From Frankia sp. AiPs1 (GTDB lineage Bacteria; Actinomycetota; Actinomycetes; Frankiales; Frankiaceae): a stretch of DNA of 64,000 nt. Shown here in pieces: positions 1 to 64,000 of this stretch; position 1 is the first letter of the stretch; each line of letters opens with the position of its first letter. Position numbers and translations under genes: made by a program. The stretch lies in contig NZ_JAMQQF010000003.1 of NCBI RefSeq assembly GCF_023716945.1, forward strand, positions 1 through 64,000, read 5' to 3'. Under the pieces are notes generated by a model. That model was not told the origin of the DNA. It saw only the letters and a list, made by a program, of their open reading frames with translations, and did not search any database.

Positions 1-585
1 GCGCGCAGGCGGGCGAGGGGGCTCTCGCCGGCGGCGCGCACGAGGCCGGCCATGTCGTCGAGTCCGAGCGGCACGATCAGGTCGAGCAGGCCCTCGACGC
101 TGCGCCGGCCGGTCTCCGGGACCATCGGGGGGCGGGCCGATGTGGGCGACCCGGTCGAAGACCCCCAGCCACCAGGCCAGCCCGCACGTCAGCCGCTCGC
201 GGTCCGCGTCGGGCAGCGGCAGGGTAGTGGTCGGATCGTGCGGCCGGTCCTCGTGGACCAGGCGGGTGAGCGCGTACTGGAACTCCCCGTCGGTGAGCAC
301 CGGCTAGCTGCCCGGCGCCGTGCGCTGCAGGAACCTCACCCCGCGGCCCGGGGCCAGGCCGACGTCCGCGGCGAACGCGAGCCGCAGCCGGTAGGTCATC
401 GCCCGCCCGAGGTCGTCCCCGTAGGTGTGGCGCATCATCGGCGACGGGCCGAGCCCGGGCGGGCGCACCGTGGTGGCGCCCCGCAGGGCGCGCACGAGCG
501 GCCCGTGCATCGCGGGCAGATTCGGCAGGTGGGCGGCCAGGTACTCCCGCAGGGGGCGCGTTGCCCTCCTGCCCAGCCCACACGC
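1..585 (-). pseudogene. Broken conserved actinobacterial hypothetical gene, cut by the window edge
   Basis: Read on the minus strand from a possible GTG at 585, the frame gives a convincing protein (RPLREYLAAHLPNLP, then MMRHTYGDDLGRAMTYRL) until an in-frame TAG at 304-306. The same frame then continues with equally protein-like sequence (TDGEFQYALTRLVHEDRPHD, LAWWLGVFDRVAHIGPPP). It loses frame in a run of C near 140, after which the sense resumes in another frame to the window edge (VEGLLDLIVPLGLDDMAGLV). One nonsense codon plus one frameshift makes it inactive. The family is unknown to me. A 93-residue truncated product ending at 304 is possible but less likely. Confidence 0.5.
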
Positions 586-739
586 TCGAACTTTAGTTCG
601 AGAATCGGTGGGTCAGTGCGGCGCGCCCGCCTTCTCCCGTGTAGGTTCCTGCGGTGGGCGTCATTTTTCCGGGTCGGATGTCATTTTTTTGGCGAACATG
701 ACAAGATCCGAACAAGGTGATCTTCTTCGCCCACCGCGA

Positions 740-959
740 GCAAGGCGCGGTCTCGATGCCTCACGCGGCCCGCCGTGCACGAGGTTGAGCTCGTCCCTGC
801 CGGGCCGCGAGCCCTGGGGACACGACCCCTTGAGCGCCTCCAGCTCGGCCTCGTCGTGCGCCGAGCCGAGGTGGTCTATCGCCCGCGATCCCGCCGCTTC
901 GAGTGCACCATCTGCACGGCGGCCGTGCCTGGCGCGGTCCGTAACTTACGCATGTAGGC
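740..959 (-). pseudogene. IS1634/IS4-type transposase, N-terminal remnant
   Basis: From ATG at 953 the minus strand reads MRKLRTAPGTAAVQMVHSKR, then stops. After a shift of frame it continues IDHLGSAHDEAELEALK. The typical start of IS1634-family transposases has the same order: a Y-R-K-V-K-T-A-S-G-A-x-A-V-Q-like strand followed by I-E-H-x-G-S-A-H-D-x-A-E-L. Only about 70 codons remain and no catalytic DDE segment is present, so the element is dead. Confidence 0.55.
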
Positions 960-1272
960 CACGAATTCTAGCCTCGACCCTTGCTTAGCGCACAAGATCA
1001 GCTTTTCCGATCGGCGAACCCGCACGTCGGCAAATAGCCAAGTCGATCACTTTGCAATCATGGCGCAAGTCACATCGGCGGCATCCGCGATGGCTGCGGA
1101 CGGCCACGCCCTAAGACGGGACGATCGCCTGGTCGCGTCACGTCGAGCAAATCGCGGCTTGACGTTCAGCTCCTGGGATGTCTTTCGCGAGAGGGGATCG
1201 CGGAGCGGTACGCGTGCCTGTCAGACTCGGGCGTGGCGCCGGCACTGGCGGCGCAATACGACGGGAGGGATC
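960..1272. other. Intergenic stretch, no gene seen
   Basis: No convincing coding sequence or RNA. It carries the 5' region of the gene that starts at 1273. The reading frame of that gene is open upstream to 1060, but those residues are arginine-rich and lack the composition of the rest of the protein. Confidence 0.4.
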
Positions 1273-2376
1273 ATGCGCCTGGACGAGCACCTGGATGAGC
1301 AGCTGCACTCCGATGAGTACCGGCTGCAAGACCTGTTCGAGGGCGAATACAATGATTTCGAAGTCGGCGACATCGTACGGGATGCGGCCGCACTCTGTGA
1401 GCGGACGTTCAAAGCCGCTAAGCCAGAGTGGGCGGGCAAGCCTCTCTACGACTTCGGAGTGTTTCTGAGGGCCAGCGGTGTCTCGGACGAAATCGTGGAT
1501 GCGTTGGATCGAATCCGTCGGGCGGCGAACCGCGACAAGCATGAGGCTACTCCGCGCCACGACGCAGATGATGTGCTCGCAGACCTCGCCACCATCCGTG
1601 CCGGGCTACCGAGCATCGGTCGGGTACTTACCGGCTTGGCCGGCACGTACAGCGCCACGGCGCGGCGCCGAGTATACGTCACCGTCTACGACTACTTCCA
1701 CGCTGGTGAGTCGGAGCTGGTGGTGTTTCCCGCGACCGCGACGACTCCCCGCTTCTACAACGTGGACATCGATGTCGTTCAGATCGCCGGACGTCGACTG
1801 GACGAGGTCGTTGCCGCGTTGGAGATGATCGGTGAGTGGCAGTGGAGCCCGCCCGCCTACCAGGCACTGACCGAGCAGTACGAAAAGGAATCTAGCGAGT
1901 TTTACCGCGCGGCGTCGTTTGAAGGTGACTATCGCCAGTTTATCCGGACGGTTGCCAATTTCCAGCGTCCGGAATCCGCCGAGCTCCTTCCCGGTCTACA
2001 TCGGGCCGACCAGTGGTCGGCAGTCCGGACGGCAATGGCGATCACAGCGTGTGACCTCTGGGTCTCGGGGGCCGAGCCGCCGGTGGCGGCGGAATTGGTC
2101 TCTGTCGCCGAGGCCGACTTCGGGCTCCCTAGCGACCGAGGCTGGACACGCATCGCGGCGAAGGAATTCGCCGGCTTGCTAGCGGTCGCAAACGGCGCCG
2201 GACTCGAGACGGTGCGGGGACCTCGTTGGATTCGCGCGGGAAGCTCACGCTGGCCGAGCGAGCCGATTGCGCTCTCGGAACAGTTTGCGGTGGCCGTTGG
2301 GGCCGACGGCACGCTCCTCCTTTCGGGGCCGGCCGCGCGGTTCCCGACGGCACCAGAGCGCGCCGGCCTCGCGTGA
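1273..2376 (+). CDS. Hypothetical protein with HEPN/DUF4145-like helical segment
   Basis: A 367-residue protein. The ATG at 1273 is preferred to earlier in-frame starts because GGGAGGG lies just upstream and the acidic, regular protein begins there (MRLDEHLDEQLHSDEYRLQD). Around residues 70-100 the motif IRRAANRDKHEA fits the R-x(4-6)-H pattern of HEPN-type helical domains, as in DUF4145. Known HEPN proteins are often RNases or partners of nucleotidyltransferases, but no partner gene is adjacent, so function is inferred only weakly. The C-terminal half matches no family I recognise. Convergent with the phosphotransferase-like gene at 2539. Confidence 0.6.
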   Translation: MRLDEHLDEQLHSDEYRLQDLFEGEYNDFEVGDIVRDAAALCERTFKAAKPEWAGKPLYDFGVFLRASGVSDEIVDALDRIRRAANRDKHEATPRHDADDVLADLATIRAGLPSIGRVLTGLAGTYSATARRRVYVTVYDYFHAGESELVVFPATATTPRFYNVDIDVVQIAGRRLDEVVAALEMIGEWQWSPPAYQALTEQYEKESSEFYRAASFEGDYRQFIRTVANFQRPESAELLPGLHRADQWSAVRTAMAITACDLWVSGAEPPVAAELVSVAEADFGLPSDRGWTRIAAKEFAGLLAVANGAGLETVRGPRWIRAGSSRWPSEPIALSEQFAVAVGADGTLLLSGPAARFPTAPERAGLA

Positions 2377-2538
2377 GTGAAGTGAGGTGCCGATCGGGAT
2401 CTCCTGAGTTCCTGGATGTGGGTGGAGATCCTGGCCGGCTGTGGTCGGGACCGACGAGGAGTCGCAGGAGGCGCCAGGCCCCAGGGCAGTGGCGCCCACG
2501 CAGAACTGCCACCGGTACCTGGTAAGTCAGCATTGCGC

Positions 2539-3333
2539 CTAGTGACACCGTGCCTGGTAACGCCCAGGCAGCACGCCACGGACCGGAAGATCGACGGGGG
2601 AACCTACATCCCGCCCCCGGATGGGGGCCGGTTCGCCTGCCAGCAGGGCGTCGGCGAGGCAGTGCAGGGCCGGGCAGAGCCCGGGTGTGGCCTCGTACCA
2701 GGCGACGGTGACGAGGATGTCCGCGGCCGCGACCAGCAGGGCGTAGCGCCCGGAGGGGCCATCGAGCACGTCGGCGAAGGTGGTGTGGATCTGCGCCGCG
2801 GTCTCGGGGGCGGCGAGCGCGGTGCAGTACAGGCGGGCCGCGCCGTAGCCGGCGATGTTGCGGCCCCAGTGCTCCCAGTCGAGGATCGCGAGCTTCGGGG
2901 CGGTGACATTGCCCCAGTGCAGGTCGAGGTGTTCGGTGCTGCCCCAGCGGGGTGCGATCCCGGCGGGCAGCGGCCGGCTGTAGACGGCGTCGAGCAGGTG
3001 CCAGTACCGCTCGGGCCGGTTGCCCCAGATCTCCCGCGTGGTGGGCTGAGCCGCCAGGGCATCCAGGGAGGCCCGCAGGTCGGCCAGCCAGGTGGGGGAC
3101 AGGTCGAGTGGCCCGGTGAGGAACTGGTCGCCGGGTGCGGCGGGGGGCTCGGCCACGTAGGTGAGCAGTTCCGCGCTGACCGGGACCGGCACGGGGTCGG
3201 GCCGGGTCCACTGCGCGCTGGCCAGCAGCGCCGGCTTGCAGATCCCCGTGAGCGCGCCGGCGTCCCGGGTGCCCTGCCAGGGTTCGAGATCCATGGCGTC
3301 CTCGAGGAACGGCGCGACCCGCAGCCACGTCAC
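2539..3333 (-). CDS. Aminoglycoside phosphotransferase (APH)/choline-kinase-like protein
   Basis: A 264-residue protein. HLDLHWGN (about residues 135-142) matches the catalytic HxDxxxxN loop and LDWEHWG (about 151-157) the metal-binding D of APH-fold kinases. These enzymes use ATP or GTP to phosphorylate a hydroxyl of a small molecule; the substrate here is unknown. The N-lobe is short compared with the usual 300-350-residue family members and the nucleotide-binding lysine is not obvious, so the N-terminus may be eroded. The gene lies 39 bases downstream of the large gene at 3373-5433 on the same strand and may be cotranscribed. Confidence 0.55.
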   Translation of the reverse strand: MTWLRVAPFLEDAMDLEPWQGTRDAGALTGICKPALLASAQWTRPDPVPVPVSAELLTYVAEPPAAPGDQFLTGPLDLSPTWLADLRASLDALAAQPTTREIWGNRPERYWHLLDAVYSRPLPAGIAPRWGSTEHLDLHWGNVTAPKLAILDWEHWGRNIAGYGAARLYCTALAAPETAAQIHTTFADVLDGPSGRYALLVAAADILVTVAWYEATPGLCPALHCLADALLAGEPAPIRGRDVGSPVDLPVRGVLPGRYQARCH

Positions 3334-3372
3334 GTTGCCGGCGCGGGAGACCCGCCCCCCTATGACATTGCC

Positions 3373-5433
3373 CTACAGGCGTGGCCCCTGGCGGCGGGAC
3401 TCCGACGGCTGCGGCGGTGAGACCTGCGGGCTGTTGGTGCGCGGGGTGCTCGACGGCGGCTTCCGATCGGGAAACGCGGCACGGAGGAAGGATCTGCCCC
3501 CGCCGGACGTGCGGGCCTGCGGGCTGGTGTTGCGTTCGCCGGCCCGGTGGTCGGCGTAGCGGACCGCCTGCGTCGCGGTGGCCATGAAGCCGGCGGCGAC
3601 GTTTCCGCTTTCGGCTGGAACGTCGCGGTCCGCGGCGGCGGCGACATGGGCGGAGGCCTCCGCGTCGAACACCTCGGTGGGCAGCATCCGGGAGGCAGCG
3701 CCGGTCACCTCTACCGCCCGCGAAACGCCCCCGGCCTGGAAGTCCAGCCGGTAGCCCAGGTACTGGCGGTCCACATCGAACAGCAGGGAGCCGGTGACGT
3801 CACCGGCGCGCTGGCGAGCCCAGGTGACCAGTGGGTCGACCGCAGTGGGCATGCGGGGCACTCGTCCCAGGCAGGCCACATAGCCGTCGCCGTGGACGCC
3901 CATGGCGTGGAAGGTGGTTCGCCCGGCGACGTCGCGCGCCACCTCGATGTGCCCGAGACGCCGGTCGGGGTGGGTGACCAGACGGCCGTCTCCACCGTGT
4001 GCGGCGTCGTGCTGACGGCGAAGCGCGCTGTACTGGGCGTCGTTGTGCAACACCCAGGGCGCCGCGGAGCCGACCATGGACACCCGGGCGCCGGGATTCG
4101 CCTGCAGGATGATCTCCGCGTTGGCGAGCGCCGCCCCGCCGATACCCGCGATCAGCCAGTGGTCTACCTCGAAGGGGTTGTACCGGCCGTTGCCGACCTC
4201 GTCGCCGTACAAGACCCGGCCGGGCGCGAGCCCGCGGGCGTGTTCCCAGGCTGCCGAGGCCCGCACGGTCTGCAGCGCCTCGCGCACGAGACCTTCGCCG
4301 GCCTGAGCCAGAACCTCGGCGACGTCGGGCCGGCGGAGAAGGCCGAGTGTGTCCTCGGCCCTGGCCGGGCCGGCGAGCAGGTGCCCTGCGACGGTCGCCA
4401 GTTCCGGGCGGTTCAGTGATGTCAGGTGGCCGCTGAGCAGCTGCTGCGCTTCGAGCAGGGTGGGGATCTGCCGAGAGCATCCCGGAATGATTTCCGGGGG
4501 GACACCGGTGGCGACGATGGGTGATCCCTGCACCTCGACGGTCAGGGCGGGGGAGCCGTCAAGGGGTGCGACCGTGGCCAGAAGACGGCCGTGATCGTCG
4601 ACGGAGAGGTGGCACTGGCCGTCGACGACCGGGCCCCGCACGGCGGCGCTGTGCTCCCACAGACGCAGCGCGTCGATCGGCACCCGCTCGCGGGGTGCGG
4701 CGAACTGGTAGGGGTCTCCGAATCCGGTCGGTCCCAGATGACGGACCTGGTCGGCGGACTGCACGATGGCGGTGATGGGGTCGACGTGCCACCTCCCCCG
4801 GCTGTCCACGACGAGCATGTCCGGGTCGCGGCCGGCCAGTGCGGCTCCGCCTCCGATCATCAGCTTTCGGCGGGGATAGCGGCCAGGAGGCAGGGTGGCT
4901 GCCTCGGCCGCGAGTTCGGCGACGGTGCGACTACTCGCCGCCGCCCTTTCCTCGCCGGCACGGCGCACCGCGTCGGGCAGCTCGTGGCGGGACAGTCCCT
5001 CCCAGCTCGCCTGCGGGTTCCGATCCGGTCCACGGTCGGCGGCGGTGAGGAGGTTACGGCGGTTGAACGTCGGTGTGCCGCGCTGCAGGGACACCGTGGA
5101 ACGGCTTCGGACCGCGTCTATCTCGAGGAGCTCCCGCGCGAGCACGTACCGGACCAGCGGTATATCCAGCAGCTCGGAGAGCTGGATCACATGATTGTCC
5201 GAGGTGGTGTTGACGAAGGTGCGTGCCACCTCCATACGGGGTAGCGGAACCACGTCCAGTCTGATCGTCATCGCACGACCGCGTGCGTCCTGACCTGCGA
5301 AATGCCGTCGATCTTCGGGGATGGCCTCGAAAGATCCCAGCCTTTCAGCGAACAGGTCACCAATGATCAGCGGTAGTTGCCGCTCGGCCTCATGGAGGAT
5401 CGCCTCGGCCGAAGATGCGGCGGGCTGTGTCAC
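3373..5433 (-). CDS. Large conserved hypothetical protein with Rossmann-like segment
   Basis: A 686-residue protein. The first 150 residues form a mixed domain (EAERQLPLIIGDLFAERLG at the start). Around residues 440-470 the sequence LIAGIGGAALANAEIILQA resembles the glycine-rich turn of an NAD(P)- or FAD-binding Rossmann fold, followed by R-V-S-M-V-G. The last 80 residues are proline-, serine- and arginine-rich and probably disordered. No signal peptide or membrane segment. It is divergent from the zinc-ribbon protein at 5548, and the pair looks like a conserved unit. Function unknown; a dinucleotide-binding role is inference only. Confidence 0.6.
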   Translation of the reverse strand: MTQPAASSAEAILHEAERQLPLIIGDLFAERLGSFEAIPEDRRHFAGQDARGRAMTIRLDVVPLPRMEVARTFVNTTSDNHVIQLSELLDIPLVRYVLARELLEIDAVRSRSTVSLQRGTPTFNRRNLLTAADRGPDRNPQASWEGLSRHELPDAVRRAGEERAAASSRTVAELAAEAATLPPGRYPRRKLMIGGGAALAGRDPDMLVVDSRGRWHVDPITAIVQSADQVRHLGPTGFGDPYQFAAPRERVPIDALRLWEHSAAVRGPVVDGQCHLSVDDHGRLLATVAPLDGSPALTVEVQGSPIVATGVPPEIIPGCSRQIPTLLEAQQLLSGHLTSLNRPELATVAGHLLAGPARAEDTLGLLRRPDVAEVLAQAGEGLVREALQTVRASAAWEHARGLAPGRVLYGDEVGNGRYNPFEVDHWLIAGIGGAALANAEIILQANPGARVSMVGSAAPWVLHNDAQYSALRRQHDAAHGGDGRLVTHPDRRLGHIEVARDVAGRTTFHAMGVHGDGYVACLGRVPRMPTAVDPLVTWARQRAGDVTGSLLFDVDRQYLGYRLDFQAGGVSRAVEVTGAASRMLPTEVFDAEASAHVAAAADRDVPAESGNVAAGFMATATQAVRYADHRAGERNTSPQARTSGGGRSFLRAAFPDRKPPSSTPRTNSPQVSPPQPSESRRQGPRL

Positions 5434-5534
5434 GCGATCAGATGTCCTTTTCCACGGGCGACGAATACCGGCAGCCCGGCGATACTAGCCGCTCACTGGT
5501 GCGCACAGTAGCCACGCGTTGACAGTTGGGCTGC

Positions 5535-5540
5535 TAGAGT
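5535..5540 (+). promoter_or_regulatory. Likely -10 box for a leaderless transcript
   Basis: TAGAGT fits the actinobacterial TANNNT -10 pattern and ends seven bases before the ATG at 5548. No Shine-Dalgarno sequence precedes that ATG. Together these suggest that transcription starts at or near the start codon. Confidence 0.35.
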
Positions 5541-5547
5541 GGCGGGC

Positions 5548-6081
5548 ATGCTACCTGCCCGATCCGTGGAAGAGGCCCGCCTGTACCTTGACCTGCGCGG
5601 ATGCGAATGCGGGGAGCGCGTTTTCCCCTTCGATCACCATCTCGAGCAGCAAGGGGGTTCCCTTGTCGCGGTTTACGGTGGCAGCTGCCCGTCCTGTGGG
5701 ACGCCGCGGACGGTGACGTTCACCCTTGCCCCGGACCTGCTGCCCGCGGGGGTGATCGGAGGTCCGGAGCCGTCTCGGATCATCGACCCGGGCGAGTTCC
5801 TGTGGCTCAGTGACATCGCGGCGTCAGGGGTGCCTGTCGACCTGTCCGGGATGTCAGGGCAGCAACTGCTCGACGCCCGGCAGGTCATGGAGCGGGCCAT
5901 CGCGGCTCTGGGCGAGGTCGCCAAGTTCATACCGCCGAACCGCGACGAGGTTCCGGTCGAGGCTTTCACGTCGGAGCGCGGCAAGGAACTACACCGCGAG
6001 CGTCCTGATCGTTTCCGGCGGACCGATATCGAGGAACGTCTGCGTTCCTACCAGGCTGGGCTGCGCGACTTCGCGGTCTGA
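5548..6081 (+). CDS. Small zinc-ribbon-containing hypothetical protein
   Basis: A 177-residue protein from ATG 5548; a GTG at 5539 would add three residues. Two cysteine pairs, RGCECGE and GGSCPSCGTP, about 30 residues apart are a likely zinc ribbon. The rest is helical with an acidic middle and the basic C-terminal segment DIEERLRSYQAGLRDF. Divergent from the 686-residue gene at 3373-5433 and followed ten bases later by a Nudix gene, so the two plus-strand genes probably form an operon. Function unknown. Confidence 0.65.
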   Translation: MLPARSVEEARLYLDLRGCECGERVFPFDHHLEQQGGSLVAVYGGSCPSCGTPRTVTFTLAPDLLPAGVIGGPEPSRIIDPGEFLWLSDIAASGVPVDLSGMSGQQLLDARQVMERAIAALGEVAKFIPPNRDEVPVEAFTSERGKELHRERPDRFRRTDIEERLRSYQAGLRDFAV

Positions 6082-6090
6082 CGGAAGCCG

Positions 6091-6612
6091 GTGCGCTGGA
6101 AGATCCGCGGGGAGCGGGAGGTTTTCGCCACCCCCTGGGTTGGCGTTCAGGCCCTCGATGTCGAACGGCCCGACGGCACGGTGGGGGACTATTACGTCGT
6201 GAGGCTGCGCGACCTGGCCGTTGTCGCAGCGGTCGACGGGCAGCAGCGAGTCTTGATGATGTGGCGCCACCGGATCGCCACGGATACCTGGGCCTGGGAG
6301 TTTCCCATGGGACTCGTCGAGGAGGGCGAGAAGCCCCGCGACGCCGCAGCCCGTGAGCTCGAAGAGGAGACAGGGTGGCGGCCGGGAACGCTGACTCCTC
6401 TGATCTACGCAGAACCCGCCGCCGGCGTGACCAACGCGAGGCATTTCGTGTTCCGCGCGGACGACTGCCTGCTGGCCGGTCCCGCGACCGAGATGAACGA
6501 GTCCGACCGGGTCGAGTGGATAACCCTGGAACGCGTCAAGGACATGATCGGACGCCGTCAGATCGTTAGCAGCGCGACGCTGGTAGGCGCCATGGCGCTG
6601 CTCCTCGACTGA
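6091..6612 (+). CDS. Nudix hydrolase, ADP-ribose pyrophosphatase-like
   Basis: A 173-residue protein starting at GTG. The Nudix box spans about residues 74-96 and is complete: GLVEEGEK followed by [11 protein letters not shown], giving the expected G-x5-E-x7-R-E-x2-E-E-x-G pattern with all metal-binding glutamates. The box is preceded by WEFPMG, as in ADP-ribose and nucleotide-sugar pyrophosphatases (NudF group). Length is typical. Cytoplasmic; probably hydrolyses a nucleoside diphosphate linked to another moiety. It follows the zinc-ribbon gene by ten bases, implying joint expression. Confidence 0.85.
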
Positions 6613-6852
6613 TCATCACAGCGATTCGGTCTCCGGTAGCTGCGGCGAGGAGGTAGCCGAGCGGCGCGGTGACCACCGCGGTCCTGGCGCTGGGGCTGGT
6701 CCCCTGGGTGGATCTGCTCGAACAGGTCTCGCCGAGCTGCTCGTCCTCGCGGGGATCGCCGCGGCGGGGGCGCTGTGGCGCGTCAGCCGCGGCGTCAGGC
6801 CCGGCCAGCCCTGTGCCGCCCGCCGGGCCCGACACCGAGTAGGCCCTGCGAC

Positions 6853-7005
6853 CTATTCGTCGTCCTTCTCGTCCTCGTTCTTGTCGGCCGCGTCCTGGGC
6901 CCGCACGTCCCAGCCGCTCCCCACGGTGGCGGAGTCCGGGTTGTCCCAGGCGGCCCGACGGATCCGGTCGGCGGCCTCACGGTCCATCGGCGTCGGCTTG
7001 CCCAT
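6853..7005 (-). CDS. 50-residue SMP-like small protein, copy 1
   Basis: ATG at 7005 gives MGKPTPMDREAADRIRRAAW, later WDVRAQDAADKNEDEKDDE and a stop. The spacing of the M-x-R-E-A-A-D-R-I, PDS and R-A-Q-D-A-A-x-x-N motifs matches the seed maturation protein (SMP) domain of plant late-embryogenesis proteins and its short bacterial relatives. Those are small hydrophilic proteins associated with desiccation or stress; that role is inferred here. A second intact copy lies at 19565-19717 with nearly the same blocks, and fragments occur near 10.6 and 54.0 kb. Too short for default gene finders. Confidence 0.6.
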   Translation of the reverse strand: MGKPTPMDREAADRIRRAAWDNPDSATVGSGWDVRAQDAADKNEDEKDDE

Positions 7006-7215
7006 GGCGTACTCCCTACATCTCGCACCCCGGTATCGCTCGGGGTGGGCGCTCCCGGCCGCGAACGGCGTGACCAGGCGACTGCCCCCAGGGATACGTC
7101 AACGCCACGGCCCGAATGGTCGGGTCGCCCTGCTGGCGTCGCGGCAGGCTCCGGGCTGGGCAGTGCCTCGGTGGTGAGCCCGCTTCAGGTGAGTGGTTCG
7201 ACGGTAGATCGTGGA

Positions 7216-7611
7216 ATGCCCGACCGGGCCAGACGGGAGGCCACACGGCGATTCCAGGCGGACTCTCAGCCCACCCTCCTGGCGTTCCGCGACCCCTTCC
7301 CCTACCCGATGCTGGATCTGGTCGCCGACGATGGGGAGCGTCACCCGTTCGACCCGCGGGAGTGGGCCATCCACGTGCACGATCCCGCGGACGGCAGGCC
7401 GGCGGAGTGCACCCCGCCAGCGGTACTGCTGCCGGCGGAAGGTGAGTTTCCCCGCCCGGATCGTGATCGCTGCCGGCAACAGCCGTACGGCACGGTGACG
7501 TGCGCTGACAGGCACAGGCGCACCGCCTGTCGGAAGCACTTCGAGGGGCGAGCGCCGCTCCGCCCCGGCCGGGTGACCGACCGAGCCACAGTCACACCGT
7601 GTAATCATTGA
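7216..7611 (+). CDS. Possible hypothetical protein
   Basis: A 131-residue reading frame from ATG 7216. The first 60 residues look protein-like (MPDRARREATRRFQ, LLAFRDPFPYPMLDLV, HPFDPREWAIHVHD). The last 50 are arginine-rich and less convincing, so the 3' end may be degraded. No strong Shine-Dalgarno sequence. No family recognised. Confidence 0.3.
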   Translation: MPDRARREATRRFQADSQPTLLAFRDPFPYPMLDLVADDGERHPFDPREWAIHVHDPADGRPAECTPPAVLLPAEGEFPRPDRDRCRQQPYGTVTCADRHRRTACRKHFEGRAPLRPGRVTDRATVTPCNH

Positions 7612-7624
7612 TGCGCAATCAACG

Positions 7625-7657
7625 GATCTGCGCCATCATCGCCTGATGGCGCAGATC
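7625..7657. repeat. Perfect 14-bp inverted repeat over a start codon
   Basis: Arms GATCTGCGCCATCA (7625-7638) and TGATGGCGCAGATC (7644-7657) are exactly complementary with the five-base loop TCGCC. The right arm contains the ATG (7646) of the next small gene. A weaker repeat, TTGAT/ATCAA, sits just upstream and overlaps the stop of the preceding frame. It could be an operator, a terminator for either side, or an RNA hairpin that masks the start codon. Confidence 0.6.
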
Positions 7658-7864
7658 CCCCTCCCACCGCCGCTGATCGGGTTCGGCCCCAAGCGGCTGA
7701 ACCCGGAGGCATACATGGAACTCGCAGTGCAGGTCCTCGACAGCGTCGACTTCGAAACCCTCGACGACACCGGCCGGGTCGGCTTCGCCCAGGCGGCGGC
7801 TCTCGTCGCGATCGGCGCGCAGCTCGACATCCACGGTTATCCGCCCGAGCGCCCACGCACCTAG
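7646..7864 (+). CDS. 72-residue hypothetical protein
   Basis: Starts MAQIPLPPPLIGFGPKRLNP and ends at a TAG that abuts the IS630-like remnant. The middle is a regular amphipathic helix (ELAVQVLDSVDFETLDD, then VGFAQAAALVAIGAQLD). Its start lies inside the 7625-7657 inverted repeat. No family recognised. The junction with transposase debris suggests that the C-terminus may have been truncated by insertion. Confidence 0.4.
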   Translation: MAQIPLPPPLIGFGPKRLNPEAYMELAVQVLDSVDFETLDDTGRVGFAQAAALVAIGAQLDIHGYPPERPRT

Positions 7865-8331
7865 CTTCAGGGACCGGAGGAACTCCTGGTGACGGTGCTG
7901 CCGGTAGTGCTGGGCGATCACTGATCCCGGGGTCGGGTCGAGCGCGGCGAACAGGCTCGTCGTGCCGTTGTGGACGTGGTCGTGGGTCATCCGCTCCGGT
8001 GTGTCCGGCATCAGGGGCGGCACCGGGGCGGGTCGGGTCCAGCGCCTGGATCTGCGACCTCTCGTCGACACACGGGACGATCGCCTTCTCGGGCGGGTCG
8101 AGGTAGACCCCGACGTCGTGGCGGACCTTCTCGACGAACTGGGTGTCGGTCGACAGCTTCCACGTCTCGACCAGGTGCGGTTTGAGGCCGAAGGCGCGCC
8201 ACATCCGCGACACGGTCGACTGGGACAGACCACTGGCCCTGGCTACCGACCGCGACACCCGGTGGGCGTCGCGGTTCCGCGGTCTTCTCCAGGGTCCTGG
8301 TGATCACCTCGTGGACCTTCTCGTTGGACAC
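7865..8331 (-). pseudogene. IS630-family transposase remnant
   Basis: On the minus strand, NEKVHEVITRTLEKT is followed in another frame by GLSQSTVSRMWRAFGLKPHL, KLSTDTQFVEKVRHDVG and YLDPPEKAIVPCVDE. After another shift come DTPERMTHDHVHNGTTSLFA and QHRHQEFLR. This is the helix-turn-helix plus first catalytic segment of IS630 transposases. At least two frameshifts are present and the C-terminal third, with the last acidic residue, is missing. Inactive. Confidence 0.7.
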
Positions 8332-8485
8332 CGTACGAGGACTTGATCGTCGTCGAAGTACAGGTCGCTGAGCAGATCCTTGACTGCGTCCTGCCCAAGC
8401 GGAGTACGGCTCGACGGCTAAGCCGTCATTCGTCGCCTACCCCCGTAGGCCAGGCGCTCAGCCGTGGCTGCGAAGATTGCGGGTC

Positions 8486-9748
8486 ATGAGTAGACCTGTG
8501 TGGACACCAACCACCTATGCTGGTGCTGTCTCGGATGTCGATGCCCGCAAGGTCACCGAGAACCACTACATCGAGCTGAAACGCACTTACGATTTGACCG
8601 ACGCTGCAAAGCGCAAGATGGCAGAGCACGTGGCAGCTCTCGCGCTCGACGGCGGCGTACTCGTCGTTGGCGTAGAGGAAGATGACCTCGGCCGGGCTGT
8701 CGAAGTGGTACCGGTTGACCTTGCGGGGCTTGCCGAGCGCATCGACTCAGCGGCCTTGTACCGCTGCGACCCCCCGGTGGAGGTCACGATTACGCCCTTG
8801 CTCGATCCGGAAGATGAGGATAAGGCAACCGGTATCCTTCTCGTTGAGGTTCCCGCTCATCCGCTCGCACCAATCATGGTTGACGGCCGCTATTTCGGCC
8901 GAGGCGAACGCGGTGTTCGTCGCTTGTTCGACGCCGAGGTTGTGCGTCTACACCAGGCCCGCACGCTCGAATCCAGGCATGCCGAACAGGTGCTTGATGT
9001 GGCTGTCAAGGAAGCGCGTGCGGATCTTCCGCAAGGCAAGATCGGAAGACTCACCATCATCGCAGAGCCGGCACCAATTCGAGAAGTTGACGCCATGAGT
9101 CATGTGTACGCCGAGAACGACTGGTGGCGCTGGCAGCAGGAGGCAGATGATGGCGCCGCGAAATACGTTCAGCTTCATGGATCTTCAGACTCAGGTCTCG
9201 CCGGCTGTCTTTACCTCGGCACGTTCTCTCCGCTTCAGATGTTCAGCGGAGGCACACGGAAAGAGCGCCAGCCGCGAGGTGTGGAAGTAAGAGGAGCGGG
9301 GAGAGGAACGAGCTCTGAACAGAGTGGATACCTACAGCTTCACGAATCAGGTGCGCTTCGCCTCGCGGTCAACAATTTCATCACGCCCAATCGTGAGTAT
9401 TCCAGTGTTTCCGGCTCGACATGTCGAGAACTGGACTGGCACTATATTGTTTCTGTGACGGTTTATGTCATCGGTATGTTCGTCCAGATCCGCCAGGAAG
9501 CCGGGTTTCATAGCCAGCTCGATGTCGGGGTTCATGTGGATGGTCTAACCGGCGTGGTCCCGCGCTCAATCGACTCCGCGTTCTTCCACCGGGGTACCGC
9601 CACCACGTATCGTGCGGATGACTACCGGCGCACCACTCGCATCACCGTGCAGGAGATGGACGGCGATCCGACGGCAGCGATGAACCGACTTTGGGGTCCG
9701 CTTCTGCGCTCCATGGGGCTGGGGGACCGCTTCACTACTTCGCCGTAG
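8486..9748 (+). CDS. Schlafen/AlbA_2-domain protein
   Basis: A 420-residue protein; ATG 8486 chosen over an in-frame TTG at 8477. Residues 20-60 (HYIELKRTYDL, then AALALDGGVLVVGVEEDDLG) form the AlbA_2 (Schlafen-type, formerly AAA_4) fold, followed by V-P-A-H-P and a D-G-R-Y-F-G-R-G strand as in that family. The C-terminal 250 residues match nothing I know. AlbA_2 proteins bind nucleic acid and recur in defence islands, so a role in phage response is plausible but inferred. The gene is visibly less GC-rich than its neighbours and uses more A/T-ending codons, which suggests recent acquisition. It stands alone. Confidence 0.65.
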   Translation: MSRPVWTPTTYAGAVSDVDARKVTENHYIELKRTYDLTDAAKRKMAEHVAALALDGGVLVVGVEEDDLGRAVEVVPVDLAGLAERIDSAALYRCDPPVEVTITPLLDPEDEDKATGILLVEVPAHPLAPIMVDGRYFGRGERGVRRLFDAEVVRLHQARTLESRHAEQVLDVAVKEARADLPQGKIGRLTIIAEPAPIREVDAMSHVYAENDWWRWQQEADDGAAKYVQLHGSSDSGLAGCLYLGTFSPLQMFSGGTRKERQPRGVEVRGAGRGTSSEQSGYLQLHESGALRLAVNNFITPNREYSSVSGSTCRELDWHYIVSVTVYVIGMFVQIRQEAGFHSQLDVGVHVDGLTGVVPRSIDSAFFHRGTATTYRADDYRRTTRITVQEMDGDPTAAMNRLWGPLLRSMGLGDRFTTSP

Positions 9749-9790
9749 CTGTTATACGGCACTCCCCTGACTCGGGGTGCCCACGGTGAT

Positions 9791-10043
9791 CTACCCACGA
9801 ATCAGGCCCGCCTCCAGCCGCGGCCGGACGAACCGCGCTGGGTGCCGCAGCCGTCCGCCCTCGACTGCGCCGTCGACGAGGAACTCCGCCAGCACGGGCT
9901 CGACCGGCCGCACCAACACCGTCCCATTTCGGCTCGTAGACGAGCGGGTGACTTCCTGCGCCGGTCGGGGGCAGCGTGTCGGAGCGCTGGGCCAGCGCCC
10001 GCGGGGTGGGGAAGGGATCGGGATGGCCGCCACGGTGGAGGTG
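9791..10043 (-). pseudogene. Collapsed ATP-dependent DNA ligase
   Basis: The minus strand reads SDTLPPTGAGSHPLVYEPKWDG, where E-P-K-W-D-G carries the adenylation lysine region of ATP-dependent ligases (LigC/LigD type). After a frame change it goes directly into VRPVEPVLAEFLVDGAV, then GRLRHPARFVRPRL, which is the usual C-terminal end of the same family. About 250 central codons are missing, so the gene underwent an internal deletion plus a frameshift and cannot be active. Confidence 0.55.
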
Positions 10044-10139
10044 CACCCGCGGGGCAGCGTCGTCCCAGAAACAGCCCTTCTGGCTTGCCATGCGCCGATA
10101 GGGTTGTGATGCCCCTGTTGCCCAACGTGAGGAGCCGAT

Positions 10140-10553
10140 GTGCGTTGGTCCCCAACCGGATGGATAGCCGAGTTCGCCTCCAAGGATGGCGGTGAGCCGG
10201 CCCGGTTCGGCGTCGAGCGGTGGGCGGCAAATGGCGACGCCATGATCGGCCACGAGTCAGGGCGTCTCGTGGCCGCGCGGAAGCAGCCGGGGTTCCTCGG
10301 AATCCACAAACTGACTGGCGTTGTCGCGGTGGTCCCCGCGGCCCCGGGATGGACGGTTGAGGCCGACATGTTCGGCGACCTCATGCCGTTCACCGCTCCG
10401 ATCGCGGCCTGGGTCCTAACCGACGACGGAGTGGTTCAACCGATCATCGACAAGGGGTGGGAGCCTGGCACCAACCCAGACCCAAGGGGCAGTTGGGCGC
10501 TTCAGGTGGGTGGCAGCTCCCGCCACCACATCGTTCCCCCGCCCACGCCGTAG
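10140..10553 (+). CDS. Hypothetical protein of about 137 residues
   Basis: Starts at GTG 10140 after a good GAGG ribosome-binding site. The sequence is rich in beta-strand-like segments (FGVERWAANGDAMIG, GRLVAARKQPGFLGI, LTGVVAVVPAAPGW, APIAAWVLTDDGVVQ) and lacks membrane segments. The proline-rich tail may be non-native, because the stop adjoins a fragment of the small SMP-like gene. No family recognised. Confidence 0.55.
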   Translation: MRWSPTGWIAEFASKDGGEPARFGVERWAANGDAMIGHESGRLVAARKQPGFLGIHKLTGVVAVVPAAPGWTVEADMFGDLMPFTAPIAAWVLTDDGVVQPIIDKGWEPGTNPDPRGSWALQVGGSSRHHIVPPPTP

Positions 10554-10632
10554 CGGATCGCCCTGCTCGTCGTGGTGCTCGTCCTGCTCGTTACGGCCGG
10601 CTGCGTCCTGCGCCCGCTCGTCGAAGACTATG
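10550..10632 (-). pseudogene. Fragment of the SMP-like small gene
   Basis: The minus strand encodes FDERAQDAAGRNEQDEHHDE, the C-terminal half of the 50-residue SMP-like protein found whole at 6853-7005 and 19565-19717. The N-terminal half and start codon are absent. Confidence 0.5.
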
Positions 10633-10821
10633 GTCGGCCGCCCGCGCCAGACGATCGAGGCCCTGACTCCCAAGGTCGCCGCGATGGCCGAGTACCCGCG
10701 CGACGTTGTGCTGGTGCGGGCCTACCTCGCCGAGGCCCACGTCACGCAGGCCCGCGCCGGGCTCGCCGCCCCCGCGGGGACCGGGGCGGTGCTGGCGGGG
10801 ATCGCCGGTAGTAGAAGCTGA
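10630..10821 (+). pseudogene. Probable gene fragment, helical
   Basis: A 63-residue reading frame (ATG 10630) with the helical stretches QTIEALTPKVAAMAEYPRDV and VLVRAYLAEAHVTQARAGLA. It resembles the last helices of a repeat protein and has no ribosome-binding site. Probably a remnant rather than a working gene. Confidence 0.25.
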
Positions 10822-11126
10822 CGCCGGGTCTACCCCAGGCGAGGCGGCGCCGGCACCGCGGTCACGCCGCGCTCAGGCATGAAGACCCACGCCCTCCACC
10901 GACGCGCGTGTGGGCTCTGGGCTCATCGGCGGCCACCGAATCCGGAGGCGCCGACCGATGCCGCCTCCGGGCTACGCGTGGTCGCCTGCGCCCACCCAGG
11001 CCAGAGCCCAACTCAGGCCGCCACGGCCTGACCCGCGCGGTCGCGTAGCCCGCATCGACCGTGATCATCATGCGGAGTGTGGCCGCCCCGACACCCCTAT
11101 GCAGAGTTTCGTGTACCTTGCCCGGT
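10822..11126. other. Intergenic stretch before the padR-like gene
   Basis: No coding sequence or RNA recognised. Its right end supplies the promoter of the PadR-type regulator. Confidence 0.4.
11114..11119 (+). promoter_or_regulatory. Possible -10 box, leaderless padR-like gene
   Basis: TACCTT fits TANNNT and lies about seven bases before the ATG at 11127. There is no Shine-Dalgarno sequence, consistent with a leaderless message. Confidence 0.3.
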
Positions 11127-11468
11127 ATGGGTAAACGTCGACAGGCCGGGCCGCGGATCACGCTGCCCACCGCGGCGGTCCTGCGGCTCATGCTCGACAA
11201 CCCGACCGCCGACTACTACGGCTTCGCCCTCGCCGAAGCCTCCGGTTTCCCGCCTGGCACGATCTACCCGATCCTCGCCCGCCTCGAGGCCGCCGGCTGG
11301 CTGTCCAGCTACTGGGAGCAAGGCGAACCCGCCGAGCTGGAGCGGCCCCGGCGGCGGATGTACAAGCTGACCGGCTCCGGTGCACTCGCCGCGCGTGAGG
11401 CGCTCACCACCACCCAGCGCCTCCTCGGCGTCCTCCCGACCGTCCTGCCCCAGACAGGACCGGCGTGA
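11127..11468 (+). CDS. PadR-family transcriptional regulator
   Basis: A 113-residue winged-helix protein. PTADYYGFALAEASGFPPGT and IYPILARLEAAGWL are the DNA-recognition helix and following helix of PadR regulators, and RRMYKLTGSGALAAREAL is the wing and final helix. The family usually represses a neighbouring membrane or transporter gene and often itself. The stop codon overlaps a GTG start of the next frame (GTGA), implying translational coupling with the protein that follows. Confidence 0.8.
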   Translation: MGKRRQAGPRITLPTAAVLRLMLDNPTADYYGFALAEASGFPPGTIYPILARLEAAGWLSSYWEQGEPAELERPRRRMYKLTGSGALAAREALTTTQRLLGVLPTVLPQTGPA

Positions 11469-11989
11469 CCCGCTGTCTCGCCGCCGTCATCGTCGTCGTC
11501 GAAGGTGCCGGCTGCGGCGACACAGTCGGCGTCGGCTTCGGCTGCGGCGTCATCGCCGCCTTCGTCGGCGTCGCAGCCTTAGTGGGTTCCGCCGCGGCCG
11601 TCGCCCGCCTCGCCGACGTCAGCCTCGCCGACGCCATCGTCTTCGCCGTCGCCGGCGGCGAGCCTCTGCAGTCGCGGCGCGCTTCGGGAGCTCGACGGCG
11701 GGAGATGCCGTCCGGGTCGTGGCGCGGCTGGTTTTACCAGGCTGACAGCGCCAGTGAGAGACGACTACGGGTGCACATGAACGCGAACCGGCTCGCCACC
11801 CACCTGCTGGCTCGGGCCTCCCACCGGCTCCCGGAGCCGTTCCGGGAGCGGTTCACCGAGGAATGGCAGGACCATCGCGCCCACTACCAGGGCTGGCGAC
11901 TGCTGTGGTGGGCGCTGTGCGTACGGGCCACGGCGACCCGCACCGCCCGCGAACTACGCCGCGCACAGCTTCCGCACACCGATCGGTGA
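11465..11989 (+). CDS. PadR-linked small membrane protein
   Basis: From the GTG that overlaps the padR stop, the frame gives 174 residues. Two hydrophobic segments lie in the first 60 residues, followed by a basic region whose core is RLPEPFRERFTEEWQDHRAH and WRLLWWALCVRATATRTARE. The second part resembles short proteins found after PadR genes in actinomycetes. A shorter product from ATG 11777 (70 residues) is possible and may be the only conserved part. It probably acts as the membrane partner controlled by the upstream regulator. Confidence 0.4.
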   Translation: MTRCLAAVIVVVEGAGCGDTVGVGFGCGVIAAFVGVAALVGSAAAVARLADVSLADAIVFAVAGGEPLQSRRASGARRREMPSGSWRGWFYQADSASERRLRVHMNANRLATHLLARASHRLPEPFRERFTEEWQDHRAHYQGWRLLWWALCVRATATRTARELRRAQLPHTDR

Positions 11990-12119
11990 TCCAGCACGGC
12001 ACTGCGTCTCGTCTCTCGCCACCCTGATCACGAGCAGAACCATCGATCGTCACATGATGATCGAGCGCTGGGCCCTTCCGCCGCACCCTATGAAGAGTTC
12101 CGGATAGAGGATGTAGCCC

Positions 12120-12362
12120 GTGCCGTCCCCATGGCTCGCCGGCCTACGCGCCGTCGTGCAGCCGGTCGCCGGAGCCCTCCCCGCGATCCTGATCGTGCTG
12201 TTCGCCGGCATCCTCGCCCTCGCCGGCCTGGCCTGCGAACCCGGCCGCCGCTCCTATGCCCTGGCCTACGCCGACCGCCTCGTCGACCTCGCCGCCGTCA
12301 TCATCGGCCGCCCCCGCACCTCACCGGAACCGCCAGCGCTCCCCGGCGACCCGACGGCATAG
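12120..12362 (+). CDS. Small single-pass membrane protein
   Basis: An 80-residue protein from GTG 12120. One hydrophobic span covers residues 15-38 (VAGALPAILIVLFAGILALA), followed by a cytoplasmic-type tail ending in proline-rich sequence. No family recognised. It follows the PadR pair on the same strand at 130 bases and may belong to the same functional group. Confidence 0.45.
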   Translation: MPSPWLAGLRAVVQPVAGALPAILIVLFAGILALAGLACEPGRRSYALAYADRLVDLAAVIIGRPRTSPEPPALPGDPTA

Positions 12363-12507
12363 ACCCATCGGGTGTTTCACCGAAGCTCACGCCGCCGCCG
12401 GCGACCGCGAGCAGGCGGAGAGCTACACCGTCCGGGTGGATCCGCGTCGGCCGAAATTGTCGGTGGCGGTTGGTACGAAGAAGGCCCCACTCGTACGGAG
12501 ATCACCG

Positions 12508-13155
12508 ATGCGGATTCTGTTCGACGCCGTGGCGTGGACGAGCTACGGCCAGTTCTACCTGCACAGCGGCGGCGACGGGTTGGGCCCGGAGATGATCGAA
12601 GCATTCGCCGGGCAGTCCAACGGCCTGTGCGGGGCGGGGTGCCCCGGGGAACTGTTCCTGATAATCGGGCCGCATACCGCCGAGGTTCCGATGCGGATCG
12701 AGGTGCACGACGAGCCCCCGCCGGCCGACGACAGCTGGGAAGACGTCGTCGAGACATCCTTCATCCCGGTGTCACCAGAGCTGTGGCTGGCCAGCTGCAT
12801 GGGCGAGGGTCACGAAGTTGCCGACCTGCCGGCCGTCGGGGTCTATCGGGCCCGGTACAGCGCCGCGGGAATGGACGCCGCCCGGATCGCGGAGGTCGAG
12901 CAGGTCGATTCCGACGAGGCCGCGGGGCCGGTGGACCGCTATTTGCTGCAGCTGTGGCCCGCGCCGCCCGCGCCCGACCGGGTGATCCGCCAGACCAGCG
13001 ACAATGCTGCCCACCACCATGACTGGGCCCGAACGCTCCCGCCGCCGCCGACCGCGGCGCAGAAGGCCGCAGAGGCCGAAGCCACCCGCCAGGCCGAGCG
13101 GGCCGCGCAGGAAGAACGCGAGCGGGCCGCGGTACGCGAGGAGGAGCAGCGGTGA
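12508..13155 (+). CDS. Hypothetical protein with charged C-terminal coiled coil
   Basis: A 215-residue protein. ATG 12508 is chosen because the globular part begins there (MRILFDAVAWTSYGQFYLHS), while the open frame upstream is low-complexity. The centre is beta-rich and acidic (VPMRIEVHDEPPPADDSWED, then ELWLASCMGEGHEVADLP). The last 35 residues are an Ala/Glu/Arg helix likely to form a coiled coil. The stop is followed by the frame of the next, interrupted gene. Function unknown. Confidence 0.6.
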   Translation: MRILFDAVAWTSYGQFYLHSGGDGLGPEMIEAFAGQSNGLCGAGCPGELFLIIGPHTAEVPMRIEVHDEPPPADDSWEDVVETSFIPVSPELWLASCMGEGHEVADLPAVGVYRARYSAAGMDAARIAEVEQVDSDEAAGPVDRYLLQLWPAPPAPDRVIRQTSDNAAHHHDWARTLPPPPTAAQKAAEAEATRQAERAAQEERERAAVREEEQR

Positions 13156-13720
13156 GGCGGCCGACTACCCACGCCGCGGCTTCGCGAGGTCGGAGGCGAC
13201 GCGATCGGCCTGGCCCGGCTGGATCGGGACCTTCTCGATCAGATCGCCGCGGCCACGCCGCGGGAGCAGCGGGCGATCGCCCGCTGGGCAGTCCGACGCG
13301 CCTACACCCACGCCGGCCTCGACCGCGTGGACTGGGTCGCACCGGCGCTGGACGCCCTGGACGCGGGGCGGCCGCTGCCCGCGCCGTTCGACGAACCCGC
13401 CCGGGTCTGGGATTGCTTCGTCCAGGACGAGCGGATCACGCTGACCGAGGCGACGGCGCTCGACGGCGGGCCGATGTTCATGGGCATCTCGCGGCAGGCA
13501 GTGGCGATCCCGACGCTGTTCAACGCCACCAAAACCGATCCGCTGCGCGCCGCCGCGGCCGCTTTGCACGTCGCGGCGGACACCTTCGGCGGCGACCATC
13601 GCGGCCTCCTCGGCGAGGTCATCGGGTGTTCGGCGTGGAGACCCCGCCGTTCACGACGGGGAGGAAACGCCGCTCCATCAAGGTGGGCATGTGTTGATAT
13701 CCATTTCGTAGAATTCTGGT

Positions 13721-14902
13721 ATGGCCCGCTACCGGCTCGATCCGACACCCGAACAGGTCGCCGGGCTCGATGAGCACTGCGGGCATGCGCGCTTTGTCTG
13801 GAACCTTGCAGTCGAACAGCAATCGTGGTGGACGCCCTACCGGGGTAAAGCGCCGAACCATCTGGAACGCTGCCGGCAGTTGACCGCCGCGCGGGCCGTG
13901 TTCGACTGGCTTCGGGCCGGGTCGCAGACGGTTCAACAGCAGGCGCTGCGGGACTTCGACCAGGCCATGCGAAACTTTTTCGCCGGTTCTCACCGGCGGC
14001 CGGGCTTTCGGAAACGTGGCCAGTCCGAGGGTTTCCAGATCGTCGGCAAGATGGCGAAGGTCGAGAAGCTGAACCAGCGATGGTCCCGGTGCTGGGTGCC
14101 GAAGGTCGGCTGGGTGAAGTTCCGTGTGTCGCGGAAAGTCCCGGACTTCAAGTCGTACCGGGCGACCCGGGATCGGGCGGGCCGCTGGCATGTGGCGTTC
14201 GCCGTCGCACCCGAGCCGATCGGCGCGCCCGGGACCGGCGAGGTCGTCGGGGTGGACCGTGGTGTGGCGGTGTCGGCGGCCCTGTCGACCGGGGAACTGC
14301 TGGCCTGCCCCGGGCTGCGGCCGGCCGAGGCCGTCCGGCTGGTCCGGCTGCAACGCCGCATCGCGAAGGCGAAACGCGGATCGAACCGGCGGGCACGGCT
14401 CCGTTCCCAGATCGGCCGGCTGAAAGCCCGGGAGGTCGACCGGCGCAAGGACTGGGTCGAGAAAACCAGCACCAGCCTCGCCCGCCGGTACGACCTGATC
14501 CGCGTGGAAGACCTGCGGATCGGGCAGATGACGAAGTCGGCCCGCGGCACCGTCGAGGCGCCCGGGAAGAATGTCCGGCAGAAAGCCGGGCTGAACCGGG
14601 CGATCCTCGCGAGCGGCTGGGGTCTCCTCGTTCGGCGGTTGGAGCAGAAAGCCCCCGGCCGGGTGGAGAAGGTCCCGGCCGCCTATACGAGTCAGCGGTG
14701 CTCGGCCTGCGGGCATGTGGCGTCGGAATCGCGCGAGAGCCAAGCTCGATTCCGATGTGCCGCCTGCGGGTACACGGCCAACGCCGACATCAACGCAGCA
14801 TGCAATATCGCCGCAGGACGTGCGGTGACTGCGCGGGGAGGCGCCGGATTGCCGGAGCCTGCGAACCGCGAACCTCAACAACGCGAACCCCTGTTCGTCT
14901 AG
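13721..14902 (+). CDS. tnpB: RNA-guided endonuclease TnpB
   Basis: A 393-residue protein of normal family length. The RuvC-like catalytic residues are all visible: D179 in GVDRG, E263 in RVEDL and D356 in NADIN. The zinc finger cysteines C327/C330 (CSAC) and C346/C349 (CAAC) lie between the last two. The N-terminal helical domain begins YRLDPTPEQVAGLDEHCGHA. TnpB uses a right-end RNA to cut DNA next to a short motif and helps the element persist. The gene appears intact and potentially active. Confidence 0.9.
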   Translation: MARYRLDPTPEQVAGLDEHCGHARFVWNLAVEQQSWWTPYRGKAPNHLERCRQLTAARAVFDWLRAGSQTVQQQALRDFDQAMRNFFAGSHRRPGFRKRGQSEGFQIVGKMAKVEKLNQRWSRCWVPKVGWVKFRVSRKVPDFKSYRATRDRAGRWHVAFAVAPEPIGAPGTGEVVGVDRGVAVSAALSTGELLACPGLRPAEAVRLVRLQRRIAKAKRGSNRRARLRSQIGRLKAREVDRRKDWVEKTSTSLARRYDLIRVEDLRIGQMTKSARGTVEAPGKNVRQKAGLNRAILASGWGLLVRRLEQKAPGRVEKVPAAYTSQRCSACGHVASESRESQARFRCAACGYTANADINAACNIAAGRAVTARGGAGLPEPANREPQQREPLFV

Positions 14903-14937
14903 TTGGAATCCCCCGCCTTCAGGCGGGGGAGGACGTC
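14780..14937 (+). ncRNA. Putative right-end (omega/reRNA) guide scaffold of TnpB
   Basis: By analogy with ISDra2-type elements, the 3' end of tnpB together with the right end encodes the guide RNA scaffold. Here that region ends with the hairpin at 14910-14929, and the guide would begin at about 14938 in the flanking gene. The 5' boundary is approximate and no promoter was identified. Confidence 0.45.
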
Positions 14938-15263
14938 AAGGCCACCTTCTTTTCCGACCCCACCGGCAAATGATCGCTGCAGAGGGCCGCGCGGAGAGTA
15001 GTGCCTCGTCGGGTGCTTCTCGTTGTCCCCGGCGACCTGACGGCATTGGGTCATGACCACGATTCGCCGGCCATAACCACTCCGTATGAACGCCCCGGAC
15101 TCGAGAGCTGCTGGTGACGGTTGCTTTTCGTCAGCGGGACCGCCTCGGTAATGCGCACCCGATATGCGCAGATATGCTCTGGTTCGGCAAGAGCGCATCT
15201 CTGTCATTCCGACTGTGCGGTCCGCCTTCTGGCTCTGGCCCGGCGACGAGAAGTGAGGATGCG

Positions 15264-16623
15264 GTGTTCGAGGCGTCGTGGTCACCAGCAGGACCTGTTC
15301 CCCTGCTGGTGACCGGACGGGCAGACGGCGAGCCCACCATGGTCGGAGTCGGCTTCGGGACAGGACTGGCCGACCAACCCGCATCCCAGCTCGGGGTGGT
15401 GGAGCTGCTGGGTACGTGGCTTGTGGTGAACCTGAGCCAGCCGACCGAGAGCGTCGGCGGCGACGGTGGCGTGGAGCGGCCGTACGTCAGTCTCACCACT
15501 TCGCCGGACGTGTGCGTGCTGACGGTGGCTGGGGAATCCGGCCCGGTGGCCGACGTCCTCGGCCGGTTGTTCAACGAGCTTCTGCTCCCCGGCGCCGTCG
15601 AGGTCAGCGACGGGTTGCGTGACCGAGCCCGAGGACATGGCACCGAGTTGCGTCGGTGGCGGTCACATCTCGCTGCTCGCTGGCCGGGAGTTGGTCGGCT
15701 GGCGCACGCCCTGGGTCCGTTGGCTCTCGACGCCCTGGGCGCGGAGGATCTCGAGGCCGCACGTGACCGCTTCGCTGCCGCGCCCCGGGCCTCCTGGACC
15801 AACGACGTCGAGCTGGCCGACTACCTGGCTGCTCGTCAGCCGCCCACGGCCGCGGATCGACCGGCGTTCCTGCTGGCCAGTGAGCCGCGTTCCGCCCCAG
15901 GATGCGTCGTGACACAGCATGAGGGCGAACTGTTCAGCGTCGCGATGCGCGATGATCCGGCCGGACAGATCGCGCTTGCGATCCTGGGCCGAGTGCTGCG
16001 GCGGCGACTGGTCGAATTCGACGCCGTCGCGACAGACATACGGCTGCAGATATCCCGCCTGGGCGGCCACACCGTCATGGCCCATTGCGATGCCGCGGTC
16101 CTGGCAAACCGGGGCGACGCCCTGCGGCGTGGGGTCGTCGAGACCGTCGAGGACATCGCGGCCGGAGCGCTGTCCGTCGAGGAGATCGGTCGAGTCCGGG
16201 CCGACCTTGTCGAGGCCGAACGGAGCGCCGACCCCGCCTACTTCGGGGGTGCGGCCCGGCTGGTCCGGCGCCACCTCGTCGACGGCGACTTCCCGCTGCC
16301 CGCCCGCCTGGCCGCCGACCTCGCCGACACCTCCGACGACGCAGTCCGCGCAGCCCTGGCCGCGGCAGGTCGGCAGCTCCTGCTCGCCGTTCCGTCCGAC
16401 GCGGCCGCCGACCCTGCGGGCCTGCCGTACGAGCTCGCCGAGCGGGTCGCACCACGCCCGGCGTCAGGGCGGCGGTTTCGTGACTGGACCGCACCCGCGC
16501 GCGCTGCGTATCTCCCCGGACCGGATCGGCATCACCGTCCGGATGCCGAGCCGCCGAGAGGGCGAGAAAGGCCGCCGGTGGCCGCGGCAGGTCACCGTGG
16601 AGGCGGGATGGCCGCCTCAGTAG
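15264..16623 (+). pseudogene. M16-like (inactive insulinase-type) protein, probably frameshifted
   Basis: GTG 15264 with GTGAGG upstream starts a protein of two alpha/beta halves. The halves fit the M16 peptidase fold: LLVTGRADGEPTMVGVGFG, SLTTSPDVCVLTVAGESGPV, then RADLVEAERSADPAYFGGAA and DTSDDAVRAALAAAGRQLLL. The HxxEH zinc site of active M16 enzymes is absent, as in the non-catalytic subunits. At about 16480-16500 the original frame turns arginine/proline-rich and runs to 16904 through the next gene. Another frame gives ALRISPDRIGITVRMPSRR and stops at 16623, so a frameshift is likely. If the original frame is used, the C-terminus is aberrant. Confidence 0.5.
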
Positions 16624-16693
16624 ATGGTTACCCGCTACGCACACCTCGTACGAAGCGGAGGCATACAGCCGCGCCCGGTGATAGCGATGGCGC

Positions 16694-17176
16694 ATGGACG
16701 ATCGCCAACGGCTCCTCCGTCTCGTCTCGCTCGTCGCCTGGGCGGGCGAGCGAGACTCGAACGAGTGCGGCCTGCGGTTCGCCAACAGCAGTGACGAGCA
16801 GCAGTGGTACGGCGGTGGCAGAGCGTGGGCGGCCAGGACCGAACGCGGCGAGAACGCGCCTGAGCCCAAAGGTCTCGACCTCCGCACCTCGCTGTGGGCG
16901 TTGACCTCCTGGTACACCGGCGCGGTGTGGAGCGGCAACGATCCGGCGAAGAGGGATCTTGACACCCGGGAGTTTCCCGGCGTCGCCTACTACGCCGTCC
17001 AAGAGCTGCCGGACGACGTGCTGGCCATGCTGGGCCGGACGATCCGCACCTCGCTGCGATTCAACTTCGACGTCGACGAGCTGGAACTGGCTCGCCGATG
17101 GGCCGAGGATGTCAGGGCGACCGCCTGGCGGCTGCTCGTGGCCGAGCGCGAGGACTACTTCGGCCGCTACGAGTAG
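16694..17176 (+). CDS. Hypothetical protein of 160 residues
   Basis: Starts MDDRQRLLRLVSLVAWAGER and contains the helices TSLWALTSWYTGAVWSGNDP and DDVLAMLGRTIRTSLRFNFD, rich in Trp and Tyr with acidic patches. No signal peptide or membrane span. No family recognised. Convergent with the NACHT gene, whose stop lies 16 bases away. Confidence 0.6.
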   Translation: MDDRQRLLRLVSLVAWAGERDSNECGLRFANSSDEQQWYGGGRAWAARTERGENAPEPKGLDLRTSLWALTSWYTGAVWSGNDPAKRDLDTREFPGVAYYAVQELPDDVLAMLGRTIRTSLRFNFDVDELELARRWAEDVRATAWRLLVAEREDYFGRYE

Positions 17177-17191
17177 GCCAGCCACCCGGCT

Positions 17192-19330
17192 TCAGGGAGT
17201 GCCGGGTGGCTGGCGGCCGGCGAGCCGATGCTGCAGCTCGATGTGGCGGAACTGGTAGGCGGCGCCTACCTGGCGCAGTACGCCGCGGCGGTGGGCGTCG
17301 CCGAGGAAGGCCATCAGGCGCCATGGGAGTCGGCCGCGAATGGTCAGCCATGTTCGCGCCAGCATGAAATCACCCCACGGAATATTCAACATTCCAGAAC
17401 CGACTCCCATCATCAGTCCAGCGACGAGTCCAATCACGGGTCCGCCGGCCAAATTTCCTATAAGCACACCCATGAAGCCCGCAAGAAATTGCACCCTAAG
17501 CGTGAGGGAAATAAATGCCTCTCTATCTTGACGAAGAACCAATGTTGGGTTGACGGCCTGCGTCAGATCCGCCGGCGAAGTAGAGAATCCCCCCACAAGA
17601 AGCCATGAGAATAATTGCACGCCGACCACTACATATATCCATATGCCTCTACCCCCGAAGAGAAGGAGTGGAATCATCAAGATGGCGACTAGCAAGATGG
17701 CAATTTCCGGCATAAGCGAGTTCGTAAGCCGGCCAATGAGGCCGCCACTCCGCACTCCTTGCCTTGGCTCCAGGTATCCCCGCCGCGGGGGCACGATGAT
17801 TGATGCAGATCCGAGCCCGCTTGTAAGGCCCCAGGCAAGTCCTGCATTAGACCCATATGCGAGCCCGACCGGAAGTCCCACTCCGAGCCCGAGCCCGAAA
17901 ATGATCGACGCCCGGAGTAGCTCACGTGTTTGCTGCAAGCGAAAAGCTGAGAGACTTAGAGATAGCTGCCACCAGGAGAGGTCGAGTGCGCCGCCCAGGG
18001 TGTGGTCGAGATGTCGGGCAAGATAGCTCAGCCAGCGTTCAGCATCGGCCGGTTTCCATCGACGGTGTTGGGCGGGGTCAGAGCGCCGATAGGCGGCGGG
18101 GATGAAGGCGTCGAACAGGTGCTCTCCGACGGCGGTGGAAGTGGGGAAGCGGGTCGGGTCGAGTAGCTCGACGGGGGAGCGGCCGGCGGCGAGGGGCGGT
18201 TCGCCGGGGCGTAGGTTGTAGATGGTACGGGCGAGGCTGGCCATCAGCGGGGCCACGAGCGCCTGCGCGACCGGCGGCGGCCAGGCGGTGAGCAGCGGGT
18301 CCCAGCGGGCGGCGCCGGCCGGGCCGCCCGCGGAGCCGCGCAGATAGCCAGCGACCGCCGTCGCCTCCAGCGGGAGCAGTTCGATGCCGGCGGCCCCGGT
18401 AAGGCGCACCTCGGGTCCACCGGTTGGGGAGATGGCCTGCTGATAGTCCGCCGTGCGGGAGCTCAGGACGAGGCGCTGCCCGGGGCGCAGATCGTCGTTG
18501 ATCCGGGCGATCGCGGCGCCGCGGACCGGGTCGGGCATTTCGTCGAGGCCGTCGAGGATCGCCAGGATCAGCCCGGCGTCGAGCAGTGCCCTGGCCCGGC
18601 TGGCCCCGGTACCGCCCGGGGCGGACACGGCCAAGCCGCGATGGACGGCGACGAGCCGCCGTTCAAGCCAGTCGTACAAACCCTGCTGGTAGGGGTTCCA
18701 GGAGGCCAGCGCGACCAGGGCCGGTATCGGCCCGCCTGGGGCGCGCCGGCCTGGGGCGAGTAGGTCCAGCACGAGGCGGACCATGAGCATGGTCTTGCCC
18801 GATCCAGGCTCGCCCAGCACGACCAGCCGGCCAGTCGGCACCCGATCCAACAGGCCCGCCAGCTCGGCGTCACTGCCGGCGAGCCCGCCCGGGCCGGTCG
18901 CCCAGGTCCCCGGCGGCGGAGGCGTCGGCCAGCCCGCCCCGCTAGTTGCCAGGCGGACCAGCGACGCCCAGTCGTCCACCAGGCTGCTGTCGGCCGGGTC
19001 CCAGCGCACCGGCAGCGGGTACGGGTCGTTCAGCCGGCGCAGTGCAGCCTCGTCCTCCCACAGGCGACGGACCGCGATCGCCAACTGATCGGCCACTCCC
19101 GCCAGGTCCAGCTCTCCTGCCGCGGCTTCCTCGCGGTCCGCCTTGTACGCAGCCCAGGTCAACCAAAGCCCCGTCAGGCCCGTGACTCCCCCGACCAGCC
19201 CGACGAGCGCTGCCCCGTTGCTCAGGTGGTAGTGCCGGGACAGCACCACCGCGGCCACCACCGAAACGGCCAGCAACACGAGTGCGACCACACCCGTACG
19301 ACGCACCCGAACAGCAGACGACCCCCGCAT
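17192..19330 (-). CDS. NACHT-type STAND ATPase with membrane C-terminus
   Basis: A 712-residue protein. Two N-terminal membrane spans (about residues 12-32 and 38-60) are followed by a linker and a NACHT domain. Walker A is GEPGSGKT at 173-180, and Walker B with the extra acidic residue is LAILDGLDEMP near 255-265. The last 280 residues hold several hydrophobic segments (IIFGLGLGVGLPVGLAYG, EIAILLVAILMIPLLLFGG, MGVLIGNLAGGPVIGLVAGL) and end with FLGDAHRRGVLRQVGAAYQF. NACHT proteins are signalling or antiphage ATPases; the sensor and effector here are unknown but would act at the membrane. The transmembrane part is less GC-rich than the ATPase part. Confidence 0.75.
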   Translation of the reverse strand: MRGSSAVRVRRTGVVALVLLAVSVVAAVVLSRHYHLSNGAALVGLVGGVTGLTGLWLTWAAYKADREEAAAGELDLAGVADQLAIAVRRLWEDEAALRRLNDPYPLPVRWDPADSSLVDDWASLVRLATSGAGWPTPPPPGTWATGPGGLAGSDAELAGLLDRVPTGRLVVLGEPGSGKTMLMVRLVLDLLAPGRRAPGGPIPALVALASWNPYQQGLYDWLERRLVAVHRGLAVSAPGGTGASRARALLDAGLILAILDGLDEMPDPVRGAAIARINDDLRPGQRLVLSSRTADYQQAISPTGGPEVRLTGAAGIELLPLEATAVAGYLRGSAGGPAGAARWDPLLTAWPPPVAQALVAPLMASLARTIYNLRPGEPPLAAGRSPVELLDPTRFPTSTAVGEHLFDAFIPAAYRRSDPAQHRRWKPADAERWLSYLARHLDHTLGGALDLSWWQLSLSLSAFRLQQTRELLRASIIFGLGLGVGLPVGLAYGSNAGLAWGLTSGLGSASIIVPPRRGYLEPRQGVRSGGLIGRLTNSLMPEIAILLVAILMIPLLLFGGRGIWIYVVVGVQLFSWLLVGGFSTSPADLTQAVNPTLVLRQDREAFISLTLRVQFLAGFMGVLIGNLAGGPVIGLVAGLMMGVGSGMLNIPWGDFMLARTWLTIRGRLPWRLMAFLGDAHRRGVLRQVGAAYQFRHIELQHRLAGRQPPGTP

Positions 19331-19377
19331 ACCCCCATCATCGTCGCCGAACGGTCACCGCCCGCAGCAACCCCTAG

Positions 19378-19515
19378 CCGGGCCTGCTCGGACAGATCCT
19401 GGCCGAGCTCCTCGTCCTCACCGGGATCACCGCGACGGGTGCGCTGTGGCGCGTTGTCCGTTACCCGCGCGGGCGTGCCAACCCCGAGCCGTCCGCCGGG
19501 CGCGGCTCCGGCTGA
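19378..19515 (+). repeat. Duplicated C-terminal fragment beside the SMP-like gene, copy B
   Basis: The plus strand encodes GLLGQILAELLVLTGITATG and ALWRVVRYPRG before a TGA, with no start. Nearly the same segment (AELLVLAGIAAAGALWRV) lies at 6700-6842, also just before and convergent with an SMP-like gene. The block of hydrophobic C-terminal fragment plus small gene has therefore been duplicated, and the hydrophobic partner is broken in both copies. Confidence 0.45.
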
Positions 19516-19564
19516 GGCCAGCGACGAACGGTGGCCGCCGGCCTCAGCCGATCAAGCGCGGGCC

Positions 19565-19717
19565 CTACTCGTCGTCCTCCTGGTCATTGCGGTCGGCCGC
19601 GTCCTGCGCCCGCTCGTCGAACCCGCTCTGCGCGGTCGGCGAGTCGGGGTCGCGCTCGGCGGCGCTGCTGCTGATCCGGTCGGCGGACTCGCGGTCCATC
19701 GGCGTCGACTTGCCCAT
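19565..19717 (-). CDS. 50-residue SMP-like small protein, copy 2
   Basis: ATG 19717 gives MGKSTPMDRESADRI, then PDSPTAQSGFDERAQDAADR, then NDQEDDE and a stop. It aligns along its whole length with copy 1 at 6853-7005. The P-M-x-R-E-A-A-x-R-I and G-F-x-x-R-A-Q-x-A-A-x-x-N blocks are those of the seed maturation protein domain. Very acidic C-terminus. It probably encodes a small soluble stress-type protein; function inferred from family only. Confidence 0.6.
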   Translation of the reverse strand: MGKSTPMDRESADRISSSAAERDPDSPTAQSGFDERAQDAADRNDQEDDE

Positions 19718-19752
19718 GACGTGCTCTCTTCGCGCCCCGATGTCGCTCCGGG

Positions 19753-19977
19753 CTACCGGTCCCGGTTCAGTGCCTGCGCGAGTCGCCGGTATGCCGGTGC
19801 GTTGTCCTCCAGAGAGCCCGCCAGCGACTTTGCGCTGCGCTGTGCCTCGGGGAGCTGGAGGGCGATGGACACCAGCGCGAGCGCCAGTCCCTTCTGGGTC
19901 TGCCCGGCGTTGATGGCCGCCAGGGCCCGTTGCGCGATCTCGATCGGGTCAGGCTCAGGGGCTTCACGCGAGGGCAT
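19753..19977 (-). CDS. Small helical hypothetical protein
   Basis: A 74-residue protein from ATG 19977. Regular amphipathic helices (DPIEIAQRALAAINAGQTQ, then KGLALALVSIALQLPEAQ) suggest a small helical bundle. A longer form from ATG 20034 would add a basic extension. It sits between the SMP-like gene and the 20078 gene on the same strand. No family recognised. Confidence 0.5.
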   Translation of the reverse strand: MPSREAPEPDPIEIAQRALAAINAGQTQKGLALALVSIALQLPEAQRSAKSLAGSLEDNAPAYRRLAQALNRDR

Positions 19978-20077
19978 GGACTGATCCTCTCTCTGCGGAG
20001 GCGCCGGGGCGCGGAAAGATCGGTGCTCCCGCAAGCCCGTGCGTGTCTCACGCGCCGCTCGGCCGGCGGGTCCTGCG

Positions 20078-20986
20078 TCAGGGCCCTGCTGTCGGCGGCA
20101 CGGACACGGGAATCTCGTCGAGCCGGAGCGGGCGCCGGGAGCCGTCCGGAGCGGGCCACGAGAACCGCCAGTCCTCCGCCTCGTCGACTTCGAAGGGCAC
20201 GCCCTGGAGTGCGTCGAGCAGGGCGCGGAAGCGCGGGAACGGGCCGGAGCGGGCGCGGGCGAGAATCTCCGGATCGGCGCCGCACATCGCGACCGCGGTG
20301 GAGGCCAGGTTCGTCCCGGCGCGGTGGTGGGCGGCTACGAGATTGCGCACCACGGCGGCGTCCATCATTGCGGTGGCCTGGTCGGCGGTGCCGGCCCGGT
20401 AGTGCAGCAGCGTGCCATCCGAACGTGGCACGAGTGACTCCCCGCCGCTGGCGGCCCAGTCTGGCGCCCCGGGGGGTACGAGCGCACGGCCCACGAGCGG
20501 ATCGTCGTGGGCTGTCTCGGCGAACTGCTCCAAGGTGACGTCGATGAAGTGCTGGTGGTCCGGTAGCCACAGCACGCAGTGGCCGTGGAACACGTTGCCG
20601 TTCCACCGTGGGTTCGCGCCGTAACGTGCCGGCAGGATCCGCCCCGGGGGCGTGATGGTGAGCTCGACCGGCCAGAGGCGGGCCCGGATGCCGAGCTGAC
20701 GGAAGGCTGCGGCCAGCGTCTGGCAGGCGTCGATGCAGATGTTGCTCTTCGCGCCGGAGACGTAGGACCGGTACAGGTGCGGCAGCAGCCACAGCGGTAG
20801 CCGGTCCGGTGGCGCCTTCATCACGATCATCGCGACGCGGTCGTCGGGTACCTGCTTGAACGGCCGGAATGTCGGCCCGTCCGAGGCGGGCGCCGGCTCC
20901 TGTGTCTGGGCAGGGTCGCGCCGAGGTGGGGTTCGGCGGGCGACGGGTGGCTTCTTCGGGGACTTCCCCCGGCGCGGCGACGACAT
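20078..20986 (-). CDS. Transglutaminase/papain-like fold hypothetical protein
   Basis: A 302-residue protein from ATG 20986, eight bases downstream of the previous stop. After a basic, proline-rich N-terminal 45 residues comes SNICIDACQTLAAAFRQLG (Cys near residue 84/88), then NVFHGHCVLWL (His near 134-136) and HFIDVTLEQF (Asp near 149). The order Cys, His, Asp with those spacings resembles transglutaminase-like peptidases. This is a pattern-level inference, and the C-terminal third is unassigned. Probably an operon with the upstream DUF6166-like gene. Confidence 0.5.
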   Translation of the reverse strand: MSSPRRGKSPKKPPVARRTPPRRDPAQTQEPAPASDGPTFRPFKQVPDDRVAMIVMKAPPDRLPLWLLPHLYRSYVSGAKSNICIDACQTLAAAFRQLGIRARLWPVELTITPPGRILPARYGANPRWNGNVFHGHCVLWLPDHQHFIDVTLEQFAETAHDDPLVGRALVPPGAPDWAASGGESLVPRSDGTLLHYRAGTADQATAMMDAAVVRNLVAAHHRAGTNLASTAVAMCGADPEILARARSGPFPRFRALLDALQGVPFEVDEAEDWRFSWPAPDGSRRPLRLDEIPVSVPPTAGP

Positions 20987-20993
20987 GGCCGGC

Positions 20994-21500
20994 TCAGACG
21001 CTCTCGACCCAGCGCGGGTCACGCAGGAGCGGCGGGGCGTCGGTGATGCCGCGCTGGTGGTACCAGCCGGCGGCCCAGCGCACGAGGGCGCGCCGGTTGA
21101 GCCGCCACTCGTCGCACAGGTCGGTCAGGACCTCGGCGCAGAAGTCCTCGCGCAGGTCCCCCAGCGGGTCGCCGTCCCGGATGCCGCCGAACTCGACGGC
21201 TTCAAGGTCGAGGTCGAGGGCGTCGGCGAGCACGACGGCGGCTGTCCTGCTGGTACTGGACCCGTTGTGACCCCAGCCGAACCCGCCGTCGGCGAGCTCG
21301 GCGATCTCGCGCAGGACTTTCGCGTCCTCGCGTTGGGTGGGCCCGCTGGCCGGGGTCTCGACCAGGATGCGGCTCGGGTGCCACTCGTCGGGATCTGCGA
21401 TCACAATCGGCTGGACGCGACCCCAGCGGTTGGCCTTCCGCGCCACTGGCCGGGCGGCGCGCCTCTGGAGCCCGTGATAGGTCCGTTCCTGGTAGCTCAA
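20994..21500 (-). CDS. DUF6166-like hypothetical protein
   Basis: TTG at 21500 preceded by GGGAGGG is the likely start (MSYQERTYHG); the frame stays open to ATG 21578. The central GFGWGHNGSSTSRTAAVVLA, the acidic DALDLDLEAVEF and the final RLNRRALVRWAAGWYHQR resemble DUF6166 proteins of actinobacteria and their phages: a Y-x-G start, F-x-W-G-Y-x-G-S and a tryptophan-rich end. Function unknown. The stop lies eight bases before the next start. Confidence 0.45.
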   Translation of the reverse strand: MSYQERTYHGLQRRAARPVARKANRWGRVQPIVIADPDEWHPSRILVETPASGPTQREDAKVLREIAELADGGFGWGHNGSSTSRTAAVVLADALDLDLEAVEFGGIRDGDPLGDLREDFCAEVLTDLCDEWRLNRRALVRWAAGWYHQRGITDAPPLLRDPRWVESV

Positions 21501-21865
21501 CGACCCTCCCACTCCGCACGGTCCGCCAGATCTGACCGTAGCGGACTGCATTCGCACCGCGAGGGCGATTTGCTGCAATGGCTCACCTCGGCCACCGAAC
21601 GCGCCGGCGGGTACACCACGCCCTGATCACCGGCCGAGCAACCGTCGCGGGCTCGTCAGCGAGAGTGGCCGGGACGCCCTCGTGGCACGCGAGGCACATG
21701 CCAGTGACCCAGCGCCCGGCTGTGCAGCTCGAGTAGCCGGGCGAGTAAATCGGGCCCCACCCGCATCGGTCGCCCAGGTCCCCGCCAGCTCCCGTTCTGG
21801 TTGCCAGCCGGACCAGTCCGGAGTCTCGCGCTGGGAGTCCGGGCCTTAACTTCATGTGGTGCGCG
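21501..21865. other. Intergenic stretch with possible NACHT-gene debris
   Basis: No gene. On the minus strand near 21780-21830 the short reading LVRLATRTGAGGDLGDR resembles part of the NACHT protein upstream linker, but it is too short to call. The left end holds the promoter region of the DUF6166-like gene. Confidence 0.3.
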
Positions 21866-22135
21866 GTCACACTCTCGCTCATAGCGATCTTCCATCTCCT
21901 GCCCGACGATGGTGATCCGTACGGGATCGTGCGCCGCCTCGTCGACGCGCTGCCCTCGGGCAGCTACCTGGTCCTGAGCCACGGAACCGCGGACTTCGAC
22001 CCGGGCGCCAAGGAACTCGCGGCGGCCTACCGCCAGCGAGGTCTGCCGCTCCGGCCTCGGACCCACGCCGAGGTGGAACGTCTGTTCGACGGACTGGAGC
22101 TGGTTGACTCGGGCCTGGTCGTCGCGCACCGTTGA
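21866..22135 (+). pseudogene. C-terminal remnant of a DUF574-type SAM methyltransferase
   Basis: The plus strand reads LSLIAIFHLLPDDGDPYGIV, RRLVDALPSGSYLVLSHGTA, then LRPRTHAEVERLFDGLEL and a stop. This is the last third of actinobacterial S-adenosylmethionine methyltransferases of the DUF574 (Methyltransf_19) group. The SAM-binding N-terminal part is gone, so it is a dead fragment. Confidence 0.65.
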
Positions 22136-22434
22136 CGGCCCGACGGCGACGCGGTCGACCTGCTCGACGTACAGGTGGGCATCTACGGCGGAGTCGCGCG
22201 CAAGCCGTGAGCCAGGTGCCGACTCACGGCGGTGGATGGTCGCGCGGGGTCGGCGAAGGCCAGACAGCCCGGTGATCCCGGCGAGGGCCAGGAGTCCGGC
22301 CAGGGGGTTGCTGCGGCCGGTGAGCGTTCGGCGACGATGATGGGTATGCGGGGATTGTCGAGTGGTCGGGCGCGCCGTACGGGCGCTGTCGCAGGGGTGC
22401 TGCTGGTCGGGTCGGCTGTGGCCGTGTTGCATGG

Positions 22435-25400
22435 TTAGGATGCGATCCCGTTGTAGCGATTGTTTTTTCGTTGTTCTGGGTGGGGCCGGAGTAGCTGGCG
22501 GTAGAGGTTTTCGAGGTCGCGGTCGGTGTCGCCGTCCCAATAGGGCTCGGCTTGTTCGGCGCGGAGGTAGGCGCGGTATTCGGCTTTGACGGCGTCTGTG
22601 TCGCCGGTGGCGGCGTGGGCGCGGAGGCGTAGGGCGAACAATTCGGTGTGGGCGGGCAGGATTTCCAGGCCGCGGGTGGTGGTGGTGAGCACGGCGGTGG
22701 TGTCGCCGCGGGCGAGGTGGTGTTCGGCGAGAAGGATCACGGCGTTGACGGGTGTGGTGGTGAGGATGGAGCCCATCTGGGCGTCGAGCCAGGGGTAGCC
22801 GGCGGGGATGCCGCGGATGAGGTCGACGGCGCCCTGCAGGGCTGCGATGGCGGTGTCGGGGTGGTTGTGATGTTGCTGGGCGTGGCGGATCCGGGCGTCG
22901 AGGAGGTCGAGGTCGGAGATCACCTCGGGGGCGAGGGCGAGTGCCCCGTTGCGTTCGAAGCGGGGCAGCCATCCGTCGGCGTCGGGTCCTGCGAGGTCGA
23001 TGAGGAGGCGACGAACGCGGCTGAGGGCGTTCGCGATGGTTTTGGGGGTGGCGCCGCGGGGCCAGAGGGCTGTTTCGAGGTCGGTGCGGGTTCCGTGGCG
23101 GTGGGTGACGAGCCAGGCGAGGACCTCGCCGGTGCGGTCGCGGGCGGCGGTGGGGTCGGGTGGTGGACCGTCGCGGGGGATGACGTCGACGGGGCCGAGG
23201 AGTCGGACCATGACCCGCCAGGGTGGTGGGTTGAAGGGGTGAGGTGCTTCGGCCTGGGGCGGGGGTTCCTGTTCGGCGAGGGGGGCTTCGGCGTCGGCCC
23301 AGAGGTCTGCGAGGTCGGCTGCGTCGGGTTCGCTGAGTCCGCAGGGGATGAGAGGGAGGCCGAGGGGGTCGAGCCGCCAGGCGGTGGGGCCGTGGGTGGG
23401 GTCGGGGCGCAGGGCCCAGCGGGTGGGGCTGTCGGGATGGGCAGGTAGGAGGGCGGCGATACCGCGTTGCCCGTCGCCGGCGAGGTCGGCGAGGCGGGCG
23501 AGAGCGTCGCCGGTGTCGTCGCTGGTGGGTTCGGCGACGAGGGCGATGGTGGGGTCGAATTCTTCGCCGGGTTCGTTGACGCGGGCGGTGAGGGTGGTGG
23601 CGTAGCCGCCGAGGTCGAGGGCCCCGTGCAGGGTGTGTGCGTCCGCGGTGGTGGCGTCGACGAGGTCCTCGAGGGAGTCATTGACGGTGATGCGGTCCGC
23701 CTCGCCCAGGTCGTGGGGGTCGAGGCCGAGGGTGCGCACGGTGGTGAGGTCGGCCCAGGGGGAGGCGGCGACGGTGGTGAGGATGGCGCGGGCGACGTCG
23801 CCGAGAGTGTCGCTATCGCCCCCGGTGTCGATGCCGAGGCTGCCGAGGGCTTCCAGATCGGCGAAGACCCCGGATCCGTCGGGGGTGGCACCGAGTTGGA
23901 TCAGTGCCGGGCAGGGTGGGGGGAGGTGGTCGAGGGCGGGCAGTTCGGCCTCAGGTGGCAGGGTCCAGATCTGCGGGTCCGGGCTTTCGGTCCATGGCGG
24001 CGGCAGAGCGTGGGTGCCGTGGGGGTGCAGGAAGACCTCGATGAGGTCGTCGGGATGGACGAGCAGGATCTGGGGGTGCGGCCCGTCAGGCTGATCGCGG
24101 TGAGCTGAGGCGATGGTGCGCAGCGCGGCGTCGAGGCGGTCGAGCAGGTCGGGGTCGTCGGCATCGAGGAGTGCGGTGTGTAAGGCGGCACGGTCATGTT
24201 CCGTGGCGGGGACGACGTGCTGCGGGGTGGTGTGGTTGTCGCGGCGCCGGCGTCGGGCGGTCCAGGATCCAACGATGACGGTGGCAAGCAGGCCCGCGGC
24301 TCCAAGCCAGACAAAGCTCTGGGAGGTGTGGCGGTGCGATGGCGGCGTCGGCACGGTGGGGGCCGTGGCCGGGTGTGGGGTGGTGGCAGGCTCGCTGGCG
24401 GGAGCGGTGGCGGCTGAGGAAGCCGCAGGTGGGGTGGTCGGCGGGGCAGGTGGGGATGTGAGGCTGGTTGCTGAGGGGGCGGCGGGGGTCGCTAGCGACC
24501 CGGGTGCGGCGCCGTCGGCATCAGTGTCGGTGTCCGTGGGCGGGGTCGGCGTTTCCAGAGGCGTGGGAATGGTTGGTGTGCTGCTCGGCGGCCTGGTGGA
24601 AGGGGTCCATCCGCCGTCGGCGGCGAGGTGCAGGGTCGGTAGGCGCAGGACCATGCCGGGGTTGACCAGCCCGGGATCATGCAGGGTGCGGCCAAGCGGG
24701 TCGGCAGTGCCGAGGTTCGCGGTGAACACGGCGTCGACGGCGGCAGGGGTGTCGGCGTCGGGCAGGTCGGGGTAGGCGGCGTCGACGATGGTCCAGAGGT
24801 TCTCGCGGGGTGCGACCGGGTGGCTTGCGGTGGTGGAGGCGAAGGTGCGGTCACCGTCGGTGTGGTCGGTGCTGGTCCGGCTGGCGGGAGTGCGGTCAGC
24901 TACCGGCTCGGCGGAGACTGTGATCGCGGTGTCGGGGAGGGCGGGGATGTGCAGGATGTTGCCGGGGGTGAGGGAGACCAGCCCGGCGGGCAGGCGGGTG
25001 CCGTCGGGTTGAGGGACGCCGATGCTGGCGTCGCGGATGACGGCCCACAGATCCGGGTTGCCGTAGCGGCGGGCGGCGAGGGAACGCAGGGTGTCGTAGG
25101 GCTGGCTGCGGTAGGTCTCGTACCTCGGCAGACTTCCTGTTGTTGCGACGGGGACGGCGGTGGCGCTGGGTGCGGCGTCAGGGGCGCCGAGTGGTGAAGG
25201 CGAGGTGGATGCAGGGTCGGTCTGGGCGGGGGTGTGGGTGGCGGTGGCGGCGGCGAGGTGTAGCGGGGCGGTGGCGGCGCCTGCGCGGCTCGCGAGGAGC
25301 GTGAGCAGCAGGGACAGGCTGGTGATCCAGGTGTGGGCGAGGTGTTGGACGACACCGGGGAGCAGGCCGGTGCGCGCGGCGGTGGCGCCACGACGAAGGC

Positions 25401-25689
25401 GGGCGGCGGTTTCGCGGACCAGTGCCAGGGCGAGTTGGGTCCACACCAGCCAGGCCAGGACGGCGATGCTGTTGGGCAGCACGTCGGGGTGGAGGTAGCC
25501 GCGGCGGGCGAGTGTCCACCAGCGGGCGGGTTGCCAGGTGTGGGGGAGGGGATCGGACCGCCAGGCCAGCAGCAGCCATGGCACGGCGGCGAATAGCAGC
25601 AGGCCGGTGAGCGCGACCACGGCGCCGGTGGCGGTGCGTCGGTTGCGGCGGCCGGTGGCCTGGCGGGGGCGGGTGCTGGTCTGCGCCAT
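22435..25689 (-). CDS. LysM-BTAD membrane protein of the Tad operon
   Basis: A 1084-residue protein (ATG 25689, MAQTSTRPRQATGRRNRR). Order: two or three hydrophobic spans within the first 150 residues; a LysM-type repeat region (DTLRSLAARRYGNPDLWAVI, and a second unit ENLWTIVDAAYPDLP); a long Pro/Thr/Ser-rich linker; another membrane span; then a 500-residue cytoplasmic part. That part ends in a winged-helix plus BTAD segment (EVLAWLVTHRHGTRTDLETA, ALWPRGATPKTIANALSRVR, then TPR-like helices ending YLRAEQAEPYWDGDTDRD). It may couple a cell-wall sensor to transcription or ATPase control. Last gene of the minus-strand Tad operon, 31 bases after the TadG-like stop. Confidence 0.8.
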   Translation of the reverse strand: MAQTSTRPRQATGRRNRRTATGAVVALTGLLLFAAVPWLLLAWRSDPLPHTWQPARWWTLARRGYLHPDVLPNSIAVLAWLVWTQLALALVRETAARLRRGATAARTGLLPGVVQHLAHTWITSLSLLLTLLASRAGAATAPLHLAAATATHTPAQTDPASTSPSPLGAPDAAPSATAVPVATTGSLPRYETYRSQPYDTLRSLAARRYGNPDLWAVIRDASIGVPQPDGTRLPAGLVSLTPGNILHIPALPDTAITVSAEPVADRTPASRTSTDHTDGDRTFASTTASHPVAPRENLWTIVDAAYPDLPDADTPAAVDAVFTANLGTADPLGRTLHDPGLVNPGMVLRLPTLHLAADGGWTPSTRPPSSTPTIPTPLETPTPPTDTDTDADGAAPGSLATPAAPSATSLTSPPAPPTTPPAASSAATAPASEPATTPHPATAPTVPTPPSHRHTSQSFVWLGAAGLLATVIVGSWTARRRRRDNHTTPQHVVPATEHDRAALHTALLDADDPDLLDRLDAALRTIASAHRDQPDGPHPQILLVHPDDLIEVFLHPHGTHALPPPWTESPDPQIWTLPPEAELPALDHLPPPCPALIQLGATPDGSGVFADLEALGSLGIDTGGDSDTLGDVARAILTTVAASPWADLTTVRTLGLDPHDLGEADRITVNDSLEDLVDATTADAHTLHGALDLGGYATTLTARVNEPGEEFDPTIALVAEPTSDDTGDALARLADLAGDGQRGIAALLPAHPDSPTRWALRPDPTHGPTAWRLDPLGLPLIPCGLSEPDAADLADLWADAEAPLAEQEPPPQAEAPHPFNPPPWRVMVRLLGPVDVIPRDGPPPDPTAARDRTGEVLAWLVTHRHGTRTDLETALWPRGATPKTIANALSRVRRLLIDLAGPDADGWLPRFERNGALALAPEVISDLDLLDARIRHAQQHHNHPDTAIAALQGAVDLIRGIPAGYPWLDAQMGSILTTTPVNAVILLAEHHLARGDTTAVLTTTTRGLEILPAHTELFALRLRAHAATGDTDAVKAEYRAYLRAEQAEPYWDGDTDRDLENLYRQLLRPHPEQRKNNRYNGIAS

Positions 25690-25720
25690 GGGGGCCTCGC
25701 GGTCTGGGGCAGGGATGCGG

Positions 25721-26173
25721 TCAGGGGCCAGGGGTGGCGATGGCGGAGCGGGTCTGGGTGACGATGGCCCCGGGGCCGGTGGCCAGGACGGGGATGCGGA
25801 AGCGGACCTGCTGGTGGACGGTGATGGTGACCGTCGCGCCGGCCACGACGATCGCGGAGTTGTCCACACCGTGGGCGTCGAGGTAGGCGCGGGCGGCGGT
25901 GCGTGCGCTGGTCGGGTCGAGGCGGATGACGCCGTCGGCGAGTGCGGTGGTGTCGAGTTGCTGCGCGCCGACGCGGGCGGCTTTGCCGGCGAGGTCGAAG
26001 GCGGCGCCGTTGGCGTGCAGGATCCGGGTCTGGTCGGTGATCAGCGCGGCGAACAGGACGGCGGCGGTGGCGACGGCGCCGAGGAGGAACAGGCTGATCG
26101 AGCCGGTGTCGTCGCCGGTGTTGTCGTGCCAGATCAGGCGGCGGACGGGCGCTCGCAGGATGCTGCGGTTCAT
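25721..26173 (-). CDS. TadG-like minor pilin / Flp assembly protein
   Basis: A 150-residue protein. DDTGSISLFLLGAVATAAVL, then FAALITDQTRILHANGAAF, is the single N-terminal hydrophobic helix with flanking G-S-x-S and R residues typical of TadE/TadG pseudopilins. The rest is a beta-rich extracytoplasmic domain. The ATG overlaps the upstream TGA by four bases. Confidence 0.75.
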   Translation of the reverse strand: MNRSILRAPVRRLIWHDNTGDDTGSISLFLLGAVATAAVLFAALITDQTRILHANGAAFDLAGKAARVGAQQLDTTALADGVIRLDPTSARTAARAYLDAHGVDNSAIVVAGATVTITVHQQVRFRIPVLATGPGAIVTQTRSAIATPGP

Positions 26174-26607
26174 CGCAGTCCGCCGCGGTAGCGGTCGATG
26201 ACCTCGTCGGCGGTGGCGCGCAGGGTGCGGTGGTGGCCGAGCAGGCTGCCGGTCCGGCAGGTGACGGTGACGGTGACGGTGCCGGCGGCGCGGAAGGTGG
26301 CGGTGGTCGTGGTGGTGGTGACGTCGGCGCAGGGTCCGGCGCTCGCGCTGATGCGGGTGTGTACGAGCCGGTCGGCGGCGCTGGCCGCGTCGGCCGCGGT
26401 CGGGGCGAGGGACGCGGCGCGGGCAGCCTCGCGGGCGGCGGTGGTGACCGTGGCGCTGCTCTGCGTTGTCTGGTAGGCGACGGCGACGAGCAGCACGGCG
26501 AGCAGGACGATGGCGGCGCTGACGGCGAACTCCACCGAGTAGGAGCCGTCATCGCGGCCGCGGGACCTGCCGCAGATGGACGGTGACGGCGAGCGTTGGC
26601 GGGTCAT
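26170..26607 (-). CDS. TadE-like pseudopilin
   Basis: A 145-residue protein. DDGSYSVEFAVSAAIVLLAV, then LLVAVAYQTTQSSATVTTAA, shows the G-x-x-x-V-E-F signature around the membrane helix of TadE proteins. The glutamate is the usual fifth residue after processing. Extracytoplasmic C-terminal domain with two cysteines that could form a disulfide. Overlaps both neighbouring genes by four bases (ATGA). Confidence 0.8.
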   Translation of the reverse strand: MTRQRSPSPSICGRSRGRDDGSYSVEFAVSAAIVLLAVLLVAVAYQTTQSSATVTTAAREAARAASLAPTAADAASAADRLVHTRISASAGPCADVTTTTTTATFRAAGTVTVTVTCRTGSLLGHHRTLRATADEVIDRYRGGLR

Positions 26608-26999
26608 CGGCCGCTGCGGGTCTGGGGGATGAACCGGATCATCGGGCCGGTGGCGGTGCGGCTGACGGCGCCGCCGATCCGGCCGTGGGCGGTGACGGTG
26701 ACCGCCACCTGATCGGCCCGCTGACTGATGGTGACGTCGGCGTGGTCGACGAGCAGGACGCTGGTCGCCAGCCGGGTCGCGGCCGCGTCGACGGCGGGAG
26801 GTGTGCCGCCGGGGGCCTGGGCGATTTCGAGGGCGCGCTGGCTGGCCGCTTCCGCCGCGGACGCTGTCACCCAGCGCACGCTCATCGTCAGCAGCAACAC
26901 GAACAGAGCGAACACGGCGATCATGATGGCGGCGAGTTCGGTGGCGTTACCTGCATCGTCAGCGCTGCGGGGCGCGACGCTGCGGCGGGGAGCGGACAT
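26604..26999 (-). CDS. TadE/TadF-like pseudopilin
   Basis: A 131-residue protein from ATG 26999 (a start at 27032 would overlap the next gene). DDAGNATELAAIMIAVFALF, then VLLLTMSVRWV, is the pilin-like helix with a conserved glutamate (T-E-L). A beta-rich extracytoplasmic domain follows, ending MIRFIPQTRSGR. Overlaps the following gene by four bases. Confidence 0.7.
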   Translation of the reverse strand: MSAPRRSVAPRSADDAGNATELAAIMIAVFALFVLLLTMSVRWVTASAAEAASQRALEIAQAPGGTPPAVDAAATRLATSVLLVDHADVTISQRADQVAVTVTAHGRIGGAVSRTATGPMIRFIPQTRSGR

Positions 27000-27016
27000 G
27001 GCGTGGGATGGCCGGT

Positions 27017-27259
27017 CTATTGCTGCTGGCATTGGGTGGGGTCGGTGCTGGTGCAGACATTGCTGGCGATCTGGGTGGCCTTCTGCCGCAGATAGAGGAT
27101 CACCACGCCGGCGATGAGGACGAGGCCGACGGCGATGACCGCGGTGGACAGCCCGGCATCGCCGTGGTCACGGGCGTCGGCCCGGTTCCGGCTACGCCGG
27201 TAGGCGTCGGTGAGGGTGAGGTGGAGCAGGAGAAGGCGGGCGGCCACGGCATGGAGCAC
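27017..27259 (-). CDS. Small pilin-like membrane peptide of the Tad operon
   Basis: An 80-residue protein. After a basic N-terminal region, DAGLSTAVIAVGLVLIAGVV, then ILYLRQKATQIASNV, forms one hydrophobic helix with a G-x-S-T-A start. The C-terminus holds two cysteines (VCTSTDPTQCQQQ). Its position between tadC and the TadE genes and its size fit a Flp-type pilin subunit, though the conserved glutamate of classical Flp is not seen. Confidence 0.6.
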   Translation of the reverse strand: MLHAVAARLLLLHLTLTDAYRRSRNRADARDHGDAGLSTAVIAVGLVLIAGVVILYLRQKATQIASNVCTSTDPTQCQQQ

Positions 27260-27278
27260 GGAGGCCTCCTTTCTCAGG

Positions 27279-28163
27279 TCAGATCCCGACAGTGCTGTTG
27301 ATCATCGAGAGGAGGGGGTAGGCGAGGAAGGCGACGAAGACGAGGGCCACGGCGGCGGCAGGCAGGTCCATCTGCGCGTCGGCAGCGGCCTCCTGTCCGC
27401 GAAGCCGGGCGCCCTCGGCTTGGCGGATCGCGGCGGCGCGGGACTCCAGGGCGAGGACGGGGGAAGCGCCGGCGCGCGCCGCGGCCAGGGTGCGGGCCAG
27501 GTCGGTGAACTCGCGCAGCGGATAGGCGGCGGCGAGTTCGGCGACGGCGACATCGGGAGGAATCCCGCGCAGTCGCGCGCCGGTCAGCGCGCGGCGCAGG
27601 TGACCGAAGGTCCAGCCGTGGCCGCTGTCGGCGGCGGCGGACAGCGCGGCGGGCAGCGGTAGGCCGCCCACGAGCAGGATGCGGACCAGGTCGATGTAAA
27701 CCGCGGTGGCCAGCGCGGCGTCACGGCGACGAGCTCGGGCGAGCCGGCGCACCGGCCGGTCGGCGAGCGCCAGCCCTCCCAGCGTCGCGCCGACGACGAA
27801 CACCGCGGACAGGACCGGCGGCGCCACGGCGACCAGGAGCGTCAGCGCGGCGAGACCGAGGCCGCCGGCGGCGCCGGCCACCACGTGGAGCAGCCGCGCG
27901 GCCATGTGCGCCTCGACGCCACGGTCAGCGATCCTCACATCGTCGCCGCGCAGCAGACCGCCCAGCCCGTGATCGCGCATCAGCGTGCACAGCCACTGGG
28001 ACAGGCGGGTCAATGGCGCGACGCGGGTGGTCGCCGGGGCGGTGAACAGCACCGCGAGATCGGCGCCGAGATCGGGTTTGCCGGCCCGCGTGGACCACGC
28101 CGCCTGCCAGACGCCAAGACCGGCGAGCGCACCGCAGGCGGCGACAAGCAGCATCCGGGTCAT
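27279..28163 (-). CDS. tadC: TadC-like type II secretion F-domain membrane protein
   Basis: A 294-residue protein with hydrophobic spans at the N-terminus, around residues 90-130 and at the C-terminus (AAAVALVFVAFLAYPLLSMI). The cytoplasmic four-helix T2SF domain lies between them (YIDLVRILLVGGLPLPAALS, AEGARLRGQEAAADAQMDLP). It forms the inner-membrane platform of the Tad pilus with TadB and contacts the TadA ATPase. ATG overlaps the tadB stop by four bases. Confidence 0.8.
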   Translation of the reverse strand: MTRMLLVAACGALAGLGVWQAAWSTRAGKPDLGADLAVLFTAPATTRVAPLTRLSQWLCTLMRDHGLGGLLRGDDVRIADRGVEAHMAARLLHVVAGAAGGLGLAALTLLVAVAPPVLSAVFVVGATLGGLALADRPVRRLARARRRDAALATAVYIDLVRILLVGGLPLPAALSAAADSGHGWTFGHLRRALTGARLRGIPPDVAVAELAAAYPLREFTDLARTLAAARAGASPVLALESRAAAIRQAEGARLRGQEAAADAQMDLPAAAVALVFVAFLAYPLLSMINSTVGI

Positions 28164-28993
28164 GGCACCTCCGGCGTGAAGAAGTCGGGGGGAAGGTCGG
28201 GTTGACTCATCCGGGCCAGCGAGTGGACGGCGCCGACGACGGCCGCGCCCAGCGCGGCAAGGACCAGCTGGCCGGTCAGAGTGCGGTAAGGGGCGAAGAA
28301 CGCCGGCGAGACCGCCAGTACGACGGTGATCGAGGCAGCGAACAGGACGAGCAGCAGCGTCATGGACCGCCGGTGCTTGGCCCGTAACGCGTGCTGGTCG
28401 CGGAGCCGCGCGACGTCTGCGCGGGTCGTCTCGACCTGGCTGGCCATGAGCCGCGTCAGGTCCCCCGCGCCCCGCTGGTAGGCGACGTCGAGGGCGGTGG
28501 CGACCGGTCCCAGCGCTGGATGGGAGACCTCAGCCCGCAGCGCGCGCAGTGCGTCGGGCACGGACATGGTGTCCAGCCGTACCGCGAGGCGTCCGAGCGC
28601 CTCGGCGAGTTCGTCGGGAGGCCGGTCGCAGGAGGCGACGAGGGCTGCCCGCAAATGCCGGCCAGCGCCCAGGCCATCGCGGACCGCCTCGGTCCAGGTG
28701 GCCACGGCCTCCCCGAGACGGGTGACGGCTGGTACTGAGGGACCGCGGCCGGCGTCGAAGGTGACGTAGCCGACGGCGGCGATGACGAGGCTGAGCGCGG
28801 GGGCGCGGGTGACGGCACCGGCGAGAACGGCGACGGCGAGCAGGAGCACGATCCGACGTGCCGGTAGCGCGGGGTGGCGACCGGCGAGCCGGGTGGGAAT
28901 CGCGGCGCCGTGAGCTGCGGCAACGAATAGCCACGCCCCGAGGCCGGCCACGGCGCCTCCCAGCGCGACCGCGGCAAGGGCGAGGCCGCTCAC
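28160..28993 (-). CDS. tadB: TadB-like type II secretion F-domain membrane protein
   Basis: A 277-residue protein starting at the GTG that overlaps the tadA stop (GTGA). Four membrane segments flank the T2SF domain (LGEAVATWTEAVRDGLGAGR, AYQRGAGDLTRLMASQVETT). It pairs with TadC in the pilus platform. Longer in-frame extensions run into tadA and are unlikely. Confidence 0.8.
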   Translation of the reverse strand: MSGLALAAVALGGAVAGLGAWLFVAAAHGAAIPTRLAGRHPALPARRIVLLLAVAVLAGAVTRAPALSLVIAAVGYVTFDAGRGPSVPAVTRLGEAVATWTEAVRDGLGAGRHLRAALVASCDRPPDELAEALGRLAVRLDTMSVPDALRALRAEVSHPALGPVATALDVAYQRGAGDLTRLMASQVETTRADVARLRDQHALRAKHRRSMTLLLVLFAASITVVLAVSPAFFAPYRTLTGQLVLAALGAAVVGAVHSLARMSQPDLPPDFFTPEVP

Positions 28994-30324
28994 CAGCGGG
29001 CGCCCAACGCGAACCCGCGATCCCGGTCCAGGATGTTCGCGTCCAGCCCGGCGCCGGTCAGCTTCGCGGTGAGCTCCTCGGACGCGGCCAGGTCGGTGCG
29101 GGTCGGCGCGCCCGCGGACGGGTTCCACCGCCACAGTTCGGCGACGCTCACCCCGTGCTCGCCGCGGCCGGCGACCTCGAGGACGGAGGTGACCGCCCGG
29201 CGCCGCTCGACCCGGCCGACCTGCACGATCAGGTCGACGGCGGTGGCGATCGTGTCGAGCACGACGCTGTCGGCGACGCGATGTTCACCGAACGCGGCGT
29301 AGGTCCGGATCCGAGAGATCACTTCCTGGGCGGACGGGGCGTGGATGGTGGTCGCGACCCCGCGGGCGACGCCTTGGCCCAGTGCCAGCAGCAGCGGCAT
29401 GACCCCGCCGTCGGGTTTCAGCTCGCCGAGCGCGACTCGATCTGGAGTCAGCCGCCGAAGATCGTCAGTCAGGAATCGTTCCATCGTGTACGCGCCGGCC
29501 CCCTCCAGATTGGGTTCGCGGGCTTCGAAAGCCACCAAATTGGGGAAGCGGCGGGGGTCGAGGAACAGCTCCATCTCGTCTTCGACAGTCACCGTCCGAT
29601 CGAGGACCACCGAGGCGGGGTGGGCGTTCAGACACGCGCGCAGCAGCGTCGTCTTGCCTGCCGTCGTCGCCCCGGAGATCACCAGGCCGAACGGATCGGC
29701 CATTCGGGCCGTCGCAGTCAACACTGCCGTCAGGTCCGGACCGAACATGCCGACGGACTCCAATCCCTCTAGGGCGACGAGGTCGGGGGAGTAGAGCCGG
29801 CAGGAGATGTGCACCCGGCCGGTGACGGCCGCGATGGCGTGCAGCCGCGCCCCGCCGGGTAGCCGGCAGCGCACGCTGGGCGCCGCTTCGTCGAAGCGGC
29901 GGCCCTGAGCGGCGGCTTGGGCAGCGACCCACTCGAACGCCTCGTCGTCGTCGCGGAACGGGGAGGCGAGCTGCTGGCGATGCCCGGTGATCCGTTCCGT
30001 GCAGATCACGTTGGCGGCCCCGTTGACCTCGACATCGCTCCACTCCTCGGACTGCAGGAAGCGGGCCAGGGGGCCCAGCGGCGACAGGTCGAGGCGCAGC
30101 CGGCGGCGAACCTCGCCCTCGGTCGCCGCATCCAGCGCGGTCTGTCCGCCACGGGTGCGCTGGTGCTGCTCGTGGCGTAGCCCGGCCTCGATCAGTTCGT
30201 CGATACGGGCGGCGCGATCCTCGCCGTCTGGTGCGTCCGCGAGGCTCGCAAGGAACCAGGGGCGCAGCGCCTCGACTACAGCGCTCGCGGTGGCATCGTC
30301 GGCGACCTGCGGTCTCCAGCTCAC
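28990..30324 (-). CDS. tadA: TadA/CpaF-family pilus assembly ATPase
   Basis: A 444-residue protein; the GTG start overlaps the preceding stop (GTGA). Motifs: GATTAGKTTLLRACL (Walker A), TVTVEDEMEL (Walker B/Asp box glutamates), LGELKPDGGVMPLLLALGQG with the following T-T-I-H-A-P-S (His box), and an N-terminal helical domain with EWSDVEVNGAANV. A hexameric ATPase that drives pilus assembly at the inner membrane. Confidence 0.85.
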   Translation of the reverse strand: MSWRPQVADDATASAVVEALRPWFLASLADAPDGEDRAARIDELIEAGLRHEQHQRTRGGQTALDAATEGEVRRRLRLDLSPLGPLARFLQSEEWSDVEVNGAANVICTERITGHRQQLASPFRDDDEAFEWVAAQAAAQGRRFDEAAPSVRCRLPGGARLHAIAAVTGRVHISCRLYSPDLVALEGLESVGMFGPDLTAVLTATARMADPFGLVISGATTAGKTTLLRACLNAHPASVVLDRTVTVEDEMELFLDPRRFPNLVAFEAREPNLEGAGAYTMERFLTDDLRRLTPDRVALGELKPDGGVMPLLLALGQGVARGVATTIHAPSAQEVISRIRTYAAFGEHRVADSVVLDTIATAVDLIVQVGRVERRRAVTSVLEVAGRGEHGVSVAELWRWNPSAGAPTRTDLAASEELTAKLTGAGLDANILDRDRGFALGARW

Positions 30325-31064
30325 CGCGCGCCCTCGCTGACCAGACCGTCGGTGTCCACCGCTGCACAGCAGTCCAAGACCTGCCCAGCCGCGCGCAGCA
30401 GTGCCGACGGGCGGCGCCGACGCGTCCCTTCCACCAGCGCGACCGCCCCATATGGGTCGTCGGGAATCGCCACGACCGGTACGGCCGCTGCGCCGATCCG
30501 CTCGGCGACGAGCCGGCGTACGTCGGCCAGCGCGTAGGGGCCGGGTCCGTGCACGGCGAGCACGATCCTGGGTGTCCAGAGGAACAGCCCGGGGAGGCGG
30601 ACCAGCGCGCACGCCAGCGCCTCCCGGCTCGCGCCGGTGACGAGTAGCAGCCCGTCGCAGGGGCCGAGTATCGCGGCGGTGTTCTGGCGTACTCGGCCGA
30701 CGTCGAGGAACAGCGGCACCTCCACCTCCGCCTGTGTGCGTAGCCCCGGCAGGCAGGTGGCCAGGCTGCGCAGTGCCCCGGCGATGGTCTCCTCCGTCGC
30801 TGCTGCCACCACCACGGGAACCTCGGCAGCGCTGCGTTGGGTGTGGTCAAGCACGTGCACCGGGCCGCTGGCAGCAGCGGCGACCAGGCTGTCCAACCCC
30901 GGGGCTCCGGCGTGCAGGGACAGGGCGCAGCGGGCGGCGAGCACGCCACCATCGGCACCGGCCTCAATGACTGCCCCGCCGCCGGCGGCGGCCGCCGCCA
31001 TGGCGAGGGTGGTCGCGCCGGCAGATCCTGGGCCGGCGGTTCCTACCGCCCAGCAGCCTCTCAC
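30321..31064 (-). CDS. tadZ: TadZ/CpaE-like localisation ATPase
   Basis: A 247-residue MinD-like protein. GTAGPGSAGATTLAMAAAAA stands where the deviant Walker A lies but lacks the usual lysines, as in degenerate TadZ proteins. Later VLDHTQRSAAEVPVVVAAA and FLDVGRVRQNTAAILG correspond to the switch regions. It probably places the pilus machine at the cell pole or septum. Overlaps both neighbours by four bases. Confidence 0.65.
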   Translation of the reverse strand: MRGCWAVGTAGPGSAGATTLAMAAAAAGGGAVIEAGADGGVLAARCALSLHAGAPGLDSLVAAAASGPVHVLDHTQRSAAEVPVVVAAATEETIAGALRSLATCLPGLRTQAEVEVPLFLDVGRVRQNTAAILGPCDGLLLVTGASREALACALVRLPGLFLWTPRIVLAVHGPGPYALADVRRLVAERIGAAAVPVVAIPDDPYGAVALVEGTRRRRPSALLRAAGQVLDCCAAVDTDGLVSEGAR

Positions 31065-31723
31065 CGGCGGACCCCCAGCAGCCGTAGCCCCTGCCCGCTG
31101 GTCCCGGCTGCCGACGCGATCCGTGCGGCATCGTCGGCCGGCGCGTCAAGGTAGACGACCATGTCCCCGCTTGTCGCCTGGTCGGACACCGCTCGCACGT
31201 CGGCGACCTGCACCGGCCCGCCCACCAGCGTCGGGCTGTCGTCGCCCTGGGTGGCGCCGGCGACGACCACCTGGACCCAGTCCCCGGCCCGCAGCTGCCG
31301 GGACGGCAGTGCTTCCACGGCCAGCCGGATGCCCACACTTGCCGAACCCGCTGGCGGCTGGGCCGACCCGACCATCTCCGGGGTGAGCAGAGTGCCGGCG
31401 GTGAGGTTCACCAGGGCCTGGCGGCCCACGATGGCCGCCCTGGCCGCGGTCGGGGAGGCCAGCCGCGCCGACGTGCCCTCCACCGACACCCGTGCCACCG
31501 CGAGATCGGCCGCGTTGACGACCTCACCGCGGGCAATCGGACGCGTCAGTACCACTGCATCCACATGATCGTCGTGCCAGGTGGCCGCCCCCACCGCGCC
31601 GCCGGCGCCGAGCACCATCAGCAGCACCGCGGCCGCCATCCCGCGCCGCGACGCGCGTCGTGGCCGGAACGGACTTCCCGTCGCCGGGCCCGAGGTCGGT
31701 GTCGCTCCTACCGTCGCCGTCAT
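31061..31723 (-). CDS. SAF-domain (CpaB/RcpC-like) pilus protein
   Basis: A 220-residue protein from ATG 31723. One N-terminal membrane span (AAAVLLMVLGAGGAVGAATW) is followed by the SAF segment (RPIARGEVVNAADLAVARVS, TPEMVGSAQPP). A beta-rich periplasmic-type domain comes next (RQLRAGDWVQVVVAGAT). Such proteins guide or anchor the Tad pilus in the envelope. Stop overlaps the tadZ start. Confidence 0.75.
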   Translation of the reverse strand: MTATVGATPTSGPATGSPFRPRRASRRGMAAAVLLMVLGAGGAVGAATWHDDHVDAVVLTRPIARGEVVNAADLAVARVSVEGTSARLASPTAARAAIVGRQALVNLTAGTLLTPEMVGSAQPPAGSASVGIRLAVEALPSRQLRAGDWVQVVVAGATQGDDSPTLVGGPVQVADVRAVSDQATSGDMVVYLDAPADDAARIASAAGTSGQGLRLLGVRR

Positions 31724-31793
31724 AGCATCACCTCCGCTCCTCCGTGTTCCGCAGGATCGATCCGCACATGAACGGGCGAGCCATCGGATTGCC

Positions 31794-32633
31794 TCATCGC
31801 GCCTGCTCCAGCGCCTGCACCTCACCGACCGGTACCGCATAGTCCGCGGTGGTTGTCATCGCGGGAAGAGTCCCCGTCGCGCCGGTCGATGCCGTCCATG
31901 ACACCGCCCACGTCATCCGCAGCTGCGCCGGCCAGCTCGTGCCGTTCGGGGCGATGGAGGAGGCGTCCCGGTAGGAATAGGAACAGGAGACCGGCGTGGA
32001 TGCACTCGCGATACCGCACAGCACGGGCGGCGCCCCGTCCCCGGGCAGGAATTCCAACGTCTGCGGCTCTGCGGTCACCGTGGCGGTCACACCCGGCACG
32101 GATGCGACGGCGGACACCGCCGCCTGCGTGCGTACCCCGATTCGCAATGGCGTGTTCACCACGGCCCGGTGACCCTGCTGAAGGTTCGGGGTGAAAATCC
32201 CGTCCGGGGCCGGAACTTTCTGCCGGACCAGATCTCCTGCGGTCTCGGCCACCTGCTGCGCCGATGCTGTCGGTCGCACCCAGTAGTAAGTGATGGCGGT
32301 CGGCCCGCACACCCGTGCGTAGAGGGTGGCTGTCACCCCATCGGCATCGACGCGCTCGGTCTCCTGGGGATTGCGCTGCAGGTAGGAGAACAGATCGCCG
32401 GACTGCCAGGTGCACGGATCCGGGCCCGTCGTCCCGCCGTTGCCGCCGTCATGGCGCGCCGGTATTCGAACCTGTGCCATCGACGTGATCTGGGAGAGCA
32501 CGGGATCTGTGCTTCCTCCGGCCGTCCCCCCGGCTCCGATTCCATAGGCGGCCTGGGCCGGAGGGGACAAGGCCAGGGTAATTCCGATGCCGAGTGTGGT
32601 AGCGGTGAGGAGTATTCCTAGTGAGGTGCGCAT
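31794..32633 (-). CDS. Secreted protein of the Tad operon
   Basis: A 279-residue protein from ATG 32633. A clear signal peptide (RTSLGILLTATTLGIGITLA, then SPPAQAAYG) would be cleaved after A-Q-A. The mature part is Thr/Ser/Pro-rich with cysteines at C-T-W, V-C-G and a late L-C-G/S-C-S pair that may form disulfides. Gene order suggests an envelope component of the pilus. It overlaps the upstream lipoprotein stop by 16 bases. No domain recognised. Confidence 0.65.
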   Translation of the reverse strand: MRTSLGILLTATTLGIGITLALSPPAQAAYGIGAGGTAGGSTDPVLSQITSMAQVRIPARHDGGNGGTTGPDPCTWQSGDLFSYLQRNPQETERVDADGVTATLYARVCGPTAITYYWVRPTASAQQVAETAGDLVRQKVPAPDGIFTPNLQQGHRAVVNTPLRIGVRTQAAVSAVASVPGVTATVTAEPQTLEFLPGDGAPPVLCGIASASTPVSCSYSYRDASSIAPNGTSWPAQLRMTWAVSWTASTGATGTLPAMTTTADYAVPVGEVQALEQAR

Positions 32634-33247
32634 TGATCCGCGCCCATCCACGTTTTGACCGTTGTGGCATCGGATATCTTCCAGGTGCCAGCGTCGGTCA
32701 CCCAGGTCCAGGTAGTGCGATAGGATTGTGTGGCATCATTGACGATGATTTCGTGCCCGCCTGGCGCCTTATTGGCGGCATCAAAAACGATGCCGTCGTC
32801 ATATGTGCAGGTCGTTGTCTCTGCAAGGCCGTCCGGAGGAGCATTCATTATCTTTACGTTCTCGATTGACTGATGCCCCGCACCTCCCGGCCTCCCGGCC
32901 CAACCGTTTCTTGTGAAGGTTTGCAAGAGATTCTCGATGCGGTCGCGTTCGGGTGAGTTGGCGGTGTACATCACGAGCAGCGGTTGGGTCTTGGCAGGGT
33001 TCCCCGGATTCGCAATAGCGTCGCGGTACGCCTGGTCGTAGCGTCGGGTGGCAGCTCGGATCGCCATCTCGGCCTCGACGGTGGAGTCGGTGGTCGGCGT
33101 GCCGCCTACGGCTCCGCGGGTGCCTGCCGTGGTGGACGGCGCCGCGAGTGGGTGGGGAGGGGCGCTGTCCGAACACGCGGCCGCCGTACTCATGGTGACG
33201 ATGATCCCCAGGCTGAGTGCGAGCCCACGTGGGCAGATGATCCTCAT
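32618..33247 (-). CDS. Putative lipoprotein, first gene of the Tad operon
   Basis: A 209-residue protein from ATG 33247. The signal peptide RGLALSLGIIVTMSTAAACS ends in a lipobox-like A-A-A-C. The mature part contains the helix VEAEMAIRAATRRYDQAYRD and a strand-rich end (YRTTWTWVTDAGTWKISDAT), a layout close to small NTF2-like lipoproteins. Predicted to be anchored on the outer face of the membrane. Confidence 0.65.
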   Translation of the reverse strand: MRIICPRGLALSLGIIVTMSTAAACSDSAPPHPLAAPSTTAGTRGAVGGTPTTDSTVEAEMAIRAATRRYDQAYRDAIANPGNPAKTQPLLVMYTANSPERDRIENLLQTFTRNGWAGRPGGAGHQSIENVKIMNAPPDGLAETTTCTYDDGIVFDAANKAPGGHEIIVNDATQSYRTTWTWVTDAGTWKISDATTVKTWMGADQCAPH

Positions 33248-33388
33248 CGTGCCGTGGCGGGCCGCCGGAGCGCAGGCCAAGCGTGCCAACGGGAACGAGC
33301 GCCATCGGAGCGTGATCGCGGAAGTAGCGCGAGCGATGTGTGCCTGTTGACCACGCTGGCCTCCTACTGGCCATCTACGATCACGTTT

Positions 33389-33410
33389 GCATCCGTTTAC
33401 TACCGGATGC
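33389..33410. promoter_or_regulatory. Inverted repeat upstream of the Tad operon, possible operator
   Basis: GCATCCG (33389-33395) and CGGATGC (33404-33410) are perfect inverted arms around the AT-rich spacer TTTACTAC. It lies about 140 bases upstream of the first Tad operon gene in a region of reduced GC, which fits a dimeric repressor or activator site. Confidence 0.35.
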
Positions 33411-33787
33411 CTCCAACGTGGCCCGACATCGGTCATACGTCAAGAGGAATACTGAGTGTTTTTAGACGTGTCGGCTGCGCAGCCGAAGATCACTTTCCGT
33501 ATCGTGGTCGGGACGGCAGGTCGCTGGTCGTCCGTGGAGGTTCTGATCTGCTACCGGGAGGTCTGCGAATTCGATCTCCCGAGGCTGCGTTCCTGCTGGT
33601 CGGGGACTGGTTGCAGTAGCAGTGGCTAGACGGTGATCGATATGCGTCCGCGGACGTGAAGTCGACTTTCATGATCGACTTTTTGTCGGTTCCCGGACGG
33701 CACGGACTGCACGCCTGCTATCGGCATGAACCGTCCCCACATGAAGTGTGGGAGGCAAGATCCTCGGAACTGCTCTCCGAGGATGTG

Positions 33788-33815
33788 TTCCCCGGGATCT
33801 CTTGCCCCAGGGGAA
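33788..33815 (-). terminator. Possible stem-loop terminator after the relaxase gene
   Basis: TTCCCC (33788-33793) pairs with GGGGAA (33810-33815), and an inner GGG/CCC pair closes an eight-base loop. It is about 120 bases past the relaxase stop on the minus strand. No U-tract, so only a weak candidate. Confidence 0.25.
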
Positions 33816-33937
33816 GCATGTTGGATTGATCGCGAGCGATGCCGCCGCCGCTCCGGGGAGGCCGCCATCGCTCTCAGGAGCCGGGGTGGGCGTGCCGGCG
33901 GCCACGGTCAGAGGGAATCGGTTCGAAGAACAGTTGC

Positions 33938-36900
33938 CTACAGGGGCAGATCGAGCGTGGCGGGATCGGTGGTCAGCTGCTGGTAGAGGTGTAGCTGGTC
34001 GGGGTCGGTGGGGGGAGCTCCGAGGGCCCGATGTGCTGGGCGTTCGGCGTGGGGCTGGGCGGGTTGGCCGTAGGGGAGACCGAGGGTTCGGTGGCGATAG
34101 GCCTCGACCTGGCGAGCGCGGGCGAGCCAGACACGGCCTGAACCGGGTGCGGTGGGTCTGGGACCGAGCAGATCAGTGAGGTAGCGGGCGGGTTCTTGGT
34201 CGAGCCGCAGGATGGCGTGGTCGATGTGCTGGGTCAGGGCCGCGTCGAGGTGTTGTTCATGTTCTTGGACGGCGATGAGGGCGATGGGGTCGCCGTCGAG
34301 TGCGGAGAGGAAGGCGGTGCTGAGGTGCAGCCCGCGCTGCGCGGTGGCGTGTTGAAGATGGCGAGGATGAGGGTGCTCGTCGTGTGGTCCGGAGAATGGC
34401 GCGGGCTCAGGGTCGGTCTCGGAGGCTGGTTCGGTGGATGTCGCCGGATGGGGGTGATCCTCGGTGAGGCGATAGGTGAGATGTGCGCGGTAATGGTGCT
34501 CGGTGAGGACGCTGCGTAGATCGTGGTCGGTGGAGTCGGGGGTGAGGACGCGGCGCAGCAGGGCCAGCTGGGCAGCGAGTTGGCTGGTGGGTTGGGTGGT
34601 GAGGTGGGCGACGGCGGCGGCGTGGAGCTTGGTGGTGGCGTCGTGCCAGAGGTCGCCGACGGTGCGAGGCGGGGGGAGTTGGTAGAGGTCTGGGTTGATG
34701 CCGTGCTGCTGGCAGAGGGCGGCGACGCGGTGGTCGAGGATGGCCGCGGGGCTGCGAGCGGTGTCCTGTTCCTGCGCGGTGAGCTGGGCGGTGAGGTCGA
34801 CGGGCTGCCATCCGGCGTCGAGAAGGGCGTGGATGCCAGCGATGGCCCGTTGGCGGGGCACGGCGTCGGTCTGGCTGGCGAAGCGGCGCCGTGCCCGGCG
34901 GGTGAGGTTGGCGGCCCAGGTGTCCGCGAGGGTGCTGGCGTGGTGGCGCTGGCGCGTCCAGGAGGCGGCGGGGGTGTCGGAGGTCGCTGGTGGGGGTGAG
35001 GGACCGGCGTCGTCGGGCAGTGTGTCGGGCCGGTGCGCGCGGTAGATCGCCAGGGCGGCCACGGCCTGGTCCCACTGGGTTCGGTGGGGTCCGGCGGTCG
35101 GCCGGGACCCGATGCGGGCGAGGAGGGCGGGGTGGGGGTTGGCCAGGGCGCGGGTGATGAGGGCGGCTTCGGCGGCGAGTTCGGCGCGCCGCACGAGGGC
35201 GGGTGACGGTGAGGCGGGTTGATGTGGTGGGTGGCTGCGCAGGCCGGCGAGGGCGGGCAGGGCGTGGGTGGCGGCGAGGTGGTGGGCGGCGCGGGCGTGG
35301 GGGTCGAGGTCGGCGGCGAGGCGGTCGGTGCGGGAGGTGCGCAGGTGCTCGGCGAGGCGGTCGACGGCGTCGGCGGTGGGCAGGATGGGGAGCCAGTCCT
35401 CGTCATCGAGGTCGGCGTCGAGGTCGCTGCGGCGGATGAGGTAGCCGCGGAGGTCGCGCTGGGCGCGGGAGAGCATGACGTACAGGCCGGCGCGGGAGGT
35501 GTCGTCGGCGAGCAGAGGCCGGGCGGTGGGCATGGTCGAGCCTTGGGCTTTGTGCGCGGTGAGAGCGTAGGCGTGGGCGAGGCCGCCGGCGCGCCCGTCG
35601 GGGAAGGCATAGGTGAGGTAGTCCCAGCCGATGCGGACGGTGCCCTTGCCGGGGAAGTGCACGGTGATCGTCTGGGCATGGGGCCGGGTGGGGTCGACGT
35701 GGACGGCGGTGACGTGGCCGACGGTGCCGGTGCGGATGTAGCGGCTCTTGGAGCGGCCTTGGGGGACGAGGGTGTGGCCGGCTTGCGTGAGGGTGATCAC
35801 CTCGTCGCCGGTCTGGAAGTCGCGGCCGGCGACGGTGAGCACCGGCCCGGTGAGCGTGCCGTCGGCGACCAGCGTGGCGCGGGCGGTGACGGTGAGGGCA
35901 TCAACGTCGCGTTGATGTTCGGCCATCATGGCCGCGACCGTGCCGGTGGTTGTCCGTTCGCTGTACCAGTCGGTGACGGCGGCGGTGAGCAGGGCGTCCC
36001 GGTCGTCGAACAGCCGGACGTTGCCGTCGCGGGCGAGGCGGGCGAGTGCGGCCATCGTCTCGGAAGGCATGGCGGAGCGTAGGCCGTGGAGGGCGGCTCG
36101 CACACTGCGCATCGCCGGGCCCTGCTGGCGGTGCACGGCGGTCAACGCGATCGGCGGATTTTGCTGGACGATGTGGGGGAACCATCCGCCGGCGCCGACA
36201 GAGCCGAGCTGCGCGGGATCGCCAACGAGGATCATCACGGTGGCGGTGCGGGTGGCGTGGCGGGCGAGGCGTTCGGCGTCGCGGGTGGAGATCTGGGTGG
36301 CTTCGTCGACGATGAGGACGGTGCGGTCTGCGGGCCAGTGCTCAGTCGGATCGTCGGCGGCATCGAGCAGCGTGTTCCAACCGCTGACGACCCGGGTGGG
36401 GATGTCGACGGCGGCGGCGAGCTGTTCGGCCTGTCGGCCGCCGTGCGTCGCGCCGAGCACGGTGTAACCCCGGGCGGTGAGGATGCTGGCGAGCGCCCGC
36501 ATGACGGTGGTTTTTCCGGATCCTGCCGGGCCCACGAGGGGTCGCATCAGGTCGGCGCCGGTGAGCAGGGCACGCAGGGCGCCGCGCTGTTCATCGCTGA
36601 ACTGGATGGCGCCGGCTTCGTTGGCGTGGGGGAGGACGGCGGTCAGCGCGCTGTCCACCGCGTCGGCGGGCAGCAGGGCGTGGGGTGCGCCGCCCAGCTC
36701 GACACGGCCCTGGCGGTACAGGGTGAGCAGGCTGTCCTCGACGTCGAGGAGGTCCTCGGTGGTGAAGGACTGCTCGACGCGTCGCCGGCGCCGCGCGGCC
36801 TGCTCGTTGACGAGCACGATCCGCGGGTCGGCCAGCACCGCGTCGACGACGCCGCTGAGGGCGGGGCTGTCGAGACGGTCCACCGCCCAGGCGGCGACTT

Positions 36901-38311
36901 CCTGGTAGACCTCGCGTCGGGTGAACACCGGGCTGGTGGCGGTCAGCCCTTGCGGTCCGACGAGCCGGTCGATCAGCACGGTGATGTCCTTCGGGGTCGG
37001 CGGCGCCGGAGGCCGCGATGGCCGGTCGCGACGGTGTAGCAGCGCGCGGACCTGGGCGGGGGTCCAGCCTGCGTCGGCGAGCCGACGCGTCTGGATGGCG
37101 CGGATCTCGGCGTCGGCGCGGACCTTCTTGTTCGCGCGGGAGCGGCGTTGCGCGGCGGCCTGGGTGCGGCCGTCGGGGAACAGCCCGTCGGCGACGAGCG
37201 CGGCGAACTCCTCGTGGACCTGGCCGTGGCGGGTGGAGAACGCGGCGAGCAGGGGGGCGGGGAACGCGGCGAGTTCGGCGACGCCGTTGCGCACAGGACC
37301 CCACGTGACATCGCGGCGGCGGGTCAGCTCGTGGCGCATCGCGGCCGCGCCGACGAAGCCTGCGGTGCGTACATGCTGGAGGAAGAGCTCGCCGTCGAGG
37401 GCGCGCCACGCCACTCGTGCGAGTCCGTCGGGGTCGCGGTCGGGGTGGCCGTCGTCGTCGAGCAGGGGGAGCGCCACCGCGTTGGCGATGATGTTGTGGA
37501 TGTGTAGGTGTGCTTCGTCGGCGCGGGAGATATCGTGCCGGTAGGACGCGGCGGCCAGGCCCAGGCCGGGGCGGTTGCGTCCGTCGACCATGCCCTGGAC
37601 GGCGTAGCGCTCGAGGTAGGCGACCAGGGCGTCGACGCCGGCGTCGAGCGCCGCGGTGAGATCGGCGCGCAGGTCGTCGTCGCCGAAGGCGTCGGCGATG
37701 GACACGCTTTTCGGCGCGCTGCAGACCACGTCGTAGCCGATGACGACGGTGGGCGGTTGGCGGCGGGCCAGGAAGCGCAGCAGCTCGGCGCGGGCCAGCA
37801 GCCACTGGCCTGACCGGGGATCCCTTTCGGCGCGCAGTTGTGCCGGACCGTCCGCATCCCGCGAGCGGCCGGCCTGGGGCACTGATGCGGTGTCGGCCGC
37901 GGCGGAGCGGCGGGCGAGCCGTCGCAGGTAGGACACGTCGACGCCGGCGATGCGTGCCGCCTCGCTCAGCGTGAACGACTCCTGATCCGGTGGGATGACC
38001 CGCCGGCCCCGGTCGAGGCGGCCGGCGGATCCGACCCCGTCCAGCAGCGGCTGGCCGGTCACCGCATGCGCTCCGGTCAGGAGTCGCTGCAACTGCTCGG
38101 CGGCCACCGGGCCGCGCAGGCCGACCAGCGCGGCCCCACTTCCCCGGGCCCGTCCTCGTGCTTTCACCCCGTCGGTGTAGTAGGCCGTGGCCCGGGCTGC
38201 CGACTCCGGAGCGAGGCCACCCTCGACGTAGGCGACGACCCGCCGGGCCGCCGCGTCGACCGCGGCCGCGCTTCGGGCGGACAACCCCAACACCTTGACG
38301 GTGGCGATCAT
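33938..38311 (-). CDS. traA: MobF-family relaxase-helicase (TraA/TrwC type)
   Basis: A 1457-residue protein from ATG 38311. Catalytic tyrosines Y44-Y45 (ATAYYTDG), relaxase strand GYDVVCSAPKSVS at 192-204, and the metal-binding histidines in SYRHDISRADEAHLHIHN (256-273). Between them, residues 112-132 hold a helix-turn-helix (TLSEAARIAGVDVSYLRRLA). The RecD-like helicase follows with Walker A GPAGSGKT at 594-601, VLIVDEATQIS, GDPAQLGSVG and ALTAHKAQGST. The C-terminal 400 residues are variable. It nicks oriT and unwinds the transferred strand. In-frame upstream residues to 38578 are low-complexity. Confidence 0.9.
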   Translation of the reverse strand: MIATVKVLGLSARSAAAVDAAARRVVAYVEGGLAPESAARATAYYTDGVKARGRARGSGAALVGLRGPVAAEQLQRLLTGAHAVTGQPLLDGVGSAGRLDRGRRVIPPDQESFTLSEAARIAGVDVSYLRRLARRSAAADTASVPQAGRSRDADGPAQLRAERDPRSGQWLLARAELLRFLARRQPPTVVIGYDVVCSAPKSVSIADAFGDDDLRADLTAALDAGVDALVAYLERYAVQGMVDGRNRPGLGLAAASYRHDISRADEAHLHIHNIIANAVALPLLDDDGHPDRDPDGLARVAWRALDGELFLQHVRTAGFVGAAAMRHELTRRRDVTWGPVRNGVAELAAFPAPLLAAFSTRHGQVHEEFAALVADGLFPDGRTQAAAQRRSRANKKVRADAEIRAIQTRRLADAGWTPAQVRALLHRRDRPSRPPAPPTPKDITVLIDRLVGPQGLTATSPVFTRREVYQEVAAWAVDRLDSPALSGVVDAVLADPRIVLVNEQAARRRRRVEQSFTTEDLLDVEDSLLTLYRQGRVELGGAPHALLPADAVDSALTAVLPHANEAGAIQFSDEQRGALRALLTGADLMRPLVGPAGSGKTTVMRALASILTARGYTVLGATHGGRQAEQLAAAVDIPTRVVSGWNTLLDAADDPTEHWPADRTVLIVDEATQISTRDAERLARHATRTATVMILVGDPAQLGSVGAGGWFPHIVQQNPPIALTAVHRQQGPAMRSVRAALHGLRSAMPSETMAALARLARDGNVRLFDDRDALLTAAVTDWYSERTTTGTVAAMMAEHQRDVDALTVTARATLVADGTLTGPVLTVAGRDFQTGDEVITLTQAGHTLVPQGRSKSRYIRTGTVGHVTAVHVDPTRPHAQTITVHFPGKGTVRIGWDYLTYAFPDGRAGGLAHAYALTAHKAQGSTMPTARPLLADDTSRAGLYVMLSRAQRDLRGYLIRRSDLDADLDDEDWLPILPTADAVDRLAEHLRTSRTDRLAADLDPHARAAHHLAATHALPALAGLRSHPPHQPASPSPALVRRAELAAEAALITRALANPHPALLARIGSRPTAGPHRTQWDQAVAALAIYRAHRPDTLPDDAGPSPPPATSDTPAASWTRQRHHASTLADTWAANLTRRARRRFASQTDAVPRQRAIAGIHALLDAGWQPVDLTAQLTAQEQDTARSPAAILDHRVAALCQQHGINPDLYQLPPPRTVGDLWHDATTKLHAAAVAHLTTQPTSQLAAQLALLRRVLTPDSTDHDLRSVLTEHHYRAHLTYRLTEDHPHPATSTEPASETDPEPAPFSGPHDEHPHPRHLQHATAQRGLHLSTAFLSALDGDPIALIAVQEHEQHLDAALTQHIDHAILRLDQEPARYLTDLLGPRPTAPGSGRVWLARARQVEAYRHRTLGLPYGQPAQPHAERPAHRALGAPPTDPDQLHLYQQLTTDPATLDLPL

Positions 38312-38677
38312 GCGACCTTGCCTTCCCGACGCGTCGCGATGGCCGAGGGAGCGTTGCTGCTCGTCCAGGAAGCGGCCGCGGAAAGATCCACGGAACGGAG
38401 CGGGCTGGAAGGCGTCGATCCCCGGGCCCCTGGGAACCCGCGATCGGCTGAGGGCGAGTTCCCCGTAGTCCTCCTGGAAACGTTCCCGGCTCGGCCTGGC
38501 GCGGCCGTTCTGAGGCTTTCCCCGACGGCGTGTTCGCAGGGGACCACCGGGGGCGAGGCGCCAGACGGTGGTCGGCATGCCGCAACCGTGGGCGGGCTGC
38601 GTGCGCGCTTCCGCCCATGGGGTCCGAGGCGCTTCATCAGGCGACCCGAAGTTCGCCTCCGGAGAGGTATAAGCCGC
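38312..38677. other. Divergent intergenic region between relaxase and transfer-associated gene
   Basis: No gene. Carries the divergent promoters of the relaxase and of the 38678 gene. An origin of transfer would be expected near a MobF gene, but no clear inverted-repeat nic site was recognised by eye. Confidence 0.35.
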
Positions 38678-39538
38678 ATGACGACGACCCCCAGGCCGCG
38701 GCCCTCGAACCCGCCCCCCGCTCCGGCCACGGAGCTCGCGAGCGGTCGATGGAGCAATCTCCTTGCCGACCGCTCACCGGTGAAGATCGAAGTGCCGGGC
38801 GGATGGTGGCGCATCAACCCGATCATCCGCAGAGGGGTGCCGGGATCCGTCGCCGCCGAGCTGTTCACGCAGCCGCAGGCCCGCTGGCCGCAACTCCAGG
38901 CACGCGGGTACATCTGGCGCGTGGAAGAAATGATCGGCTTTCCGCTGCCTGCGGCGGCCCACGCCGCGTTGCGCCGCGCTCCAGCCCAACCCTTCTACCC
39001 GCGTCGCGATCAGATCATCACCACTGATGATGTTCTGCGCGACGGCGCGCTGCGTCCGCAACCCACCAGCGCCACCCAGATCAACGGCCGTCCGCCCACC
39101 CCATTCGCAGACCTGCGGGACGGCCGGCCGCTACGACGCTGGGAGCACGGAGACGTCCGCGTCGACATCCTCACGGCGGGGGTCAGCCAGCTGAGAGCGG
39201 CAACCGGATCGAGGCTGTCCTATCGGATCTTTCATCAGGAGCTGGTGATGTTCGCCGGCGACGACGTCACGATCCCCGCGACGATGTCCCCTCGGTCGGA
39301 CGCGGCACTGCAGCGTGTCGTCGCCGGTCTCGCAGGACAGTGGGACAGGAACTACCTGAACGATCGCCAACGCGACTTCATCGGCTCCCACGGCCCCACA
39401 GTCGTCGCTGCAGCCCAGCTCCAGCCCGGCCTACGCACGATCCCCCTGGAGCCGGCGCCGGCCAGCGACCCCGCCCCGCTCGACGTCCCCGAACCATCGC
39501 CAGGGAGCCCGAACTGGGGCCTGGACGCCGCACTGTGA
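38678..39538 (+). CDS. Transfer-region protein sharing a domain with the 47084 gene
   Basis: A 286-residue protein; GGAGAGG precedes ATG 38678. Residues about 140-245 (DLRDGRPLRRWEHGDVRVDI, SYRIFHQELVMFAGDDVTIP, LNDRQRDFIGSHG) align with LLHDTPPLRTWENGPHRVDI, SFRLWHGGQVLVADDAVLP and LTSRQQTLLDAHG of the protein at 47084-48751. The shared unit is not a family I know. N- and C-termini are proline-rich. Its place next to the relaxase suggests a role in conjugation. Confidence 0.65.
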   Translation: MTTTPRPRPSNPPPAPATELASGRWSNLLADRSPVKIEVPGGWWRINPIIRRGVPGSVAAELFTQPQARWPQLQARGYIWRVEEMIGFPLPAAAHAALRRAPAQPFYPRRDQIITTDDVLRDGALRPQPTSATQINGRPPTPFADLRDGRPLRRWEHGDVRVDILTAGVSQLRAATGSRLSYRIFHQELVMFAGDDVTIPATMSPRSDAALQRVVAGLAGQWDRNYLNDRQRDFIGSHGPTVVAAAQLQPGLRTIPLEPAPASDPAPLDVPEPSPGSPNWGLDAAL

Positions 39539-39788
39539 GCGGTAGTTCACAGCCTCCGCGGCGCGCGCCAACGGACCGTGCATCGCGGCTGGGCCTGGCA
39601 AGACGATCCGCGAGGTAGCGGCACAACGGACTGGCGGGGTCCGCAGCCTGCTCGGCGAGCATCGCCTGCTTCGGCCGGCAAGATCCTGCCAGGGGGACGA
39701 ACGCCAGTTCGGCGTCGGATGGACGAAGGCCGGCCCGGCCGGCCGCCCCGAGCTCCTGCGGCGTAGCGGAGGCCAAGCGGCGCTGGTG

Positions 39789-40970
39789 CTAGGGATTCCC
39801 AGGAGCGGAAGCATGACGGAACACACGGCGAATCCGGTCCACCACACCGGTCGGGTTCAGTTCCTCCCGCAGGCCCAGCAGGTAGCCCGCCGCGGAACGG
39901 CGGCGGTCACGAGCCTCTTCTCGGACCCGCGCACCGGAGCCGATGAGGGTGGCAGCGACCATGCCGCCTGCACCCACTACAACGGGAAGCCGGGCAGTCT
40001 CTGGCAGTAAGGCGAACACGCCTGGCAGCGCCAGAGACGACCGGCCGAGCACGGCCCGCACCGGTTCCCAACGAAGTTGACGCAGGCCCCGTTCCAGCTC
40101 GGCGAGGGGGCGAGCGAGGTCCCCTTCGACCAGGTCCTCCAACCGCGCGCGCAGGATTGCGGGGTCCTCGGTCTGCGTGAGCTCGCTGAACCGGTCGTTC
40201 AACGAGGCCAGATGCTCCCGGAAGGCGTCGAACTCGGCGGCGAGCGTACGGCGCGCGTCGACGATCTGGGCCACGGGGATATCAGCGAGGCCAGCGGGGA
40301 CCACCGTCTGGATCGCGATCGCCGCATACAGGGCGGACACGTCGTCGACGGTGCCCGTCGGCTGCCGGTCGGTCTGATCGGACAGCAGCGCGTGGGTGAG
40401 GGTCTCCACCGTCCAGCCGTTCAGCACGCCGAGGTGTCCTGGCTGATCTGTCACGGGGACCAGGTCATTGGCGTGTGCGACCCGGTCGGCGAGCGCGGTC
40501 AGATACACCGAGGCGAGCTGGGGATGCATCCCCAGCCATCCCCAGTCGACGCTCCGGACACCGAGTCGCGTGTCGACGAGCCGGCGGACCAGCGCGGGAG
40601 GGACTTTGCCGACGTGCACCCAGGTGACCCGAGCGTCATCCACAGGAACCGTCCTGCTCTGGTTCAGGACGGCGGGCTGCTGCACGCGGGGGAAGTCCGT
40701 CAGCCATGCGTAGCGCTCGGCCAGCGCATCGCCCTGTCGGCTGATCAACGTGAGGAATTCCTCGGCGACGTCATACGTGCTGTAGGTGGGGTCGGCGTCG
40801 ACCAGGAATCCCACCTCGTCGCGCAGGACGCGGGCGGTACGCGACTGGCCTTCTCGCGGGTAACCGGCCGGGGCCAGCACCGCGAGGCGGGGCCAGTACA
40901 GGGCGGCAGCCTTGAGCCAGACATCATCGCGCACGCGTGTCCATGGGTAGTACAACGCAATGGCAGACAT
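39789..40970 (-). CDS. DUF6236-family protein
   Basis: A 393-residue protein. The start ALYYPWTRVRDDVWLKAAAL and the following YWPRLAVLAPAGYP are the signature of DUF6236 proteins, which are found in actinobacteria in accessory contexts. The middle is helical (AEFDAFREHLASLNDRFSEL). A hydrophobic stretch near residues 320-345 (LPVVVGAGGMVAATLIGSGA) may touch the membrane. Function unknown. Convergent with the 38678 gene. Confidence 0.7.
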   Translation of the reverse strand: MSAIALYYPWTRVRDDVWLKAAALYWPRLAVLAPAGYPREGQSRTARVLRDEVGFLVDADPTYSTYDVAEEFLTLISRQGDALAERYAWLTDFPRVQQPAVLNQSRTVPVDDARVTWVHVGKVPPALVRRLVDTRLGVRSVDWGWLGMHPQLASVYLTALADRVAHANDLVPVTDQPGHLGVLNGWTVETLTHALLSDQTDRQPTGTVDDVSALYAAIAIQTVVPAGLADIPVAQIVDARRTLAAEFDAFREHLASLNDRFSELTQTEDPAILRARLEDLVEGDLARPLAELERGLRQLRWEPVRAVLGRSSLALPGVFALLPETARLPVVVGAGGMVAATLIGSGARVREEARDRRRSAAGYLLGLREELNPTGVVDRIRRVFRHASAPGNP

Positions 40971-41386
40971 GCCGATCCCTCCATCCGCTACCCCATCGAT
41001 GATCGCACACTGCGCAACCCGGTATCGGCACGACGAAACGAATCTTTGTGGGCATCGACTCCGGGCAGGAGCCGCGTGGAGACCAGCCGAGCAATGGTCA
41101 CGGGCTCTGCAGGCAAGATCAAATTGTTCTCATGGCGACACGTTGAGTCCACGAGTCAAGCGGGTTGACGGCTGGGCATTGTCCGGCTTTCCGGCGGCCC
41201 ACGTTGGTCTCCTGGGGGCGCCCCCTGATCTTGCCGGTGGCCGCCCGACCCTCCGGAGGCATCCAGAATGCTCGCTGTCGCAGCCCTGCGAGGCCGACCG
41301 ATGATCGCAGATTCCCCGTCCGGCGCCCGCCTAGCGCGTTCGACGTGCACCCACCCACCACGCTTCTTGTGTAGCCGCGTTTCAGG
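40971..41386. other. 416-base intergenic region with a 12-bp palindrome
   Basis: No gene recognised. A perfect palindrome GGGGGCGCCCCC lies at 41214-41225. The left end is the promoter region of the DUF6236 gene. Confidence 0.4.
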
Positions 41387-41758
41387 TCATTGAATATCGT
41401 GCCAGGTCCGGGGCTGGCGGGGGTCGACGAGACGGGGAGTGGTCCATCGCTGCATGGGGGTCAAGTTGTAGATGACCGCGAGGTCGGTGGCTATCTGCTC
41501 GGTGAGGCTGGCGAAGGCTGCTGACGCGGGGTCGAGCGCTGGGTCGCCGAAGAAGTCGTTCACGGCACGCAGGCCGAGGGTGAGCTGACCCTTGCGGTCA
41601 ACGAGATGGACATCGATTACCGCCATGGATGGCGCGGCGGCTTCGACGGCGTGGCGGATGTTCGTGACGTGGACGGCGATGAGTCCTGAGATGTCGTCTT
41701 CGTGGGCGCGGCGGGCGGCGCCGTCGGGGGTGTCGTATCCGGAGGCGAGAAAGTCCAT
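41387..41758 (-). CDS. Hypothetical protein, transfer region
   Basis: A 123-residue protein from ATG 41758, preceded by GAGAGGAGAGG. Regular alpha/beta sequence (LIAVHVTNIRHAVEAAAPSM, IDVHLVDRKGQLTLGLRAVN, TEQIATDLAVIYNLTPMQRW). No signal or membrane span. Divergent from the transfer operon across a 260-base region with an AT-rich patch near 41845-41860 that probably holds both promoters. It could be a small regulator, but no DNA-binding motif is visible. Confidence 0.55.
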   Translation of the reverse strand: MDFLASGYDTPDGAARRAHEDDISGLIAVHVTNIRHAVEAAAPSMAVIDVHLVDRKGQLTLGLRAVNDFFGDPALDPASAAFASLTEQIATDLAVIYNLTPMQRWTTPRLVDPRQPRTWHDIQ

Positions 41759-42018
41759 GGCTGCCTCTCCTCTCTTTCGGTCGAATGGCTTTTCCAGGAT
41801 ACCTCGGCGGATACGAGCGACTGGCTTTGCGTTATTCGCTGCACATATATTGATTGTGGCATCGAAGACGTACTCCGCGTGAGGGCAACGCGATCTGCCG
41901 GTGCAGGGGGAGAGCTCCACCGGCCCATGGGCCGTGACCGATCACGACGGCTGCTTCCGCGGCGGGCTCGCCGCGCACTCCAAGGGCTGTGATGCCAGGC
42001 GGCCTGTTGGAGGAGCCC

Positions 42019-42408
42019 ATGAGAGCACGTCGAACTCGAGGCAGATGGCGGGAGGTGCTGCGCCGCACAGCCGTCGTCGGTTGGGTGGGGTTGGTGATCG
42101 TCGCGGTGACGGCGCTGCCGGCCGCGGCCGACGATGTGGAGGTCCATCCGAGCTGGGAGGGCATGCCCGAGGTCGACAAGATCCAGCGCATTCTCAACGT
42201 CACGGCGCAGGGGAGTCTGGTGTCGAGCATGTTGGCGGTTCTCATCGGTGCTGGGGTTCTCGGCCTGGGCCGGGCTTTCGGTTCGATGGGATCGGGTAGC
42301 CGGGCGGCCAGCTACATCTTCGGGGGCGGCGGTGGAGCCCTGCTCGTTGCTGTTTGCGCAAAGATGGTCGCCTGGCTGGTTGCACCGTCCGCGTCGCAGC
42401 CGGCATGA
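42019..42408 (+). CDS. VirB2/TrbC-like small membrane protein
   Basis: A 129-residue protein; GGAGGAG precedes ATG 42019. A signal-like hydrophobic segment (AVVGWVGLVIVAVTALPAAA) is followed by a short acidic linker. Two membrane helices come next (VSSMLAVLIGAGVLGLG, GGALLVAVCAKMVAWLV). This size and layout resemble the VirB2-type pilin of type IV secretion systems. First gene of the plus-strand transfer operon; its stop overlaps the next ATG by four bases. Confidence 0.6.
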   Translation: MRARRTRGRWREVLRRTAVVGWVGLVIVAVTALPAAADDVEVHPSWEGMPEVDKIQRILNVTAQGSLVSSMLAVLIGAGVLGLGRAFGSMGSGSRAASYIFGGGGGALLVAVCAKMVAWLVAPSASQPA

Positions 42409-44114
42409 CAGGGCGTGGTCGTCATCGTGCCTCGGTTCGGTGGCGTGTGCCGTGCAGGCCGCGGGCACGGCACACCGACACCGACGCCGCGGCGGAGCAG
42501 AGCCCAGGACCGCGCGATCAGGCGACGTCGGTGACACGTCAACGTCGGCGGCTTCTGCTGCTGATGGCGCTCGCGGTGCTGGTGATAGCAGCCGGCGTTG
42601 TGGAGTGGATAGTCCTGCGCGGCGCTGGTAACGGCGGGCCGCCGCCGGTGGCGCCTGGGTGCGGGCAGCCGGGGCTGATCTGTGCCCCCGGTCCGGGAGG
42701 GGAGATGCTGGCGTTCCAGCCGGCGGCCGGCGCGTGGACCGGTGGGGACGCGGGCGGGGGGCTGACGGAGGGGCCTGCCTTGCCGGCGGCGGGTTCGGGT
42801 TTTGTGGCGCAGCGCGCGATCTCAGCGCCTTCGTTGGGCGGTCTGCTGGGACGGGGCGTTGGAGGCGGCGTCTCGGGGCTGATGTCCGCCGCAGCGCAGG
42901 CGGTCGCCTCCTGGATGGCCAGCAGTCTGGTGGCGTCGTCCCGGTCGATGCTGACGGGCCTTCTTGGGGCGTCGACGAATCCGCGTGTGACGGCGGCGGC
43001 ATTCATCGGCCACGACGGCGCCTATCGCGACGTGGCGTCGTTCGCGAGCCTCATCCTCGTCGCTTTCGTGAGCCTCGGTGTCGCACAGGGGATGTGGTCC
43101 GGGGAGCCGGGGCAGGCGCTGCTGCGGCTGGTGCGTGATGTGCCAGTGGCCGTGCTGGCAATTCTTGTATTCCCCTGGATTACCGACCAGATGATCATTC
43201 TGTCGGATGTGATGTCTACGTGGATGCTGCCCTCGGGGAAATACGCCGCGGAGAACGTGGGAAAAGCGATCCTGCCGTATACGGCCGCTCCCGGTGGGAA
43301 TATCGGGGTTCTGCTGCTGAACCAGCTGGTGTTCTTCGCAATCGCGATGATCTATTTGGAGCTGGTGGTGCGGACCGCGTTGACTTATGTTGCGGTGGCG
43401 CTCGCGCCGTTGTCATTCATGACAATGACGACATCGGCGGGCCGGGCGGCCGCGCGCAAGGCCATAGAACTCGTCGTCGCCGTCGTCATGATCAAGCCGG
43501 GGATTTTTCTCGTGCTGCGGATCGGCATCGACCTGACGGGTGTGGCGCGGGGACCGAGCTCGACAGACGGGAGTGACTGGGGAGGTATTTTCCTGGGGAT
43601 GGGGATCGCCGGGGTCGCGGCATTCATGCCGTGGATTATCTGGCGGCTGATCCCGTCGATGGAGCAGGCGGCCATCACCCAGGGCCTGTCTCGGGCGCCG
43701 TTCCGTGCGGGGATGCAGGCGATGCAGACGGCCTATTTCGGCTCGTCGCTGGCGTCGTCGTTGGCACGGGCGGGGGGACGCAGCGCTCCGGGGGGTGCTG
43801 GGGCACGCGGTGCAGGGGCTGCGGGCAGCGGAGGCGGGCTCGGGGCGTCACGCAGCCTGGCCACGCGCTTCGATGGCGGGTCGAGCGGCAGCGAGAAGCC
43901 GTTGGTCCGCACCGGTACCCCGGCTGCGGGCGCACGGCGCCCGGATGCTGCCGGCGGCAAAGGGACGCCAGCACCGAGTCCACGACCGACACCGGGCGCA
44001 GCGGGCCGCAGACTGGTCGATCCGGATCAGCCTGCCGAGCCCGGGGCGGGACCCTCGCCTCCTCGCCGCCCGGGGGCGCGCCGTCGCCCTGATTCCCCGG
44101 GAGGTGGCCGGTGA
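42405..44114 (+). CDS. TrbL/VirB6-like conjugation channel protein
   Basis: A 569-residue protein. One N-terminal membrane span near residues 50-75, then several more between 200 and 430 (FASLILVAFVSLGVAQGMWS, VPVAVLAILVFPWIT, LVFFAIAMIYLELVVRTAL, VAVALAPLSFMTMTTSAG, IFLGMGIAGVAAFMPWIIW). A 130-residue Gly/Ala/Pro/Arg-rich cytoplasmic tail follows. Polytopic arrangement and A-L-A-P-L-S-F motif fit TrbL/VirB6 proteins that form the inner-membrane channel. Both ends overlap neighbouring genes (ATGA, GTGA). Confidence 0.75.
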   Translation: MTGRGRHRASVRWRVPCRPRARHTDTDAAAEQSPGPRDQATSVTRQRRRLLLLMALAVLVIAAGVVEWIVLRGAGNGGPPPVAPGCGQPGLICAPGPGGEMLAFQPAAGAWTGGDAGGGLTEGPALPAAGSGFVAQRAISAPSLGGLLGRGVGGGVSGLMSAAAQAVASWMASSLVASSRSMLTGLLGASTNPRVTAAAFIGHDGAYRDVASFASLILVAFVSLGVAQGMWSGEPGQALLRLVRDVPVAVLAILVFPWITDQMIILSDVMSTWMLPSGKYAAENVGKAILPYTAAPGGNIGVLLLNQLVFFAIAMIYLELVVRTALTYVAVALAPLSFMTMTTSAGRAAARKAIELVVAVVMIKPGIFLVLRIGIDLTGVARGPSSTDGSDWGGIFLGMGIAGVAAFMPWIIWRLIPSMEQAAITQGLSRAPFRAGMQAMQTAYFGSSLASSLARAGGRSAPGGAGARGAGAAGSGGGLGASRSLATRFDGGSSGSEKPLVRTGTPAAGARRPDAAGGKGTPAPSPRPTPGAAGRRLVDPDQPAEPGAGPSPPRRPGARRRPDSPGGGR

Positions 44115-45652
44115 GCGACCCCTCCGCGCCGGTGTACCGGCTGACGCGACGCCGCGGCGGGGCGGCGTTGCTGGGGCTCGCTCCGATTCCGCTGGTTCTG
44201 CTCACCGTCGGGGTCGTCACGCTGATCGTCTCGCCGCTGGTCGGGGCCTTGGCCGTGGGTGTTCTCGTCGCGGTCGTCTGCGGCCTGCTGGCGATCCTGC
44301 CCGCGCCAGGTGGCCCGCTGTATCAGATGCTGCCGCTGGCCGTCCGTCATCTGACTCGGCGGGTGGTGGGGGGCGACCGGTGGACCGCGTCGCTGCCCTT
44401 GCTGAGCGGGACCGCAGCCGTCCGCGCGGGAAGGGCGACCGACGATGGGGAACTGTTGCCGCCGCTGCTGCGCGGTCTGGACATCGTCGCGGTTCCTCGT
44501 GCGGCGGCCAGTGGGGCCGCGGGCACGGTGGCCCCGATCGGGCTGGTTCGGGATCGGCGTGGTGGGACGCTGACCGCGGTGCTCGCGGCCCGGGGCGGCG
44601 CGTTCGCGTTACTCGACCCCGCCGAGCAGCATCAGCGGCTGTCCGCCTGGGCGGCGATTCTTTCCCACGCGGCCCGTGACCCTGCGCTGGTCCGTCTGGG
44701 CTGGACGCTGTGCTCGGCCCCCGCCCCGTTGACCGATCATCACCGCTGGCTCGCCGAACGCGTGCGCGAGACGCCTGCAGGCGATGGGTATGCACGTGCC
44801 GCCGCCGACTATCGAGCGCTGCTCGACGATGCCGGCCCCACCCTCACCCAGCATGATCTTCGTCTGTGGTTGACGATCGACACCCGGCGTCTGCCTCGGC
44901 GTACCGATCCGACGGACGCCGCGGTGCGCACGGCCCTGGCCGTGCTCGAGCAATGCCAGGACGCGGGACTGGACGTCGCCGTCCCCGACTCCCCGGTGCA
45001 GATCGCCCAGGCGTTACGGCTGCGCGCCGACCCGACGGCCGCGGCCACTGTGCCCGGAGTCCGACGCAGCCTCGCCGAACACGCAGGTCTTGCCAGCGCA
45101 CTGGCCGGCGTCCACGCAGGCCCGCTGGCACTACGCACCCATTGGGACGCGGTAGAGGTGGACAGCGTCTGGCATCGCCTTTTCTGGGTCGCGCAGTGGC
45201 CTGCCTTGGGACTGCAGCCAGGGTGGCTGGATCCTCTGCTGATCCACGCCGAGGGCATGCGCACACTGAGCCTGCTGTGCGAACCAGTCTCGGCGCGCCT
45301 GGCACGGCGGCGGATCACCTCCGATGCCGTGCAGGTCGAGTCCGCCGTCGCCGCTCGCGAGAAGTACGGCTTTCGCGTCCCGACGCACCTCGCCAACGCA
45401 CAGGCCGCCGTCGACCAGCGCGAGATCGAGCTGCACGGCGGCCATAGCGAGTACGGCTACCTCGCCCTCGTCGACGTCGCCGCGGCCACCCACGACGAGC
45501 TCGATCAGGCCAGCCGGCGCCTGGCCGACCGCGCCGCGCAGACCGGCATCACCGAACTACGTCCCCTGCACGGCCGGCATGACCTGGCCTGGGCCGCGAG
45601 CCTGCCGGTGGGCCGCGGCCCCGGACGTGGACTGCGCGCCGCTGTCCACTGA
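44111..45652 (+). CDS. SCO6880-type (PrgI/VirB4 N-terminal-like) conjugation protein
   Basis: A 513-residue protein starting GTGA over the previous stop. Residues 15-70 hold two membrane helices (GLAPIPLVLLTVGVVTLIVS, LVGALAVGVLVAVVCGLLAI). The remaining cytoplasmic part has the features of SCO6880 proteins that stand next to VirB4 in actinobacterial type IV systems: LIHAEGMRTLSLLCEPVSAR, then RRITSDAVQVESAVAAREKY. It probably supplies the membrane anchor and N-terminal domain for the separate ATPase encoded next. Confidence 0.75.
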   Translation: MSDPSAPVYRLTRRRGGAALLGLAPIPLVLLTVGVVTLIVSPLVGALAVGVLVAVVCGLLAILPAPGGPLYQMLPLAVRHLTRRVVGGDRWTASLPLLSGTAAVRAGRATDDGELLPPLLRGLDIVAVPRAAASGAAGTVAPIGLVRDRRGGTLTAVLAARGGAFALLDPAEQHQRLSAWAAILSHAARDPALVRLGWTLCSAPAPLTDHHRWLAERVRETPAGDGYARAAADYRALLDDAGPTLTQHDLRLWLTIDTRRLPRRTDPTDAAVRTALAVLEQCQDAGLDVAVPDSPVQIAQALRLRADPTAAATVPGVRRSLAEHAGLASALAGVHAGPLALRTHWDAVEVDSVWHRLFWVAQWPALGLQPGWLDPLLIHAEGMRTLSLLCEPVSARLARRRITSDAVQVESAVAAREKYGFRVPTHLANAQAAVDQREIELHGGHSEYGYLALVDVAAATHDELDQASRRLADRAAQTGITELRPLHGRHDLAWAASLPVGRGPGRGLRAAVH

Positions 45653-45690
45653 CACCATGTCTCACCCTCACGATCCGACCGGAGAGGCCC

Positions 45691-46992
45691 ATGGCCATCA
45701 CCATCGAGGCATTGCGGGACTGGCGCTTCACGCTGCCGCGCGACCTTGCTACCACCGCGCACCTGTGCACGCTGTACCCGTTCACGATTCAGGCAGGATC
45801 CGGGGTCACCGGCGTCCTGCTCGGCGCGGACCGGCTCGCCGGCGGCGGCTTCTTCTTCGATCTTCACGAGGCCTATGCCCACGGCCTCATCCAGGGACCG
45901 AACATGCTGGTCACCGGTGCCGGCGCCTACGGCAAGAGTGCTCTCACGAAAGCCCTCGTCTACCGGTCCACGGTCCTTGCGCCAACCCGGTTCACCGCGA
46001 TCATCGACCCGAAGGGCGAGTGGACCGCGCTCGGCGCGGCCCTTGGCTGGGCGGTACTGCGCCTAAGCCCAGGCGGAACGGTCAGGGTGAACCCGTTCGA
46101 TCTCGGCCCGGCGCGCGCAGGTGCCGCAGCCGAGGACCTGCTCGCTCACCGGGTCGGCGTCGCGACGGCTCTGCTCACCCTGGCGCTCGGCCGCGCCGAC
46201 CTGTCTCCCGGTGACCGGCGCATCCTGCATGAATGCCTGCGTCATCTCACCGCCCACAGCGGCATTGCCAATCCGACCCTGCCGGACCTGCAGCGGATGC
46301 TCGCCGATCCGCCCGCGGTGATTGCTGACGCCCTCGACACCACCCGCGCGGACCTCGCCGAGCGGCGACGGCCGTTGCTGGACGCCGCCGCGATCCTCGT
46401 CGACGATGACCTTCGGGGCATCTGCGACACCACCACCAGTGTCGATCTTGACTGGGCGCAGACCCCTGGCCTCGTGCTGGACCTATCCGCGCTGCTGGCT
46501 CGACGGCGGACCCTGCGACTCGTGCTGACCGCGGCGGCGGGGTGGTTGCAGGGCGCGATGTACGGCGCGGTGGACCGGCGCAAACTTGTCATTCTCGACG
46601 AGGCATGGATTGCCCTTGAAGACCTGGCGATCACCCGGTTCCTGCAGGATCAGTGGCGCCTGGGCCGGCAGTGGGGCACCGCCAACATCCTGATCACCCA
46701 CGCCCTGGCCGACCTGCGCAGCCAGGTCGACGACGGCGCCGCCGCCGGGAAGATCGCCGAGGGGCTGCTCACCACGACCTCGGTGCGGGTGTTCCTGCAC
46801 CAGAATCCTGAGCAGATCCGGACGCTGCTCGCAGACCTAGGCCTGACCGGTACCGAAGCAACGCTGCTGCGGACGCTGCAGCCGTTTCAGGCCCTGTGGC
46901 GCGTGGGCAACACCTCAACCTTGGTCGACCATCTCATCGCCCCGTGGGAATGGGACCTGCTCGACACCGACCGCGCGATGAGCGCCACCTGA
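45691..46992 (+). CDS. VirB4-like conjugation ATPase
   Basis: A 433-residue protein. GPNMLVTGAGAYGKSALTKA contains Walker A (GAGAYGKS, near residue 75), and RKLVILDEAWIALED is Walker B with the downstream glutamate. TNILITHALADLRSQ and VRVFLHQNPEQI follow, as in VirB4/TraC ATPases. It is shorter than full VirB4 because the N-terminal domain appears to be in the preceding gene. It powers assembly of the transfer channel. Confidence 0.85.
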   Translation: MAITIEALRDWRFTLPRDLATTAHLCTLYPFTIQAGSGVTGVLLGADRLAGGGFFFDLHEAYAHGLIQGPNMLVTGAGAYGKSALTKALVYRSTVLAPTRFTAIIDPKGEWTALGAALGWAVLRLSPGGTVRVNPFDLGPARAGAAAEDLLAHRVGVATALLTLALGRADLSPGDRRILHECLRHLTAHSGIANPTLPDLQRMLADPPAVIADALDTTRADLAERRRPLLDAAAILVDDDLRGICDTTTSVDLDWAQTPGLVLDLSALLARRRTLRLVLTAAAGWLQGAMYGAVDRRKLVILDEAWIALEDLAITRFLQDQWRLGRQWGTANILITHALADLRSQVDDGAAAGKIAEGLLTTTSVRVFLHQNPEQIRTLLADLGLTGTEATLLRTLQPFQALWRVGNTSTLVDHLIAPWEWDLLDTDRAMSAT

Positions 46993-47083
46993 TCGAGCCC
47001 GGCACCGAGGTCCCGTATTCCCGGCCGCGGATGCGGCGCCGACGGCCACGGACCGACGACATGCGGCAGAAAGCCTCACCACC

Positions 47084-48751
47084 ATGGATCCATCTTCCCC
47101 CGACCATCCCTTTGCCGTGTTCATCGAGGTGCATGCCGCAAGCTGGCGGTTCACCCGCGCCAGCCCGAGCGAGCCCCACATTCTCGCCGCAGAGCTGATT
47201 CATCCCTCCGCGATGTCCGGGGATCTGTTTGTCGCGCATCGGGCTGTGGCCAGTCGTCGCCGCCTGGAGGAGCAACTCGGCTTCGTGTTCCCGGAACAGG
47301 CCATGGAAGCGCTGGGTGCCATTCCCCTCAGGGCCACCTCATCCTGGGGGGCGTCCTCGCCCGAAGCCGGGTGGGTTCACCAGACCCGCTATCAGCCCTG
47401 GCGGGCCAGCACGGTGCACATCGGCGCGCAGCCTCCGGTGTCCTACGGCCGCCTGCTGCACGACACGCCACCGCTGCGCACCTGGGAGAACGGCCCACAC
47501 CGCGTCGACATCATCGCGATCACGCCCACGCGAACAGGAAGCGGCGATCCCGCTAACGCGGTGTCGTTCCGACTCTGGCACGGCGGCCAGGTTCTTGTCG
47601 CCGACGACGCGGTGCTACCGGCCACGCTGACCCTCGACGACGACACCCTTCGACTCCTCGCCGACTACGCCGTCCATGGCCGACCGCGCAGCATGCTCAC
47701 CTCGCGCCAACAGACACTGCTCGACGCCCACGGCGGCGATCTGCTCGACGTCCTCACGATCCCACCGGAGCCGTACCCGGTGGGAACCCGCGTCACCCTG
47801 CTCTCAGACCAGGGAGACCTGCGGACCACCGGCGTGGTCGTAGACAGCATTGGGGACCCGCCGCGGTACTGCGTGCGCCCCGACGTCGCCAGCCTGCCCG
47901 GCCACCCTCTCGCCAACCACCCTGACGCCTTCCTGATCTTCTCCGCTCTCACCGCTCGAGCGACCCTGCGTCCCCAGGACACCGGGATCGAGCCCGCCGA
48001 CGTGGCTGTCCTCGGCTACGGTGCCCGGGTCCGGGCTGTCGACGACCCGCACTTCGAGACCGGAACCGTCCTACGCGCGATCGCCGTCGAGAATGCTGGC
48101 CTGTTCTACGACGTGCAGCCCGACGGCAGTCACCCACTCGTCCGCATACCCGAAGGCGACGTTGTCCCCCTCGCGGGCACGGCCTGGCAGACCCTGGACG
48201 CCCTGGTCGAGGCGCGCACCGAGGCCGGCATCCCGCTGGAGGTCGGTGAGGTACTGGTCAGCCTCGACGAATTCACAGTCGTGGAGTCCGGTCCCGCCGG
48301 GCCGCAGGTATGTCGTCCCGGCTACGGGATTCCGGCTCTGGATCCGATGTTTGGCCGGGCCTGGGCCCCCGGACCGTCCACCGATGGCCTGCCCGACCAC
48401 GACCTGGAGCCCTCCACCGGCGCGCCCTACCTCGAGGTAGGAGAGGACATCGTCGTGCACGATCCCGTTCACGGGTTCCTCGCGGTCGCGCCCCCGCTCT
48501 TCGACGCCGCGCTCCGGCTGGACGCCGAGACCCTCACGCGGCTCGTCAACGAGGTGCCCGGGATCGAGGTCACCGGCATCGAGGCCCCCGCCACACTCGC
48601 CGCCCTCGCGGCTACATACAGGCACGACGTTCTCATGGAGAAGGGACCTAACGGCCCGGACCGCTACGAGGACTGCCCGACGGAACCGGCAGACGGGCTA
48701 CCGCATGACCTACCGGCAGCAATCCCAACCGAACTCGAACCCCCGTTCTGA
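47084..48751 (+). CDS. Large transfer-region protein sharing a domain with the 38678 gene
   Basis: A 555-residue protein. N-terminal part: FAVFIEVHAASWRFTRASPS, then ELIHPSAMSGDLFVAHRAVA. The shared domain near residues 125-220 (PLRTWENGPHRVDI, DDAVLPATLTL, SRQQTLLDAHG) matches the protein at 38678. After it come beta-rich repeats with R-V-T-L-L-S-D-x-G-D and G-A-R-V-R-A-V-D-D-P-H-F-E-T-G segments resembling small SH3-like barrels. No membrane span. It lies 91 bases after the VirB4-like gene in the same direction. Function unknown. Confidence 0.65.
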   Translation: MDPSSPDHPFAVFIEVHAASWRFTRASPSEPHILAAELIHPSAMSGDLFVAHRAVASRRRLEEQLGFVFPEQAMEALGAIPLRATSSWGASSPEAGWVHQTRYQPWRASTVHIGAQPPVSYGRLLHDTPPLRTWENGPHRVDIIAITPTRTGSGDPANAVSFRLWHGGQVLVADDAVLPATLTLDDDTLRLLADYAVHGRPRSMLTSRQQTLLDAHGGDLLDVLTIPPEPYPVGTRVTLLSDQGDLRTTGVVVDSIGDPPRYCVRPDVASLPGHPLANHPDAFLIFSALTARATLRPQDTGIEPADVAVLGYGARVRAVDDPHFETGTVLRAIAVENAGLFYDVQPDGSHPLVRIPEGDVVPLAGTAWQTLDALVEARTEAGIPLEVGEVLVSLDEFTVVESGPAGPQVCRPGYGIPALDPMFGRAWAPGPSTDGLPDHDLEPSTGAPYLEVGEDIVVHDPVHGFLAVAPPLFDAALRLDAETLTRLVNEVPGIEVTGIEAPATLAALAATYRHDVLMEKGPNGPDRYEDCPTEPADGLPHDLPAAIPTELEPPF

Positions 48752-48806
48752 CAGTACACAGCACCTCAAAAAGAGCACCGACAGTTCGATTCGATGGAGG
48801 AATACT

Positions 48807-48947
48807 ATGGCTGGGAGAAAATCCAGGACCTCATCGCCCGATGGATGGATCCCGTTCAGCCTCATCGCCGCACTGACCCTGCTTACTGTTTTGGCCTCTT
48901 TTGCCGCCGGATCCTGGATAGGATGGATCTCTCGTGCATTCTTCTAA
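48807..48947 (+). CDS. 46-residue single-pass membrane peptide
   Basis: GGAGG lies seven bases before ATG 48807. The product is MAGRKSRTSSPDGWIPF followed by a hydrophobic helix SLIAALTLLTVLASFAAGSW. The strong ribosome-binding site and ordered topology (basic N-terminus, one span) support a real small gene at the end of the transfer operon. No family recognised. Confidence 0.5.
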   Translation: MAGRKSRTSSPDGWIPFSLIAALTLLTVLASFAAGSWIGWISRAFF

Positions 48948-49111
48948 TCCTCGGCGGATATGAGGCCGGATCGGATTCGGGCAGAAACCCGGATCGCCGA
49001 ATGTCATGGTTCATATCGTGGGGCGGCGTGTTTGTCATGATCTCAATGATCATTGATGCTGGAGTGTCACACGTCGACCTGGATCTGTGGCCTGGGGAAA
49101 TTCGCCGATAG
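48923..49111 (+). CDS. Possible 62-residue membrane peptide overlapping the previous gene
   Basis: ATG 48923 overlaps the preceding gene by 25 bases. The frame encodes a hydrophobic start (DLSCILLILGG) and a second span (MSWFISWGGVFVMISMIIDA). Translation from an overlap is plausible, but coding evidence is thin. Confidence 0.25.
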   Translation: MDLSCILLILGGYEAGSDSGRNPDRRMSWFISWGGVFVMISMIIDAGVSHVDLDLWPGEIRR

Positions 49112-49140
49112 TTCCGGCGGTTTGATGGTCGATTATGTCA

Positions 49141-49500
49141 GTGCGCCTGCATCACCAGATCTTCGTGCGGGTATGTAGCTGGCTTGTTCCTCGGTCGCAC
49201 GCCGGGGTCCAAGAACGTCGAATTGCTCGCAGCGCGGCACGAGGTCGCGGGGCTGCGCCGCACCCAGACCAGGCCCCGGTGGGACTCGGTAGACCGGGCG
49301 GTCCTCGCCGCGCTCATCAGACTCCCGCCCACGACGCTGAGGGTACATTGAAGATTCTCCCGGCCCGGTCGCACGGTGGCACCGCTGTCTGATCACCAGG
49401 CATTGGACCCACCTGGAGCGGACCAGGTGGCCCCCAGCCATCCCGGTGTTCACCGTACAGATCGAACGTCTCGCGTCCGAGAAGTCGGAGATTACCGGGC
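49141..49500 (+). pseudogene. IS3/IS481-type integrase remnant
   Basis: Successive frames give VRLHHQIFVRVCSWLV, NVELLAARHEVAGLRRTQTR, DRAVLAALIRLPPTTLRVH, WHRCLITRHWTH and VFTVQIERLASE. This is the N-terminal helix-turn-helix region of rve-type integrases (E-L-L-x-L-R-H-E-V-A-x-L-R-R, W-H-R-x-L-x-x-R-x-W-T, L-I-x-R-L-A-x-E-N). Several frameshifts and loss of the DDE core make it inactive. Confidence 0.6.
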
Positions 49501-49544
49501 GAAAGGCCGGATCCGACCCCGCCCGACACCGGGCCCCTTCCCGT

Positions 49545-52019
49545 CTACCAGGTGGGCCCGTCGGCGATTCGCCCATCCAAGGCAAACCCATAACGCCGCA
49601 GCCGCTTGTCCCCCGACTTGGCGAGCATGTCGGCAAGCCCGCTCGCGGCGAATCTATCGCCGGCGTCGGCGCGCTGGCGCAGCTTGTCCTGGTCCCCCTC
49701 CTCGGCGAGCAGGTCGGCCAGCCGGCTCGCGGCGAGCACGTCGCCGGCGTCGGCGCGCTGGCGCAGCTTGTCCTGGTCCCCCTCCTCGGCGAGCAGGTCG
49801 GCCAGCCGGGCCGCGGCTTCCCAGTCGCCGGCGTCGGCGCGCGGGCGTAGGACGTTGATCGCACCTTGCCGATCCTTTGTCTCAACGAGCAGCTCGGGCA
49901 GCCGGATCGCGGCTTCCCAGTCGCCGGCGTTGGCGCGCTGGCGCAGCTCGTCGTGGTCCCCCTCCTCGGCCAGCCAGCTTGCGGCGAACCCATAGTCGGC
50001 GTCGGCGCGCTGGCGCAGCTCGTCCCGGTCCCGCGGCTCGGCCAGCAGGTCGGCCAGCCAGCTTGCGGCGTCCCAGCCGTCGGCGTCGGCGCGCGGGCGT
50101 AGGAGGTCGATCGCACCCTGCTGATCCCCAGCCTCGGCGAGCAGCTTCGCCAGCCGGCTCGCAGCGAGCACATCGTCGGCGTCGGCGCGCCGGCGCAGCT
50201 CGTCCCAGTCCCCCGACTCGGCCAGCAGGTCGGCCAGCCGGATCGCGGCGTTCCAGTCGCCGGCGTCGGCGCGCGGGCGTAGGAGGTCGATCGCACCCTG
50301 CTGATCCCCAGCCTCGGCGAGCAGGGCGGCTAGGCAGCCCGCGGCGAACCCATCGCCGGCATCGGCTTGCTGGCGCAGGAGGGGGACGGCGAGTGTGTAG
50401 ACCCGGTAGTTAAGGGCGGTTTCGGTGAGGCGGGTGAGGTCGTCAGGGTGGGTGGGGTGGTCGCGCAGCGCGGCCCACAGGCTGGCTGGGGGGCGTTCGC
50501 CGCGGCGGGTGCGGGTGGCCTCTTGGAGGAGATAGTCGGCGACGGTGTAGCCGGCGATCATGCCCATGCCCATGCCGTTGCTGGTGGGAGCGAGGGCGGC
50601 GGCGGCGCCGTGGAGTTCCTCGGTGGCGTAGATAAGGGCGTTTTCGAACCAGTTGGCTGGTGCGGTGGCTTGCTGGCGGGGGGTGCAGTAGTCCGGGGCA
50701 GCGTCGCGCAGCAGGCCGGCGGTCAGAGCGGCGCGGGCGCCGAGGCGGGCGGCGTCAACTGCGGCGGTGAGGACCGCCCAGGCGTAGGGGCGATCGGTGT
50801 GGGCGCTGGTCCACCGTCGGAGGAGTTCGGGGGCGGCGGCCAATGTCTGGGTCAGCCCATAGCCGGCGCTGTTGTCCAGTCCTGCCTGGATCCGCCGGTC
50901 TTGTGTGGCGGCGTGACTGGCGCGCTCCTGCTCGGCGGTGCTGAACTGGTCGTCGACGTCGACGACGGCCGCTAGGCGCAGGACGTCGCGTTCCCACCGG
51001 GAAGAGTCGAGCTCGTCAAATTTCGGGTGAGCGGTGAAGTGGCGAAAGTACTCCGGCCAGAGCGTGCCCACGATCACTACCGGGCTGGCAGCGTCGAGCA
51101 GAGCACGTAGAACACCCGCGGTCAGGCCGTGTTCACCGTCGAAGTATTTCTGGAGCTCATCAAGCCAGAGCACGCTCTGGGCGGGGGGTGCTGTGGCGAG
51201 GGCAGTGATCTGCGTGGCGCTGGCGGGGTGGATCAGTCGCCAGTCGGCCAGTTCGGCTTTGACCGCTTCGACCGCGCAGCGGGTCTTGCCGACCGAGGAT
51301 CCCCCGACCAGCAGCACGAACCCACCCCGCCCGGCCGCAGTCCGTAATTGGGCCCGGACCCCGTTGCGGGCCCGGTCGATGTCGCGTTCCACGTAGACCG
51401 GCGGGGTGTTGTCGCCGAGGTCGGACAGCTGGATCGCCCGGTGTACCCCGAGCCGGTATGGATCGGCGTCGGCGACCCGCAGCCGGCCCGGGAACACCGG
51501 CTCCGTCACCAATCCTGCCCGCCGGGCGGGCCCGCCGGGAAACGACGGTTCGGCCGGCGGTTTCCCCCGCTGCCCGCGGGCCGCGGCGACCAGCCGGGCG
51601 GCTGCGGCATCCGGGTCGACGTCGAACAGATCGACGCCGACCACTTGGCCGAGCAGTCCTGGGCGGGAGCAGTCTTCGATCCGGAACACCAGCAGCTTGC
51701 GATCCTGACCGGACGGATCCCGCTCCCAGGCAGCCTGCCACTCTGCCGCCGCATACGCCGAGGACAGATACGCCGTCGACAGCACCGCGACCGTCCGCGC
51801 CGCATGCTGCGCGGCCTGGTGCATCTCGGTGACGAAATGCGCCCCGGCGCCGAAGTCCCACGCCTGGATCAGCGTGGTGTAGCCGGCGGCTTCCAATTGC
51901 CAGGCCACCCACTGCGCCCATGCCTCGTCTACCGCCGTGTACGAGACGAAAAAGTCCACCGGCCCCGGCGAACCCGATGCTGTGTCGGTCGCTGGCGGGA
52001 CCCCCATGCCCATCACCAT
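49545..52019 (-). CDS. TIR-STAND protein with 28/60-residue tandem repeats
   Basis: An 824-residue protein from ATG 52019 (an upstream ATG at 52085 is possible). TIR domain at about 20-150: VDFFVSYTAVDEAWAQWVAW, with the likely catalytic glutamate E93 in SSAYAAAEW. The STAND ATPase follows with LLVGGSSVGKTRCAVEA (Walker A at about 239-246) and VLWLDELQKY. Residues from about 560 are helical repeats of the form RADAGDVLAASRLADLLAEE, with GDQ(D/Q) turns. TIR domains of such proteins hydrolyse NAD+ or make cyclic ADP-ribose signals, and the repeats sense a trigger. Antiphage abortive infection is the best inference. Confidence 0.8.
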   Translation of the reverse strand: MVMGMGVPPATDTASGSPGPVDFFVSYTAVDEAWAQWVAWQLEAAGYTTLIQAWDFGAGAHFVTEMHQAAQHAARTVAVLSTAYLSSAYAAAEWQAAWERDPSGQDRKLLVFRIEDCSRPGLLGQVVGVDLFDVDPDAAAARLVAAARGQRGKPPAEPSFPGGPARRAGLVTEPVFPGRLRVADADPYRLGVHRAIQLSDLGDNTPPVYVERDIDRARNGVRAQLRTAAGRGGFVLLVGGSSVGKTRCAVEAVKAELADWRLIHPASATQITALATAPPAQSVLWLDELQKYFDGEHGLTAGVLRALLDAASPVVIVGTLWPEYFRHFTAHPKFDELDSSRWERDVLRLAAVVDVDDQFSTAEQERASHAATQDRRIQAGLDNSAGYGLTQTLAAAPELLRRWTSAHTDRPYAWAVLTAAVDAARLGARAALTAGLLRDAAPDYCTPRQQATAPANWFENALIYATEELHGAAAALAPTSNGMGMGMIAGYTVADYLLQEATRTRRGERPPASLWAALRDHPTHPDDLTRLTETALNYRVYTLAVPLLRQQADAGDGFAAGCLAALLAEAGDQQGAIDLLRPRADAGDWNAAIRLADLLAESGDWDELRRRADADDVLAASRLAKLLAEAGDQQGAIDLLRPRADADGWDAASWLADLLAEPRDRDELRQRADADYGFAASWLAEEGDHDELRQRANAGDWEAAIRLPELLVETKDRQGAINVLRPRADAGDWEAAARLADLLAEEGDQDKLRQRADAGDVLAASRLADLLAEEGDQDKLRQRADAGDRFAASGLADMLAKSGDKRLRRYGFALDGRIADGPTW
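49600..50360. repeat. Coding tandem repeats within the TIR-STAND gene
   Basis: Two near-identical 84-base units begin around 49671 and 49755 (28 residues each). A longer 180-base unit is repeated, its copies at about 50101 and 50281 sharing an identical stretch of more than 40 bases. High DNA identity shows recent duplication within the sensor region. Confidence 0.75.
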
Positions 52020-52288
52020 AAGCCAGCCAGCATCACGACGAACTGTCACACCCCGGCGGCGGGACATCATCCCGCTGCCGGGCATGGAGTCGCAGGCACT
52101 GCGCTACCCGGAGTGCGACTCCTTCAGCTTGAGAGCCGGCGTGGCAGAACGGTCCGTGTCGGTGGTCCGAGCTGACCGAGGCGCCACCTGCTCGAGCGCC
52201 GCGAAATGGGCCAGGGATGCGAGGACGGTCGTCACGAATGCGCCGAGTGCCGGCAGCGGCTCGGTACTGCCAGTGGCAGGCAGGCCGG

Positions 52289-52801
52289 CTACCAGTCCGC
52301 GATCGCGGGGACAGGCCTCTGGATCCGCGCGACGCTCATCGGCGTGTCGGCAATCAGCAGTACGAGAACTGGTAGCGGCATTGTGGTCATGGCGCTCCGG
52401 CCTGCCGCGCGCCCTCGGTCGGCCACTGTCCGCTCAGGGTAGCTCCCATACCAACCGGCCCCGGCTGGGCTGGTGCCGATAGCTTCATAGGTGGCCCGAG
52501 CATCGGCGTTGTCGTCCTCGACCAGCGCATCGGCCAACACCGCACCCAAGGCGGCAAACCGGTCGTGGGCGGCGGACAGCAGCGCCCGAGCCACTCCTCG
52601 ACGGCGATGCTCGGGATCGACCACGAGGCGGTAGACGTGACCGCGCCACCCGTCCCAGCCGGCCACCACCGTGCCGACCACGTCGCCGTTGTGATCGGCG
52701 ACGAGTAGCGCGCCGGGATCGTGCGCGAGTAGGCGGCCCACTCCGACCGGATCGTCACTCACGCTTGCACCGTCGGCCGCCCGCGTCCAGAACCTCAGCA
52801 C
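52289..52801 (-). CDS. GNAT-family N-acetyltransferase
   Basis: A 170-residue protein from GTG 52801. VVGTVVAGWDGWRGHVYRLV is strand 4 and VVDPEHRRRGVARALLSAAH contains the acetyl-CoA loop (R-R-x-G-x-A). ALVEDDNADARATYEAIG is the final helix typical of GNATs. The first strand is short because the region upstream is glycosyltransferase debris, so the N-terminus may have been replaced. The last 45 residues after G-W-Y-G are atypical, and the native stop may have been lost. Substrate unknown. Confidence 0.6.
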   Translation of the reverse strand: MLRFWTRAADGASVSDDPVGVGRLLAHDPGALLVADHNGDVVGTVVAGWDGWRGHVYRLVVDPEHRRRGVARALLSAAHDRFAALGAVLADALVEDDNADARATYEAIGTSPAGAGWYGSYPERTVADRGRAAGRSAMTTMPLPVLVLLIADTPMSVARIQRPVPAIADW

Positions 52802-53117
52802 CGCCGGGACTGTGCCGCCAGAGGTTGCCGAAGGTTTCCCGGTGGGAGGGCACGACGGTGACTGCGGCGCCGGCGAGCCAGCCGGATACCTCGTGCCAGC
52901 GTAGCGCCGTGCGTAGGGTGACGCCGGTCCGGGCGGCGAGGGCGGTGGCTTCGGCAAGTAGCGCGGTCTGGCTGCCGCGTCGGGCCTCGAAGCCTGCTGC
53001 GCTGAGGGCGAGCTGCACCGGGCGGAATCCCGGCGGAAGGGCCGCGAGCAGATCGGTGACGCCCTTCTCCCGGCCGAGGCGGGCGGCGATGCGTACCGGG
53101 CCGGAGCGGCGCAGTCA
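52755..53117 (-). pseudogene. Glycosyltransferase family 4 fragment
   Basis: The minus strand encodes SGPVRIAARLGREKGVTDLL, LALSAAGFEARRGSQ and WLAGAAVTVVPSHRETFGNL. These are the middle of a GT-B fold enzyme, including the V-x-P-S-x-x-E-T-F-G-x sugar-nucleotide loop. A stop precedes it and no N-terminal domain remains. Its 3' end overlaps the GNAT start in another frame. Confidence 0.65.
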
Positions 53118-53169
53118 CGTGTAGAACCTGGGGCTCGACCTCGCCATGGCTTGAGGTCCGACGCTGGCG

Positions 53170-53993
53170 GGTATCACCTTCTCCGGTCGCGCGGCGGTTG
53201 TCCTGGGTCCTGGCGGGCTCATCGGCACGGCCTGGCTGCTCGGGTTAGCCGCCGGACTGCGCCGTGACGGTGTGGACCTCGCCGACGCCGATCTGGTGGC
53301 CGGAACCTCGGCGGGTGCGATCGCCGGGGCGATTCTGGCTACTGGTGGTGACCCCCACCGCCTCGCCACCTTGCCCAACCCGTCCGGCCTGCCCGGCCCG
53401 CAGCGGCGCCCGACCCCATCTGATGGCAGAGGTGTTTCACCACCCTCGGCGATCCTGGGCTCGACCCGGCCGAGGCCCGCCGCCACGTGGGCCGGATCGC
53501 GCTCCCCGCCCCGACCGTCCCCGAGGACGTACACGTCGCCAGCATGGGATCCCTGACCGGTACACCTGACTGGCCGGACCGACGGCCGCTGATCACCGCC
53601 GTGGATCTCGAGACCGGCCAGCCCGTCGTCTGGGACCGCACCAGTGGCATAGCGCTACCCGTAGCCGTCGCGGCGAGCTGCGCCATGCCCGTCGCCTACC
53701 CGCCGGTCACGATCGACGGCCGCCGCTACATGGACGGCGCTCTGGGCGGAGGATCCCATACCCACCTCACCGCCGGCGCGGACACAGTCGTGATCATCGA
53801 ACCACTGGCGCACAGATTCGGGTCCCCCGCCGAGCCGGCCGGCGCCGCCACCGTGCTACGGATCGTCCCTGACGAGGCGGCGCAGAACAGCCTCGGCCCC
53901 GACCTGGGTGACCGGACCCGCTGGCAGTCCGCCCACCAGGCCGGCGCGGACCAGGCCTCCGAAGCCGCCCGACGCATCCGTCCGACCGCGTAG
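53170..53993 (+). pseudogene. Patatin-like phospholipase, frameshifted
   Basis: First frame: AAVVLGPGGLIGTAWLLGLA (oxyanion loop) and ADLVAGTSAGAIAGAILATG (nucleophile elbow G-T-S-A-G). It drifts out of sense after about 53370 and stops near 53557. A second frame from about 53487 gives ALPVAVAASCAMPVAYPPVT and RRYMDGALGG, the D-G dyad of patatins. A section between them is missing or scrambled and no start codon is left. Both catalytic elements survive but in different frames. Confidence 0.65.
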
Positions 53994-54029
53994 ATCAGCG
54001 TGAGCGCCAACACCAGCGCGGATCTCCCT

Positions 54030-54086
54030 CGACTCCCAAGAACTGCACAGGACGCCGCCGACCGCAACGAGGGCGACGACGAGTAG
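54030..54086 (+). pseudogene. Fragment of the SMP-like small gene, plus strand
   Basis: AQDAADRNEGDDE followed by TAG matches the last 13 residues of the SMP-like proteins at 6853 and 19565. No start or N-terminal half. It follows the patatin remnant directly. Confidence 0.45.
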
Positions 54087-54439
54087 GGCCGCGTAAAGGG
54101 GTGGCGTACCCTGCGTGCCTGGAACCGGGTCGTGGCGGCGTCACACATCCCCGCCCCGCAGCGCACAGGCCAGGCCTGGGATGCACCGGGATATGCGGGC
54201 GTCATCTGATCGGATAGGCTCGATCACGAGCACCGCCACCGATTTTGGCGGGGCCCCGCTCGGCTCGAAGGACGCCCATGCCCGCCGGACCCCGGTTCTG
54301 GCGGGCCGCAAACTCCTTCGAGGTGGCCTCCGCGACGTTGCGTTGCGGGGTCGGTTGGCAGACGGGCGTGGCCGGCTCAGGACGTGTGCTGCCTACAGCG
54401 CCGCGTCGACCGGGGCGGGCGGCGCGGTACGGAGCATCG
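54087..54439. other. Intergenic stretch, nothing recognised
   Basis: The frame of the next gene is open leftward to 54245 but is arginine-rich and not convincing. No RNA or repeat seen. Confidence 0.3.
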
Positions 54440-54652
54440 GTGTCCGTCGGCCTCACGGTCGTCCTCGTCGTCTTGGCGGTCGTCGCCGCCTTCGCCCTCG
54501 CCACCCTCGCAGGAACGGTGGTCGGGATCCTGCACCGGCTCGCCGGCGCCCCGTGGCCGCGGGTGCTGCTCGCTGGCGCCGGCGCCACACTGGCCACCCT
54601 GGGTCTGCTCGTCGCGGTCGCCGGGGTGATAGTCGCCGCGGTGGGGCCGTAG
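54440..54652 (+). CDS. Small two-span membrane protein
   Basis: A 70-residue protein from GTG 54440 with two hydrophobic helices (VGLTVVLVVLAVVAAFALAT, LAGAGATLATLGLLVAVAGV) joined by the short basic loop HRLAGAPWPR. Family unknown; the composition is typical of small actinobacterial membrane proteins. Confidence 0.4.
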   Translation: MSVGLTVVLVVLAVVAAFALATLAGTVVGILHRLAGAPWPRVLLAGAGATLATLGLLVAVAGVIVAAVGP

Positions 54653-55068
54653 GTCTTCGAGCGAAGAGCCGGGAGTCACGGGATGCTCCCCGGCATGCCA
54701 CCTCTTGGAGATCTGCGTCAGCGGCCGCTTCGACGTGGCTTGCGCGGCCATCGGACCGGGCTTGCCGTGCACCTCCGCACAGGCTCGCGGAGGGGGACCC
54801 GGTAGGACATCGCCGGCAGTCACCCAAGCGACCCGGGTGGTTGAATTCAACTCAAGGACCAGGTCTACCTGCAAGGATTTGGTCGGAGACCCGCCCCCGT
54901 CGCTATCCCGGCGTGGCATACGCGCACCCCTGAGGCCCCGCGCGTAGAATGCGGGCTTCCTGGTACGCTATGCGCTATCTACGGAGCTGTCTGTGTTGCA
55001 TCTTGCCGTTCACCTTCACACCGGAGATCCCGGAAGGCTGGTCTCTCGGGCTGATATGGGGGCAGCTC
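54653..55068. other. Intergenic stretch upstream of the Nudix gene
   Basis: No gene recognised. The sequence around 54960-54980 (GGTACGCTATGCGC) is a plausible promoter patch for the Nudix gene, but no defined -35/-10 pair was found. Confidence 0.3.
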
Positions 55069-55632
55069 GTGGCGATCAGTGATTCGGACATTGCGAGGGC
55101 GCTTTCTACTTACATTGAGCGTTACCCCGACGAGGCCACGCTCCTGGCTGAGCCGCTGCTACTACTTTCTCAAGGACGGGGTTTTGCCTCGAGGCGGACA
55201 CTTCCGATGCATGTAACCGCTGGAGCGCTTCTGGTCCGTAGCGACGGCCACGGAGGTGCCGAGATCCTGCTGATCGAGCACCGCGCGTACGGAATCACGT
55301 TGCAGCCTGGCGGTCACCTGGAGCCGACCGACACCACACTCATCGGCGCGGCAGTGCGCGAGTTGACGGAGGAGACCGGTGTTGACCCCGACACGGTCAT
55401 TCCCGCGTCGCAGACCCCCGCCTACATCGAGTACGGCCAGGTTCCGGCGCGCCCGACGAAGGACGAGCCGGATCACTACCACCTCGACATCGGGTACGCC
55501 TTCACCACGGCGTATGCAGAGGTGGGGCGCATCCAGGAGTCCGAGGTGCACGGTGCCGCATGGTATCCGCTCGCCGTGGCCGAGCGGCTTGTCGGCCACC
55601 GCATCGCGCGGGCGGTCCGTGCACCGGCCTAG
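55069..55632 (+). CDS. Nudix hydrolase
   Basis: A 187-residue protein; GTG 55069 follows a G-rich ribosome-binding site. The Nudix box is GGHLEPTDTTLIGAAVRELT followed by EETGV. All helix glutamates are kept, with D in place of the first E. An N-terminal helical extension of about 45 residues precedes it. Convergent with the exonuclease that ends the right-hand operon. It may clear a nucleotide by-product of that operon, which is inference from position. Confidence 0.8.
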   Translation: MAISDSDIARALSTYIERYPDEATLLAEPLLLLSQGRGFASRRTLPMHVTAGALLVRSDGHGGAEILLIEHRAYGITLQPGGHLEPTDTTLIGAAVRELTEETGVDPDTVIPASQTPAYIEYGQVPARPTKDEPDHYHLDIGYAFTTAYAEVGRIQESEVHGAAWYPLAVAERLVGHRIARAVRAPA

Positions 55633-55751
55633 ACCGGTTGTTGACCGGGGCTCGTTGAATGCCTCCGACAGCATGTGATCTGCCAATCGGGGCGCCTCGG
55701 CCCGACCTGCTCGACTTCCAATAGCCAACGTGGGGTGATCCATGCCCACGG

Positions 55752-56456
55752 TTATCTCGGGCCGGTTGTGCCCTGATCTTCTTCCGCCGGGAGTTCGATG
55801 TCGAACAGGCCACCCTGGACGGGCCTGTTGCTCTTGGCTGTGCGTCCCGCGAGCTTTACCAGGGCCGCGAGATCGCCGAGCTGCGGATCTTCGTCCGCGA
55901 CGCTGACGAGCCGGAAGAACATCTGGGCGGTGACGTCAACGTCAGCAGGGGCCCGGTGACGATTTGGCGGCTGCTTGATCTGGAAATGGGCCAGCAGCGT
56001 GTCGAGGCGGTAGTTCGGCAGACCTGGGATGAGGTGCGTGGCGAGCGGGATCGTATCGAGAAAGTCGATGTGGGCCAGCGCCGGGCAGTGCTCGCGCTGA
56101 TTGTGGATGATGTTGGCTTCGGTGGCGGCGTGTTGAGCGACCAGCAGGTACTGAATGCCTTCAGTGAACCGCCGGTCCAATGCGCCCAGGGCGTCGGTCG
56201 GGCTGGGCGCCTGGCGCAGTTGCTCGGGGGTGAGGCCGGTCTGGGCTGTGTCGGCCGGCGTCACCGGGGCGAAGGCGGGCGGCCGGATGAGGGAGGTGTA
56301 CCTACCGGCCTCGCTCCACCCGCCGTCGTCGTAGCGGAGCGCGAGAGCGGCGACCTCGGTGGGCTGAGCCGGGTGGCCCGCAGGGGTCGTCGCTTCGAAG
56401 TCGATAACCACGAAGGTGGTCGCTCGAAAGGCGGGATCTTGTGTCAAACCCCCCAT
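55752..56456 (-). CDS. DEDDh-family 3'-5' exonuclease
   Basis: A 234-residue protein from ATG 56456. VIDFEATTP holds the D-x-E pair (D19, E21), VAQHAATEANIIHN the second acidic-box helix region, and RHRAPADVDVTAQMF the His-Asp pair. This matches the epsilon/oligoribonuclease-like fold. The typical D of ExoII is replaced by E in A-A-T-E-A-N. Last gene on the minus strand of the right-hand group, 101 bases after the ligase-like gene, so membership in the operon is uncertain. Confidence 0.75.
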   Translation of the reverse strand: MGGLTQDPAFRATTFVVIDFEATTPAGHPAQPTEVAALALRYDDGGWSEAGRYTSLIRPPAFAPVTPADTAQTGLTPEQLRQAPSPTDALGALDRRFTEGIQYLLVAQHAATEANIIHNQREHCPALAHIDFLDTIPLATHLIPGLPNYRLDTLLAHFQIKQPPNRHRAPADVDVTAQMFFRLVSVADEDPQLGDLAALVKLAGRTAKSNRPVQGGLFDIELPAEEDQGTTGPR

Positions 56457-56557
56457 GCATCCACCGCTTTCTTCCTCGTCAGGTCGGGTCGTGGCGGTCG
56501 CTCGCCCGCGCCTGGTGTCGAGATGGAGGGTGCCGGGGCGCCCACTGCCATGATGTG

Positions 56558-57526
56558 TCAACACTGAATAAGGCTGGAGGCGGCCTGCGTGGCGGTCTTC
56601 AGGCTCGGCGCGTTCCAGCGCCGCTCGCCTGTCCAGGTCTCGCTCAGGGCTCGGTACAGGTCTGACATCACCGGAACGAACTCGGGCGGGAGGGGCGCCG
56701 GCTGTGACCATAGGCTTCTGGGCACACCGTCGTTGATCAGAGCGTCGACCGGCACCTCCAGCCTGTTCGCCACGTACCAGTCCCGGAGGATCTGCTTGCC
56801 GCAGTGGACTTCGCCGAACATCAGGCGGCTTTCGTCGGGTGTGCCGGGGCTGTCAGCGACCACGAGGCGCGCATCGCTCGACACCAGGAACTCGACCTTG
56901 CCGTCACAGTGCCTCAGCCCGACCTCGTTGCTGTGCTCGGTAAGCACCTGGTCGACCGCGATGGCGGTGTCGCGCATCGTCTGGAACTGCTCGTCGCTCA
57001 GAGCGGCGAGGCGCTGGGCCTCGGGCGCGCTGACGTAGCGGTTGACGTCCTCCAGCATGGTCGCGTACTCGACGAATGGGCGCTCAAGCCGCTGGTCGTC
57101 CGTGGGAAGGTTGGTGAGGCCGAGCTCGGCCAGTGTCAGGGTGCCTGCTGCGAGCCGGCGGTGAACGGAGCTTCCTGGCGGGAGCTCGGTGCGGATGAGG
57201 ACCTGCACGGGGACGAGGTAGGGTCCGGCGTCCGGCGTGAACGGCCCGGTGTCGGGGCCTGGCACGCGGGCGAGGTCGAACTCGATCCGGTTGGGGGCGA
57301 TGAACCGGCGGAAGTGGGTGGGCACGCCTGCTGCTTCCAGCATCGTGAAGGTGAAGGCGGCCATGTGGGCGATCGCCTCACCTTTTCCGGGGATCGGGTC
57401 CGGCATCCGGCCGTAGTGGAACACCGTGTAGTGGTCGGTGTACTCGAAGATTCCGACGCCCTCTCTCGTAGACGTGGGCGGATCGATGATCTCCAGGTTC
57501 TTGGTCGAGTGGAGGACGGGCATCAT
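56558..57526 (-). CDS. SAICAR-synthetase (PurC)-like ligase
   Basis: A 322-residue protein. YTDHYTVFHYGRMPDPIPGK is the nucleotide-binding N-terminal segment of PurC, with D-x-x-x-x-F and P-G-K-G. VQVLIRTELPPGSSVHRR matches the V-R-x-x-x-x-G-S segment. The catalytic D-F-K-x-E-F and D-E-x-S-P-D boxes appear as HCDGKVEFLVSSD and VADSPGTPDESRL, so they are recognisable but altered. PurC enzymes join aspartate to a carboxylated imidazole with ATP. The altered boxes and gene setting suggest a different acceptor, as for PurC homologues in pentostatin-type clusters. Confidence 0.75.
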   Translation of the reverse strand: MMPVLHSTKNLEIIDPPTSTREGVGIFEYTDHYTVFHYGRMPDPIPGKGEAIAHMAAFTFTMLEAAGVPTHFRRFIAPNRIEFDLARVPGPDTGPFTPDAGPYLVPVQVLIRTELPPGSSVHRRLAAGTLTLAELGLTNLPTDDQRLERPFVEYATMLEDVNRYVSAPEAQRLAALSDEQFQTMRDTAIAVDQVLTEHSNEVGLRHCDGKVEFLVSSDARLVVADSPGTPDESRLMFGEVHCGKQILRDWYVANRLEVPVDALINDGVPRSLWSQPAPLPPEFVPVMSDLYRALSETWTGERRWNAPSLKTATQAASSLIQC

Positions 57527-57554
57527 GCTCCCCGGGTGCGACGGCCTCGCGCCG

Positions 57555-58244
57555 TCATCGGACGGAACCTTCTGGTCGAGGTGGCGTGGTGGCCGGTTCG
57601 GCGTCGTCGGCCAGGTGGCCGTCGACGACCGTGATCACGTGCATGCCGGCCGTGCGGGCCGAGGTGACGCCGTCGCGGGCGTCGTCGACGGCCAGGCAGT
57701 GGCGCGGCGGGACCTCGAGGCGCCGGGCAGCCAGCAGGTACAGGTCGGGGGCCGGCTTGCCCTTCGTGACGTCCTCGCGCACGACGACCGCCGCGAACTC
57801 CCGCGTCAGGCCGAGGGCGTGAAGGCCCGGATGGACGAGCAGGCGACTGGCACCTGAGGCCACGGCGCAGGGCAGCCCAGCACGGCGGGCGTGGCGCAGG
57901 AGTGCGATGACGTATGGGACAGGGGTGATGCTGTGCACGGTGGCCAGCAGATGCGCGCGGCTCTGGGCGATGATCTTTTCGTGTGGCAGGTGCCGACCAC
58001 CCGGTAGCGCGTCGAGCAGGTCGTGGATGGACAGGCCGACGTGTCCGCGATACCAGTCGTGGTCCAAGCCGACGCCGTGTGGCGTCAGCGCCGCTCGCAG
58101 CGCCTGCTCGTGGCTGGGTGTGGTATCGCCGAGGGTGCCGTCGAAGTCGAACACAACGGCCTTGATGCCGGCAGGGATCGCGGGCAGGCAGGTGGCCGCT
58201 GGGCCCGGCTGGGGGCTGATCGAGGGAGAGGCCGTCTCGTTCAC
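57555..58244 (-). CDS. HAD-superfamily phosphatase
   Basis: A 229-residue protein starting at the GTG that overlaps the upstream stop (GTGA). DFDGTLGD (D33, D35) is motif I, VASGASRL is motif II, TKGKPAPD is the lysine loop and LAVDDARDGVTSARTAGM is motif IV. A helical cap lies between motif I and II, as in phosphoglycolate and beta-phosphoglucomutase-like enzymes. It probably dephosphorylates a pathway intermediate. The ligase-like gene starts 28 bases downstream. Confidence 0.85.
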   Translation of the reverse strand: MNETASPSISPQPGPAATCLPAIPAGIKAVVFDFDGTLGDTTPSHEQALRAALTPHGVGLDHDWYRGHVGLSIHDLLDALPGGRHLPHEKIIAQSRAHLLATVHSITPVPYVIALLRHARRAGLPCAVASGASRLLVHPGLHALGLTREFAAVVVREDVTKGKPAPDLYLLAARRLEVPPRHCLAVDDARDGVTSARTAGMHVITVVDGHLADDAEPATTPPRPEGSVR

Positions 58245-59089
58245 GCGGGCGCCGGGTTCGCGTGGTGGCCGCAGCACATGCACCGGGCAATGAGGTCCTG
58301 CCACGGCTCGCGCAGGCAGCCCAGGTCGGTCCCAGCGTCGTGGATCCACGCCCGGATCAGCTCGGCCGCCTCGTCCTCGTCGACGCTGCGCCGGTCCACG
58401 ACCCGGTAGCGGACCGGATCGGTGGCGGCGAGCCGTTCGTAGAGTTCGCGTACCTCACGGATGAACGTGGCCTGCTCGCTGGTGAAGACGCGCTGGTCGC
58501 GGCGTTGCGCACGCCCGATGGCTGCGGAGGCGTCGTCGGTGATCAGGATCGTGAGGTCGGGCAGCGGCCGGTAGGAGGAGGCGAGTTCCAGCAGGGCGAT
58601 CGCCGTGTCCAGGGCGGCGTCGCCGTCATCAGGGTGCAGCAGCAACGCCTGGCACACCGCTGTTGTGTCGACGCCGCGGCCCTCGATGACTGCCCGTCCG
58701 CGCGACAGCTCGCCGACGGCGGCGTCCAGGTCATGCCGCTTGATCGCCAGCAGGATCAGGGTTTCGGTCAGGGGCGTGCCCCCGCGTAGGAACGGGTCAC
58801 CTGCGCTGGCCTCGCGCAGCGCGCCCAGCAGGGCTTCACCCAGTCCCGGGCGACCGTCGGCCCGCTGGGAGAACCCTTCCAGTGTCAGCGGCCTGTCGTC
58901 GAGGGCGTGCACGGCGCGCCTAGTCAGATATGTCTTGCCGACTCCCGTGACACCGTCGACGGAGATCAGTGGGCCGCGGGTGCAGGAAGGGCGTATCGAG
59001 GCGATCGTCATGTGGGCAGTTCCGTTCCGGGACGAGGATGGTGCCGCGGAAGGGGTCGCTCCGGTGGGGGTGTGGTGCTGGTCGGTCAC
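58241..59089 (-). CDS. P-loop nucleotide kinase, thymidylate-kinase-like (kinase A)
   Basis: A 282-residue protein from GTG 59089, overlapping the aminotransferase stop (GTGA); ATG 59011 is an alternative. ISVDGVTGVGKTYLT carries the P-loop (about 46-53), RAVIEGRGVDTTAVCQALLL the second acidic/arginine motif, and LTILITDDASAAIGRAQRRD the lid region. The C-terminus has a small Cys/His cluster (CMCCGHH). The fold matches dTMP kinase-like enzymes, but the substrate-side D-R-Y/H motif is replaced. It is homologous to the second kinase at 61225, sharing the R-G-V-D-(S/T)-x-A-V-C-Q-A signature. Confidence 0.75.
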   Translation of the reverse strand: MTDQHHTPTGATPSAAPSSSRNGTAHMTIASIRPSCTRGPLISVDGVTGVGKTYLTRRAVHALDDRPLTLEGFSQRADGRPGLGEALLGALREASAGDPFLRGGTPLTETLILLAIKRHDLDAAVGELSRGRAVIEGRGVDTTAVCQALLLHPDDGDAALDTAIALLELASSYRPLPDLTILITDDASAAIGRAQRRDQRVFTSEQATFIREVRELYERLAATDPVRYRVVDRRSVDEDEAAELIRAWIHDAGTDLGCLREPWQDLIARCMCCGHHANPAPA

Positions 59090-60192
59090 GGGGCCCATGC
59101 GGCGGCCTCGTGGGTGATGACGGCGGCATACCTGTCGAGGGTGGTCTTGGCGTCGCGTTCGGTGAGGATGACGGCGAGGGTGTGGTCGAGGATGTCGGCG
59201 GCACCACGGCACGGACGGCCGTGGCCGGTGAACATGGGCCGGGTGTCGCAGGGGACGAGTCGGAAGCTGCCGGTGGAGTTCGGCACTCCCTGCTGGGCGA
59301 GGTGCTGCGCGAACCTACGGGGGCTGGGCAGGTCGATGTGCAACAGCGGGGCGAAGCCGTTCCACTCCTCGCCGGTGGCTGATGGCAGGGCTACCAGGCC
59401 GGATGCCTGCTTCAGGGTGTCCAGCAGGTAGCGGGTCTGCGCGCGGCGCCGTTCAACCAGCGCGGGGAGCCGGCGAAGGTTTGCCAGGGCGATCGCGGCG
59501 AGCGGCGCCGCGAGGCGGGAGTTGGTGGCCAGGCGGCTGAATGGGGCTTCGCCGGCGGGGGCCTGCTGCCAGTGGTTGCGGAACGCGGCAGCGTGCTGCG
59601 CGATCTCGGGTTGGGCGGTGAGCAGGAAGCCGCCCTCGCCGCTCCAGAGGATCTTGCCGTCCTTCATGCTGAAGCAGCCGACGCCGACGGTGCCGGCTTG
59701 CTTACCGTCGCGGGCGGTGCCAGCAGCCTGTGCGGCGTCCTCGATGACGGCGAGCCCGCGGGTGGACGCGAAGGCCGTCAGGGCCGCGGGGTCTCCCATC
59801 CGGCCCCATAGGTGGACCGGGATGATCGCCCGGGTCCGCGAGGTGACCTTGCGGGCTGCGTCGTCGTAGTCCAGGTCCAGGGTGGCCGGGTCGCTGTCGA
59901 CGAACACCGGCACCGCCCTCAGGGCGGCCAGGGGCGCCACAGTCATGACGACGCTCAGCGCCGGAACGAGGACTTCGTCTCCTGGACCGATGCCGCAGGC
60001 CGACAGCGCAGCGTGCAAGGCCGCGGTGCCGGAGGACACCGCGACGACGTGCGACACGCCGAAGACCTCGGCGAGGTCGTGCTCCAGTTGCGCGACGTCC
60101 GGCCCGCCGCTCGGGTCGGGCATCTGCGCGACAACCGCGGCGAGCTGCTCCACGAGTGGCTGCGTCCCGCCGGGGAGCGCAGGCAGTGTCAT
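59086..60192 (-). CDS. DegT/DnrJ/EryC1/StrS-type PLP aminotransferase
   Basis: A 368-residue protein. VAVSSGTAALHAALSACGIG, EDAAQAAG and GCFSMKDGKILWSGEGG (PLP lysine about K180) are the family signatures. These enzymes transfer an amino group to a keto-sugar or similar ketone, or in some cases dehydrate. The N-terminus QPLVEQLAAVVAQMP is slightly short. ATG overlaps the radical SAM stop (ATGA). Confidence 0.9.
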   Translation of the reverse strand: MTLPALPGGTQPLVEQLAAVVAQMPDPSGGPDVAQLEHDLAEVFGVSHVVAVSSGTAALHAALSACGIGPGDEVLVPALSVVMTVAPLAALRAVPVFVDSDPATLDLDYDDAARKVTSRTRAIIPVHLWGRMGDPAALTAFASTRGLAVIEDAAQAAGTARDGKQAGTVGVGCFSMKDGKILWSGEGGFLLTAQPEIAQHAAAFRNHWQQAPAGEAPFSRLATNSRLAAPLAAIALANLRRLPALVERRRAQTRYLLDTLKQASGLVALPSATGEEWNGFAPLLHIDLPSPRRFAQHLAQQGVPNSTGSFRLVPCDTRPMFTGHGRPCRGAADILDHTLAVILTERDAKTTLDRYAAVITHEAAAWAP

Positions 60193-61235
60193 CGCCCCGG
60201 CCCCGGGTCCAGTAGCCGCGGCATGTCCAGGACGAGGGGCCACATGTTCACACAGTCACGGCTGAACAGCGTGCAGTCCGTGCACGTCGGCCGCGCGGCG
60301 AACAGCGTGCGCGCGTCGCCGTCCTCGATGGTGCGCAGCAGCGCGGGCGTATGCGTGACCTGGGCGGCGATCCGGCGATCGGACGGGCAGTCCCAGACCG
60401 ACCCGTCGGGCTGGATGAAGAACAGGCGCGCGCCGCCGAAGCAGTCAGGCACATGCCCGCCCTCATGGGTGGAGATCGCGGTGATGAAGCGCTGGACATA
60501 GGACGGGTCGGGCAGAGCCAGCCCCTGGGGGTCGTTGTAGAGGAGGTCGAGGTACTCGCCGACGTCGGTGACGTCGGCGGGGGTGTGGCACATCGGGTGG
60601 AAGAGCTGGTGGTCGGTGGCGAGGGAGATCGGCTGCGGCACGTAGTAGTCGACACCGAGGTCCGCCGCCAGCCGCGCCACGTCGGTGATCTCCTGCGGAC
60701 GTGATCGCGTGACCACGGTGTAGATCCCGACCCTGGGCGTGGGCTTTTCGTCGCGAGCCTGGAGCAGGGCACCGATGCCTTCCAGGACGTCGTGGTAGCC
60801 GAAGCGACCCGACCGGGACGGCCGCATCTGGTCGTTGGTCTCGGGGTCCGCGCTGTCGAGCGACACCGACACGCCGTCGACTCCGAGCGCGACCAGGCGC
60901 TCGGCCACGTGCGGGCGGGTGAGCGGAACACCGTTCGTCGCGACGACGACCTGGCAGCCCCCGTCCTTGATGAGGGAGATCACTTCCAGTGCGGGGGGCC
61001 AGTCCAGCGGCTCCCCACCAGCGAGGATCACCCGCTCGACAGGCGAGTCCGCCAGCGTCCGCGCGAAGTCCGTCAGCGCCTTCGCCGGCAGGTCGGTACG
61101 CGCCAGGTGCGACAGGACACCTGCCTGCTCCGGCGGGGCGTCCTTGTGCTTCTCGATGGTGCCGAAGTAGCAATGCGGGCAGGCGAACGCGCACGGGGAG
61201 CGCAGAGCCCATAACAGGGTCACGTCACGAGGCAT
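60189..61235 (-). CDS. Radical SAM protein with SPASM-like C-terminus
   Basis: A 348-residue protein. CAFACPHC (C15, C19, C22) binds the [4Fe-4S] cluster. ILAGGEPLDWP is the G-G-E motif, VSVSLDSADPETNDQMRPSR a typical strand, and the C-terminal ARPTCTDCTLFSRDCVNMWP holds further cysteines for an auxiliary cluster. It is closer to MoaA/PqqE-type peptide or small-molecule enzymes than to QueE. The start overlaps the upstream kinase stop by 11 bases. Confidence 0.85.
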   Translation of the reverse strand: MPRDVTLLWALRSPCAFACPHCYFGTIEKHKDAPPEQAGVLSHLARTDLPAKALTDFARTLADSPVERVILAGGEPLDWPPALEVISLIKDGGCQVVVATNGVPLTRPHVAERLVALGVDGVSVSLDSADPETNDQMRPSRSGRFGYHDVLEGIGALLQARDEKPTPRVGIYTVVTRSRPQEITDVARLAADLGVDYYVPQPISLATDHQLFHPMCHTPADVTDVGEYLDLLYNDPQGLALPDPSYVQRFITAISTHEGGHVPDCFGGARLFFIQPDGSVWDCPSDRRIAAQVTHTPALLRTIEDGDARTLFAARPTCTDCTLFSRDCVNMWPLVLDMPRLLDPGPGR

Positions 61236-61932
61236 GGGTGGCCTGTCGATCCAGCAGCGTGGTCACGACCTCCTGGACGGCGGCGGCGGTCTCCTCCGGC
61301 GACATGCCGGCCGTGTCCAGGAGCGTGAACCGTCCGGGATCGCGGACAGCCGCCTCGCGGTAGAGGATGTCGATCTGTTCGAGTACCTGCACGTCCGCCA
61401 GCGTTAGCGAGCACCCGATCCGGTCGGTGAAACGCCGCGCGCACACCCAAGGGTCACCGGTGAGCGCGATGGTCGCGTCTGGCAACGCCGTCCACCGCCG
61501 AGCACTCGACAGCACGTGCCGGGCCACCGCGTCGGGCGATGATTCCGGTTGCTGGGAGCACAGGATCGCCGCCTGGCACACGGCGACGGAGTCCACGCCA
61601 CGGTCCTCCAGGATCACCCTGACTCCGGTCAGGTCCCGTGTGGCCAGTCGCTCGGTCTTGCGGACCTCCAACGCGAGCAGGGCGAGGGTCTCCACGGCCG
61701 GGTTACCCGTGCGCAGGAAAGGGTCGCCTTCGGCGCTCAACGCGGCGATCACCCGTCCGGTCAGTGTGTCGCCGGAGTCGGTGAGCTCGTCCAGAAGCAG
61801 ACACCGCGCGCCGAGCGCGGCGGCGACCGAGCGGGCCGCGCTGGTCTTCCCGACACCGTTGATCCCCTCGATGCTCACCCACAGCGATGTGGCTCCGAGC
61901 GCGAGCCTGCCCGTCGGTGTCGAGGCGTTCAT
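61225..61932 (-). CDS. P-loop nucleotide kinase, thymidylate-kinase-like (kinase B)
   Basis: A 235-residue protein. SIEGINGVGKTSAARSV carries the P-loop (23-30), RVILEDRGVDSVAVCQAAIL the second motif, and TIALTGDPWVCARRFTDRIG the lid. It shares overall order and several motifs with kinase A but only moderate identity. Size fits dTMP kinases. Two diverged kinases in one operon suggest consecutive phosphorylations or two different substrates. Overlaps neighbours at both ends (ATGA; 11 bases). Confidence 0.75.
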   Translation of the reverse strand: MNASTPTGRLALGATSLWVSIEGINGVGKTSAARSVAAALGARCLLLDELTDSGDTLTGRVIAALSAEGDPFLRTGNPAVETLALLALEVRKTERLATRDLTGVRVILEDRGVDSVAVCQAAILCSQQPESSPDAVARHVLSSARRWTALPDATIALTGDPWVCARRFTDRIGCSLTLADVQVLEQIDILYREAAVRDPGRFTLLDTAGMSPEETAAAVQEVVTTLLDRQATHAS

Positions 61933-62762
61933 GCCGGCCTCCGGCAGACGTAGAGCAGTTCCGTGGCCACGTCGGGAACGGCGACGGCGGAGACCGTGTC
62001 CAGCAACGCCTTGGGGACGCGTTCGACGAGATCGCGGTACCAGGCTGCCGCAGCCTGCCCGTACCGGTCGGTGAGCGCGGCCACCATTGCCTCCGGTGCG
62101 GGCGGCAGCAGGCCCATCACGTCCTCAATGATCAGGCCCGCGCCTGCGATCACCTGCTCGACCTCCTCGCGCGACCACTCATAGACATGGACGCGGTACT
62201 GCAACGGACGAGGCGGGGGCCCGACGGCCGCCGGGGTGGACAGGAAGAGCACTCCCTGTGGTCCCAGCGCCGCGGCGGTGCTGCGCAGGCTCTGCACGCC
62301 GAGCTCGAACGGCAGATGCTCCAGCGCCGAGGTGTAGAGCGCGATGCCGAAACCCTGCTTGGGCGAGGGCAGATCAGGCCAGGGCTGGGCGACGTCGCAT
62401 TCCACCAGCGCCACCGGGAAGGGGTCGCCGTACGTCGAACGCAGGGCCTCGATCCGCTCCCGGGCCTCCTCGAGATTGGCGGCGCTGATGTCCAGCCCGA
62501 CATACCCCGCGATCGTCGGGGCGCAGCGGAACAACAGCGGCAGCGCCAGGCCCCGGCCGCAGCACACATCCAGTACACGCGAGCCGGGCGCGCACCGCTC
62601 AGCGACGATCAGGTGCTGCAAAAGGTTCATCAGACCCGACGGCTTGGCCTCACCGCGGCCCAACGCCGCGTAGAAGTCATCCATCTGGTTGGTGCTGTAG
62701 GGTCCCACCATCGGAGTTCCCGGCCGGGTCACATACTGCTCCGACGGCCGCGCAGCATTCAT
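61929..62762 (-). CDS. Class I SAM-dependent methyltransferase
   Basis: A 277-residue protein. SRVLDVCCGRGLALPLLFRC is motif I (63-77), YVGLDISAANLEEARERIEA motif II, and IALYTSALEHLPFELGVQSL motif IV/post-IV. The N-terminal 50 residues (YSTNQMDDFYAALGRGEAKP) form a substrate lid. It is likely to methylate a small molecule of this pathway. Start overlaps the phosphoribosyltransferase stop (ATGA). Confidence 0.85.
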   Translation of the reverse strand: MNAARPSEQYVTRPGTPMVGPYSTNQMDDFYAALGRGEAKPSGLMNLLQHLIVAERCAPGSRVLDVCCGRGLALPLLFRCAPTIAGYVGLDISAANLEEARERIEALRSTYGDPFPVALVECDVAQPWPDLPSPKQGFGIALYTSALEHLPFELGVQSLRSTAAALGPQGVLFLSTPAAVGPPPRPLQYRVHVYEWSREEVEQVIAGAGLIIEDVMGLLPPAPEAMVAALTDRYGQAAAAWYRDLVERVPKALLDTVSAVAVPDVATELLYVCRRPA

Positions 62763-63355
62763 CCTTCCGCCTCGGCCGGCGCGTCCGAAAGGCGGACTCG
62801 TGGCGAGGCCGGCACGATCAGGTCCTCGCTGGTCTGCGTCGGCTCATTCCAGGGGAAGACGACCCAGTCGAGTGTGTCCCACACCCAGGTGTCCGGGGTG
62901 AAAGCCGCCGCCTCGCTACGGCATAGCGCCGCGGTGCGCACAGCGGCCGGGACCAGATGCGTTTCCAGCCATCTCACCGCCGCACGATAGGTGGAGCCGG
63001 TGCCGCAGATGTCGTCGACGAGCAGGATCCGGGCTTCGCGATGCGCCGCCAGGGCTCCATCGGGTTCCTGGGGCAGCTCGACCTGCCCGGTCGCGGCAAG
63101 GTATACCTCGTCGCTGCGATTGTGGCGGGCCGTCAACTCCACAACCGGCACTTCGTAGTGCGCGGAGAGCAACTGGGCCAGCGGAACCCCACCGCGGGCA
63201 ATCCCGACCACCACGTCGGGTGTCGGCTCCCGCTCGGTGATCAGCGCGGCAGCAGAGGTGAAAGCGTCCTGCGCCAGACGCCAGATACGGCGGTGTTCGA
63301 AGACGCGATCCACGACCGCGTCATCGTCAGGCGGGGCGGTAGGGCGGCCTGCCAT
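62759..63355 (-). CDS. Purine-type phosphoribosyltransferase
   Basis: A 198-residue protein from ATG 63355. ARILLVDDICGTGSTYRAAV contains the PRPP-binding motif (about 111-122), and VVVGIARGGVPLAQLLSAHY is the first PRT loop. The fold resembles HGPRT/XPRT-like type I PRTases. It would attach ribose-5-phosphate to a base (or remove it), which ties the operon to nucleotide chemistry. The start lies 22 bases after the GTP cyclohydrolase stop. Confidence 0.85.
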   Translation of the reverse strand: MAGRPTAPPDDDAVVDRVFEHRRIWRLAQDAFTSAAALITEREPTPDVVVGIARGGVPLAQLLSAHYEVPVVELTARHNRSDEVYLAATGQVELPQEPDGALAAHREARILLVDDICGTGSTYRAAVRWLETHLVPAAVRTAALCRSEAAAFTPDTWVWDTLDWVVFPWNEPTQTSEDLIVPASPRVRLSDAPAEAEG

Positions 63356-63377
63356 GGTGTCCACGGGATACCCGCTC

Positions 63378-63956
63378 TCATTCGGGGTGGGTGTGGGGGT
63401 GCGCGAGGGCGAGGAACTGCTGGGAGAGCACCGGGTCGCTCTGGAACCGGCCGCGGGCGCACAGTGAGCGGGTGCGGGCGGCCTCCATCCGGACACCCCG
63501 CATGCTCATGCACAGGTGCGTGCCGCGGACGGCTACGGCTACGTCGTCACTGCCGATCACGCTGGCGAGTTCGTCGGCGACCTGGCGGGTGAACCGTTCC
63601 TGGACCTGGAGACGGCCGGCGTGCCGCTGAGCGATGCGGCCGAATTTCGACAGGCCGAGGAGCTGTCCCGCGGGCACGTACCCGGCTGTGACCTGGAGGT
63701 TCATGGGCAGCAGGTGGTGCTCGCACAGCGACCACACGCTCATGCCGCCCACGACGACCAGCTCGCCATTCACGTGTGACTCGGCGAAGCACGTCGCGGT
63801 CGCGGCGCTGTCCGGGGACAGAAAGGTGTTCCACCAGGACGCGACTCGCTCCGGAGTGCCACTCAGTCCCTCGCGGGCGGGGTTCTCACCCAGCGCGACC
63901 AGGAGCTGGGCGATCAGGTCGGAGACCCGGCCGGTGTCGATGCACGGCGCGGGCAC
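63378..63956 (-). CDS. folE: GTP cyclohydrolase I
   Basis: A 192-residue protein from GTG 63956. The frame is open to the window edge, so the true start may lie outside. ALGENPAREGLSGTPERVAS is the N-terminal signature. WSLCEHHLLPM gives the zinc ligands C78 and H81 with H80, and HLCMSMRGVR gives C149. GLSKFGRI and RFTRQVADEL complete the active site. Converts GTP to dihydroneopterin triphosphate. It is the first visible gene of the right-hand operon, where it probably feeds a specialised pathway rather than folate alone. Confidence 0.92.
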   Translation of the reverse strand: MPAPCIDTGRVSDLIAQLLVALGENPAREGLSGTPERVASWWNTFLSPDSAATATCFAESHVNGELVVVGGMSVWSLCEHHLLPMNLQVTAGYVPAGQLLGLSKFGRIAQRHAGRLQVQERFTRQVADELASVIGSDDVAVAVRGTHLCMSMRGVRMEAARTRSLCARGRFQSDPVLSQQFLALAHPHTHPE

Positions 63957-64000
63957 GGAGAGCGTGGGTGCGGCGCTGCACTCCGGCGCGGTCGGGTCGG

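Follow-up and report, generated by a model that had tools for sequence, protein, structure and literature searches.

In the tubercidin (tub) cluster, genes for a GTP cyclohydrolase I, a CPH4 synthase and a 7-carboxy-7-deazaguanine (CDG) synthase are found with a CDG-PRPP transferase and a Nudix hydrolase; TubE has been shown to be the transferase, making CDG ribotide, and TubG is the Nudix hydrolase (PMC6112128). The toyocamycin/sangivamycin (toy) pathway also leads from GTP to CDG (ToyB-D) and includes a ribosylation, but proceeds to preQ0 via ToyM (QueC). In huimycin (hui) biosynthesis, QueD, QueE, FolE and a methyltransferase are combined with QueC and a GlcNAc-adding glycosyltransferase (PMC7439116). 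The puromycin and 3'-amino-3'-deoxyguanosine (ADG) pathways begin at ATP or GTP and involve ketone formation by an NAD-dependent dehydrogenase, an aminotransferase, a Nudix hydrolase and a phosphatase, all acting on phosphorylated nucleosides (PMC9239236, PMC11641026). Pyrazofurin and formycin are C-nucleosides with a pyrazole base, for which a SAICAR synthetase homologue amidates the ring carboxylate of the ribotide; in pyrazofurin, this PurC-type route involves PrfC and the lyase PrfB (PMC8724604).

The operon described here, from the soil actinomycete Frankia and found in a window of 64,000 nucleotides (the whole stretch of DNA analysed), resembles tub in these five functions, whereas the UbiD-type decarboxylase and the reductase TubD occur only in tub, and PurC, radical SAM, DegT, methyltransferase, exonuclease and two thymidylate-kinase-like (TMK) genes only in Frankia. 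It differs from toy in having PurC and no QueC, and from hui in that the hui gene table contains no phosphoribosyltransferase (PRTase), radical SAM, DegT or PurC gene (PMC7439116). The puromycin/ADG-type set is matched by protein class only, with DegT, NUDIX and HAD genes beside the radical SAM gene; the pathway would start from a CDG ribotide and use the radical SAM enzyme, and no NAD-dependent dehydrogenase (Pur10/AdgB) was found among the operon genes, all of which belong to other Pfam families. In contrast to pyrazofurin and formycin, the predicted product is a 7-deazaguanine N-nucleoside and the locus has no lyase. The operon probably belongs to the already known class of 7-deazapurine nucleoside clusters, as FolE, QueD and QueE occur together and the sugar-attaching enzyme is a PF00156 PRTase with a PRPP motif and a predicted CDG specificity. 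Its gene combination is a new variant, and no published description of this gene set was found in the literature searched.

Extent and conservation of the operon

A first-pass annotation, made from the window, had described a compact minus-strand operon in which neither PTPS (QueD) nor QueE was visible. All ten of its genes (10/10) are present and their families in a Pfam search match the earlier assignments, yet the operon is bigger than was said. The contig (80,965 bases) runs past the 64-kb window edge into QueE (contig 64075-64821), directly upstream of FolE, and then into QueD (contig 64818-65228; Pfam PTPS, E 3e-24), both on the minus strand; the best NCBIfam match of each is the QueE or QueD model, respectively, under its curated cut-off. 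The apparent lack of these genes is thus explained by the window edge, which cut the operon. The full unit reads QueD-QueE-FolE-PRTase-methyltransferase-TMK1-radical SAM-DegT-TMK2-HAD-PurC-exonuclease, on the minus strand, with the NUDIX gene divergent. When start codons were re-examined, several reading frames in the supplied list proved to begin too far upstream, and the true start of FolE (63378..64000 in the window, extending to contig 64019; GTP cyclohydrolase I, PF01227, E 2e-49) was placed at about 64019, beyond the window. Overlaps of 4 bases join QueD/QueE, PRTase/methyltransferase, methyltransferase/TMK1, radical SAM/DegT, DegT/TMK2 and TMK2/HAD, and an overlap of 11 bases joins TMK1 to the radical SAM gene. 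Elsewhere in the window, an ARAGORN 'tRNA' at 50175-50272 was dismissed, as it has no amino acid assigned and sits within a coding frame.

The set recurs in near-identical order in 28 other PurC-bearing loci from 14 actinomycete genera, which argues against a chance grouping and supports the proposal that a small molecule derived from a nucleotide is the product of a conserved, compact operon; no scattering of the same genes was seen in these relatives. The PRTase, both TMKs, the radical SAM enzyme, DegT, PurC and the exonuclease are encoded in 28/28 of these loci, HAD and NUDIX in 27/28 each and QueC in 0/28, and FolE, QueD and QueE are conserved in relatives. Sister families have the core in common with the PurC-bearing loci, and the QueC-bearing sister loci are without PurC; among the 44 radical SAM-bearing loci, 40 contain the exonuclease. 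An Rv2466c/DsbA-like gene is intact in the other PurC-bearing loci; its complete absence from the window copy was ruled out by a remnant at 55677..55760 on the minus strand (75% identity over 28 residues, in-frame stop; PF22234 fragment). Owing to the loss of this accessory gene, the window copy may be decaying.

Proposed formation of the nucleotide scaffold

Since QueE and QueD lie just past the window edge, the base is almost certainly CDG, and the pterin-derived product suggested earlier was rejected. FolE, QueD and QueE together would convert GTP into CDG. The operon FolE is 42.5% identical to the housekeeping FolE, a separate gene (C393), and QueD is present in one copy only in the Frankia genome. 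No PF06508 (QueC) match was found in this genome (92% complete), so the pathway should end at the carboxylate; together with the lack of QueC from the PurC-bearing loci, this led us to reject a preQ0 route. The PRTase (62759..63355, minus strand; PF00156, E 2e-21), in which the PRPP motif LLVDDICGTGST is conserved and whose closest solved structures are purine PRTases, is a putative CDG-PRPP transferase that would form the 5'-ribotide from CDG and PRPP, as TubE does.

FolE, QueD and QueE are also common to the dpd and queuosine pathways, and the operon could in principle supply a precursor with which DNA or RNA is modified by 7-deazaguanines, modification of DNA having been raised in the first-pass annotation. 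Such a role is very improbable: the PRTase would yield the ribotide in free form, for which base-exchange systems have no need, the genome has no QueC match, none of the genes annotated in five plasmid copies is TGT/DpdA-like, and no phage relative was found in IMG/VR (two scans) or in a phage collection. The latter result also led us to drop a phage origin. For a nucleotide second messenger, another earlier suggestion, nothing resembling a nucleotide cyclase or an effector was seen.

The operon further encodes a class I SAM-dependent methyltransferase (61929..62762, minus strand; Pfam assignment), the first of two mutually exclusive types, of which each PurC-bearing locus has exactly one (the window type in 19/28, an unrelated type in 9/28). 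In TMK1 (61225..61932, minus strand; PF02223, E 2e-8), a nucleotide kinase, the P-loop and the EDR motif are both conserved, whereas TMK2 (58241..59089, minus strand; PF02223, E 1.2e-7), which is 34% identical to TMK1, has EGR in place of EDR.

Radical SAM enzyme and aminotransferase

The radical SAM enzyme (60189..61235, minus strand; PF04055, E 1.5e-18) carries extra twitch/SPASM-like cysteines that are conserved; the CX3CX2C motif plus twitch cysteines, a pattern that in BtrN-like dehydrogenases binds one auxiliary cluster, is present along with an additional cysteine. We infer that it acts as a nucleotide dehydrogenase, although in twitch/SPASM enzymes similarity is no guide for predicting the chemistry (PMC6231123). 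Its structure was modelled (pLDDT 86) from an alignment in which plasmid-record sequences were left out. The best fold match is BlsE (Z 21.7), a decarboxylase with a nucleoside as substrate, followed by MoaA and viperins at Z ~18; BtrN is not among the fold matches listed, which carries no weight against a BtrN likeness. For viperin family membership, the NF038283 score of 53.4 bits is under the curated cut-off of 180, and the PADLOC viperin model gives 62.8 bits. The adjacent DegT/DnrJ/EryC1/StrS aminotransferase (59086..60192, minus strand; PF01041, E 8e-70) has a conserved PLP lysine region, and its closest solved structures are sugar and cyclitol aminotransferases.

With the CDG nucleoside scaffold kept, another radical SAM chemistry (viperin-like 3',4'-dehydration, BlsE-like decarboxylation or C-C bond formation) together with a DegT amination elsewhere would lead to a different 7-deazaguanine nucleoside. 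The fold matches and the PADLOC score are consistent with this possibility, which we judge somewhat unlikely, as is the TMK-like kinase adjoining the enzyme, since viperin is paired with CMPK2. However, viperin is not known to have auxiliary-cluster cysteines, and those observed here favour an oxidation by two electrons; a uronic acid gene that could provide a carboxylate for removal was not seen, and DegT accompanies the radical SAM gene in 44/44 loci.

The relation to viperin, the nucleotide kinases of the operon, its patchy and often plasmid-borne occurrence, the cas genes that adjoin one copy and the absence of a conserved exporter (an ABC transporter being found in only 9/28 PurC-bearing loci) would also be in agreement with a modified nucleotide for intracellular use, that is, a viperin-like chain-terminating anti-phage nucleotide and not an exported antibiotic. 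We consider this improbable, as the copy beside cas genes is the only inspected annotated one with known defence genes alongside, the NUDIX and HAD genes suggest nucleoside release, the methylation, amination and amide steps exceed the needs of a chain terminator, and an antibiotic fits the puromycin- and tubercidin-like logic.

Amide ligase, predicted phosphate removal and exonuclease

The PurC (SAICAR synthetase)-like amide ligase (56558..57526, minus strand; PF01259, E 3e-22) is far under the NCBIfam PurC equivalog cut-offs, and a different gene (C458) encodes the housekeeping PurC. In a low-identity alignment, the aspartate-binding residues K210, K244 and R248 are kept, as are D225 and R234, and two further substrate-site positions are changed (Glu97 to Gln, Lys131 to Met/Thr). 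The protein is predicted to couple the CDG 7-carboxylate with L-aspartate. Its closest distant relatives are found within rhizobial C-nucleoside-like loci, and no PurB-like lyase was found in any locus examined. The HAD protein (57555..58244, minus strand; PF00702, E 8e-29) is a putative nucleotide phosphatase, and the NUDIX hydrolase (54949..55632, plus strand; PF00293, E 1e-13) would carry out a pyrophosphohydrolase step. The last gene encodes a DnaQ-like 3'-5' exonuclease of the DEDDh type (55752..56456, minus strand; PF00929, E 6e-16), with Glu replacing one Asp, which may serve for self-protection of the producer.

Proposed pathway and product

The genes, their conservation, the active-site residues and the lack of a QueC match in the genome are read directly from the sequence. 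On this basis we propose, with a probability of about 0.5, a biosynthetic operon, probably on an element mobile between cells, for a CDG-based nucleoside, comprising the full pathway from FolE to release by NUDIX and HAD; the substrates, the order of the steps, the position of the amine and the role of the exonuclease are predictions. After ribosylation, one or both TMK-like kinases would add further phosphate. The radical SAM enzyme would then oxidize one hydroxyl of the ribose, most likely at 3' but possibly at 2', and DegT would convert the resulting ketone into an amine. The PurC-like ligase would form the amide at the 7-carboxylate, the succinyl group being either retained or lost as fumarate via the housekeeping PurB to leave a 7-carboxamide; the methyltransferase would add a methyl group, and NUDIX and HAD would remove the phosphates to release the nucleoside. 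The best model is a pathway of the puromycin/aminodeoxyguanosine type, with a radical SAM enzyme in place of the NAD dehydrogenase, plus a pyrazofurin-type amidation. Its product, most likely an antibiotic, would probably resemble guanosine, with an amino sugar and a side group in amide form. If this product had no 3'-OH, its triphosphate would stop RNA synthesis as a chain terminator, which the exonuclease would cut off to protect the producer. The types of reaction suggested in the first-pass annotation (rebuilding of the GTP ring, ribosylation and phosphorylation, methylation and amination, formation of an amide, and dephosphorylation) are supported.

Several features were counted against the best model, namely the EGR motif of TMK2, the NUDIX gene on the opposite strand, the lack of a PurB-like lyase and of a conserved exporter, the decarboxylase activity of BlsE as best fold match, the poor predictability of twitch/SPASM chemistry, the low identity of the PurC alignment with its two changed positions, and the lost accessory gene of the window copy.

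Significance

The pathway proposed here can be tested. It concerns a family of 7-deazaguanine nucleosides that occurs in 14 or more genera of actinomycetes, is often encoded on plasmids and is undescribed in the literature searched. In a broader reading, which we offer tentatively and regard as rather unlikely, amino-sugar 7-deazaguanine nucleotides would form a widespread family, often encoded on plasmids and divided into three or more chemical subfamilies. A radical SAM nucleotide dehydrogenase, DegT and a PurC-type amidation would make them, the exonuclease would clear the terminator from producer RNA, and the product would be exported and possibly also act against phages in the cell. No matching gene cluster for cadeguomycin, echiguanine, kanagawamicin or dapiramicin was found in the open-access literature, and the operon offers candidate genes for compounds without assigned genes, such as cadeguomycin. 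If the proposed pathway is true, it would represent a new QueC-free route from CDG to a 7-carboxamide, a new route to amino-nucleosides by a radical SAM enzyme and DegT, and possibly an example of self-immunity conferred by an exonuclease.

Gene content and conservation of the operon

The ten minus-strand genes that the first-pass annotation had placed in one operon (55752-63956) were all found, and each assignment is backed by Pfam. The contig is 80,965 bases long, in a 92%-complete genome of 7.35 Mb, and the window covers its first 64,000 bases. QueD and QueE had been reported missing, but this lack is only apparent because the window ends before them: QueE (contig 64075-64821) and QueD (contig 64818-65228) immediately precede FolE on its own strand. 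QueD contains the CX3HGH motif and QueE the CX3CX2C motif, both kept in relatives, and the majority of the operon junctions are 4-base overlaps.

The radical SAM protein matched 12 actinomycete plasmids by tblastn, with the gene set in near-identical order on five annotated ones, and its alignment gave 38 further loci in one genome-collection scan, built on two peptide patterns and not exhaustive. Only the radical SAM protein served as the query, so that the co-occurrence of other genes was not built in. Gene content was scored by phmmer. The phosphoribosyltransferase (PRTase), QueE, both thymidylate-kinase-like proteins (TMK1 and TMK2), the radical SAM protein, DegT, the exonuclease and an Rv2466c/DsbA-like gene were present in all 28 other loci holding the PurC-like gene, which represent 14 named genera, together with HAD (27/28), NUDIX (27/28), QueD (26/28) and FolE (25/28), some of the gaps being contig edges. 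QueC was detected in none of the 28. Each of these loci has one methyltransferase type, never both (the first in 19, the second in 9). In the genus, the radical SAM gene was found in 2 of 13 genomes, and in the class in 6 of 394.

Proposed biosynthetic steps

No match to QueC was obtained in the Frankia sp. AiPs1 genome, its single QueD is that of the cluster, and the housekeeping FolE and PurC are genes separate from the cluster copies. Taken together, these gene contents indicate that the shared pathway probably stops at 7-carboxy-7-deazaguanine (CDG). The solved structures nearest to the cluster PRTase are purine PRTases, and in the tubercidin pathway the CDG-PRPP phosphoribosyltransferase activity of TubE has been demonstrated (PMC6112128).

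The radical SAM protein keeps CX3CX2C and five more cysteines, in a twitch/SPASM-like pattern (motif from PMC6231123). The best fold match of its AlphaFold model (pLDDT 86) is BlsE (Z 21.7, 302 residues, rmsd 3.5), a decarboxylase acting on a cytosine nucleoside (PMC3715490). SkfB, PqqE, SuiB, MoaA and viperins follow at Z 18-20. The butirosin pathway employs a DegT-type aminotransferase, whose family is among the matches listed for the cluster DegT. In that pathway, the twitch dehydrogenase BtrN forms a ketone (PMC9012708). The puromycin and 3'-amino-3'-deoxyguanosine (ADG) pathways turn a nucleoside triphosphate into a 3'-amino-3'-deoxynucleoside with four enzymes, namely a dehydrogenase, an aminotransferase, a Nudix hydrolase and a phosphatase; RNA chains are terminated by ADG triphosphate (PMC9239236, PMC11641026). 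The last three protein classes are present in the cluster, whereas a radical SAM enzyme stands in place of the dehydrogenase; by analogy, the amine would be at the 3' position. The TMK2 family (58241-59089) carries EGR where TMK1 carries EDR, which suggests that its kinase function may be altered or lost.

In human PAICS, Arg232, Lys228 and Lys191 touch the aspartate carboxylates (PMC9376930). An alignment to the housekeeping PurC of this genome shows that the cluster PurC family retains K244, R248 and K210 in the corresponding motifs, together with three residues of the metal/substrate site, D225, D231 and R234. From a reading of the motifs, with the human sequence checked against the numbering in PMC9376930, Glu97 is presumably replaced by Gln and Lys131 by Met or Thr. 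This residue pattern suits a changed base with aspartate still the amine donor. In pyrazofurin biosynthesis, a carboxylate is amidated in this way by PrfC, like the cluster protein a SAICAR synthetase homologue, and the lyase PrfB (PMC8724604). No lyase was found in any of the loci examined, so that the succinyl group may either stay in place or be removed.

The closest distant PurC-like genes (41%) are on rhizobial plasmids, near a beta-RFAP synthase-like gene and PurH. In the Mesorhizobium and Aminobacter plasmids (L063, L064), a phosphoribosylanthranilate isomerase gene is also adjacent, and these loci look like a rhizobial C-nucleoside cluster.

The Rv2466c/DsbA-like gene is a fragment with a stop in this strain (55677-55760) and is intact in the other PurC-bearing loci. 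Both it and PurC were undetected in two Nocardiopsis loci (L015, L016), which suggests that the two proteins act together.

Related families and genomic context

All families share QueD, QueE, PRTase, TMK, radical SAM and DegT, and mostly the exonuclease. PurC is absent from L010, L011 (Streptomyces plasmids), L039 and L040 (Micromonospora), which have QueC-like and sugar-isomerase-like genes, the latter hydroxypyruvate-isomerase-like. Most copies of this sister cluster also have ribulose-phosphate-epimerase-like, nucleotidyltransferase and inositol monophosphatase genes, all these surrounding the radical SAM-DegT pair, and the plasmid copies have an NRPS-annotated gene. A third family (L036, L037, L041-L043, L046) has the same core and exonuclease. 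Loci such as L037 and L041 combine the radical SAM-DegT pair, the TMK and the exonuclease with a PIG-L deacetylase and a GT4 glycosyltransferase (Pfam), and lack both PurC and QueC; PIG-L also occurs in L036, and a PPDK/PEP-utiliser protein in L042 (Pfam). A Streptomyces plasmid locus (L008) has, immediately upstream of the cluster, a fusion of an HTH_31 domain to peptide deformylase (8987-10453), with homologues in L009 and L031. The linear 1.7-Mb plasmid of Kitasatospora sp. NBC_01519 (NZ_CP109408.1, part of which is L062) has three sites each for radical SAM and PurC-like genes.

The AiPs1 contig probably represents a conjugative plasmid or an integrated element, since it encodes a TrwC relaxase/helicase (33941-38773), two secretion-type proteins, a T2SSE ATPase (28993-30846) and a T2SSF protein (27282-28529), and a weak match to a TraG-like ATPase (45583-46989). 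It also encodes an IS605 OrfB/TnpB-like protein (13712-14899) that contains a Cas12f1-like TNB domain, and a TIR-domain protein (49545-52085) whose C-terminal part is repetitive and whose matches to PADLOC Argonaute-associated TIR models are only weak.

The exonuclease gene is present in 40 of the 44 radical SAM-bearing loci, and its sole solved sequence relative is the exonuclease domain of a PolC-type DNA polymerase III (E 3e-8); hypothetically, it could remove chain terminators. No description of the operon's gene combination was found in the open-access literature searched, and subscription journals may hold one. The locus is best read as a cluster for nucleoside biosynthesis, which is a known type of system.
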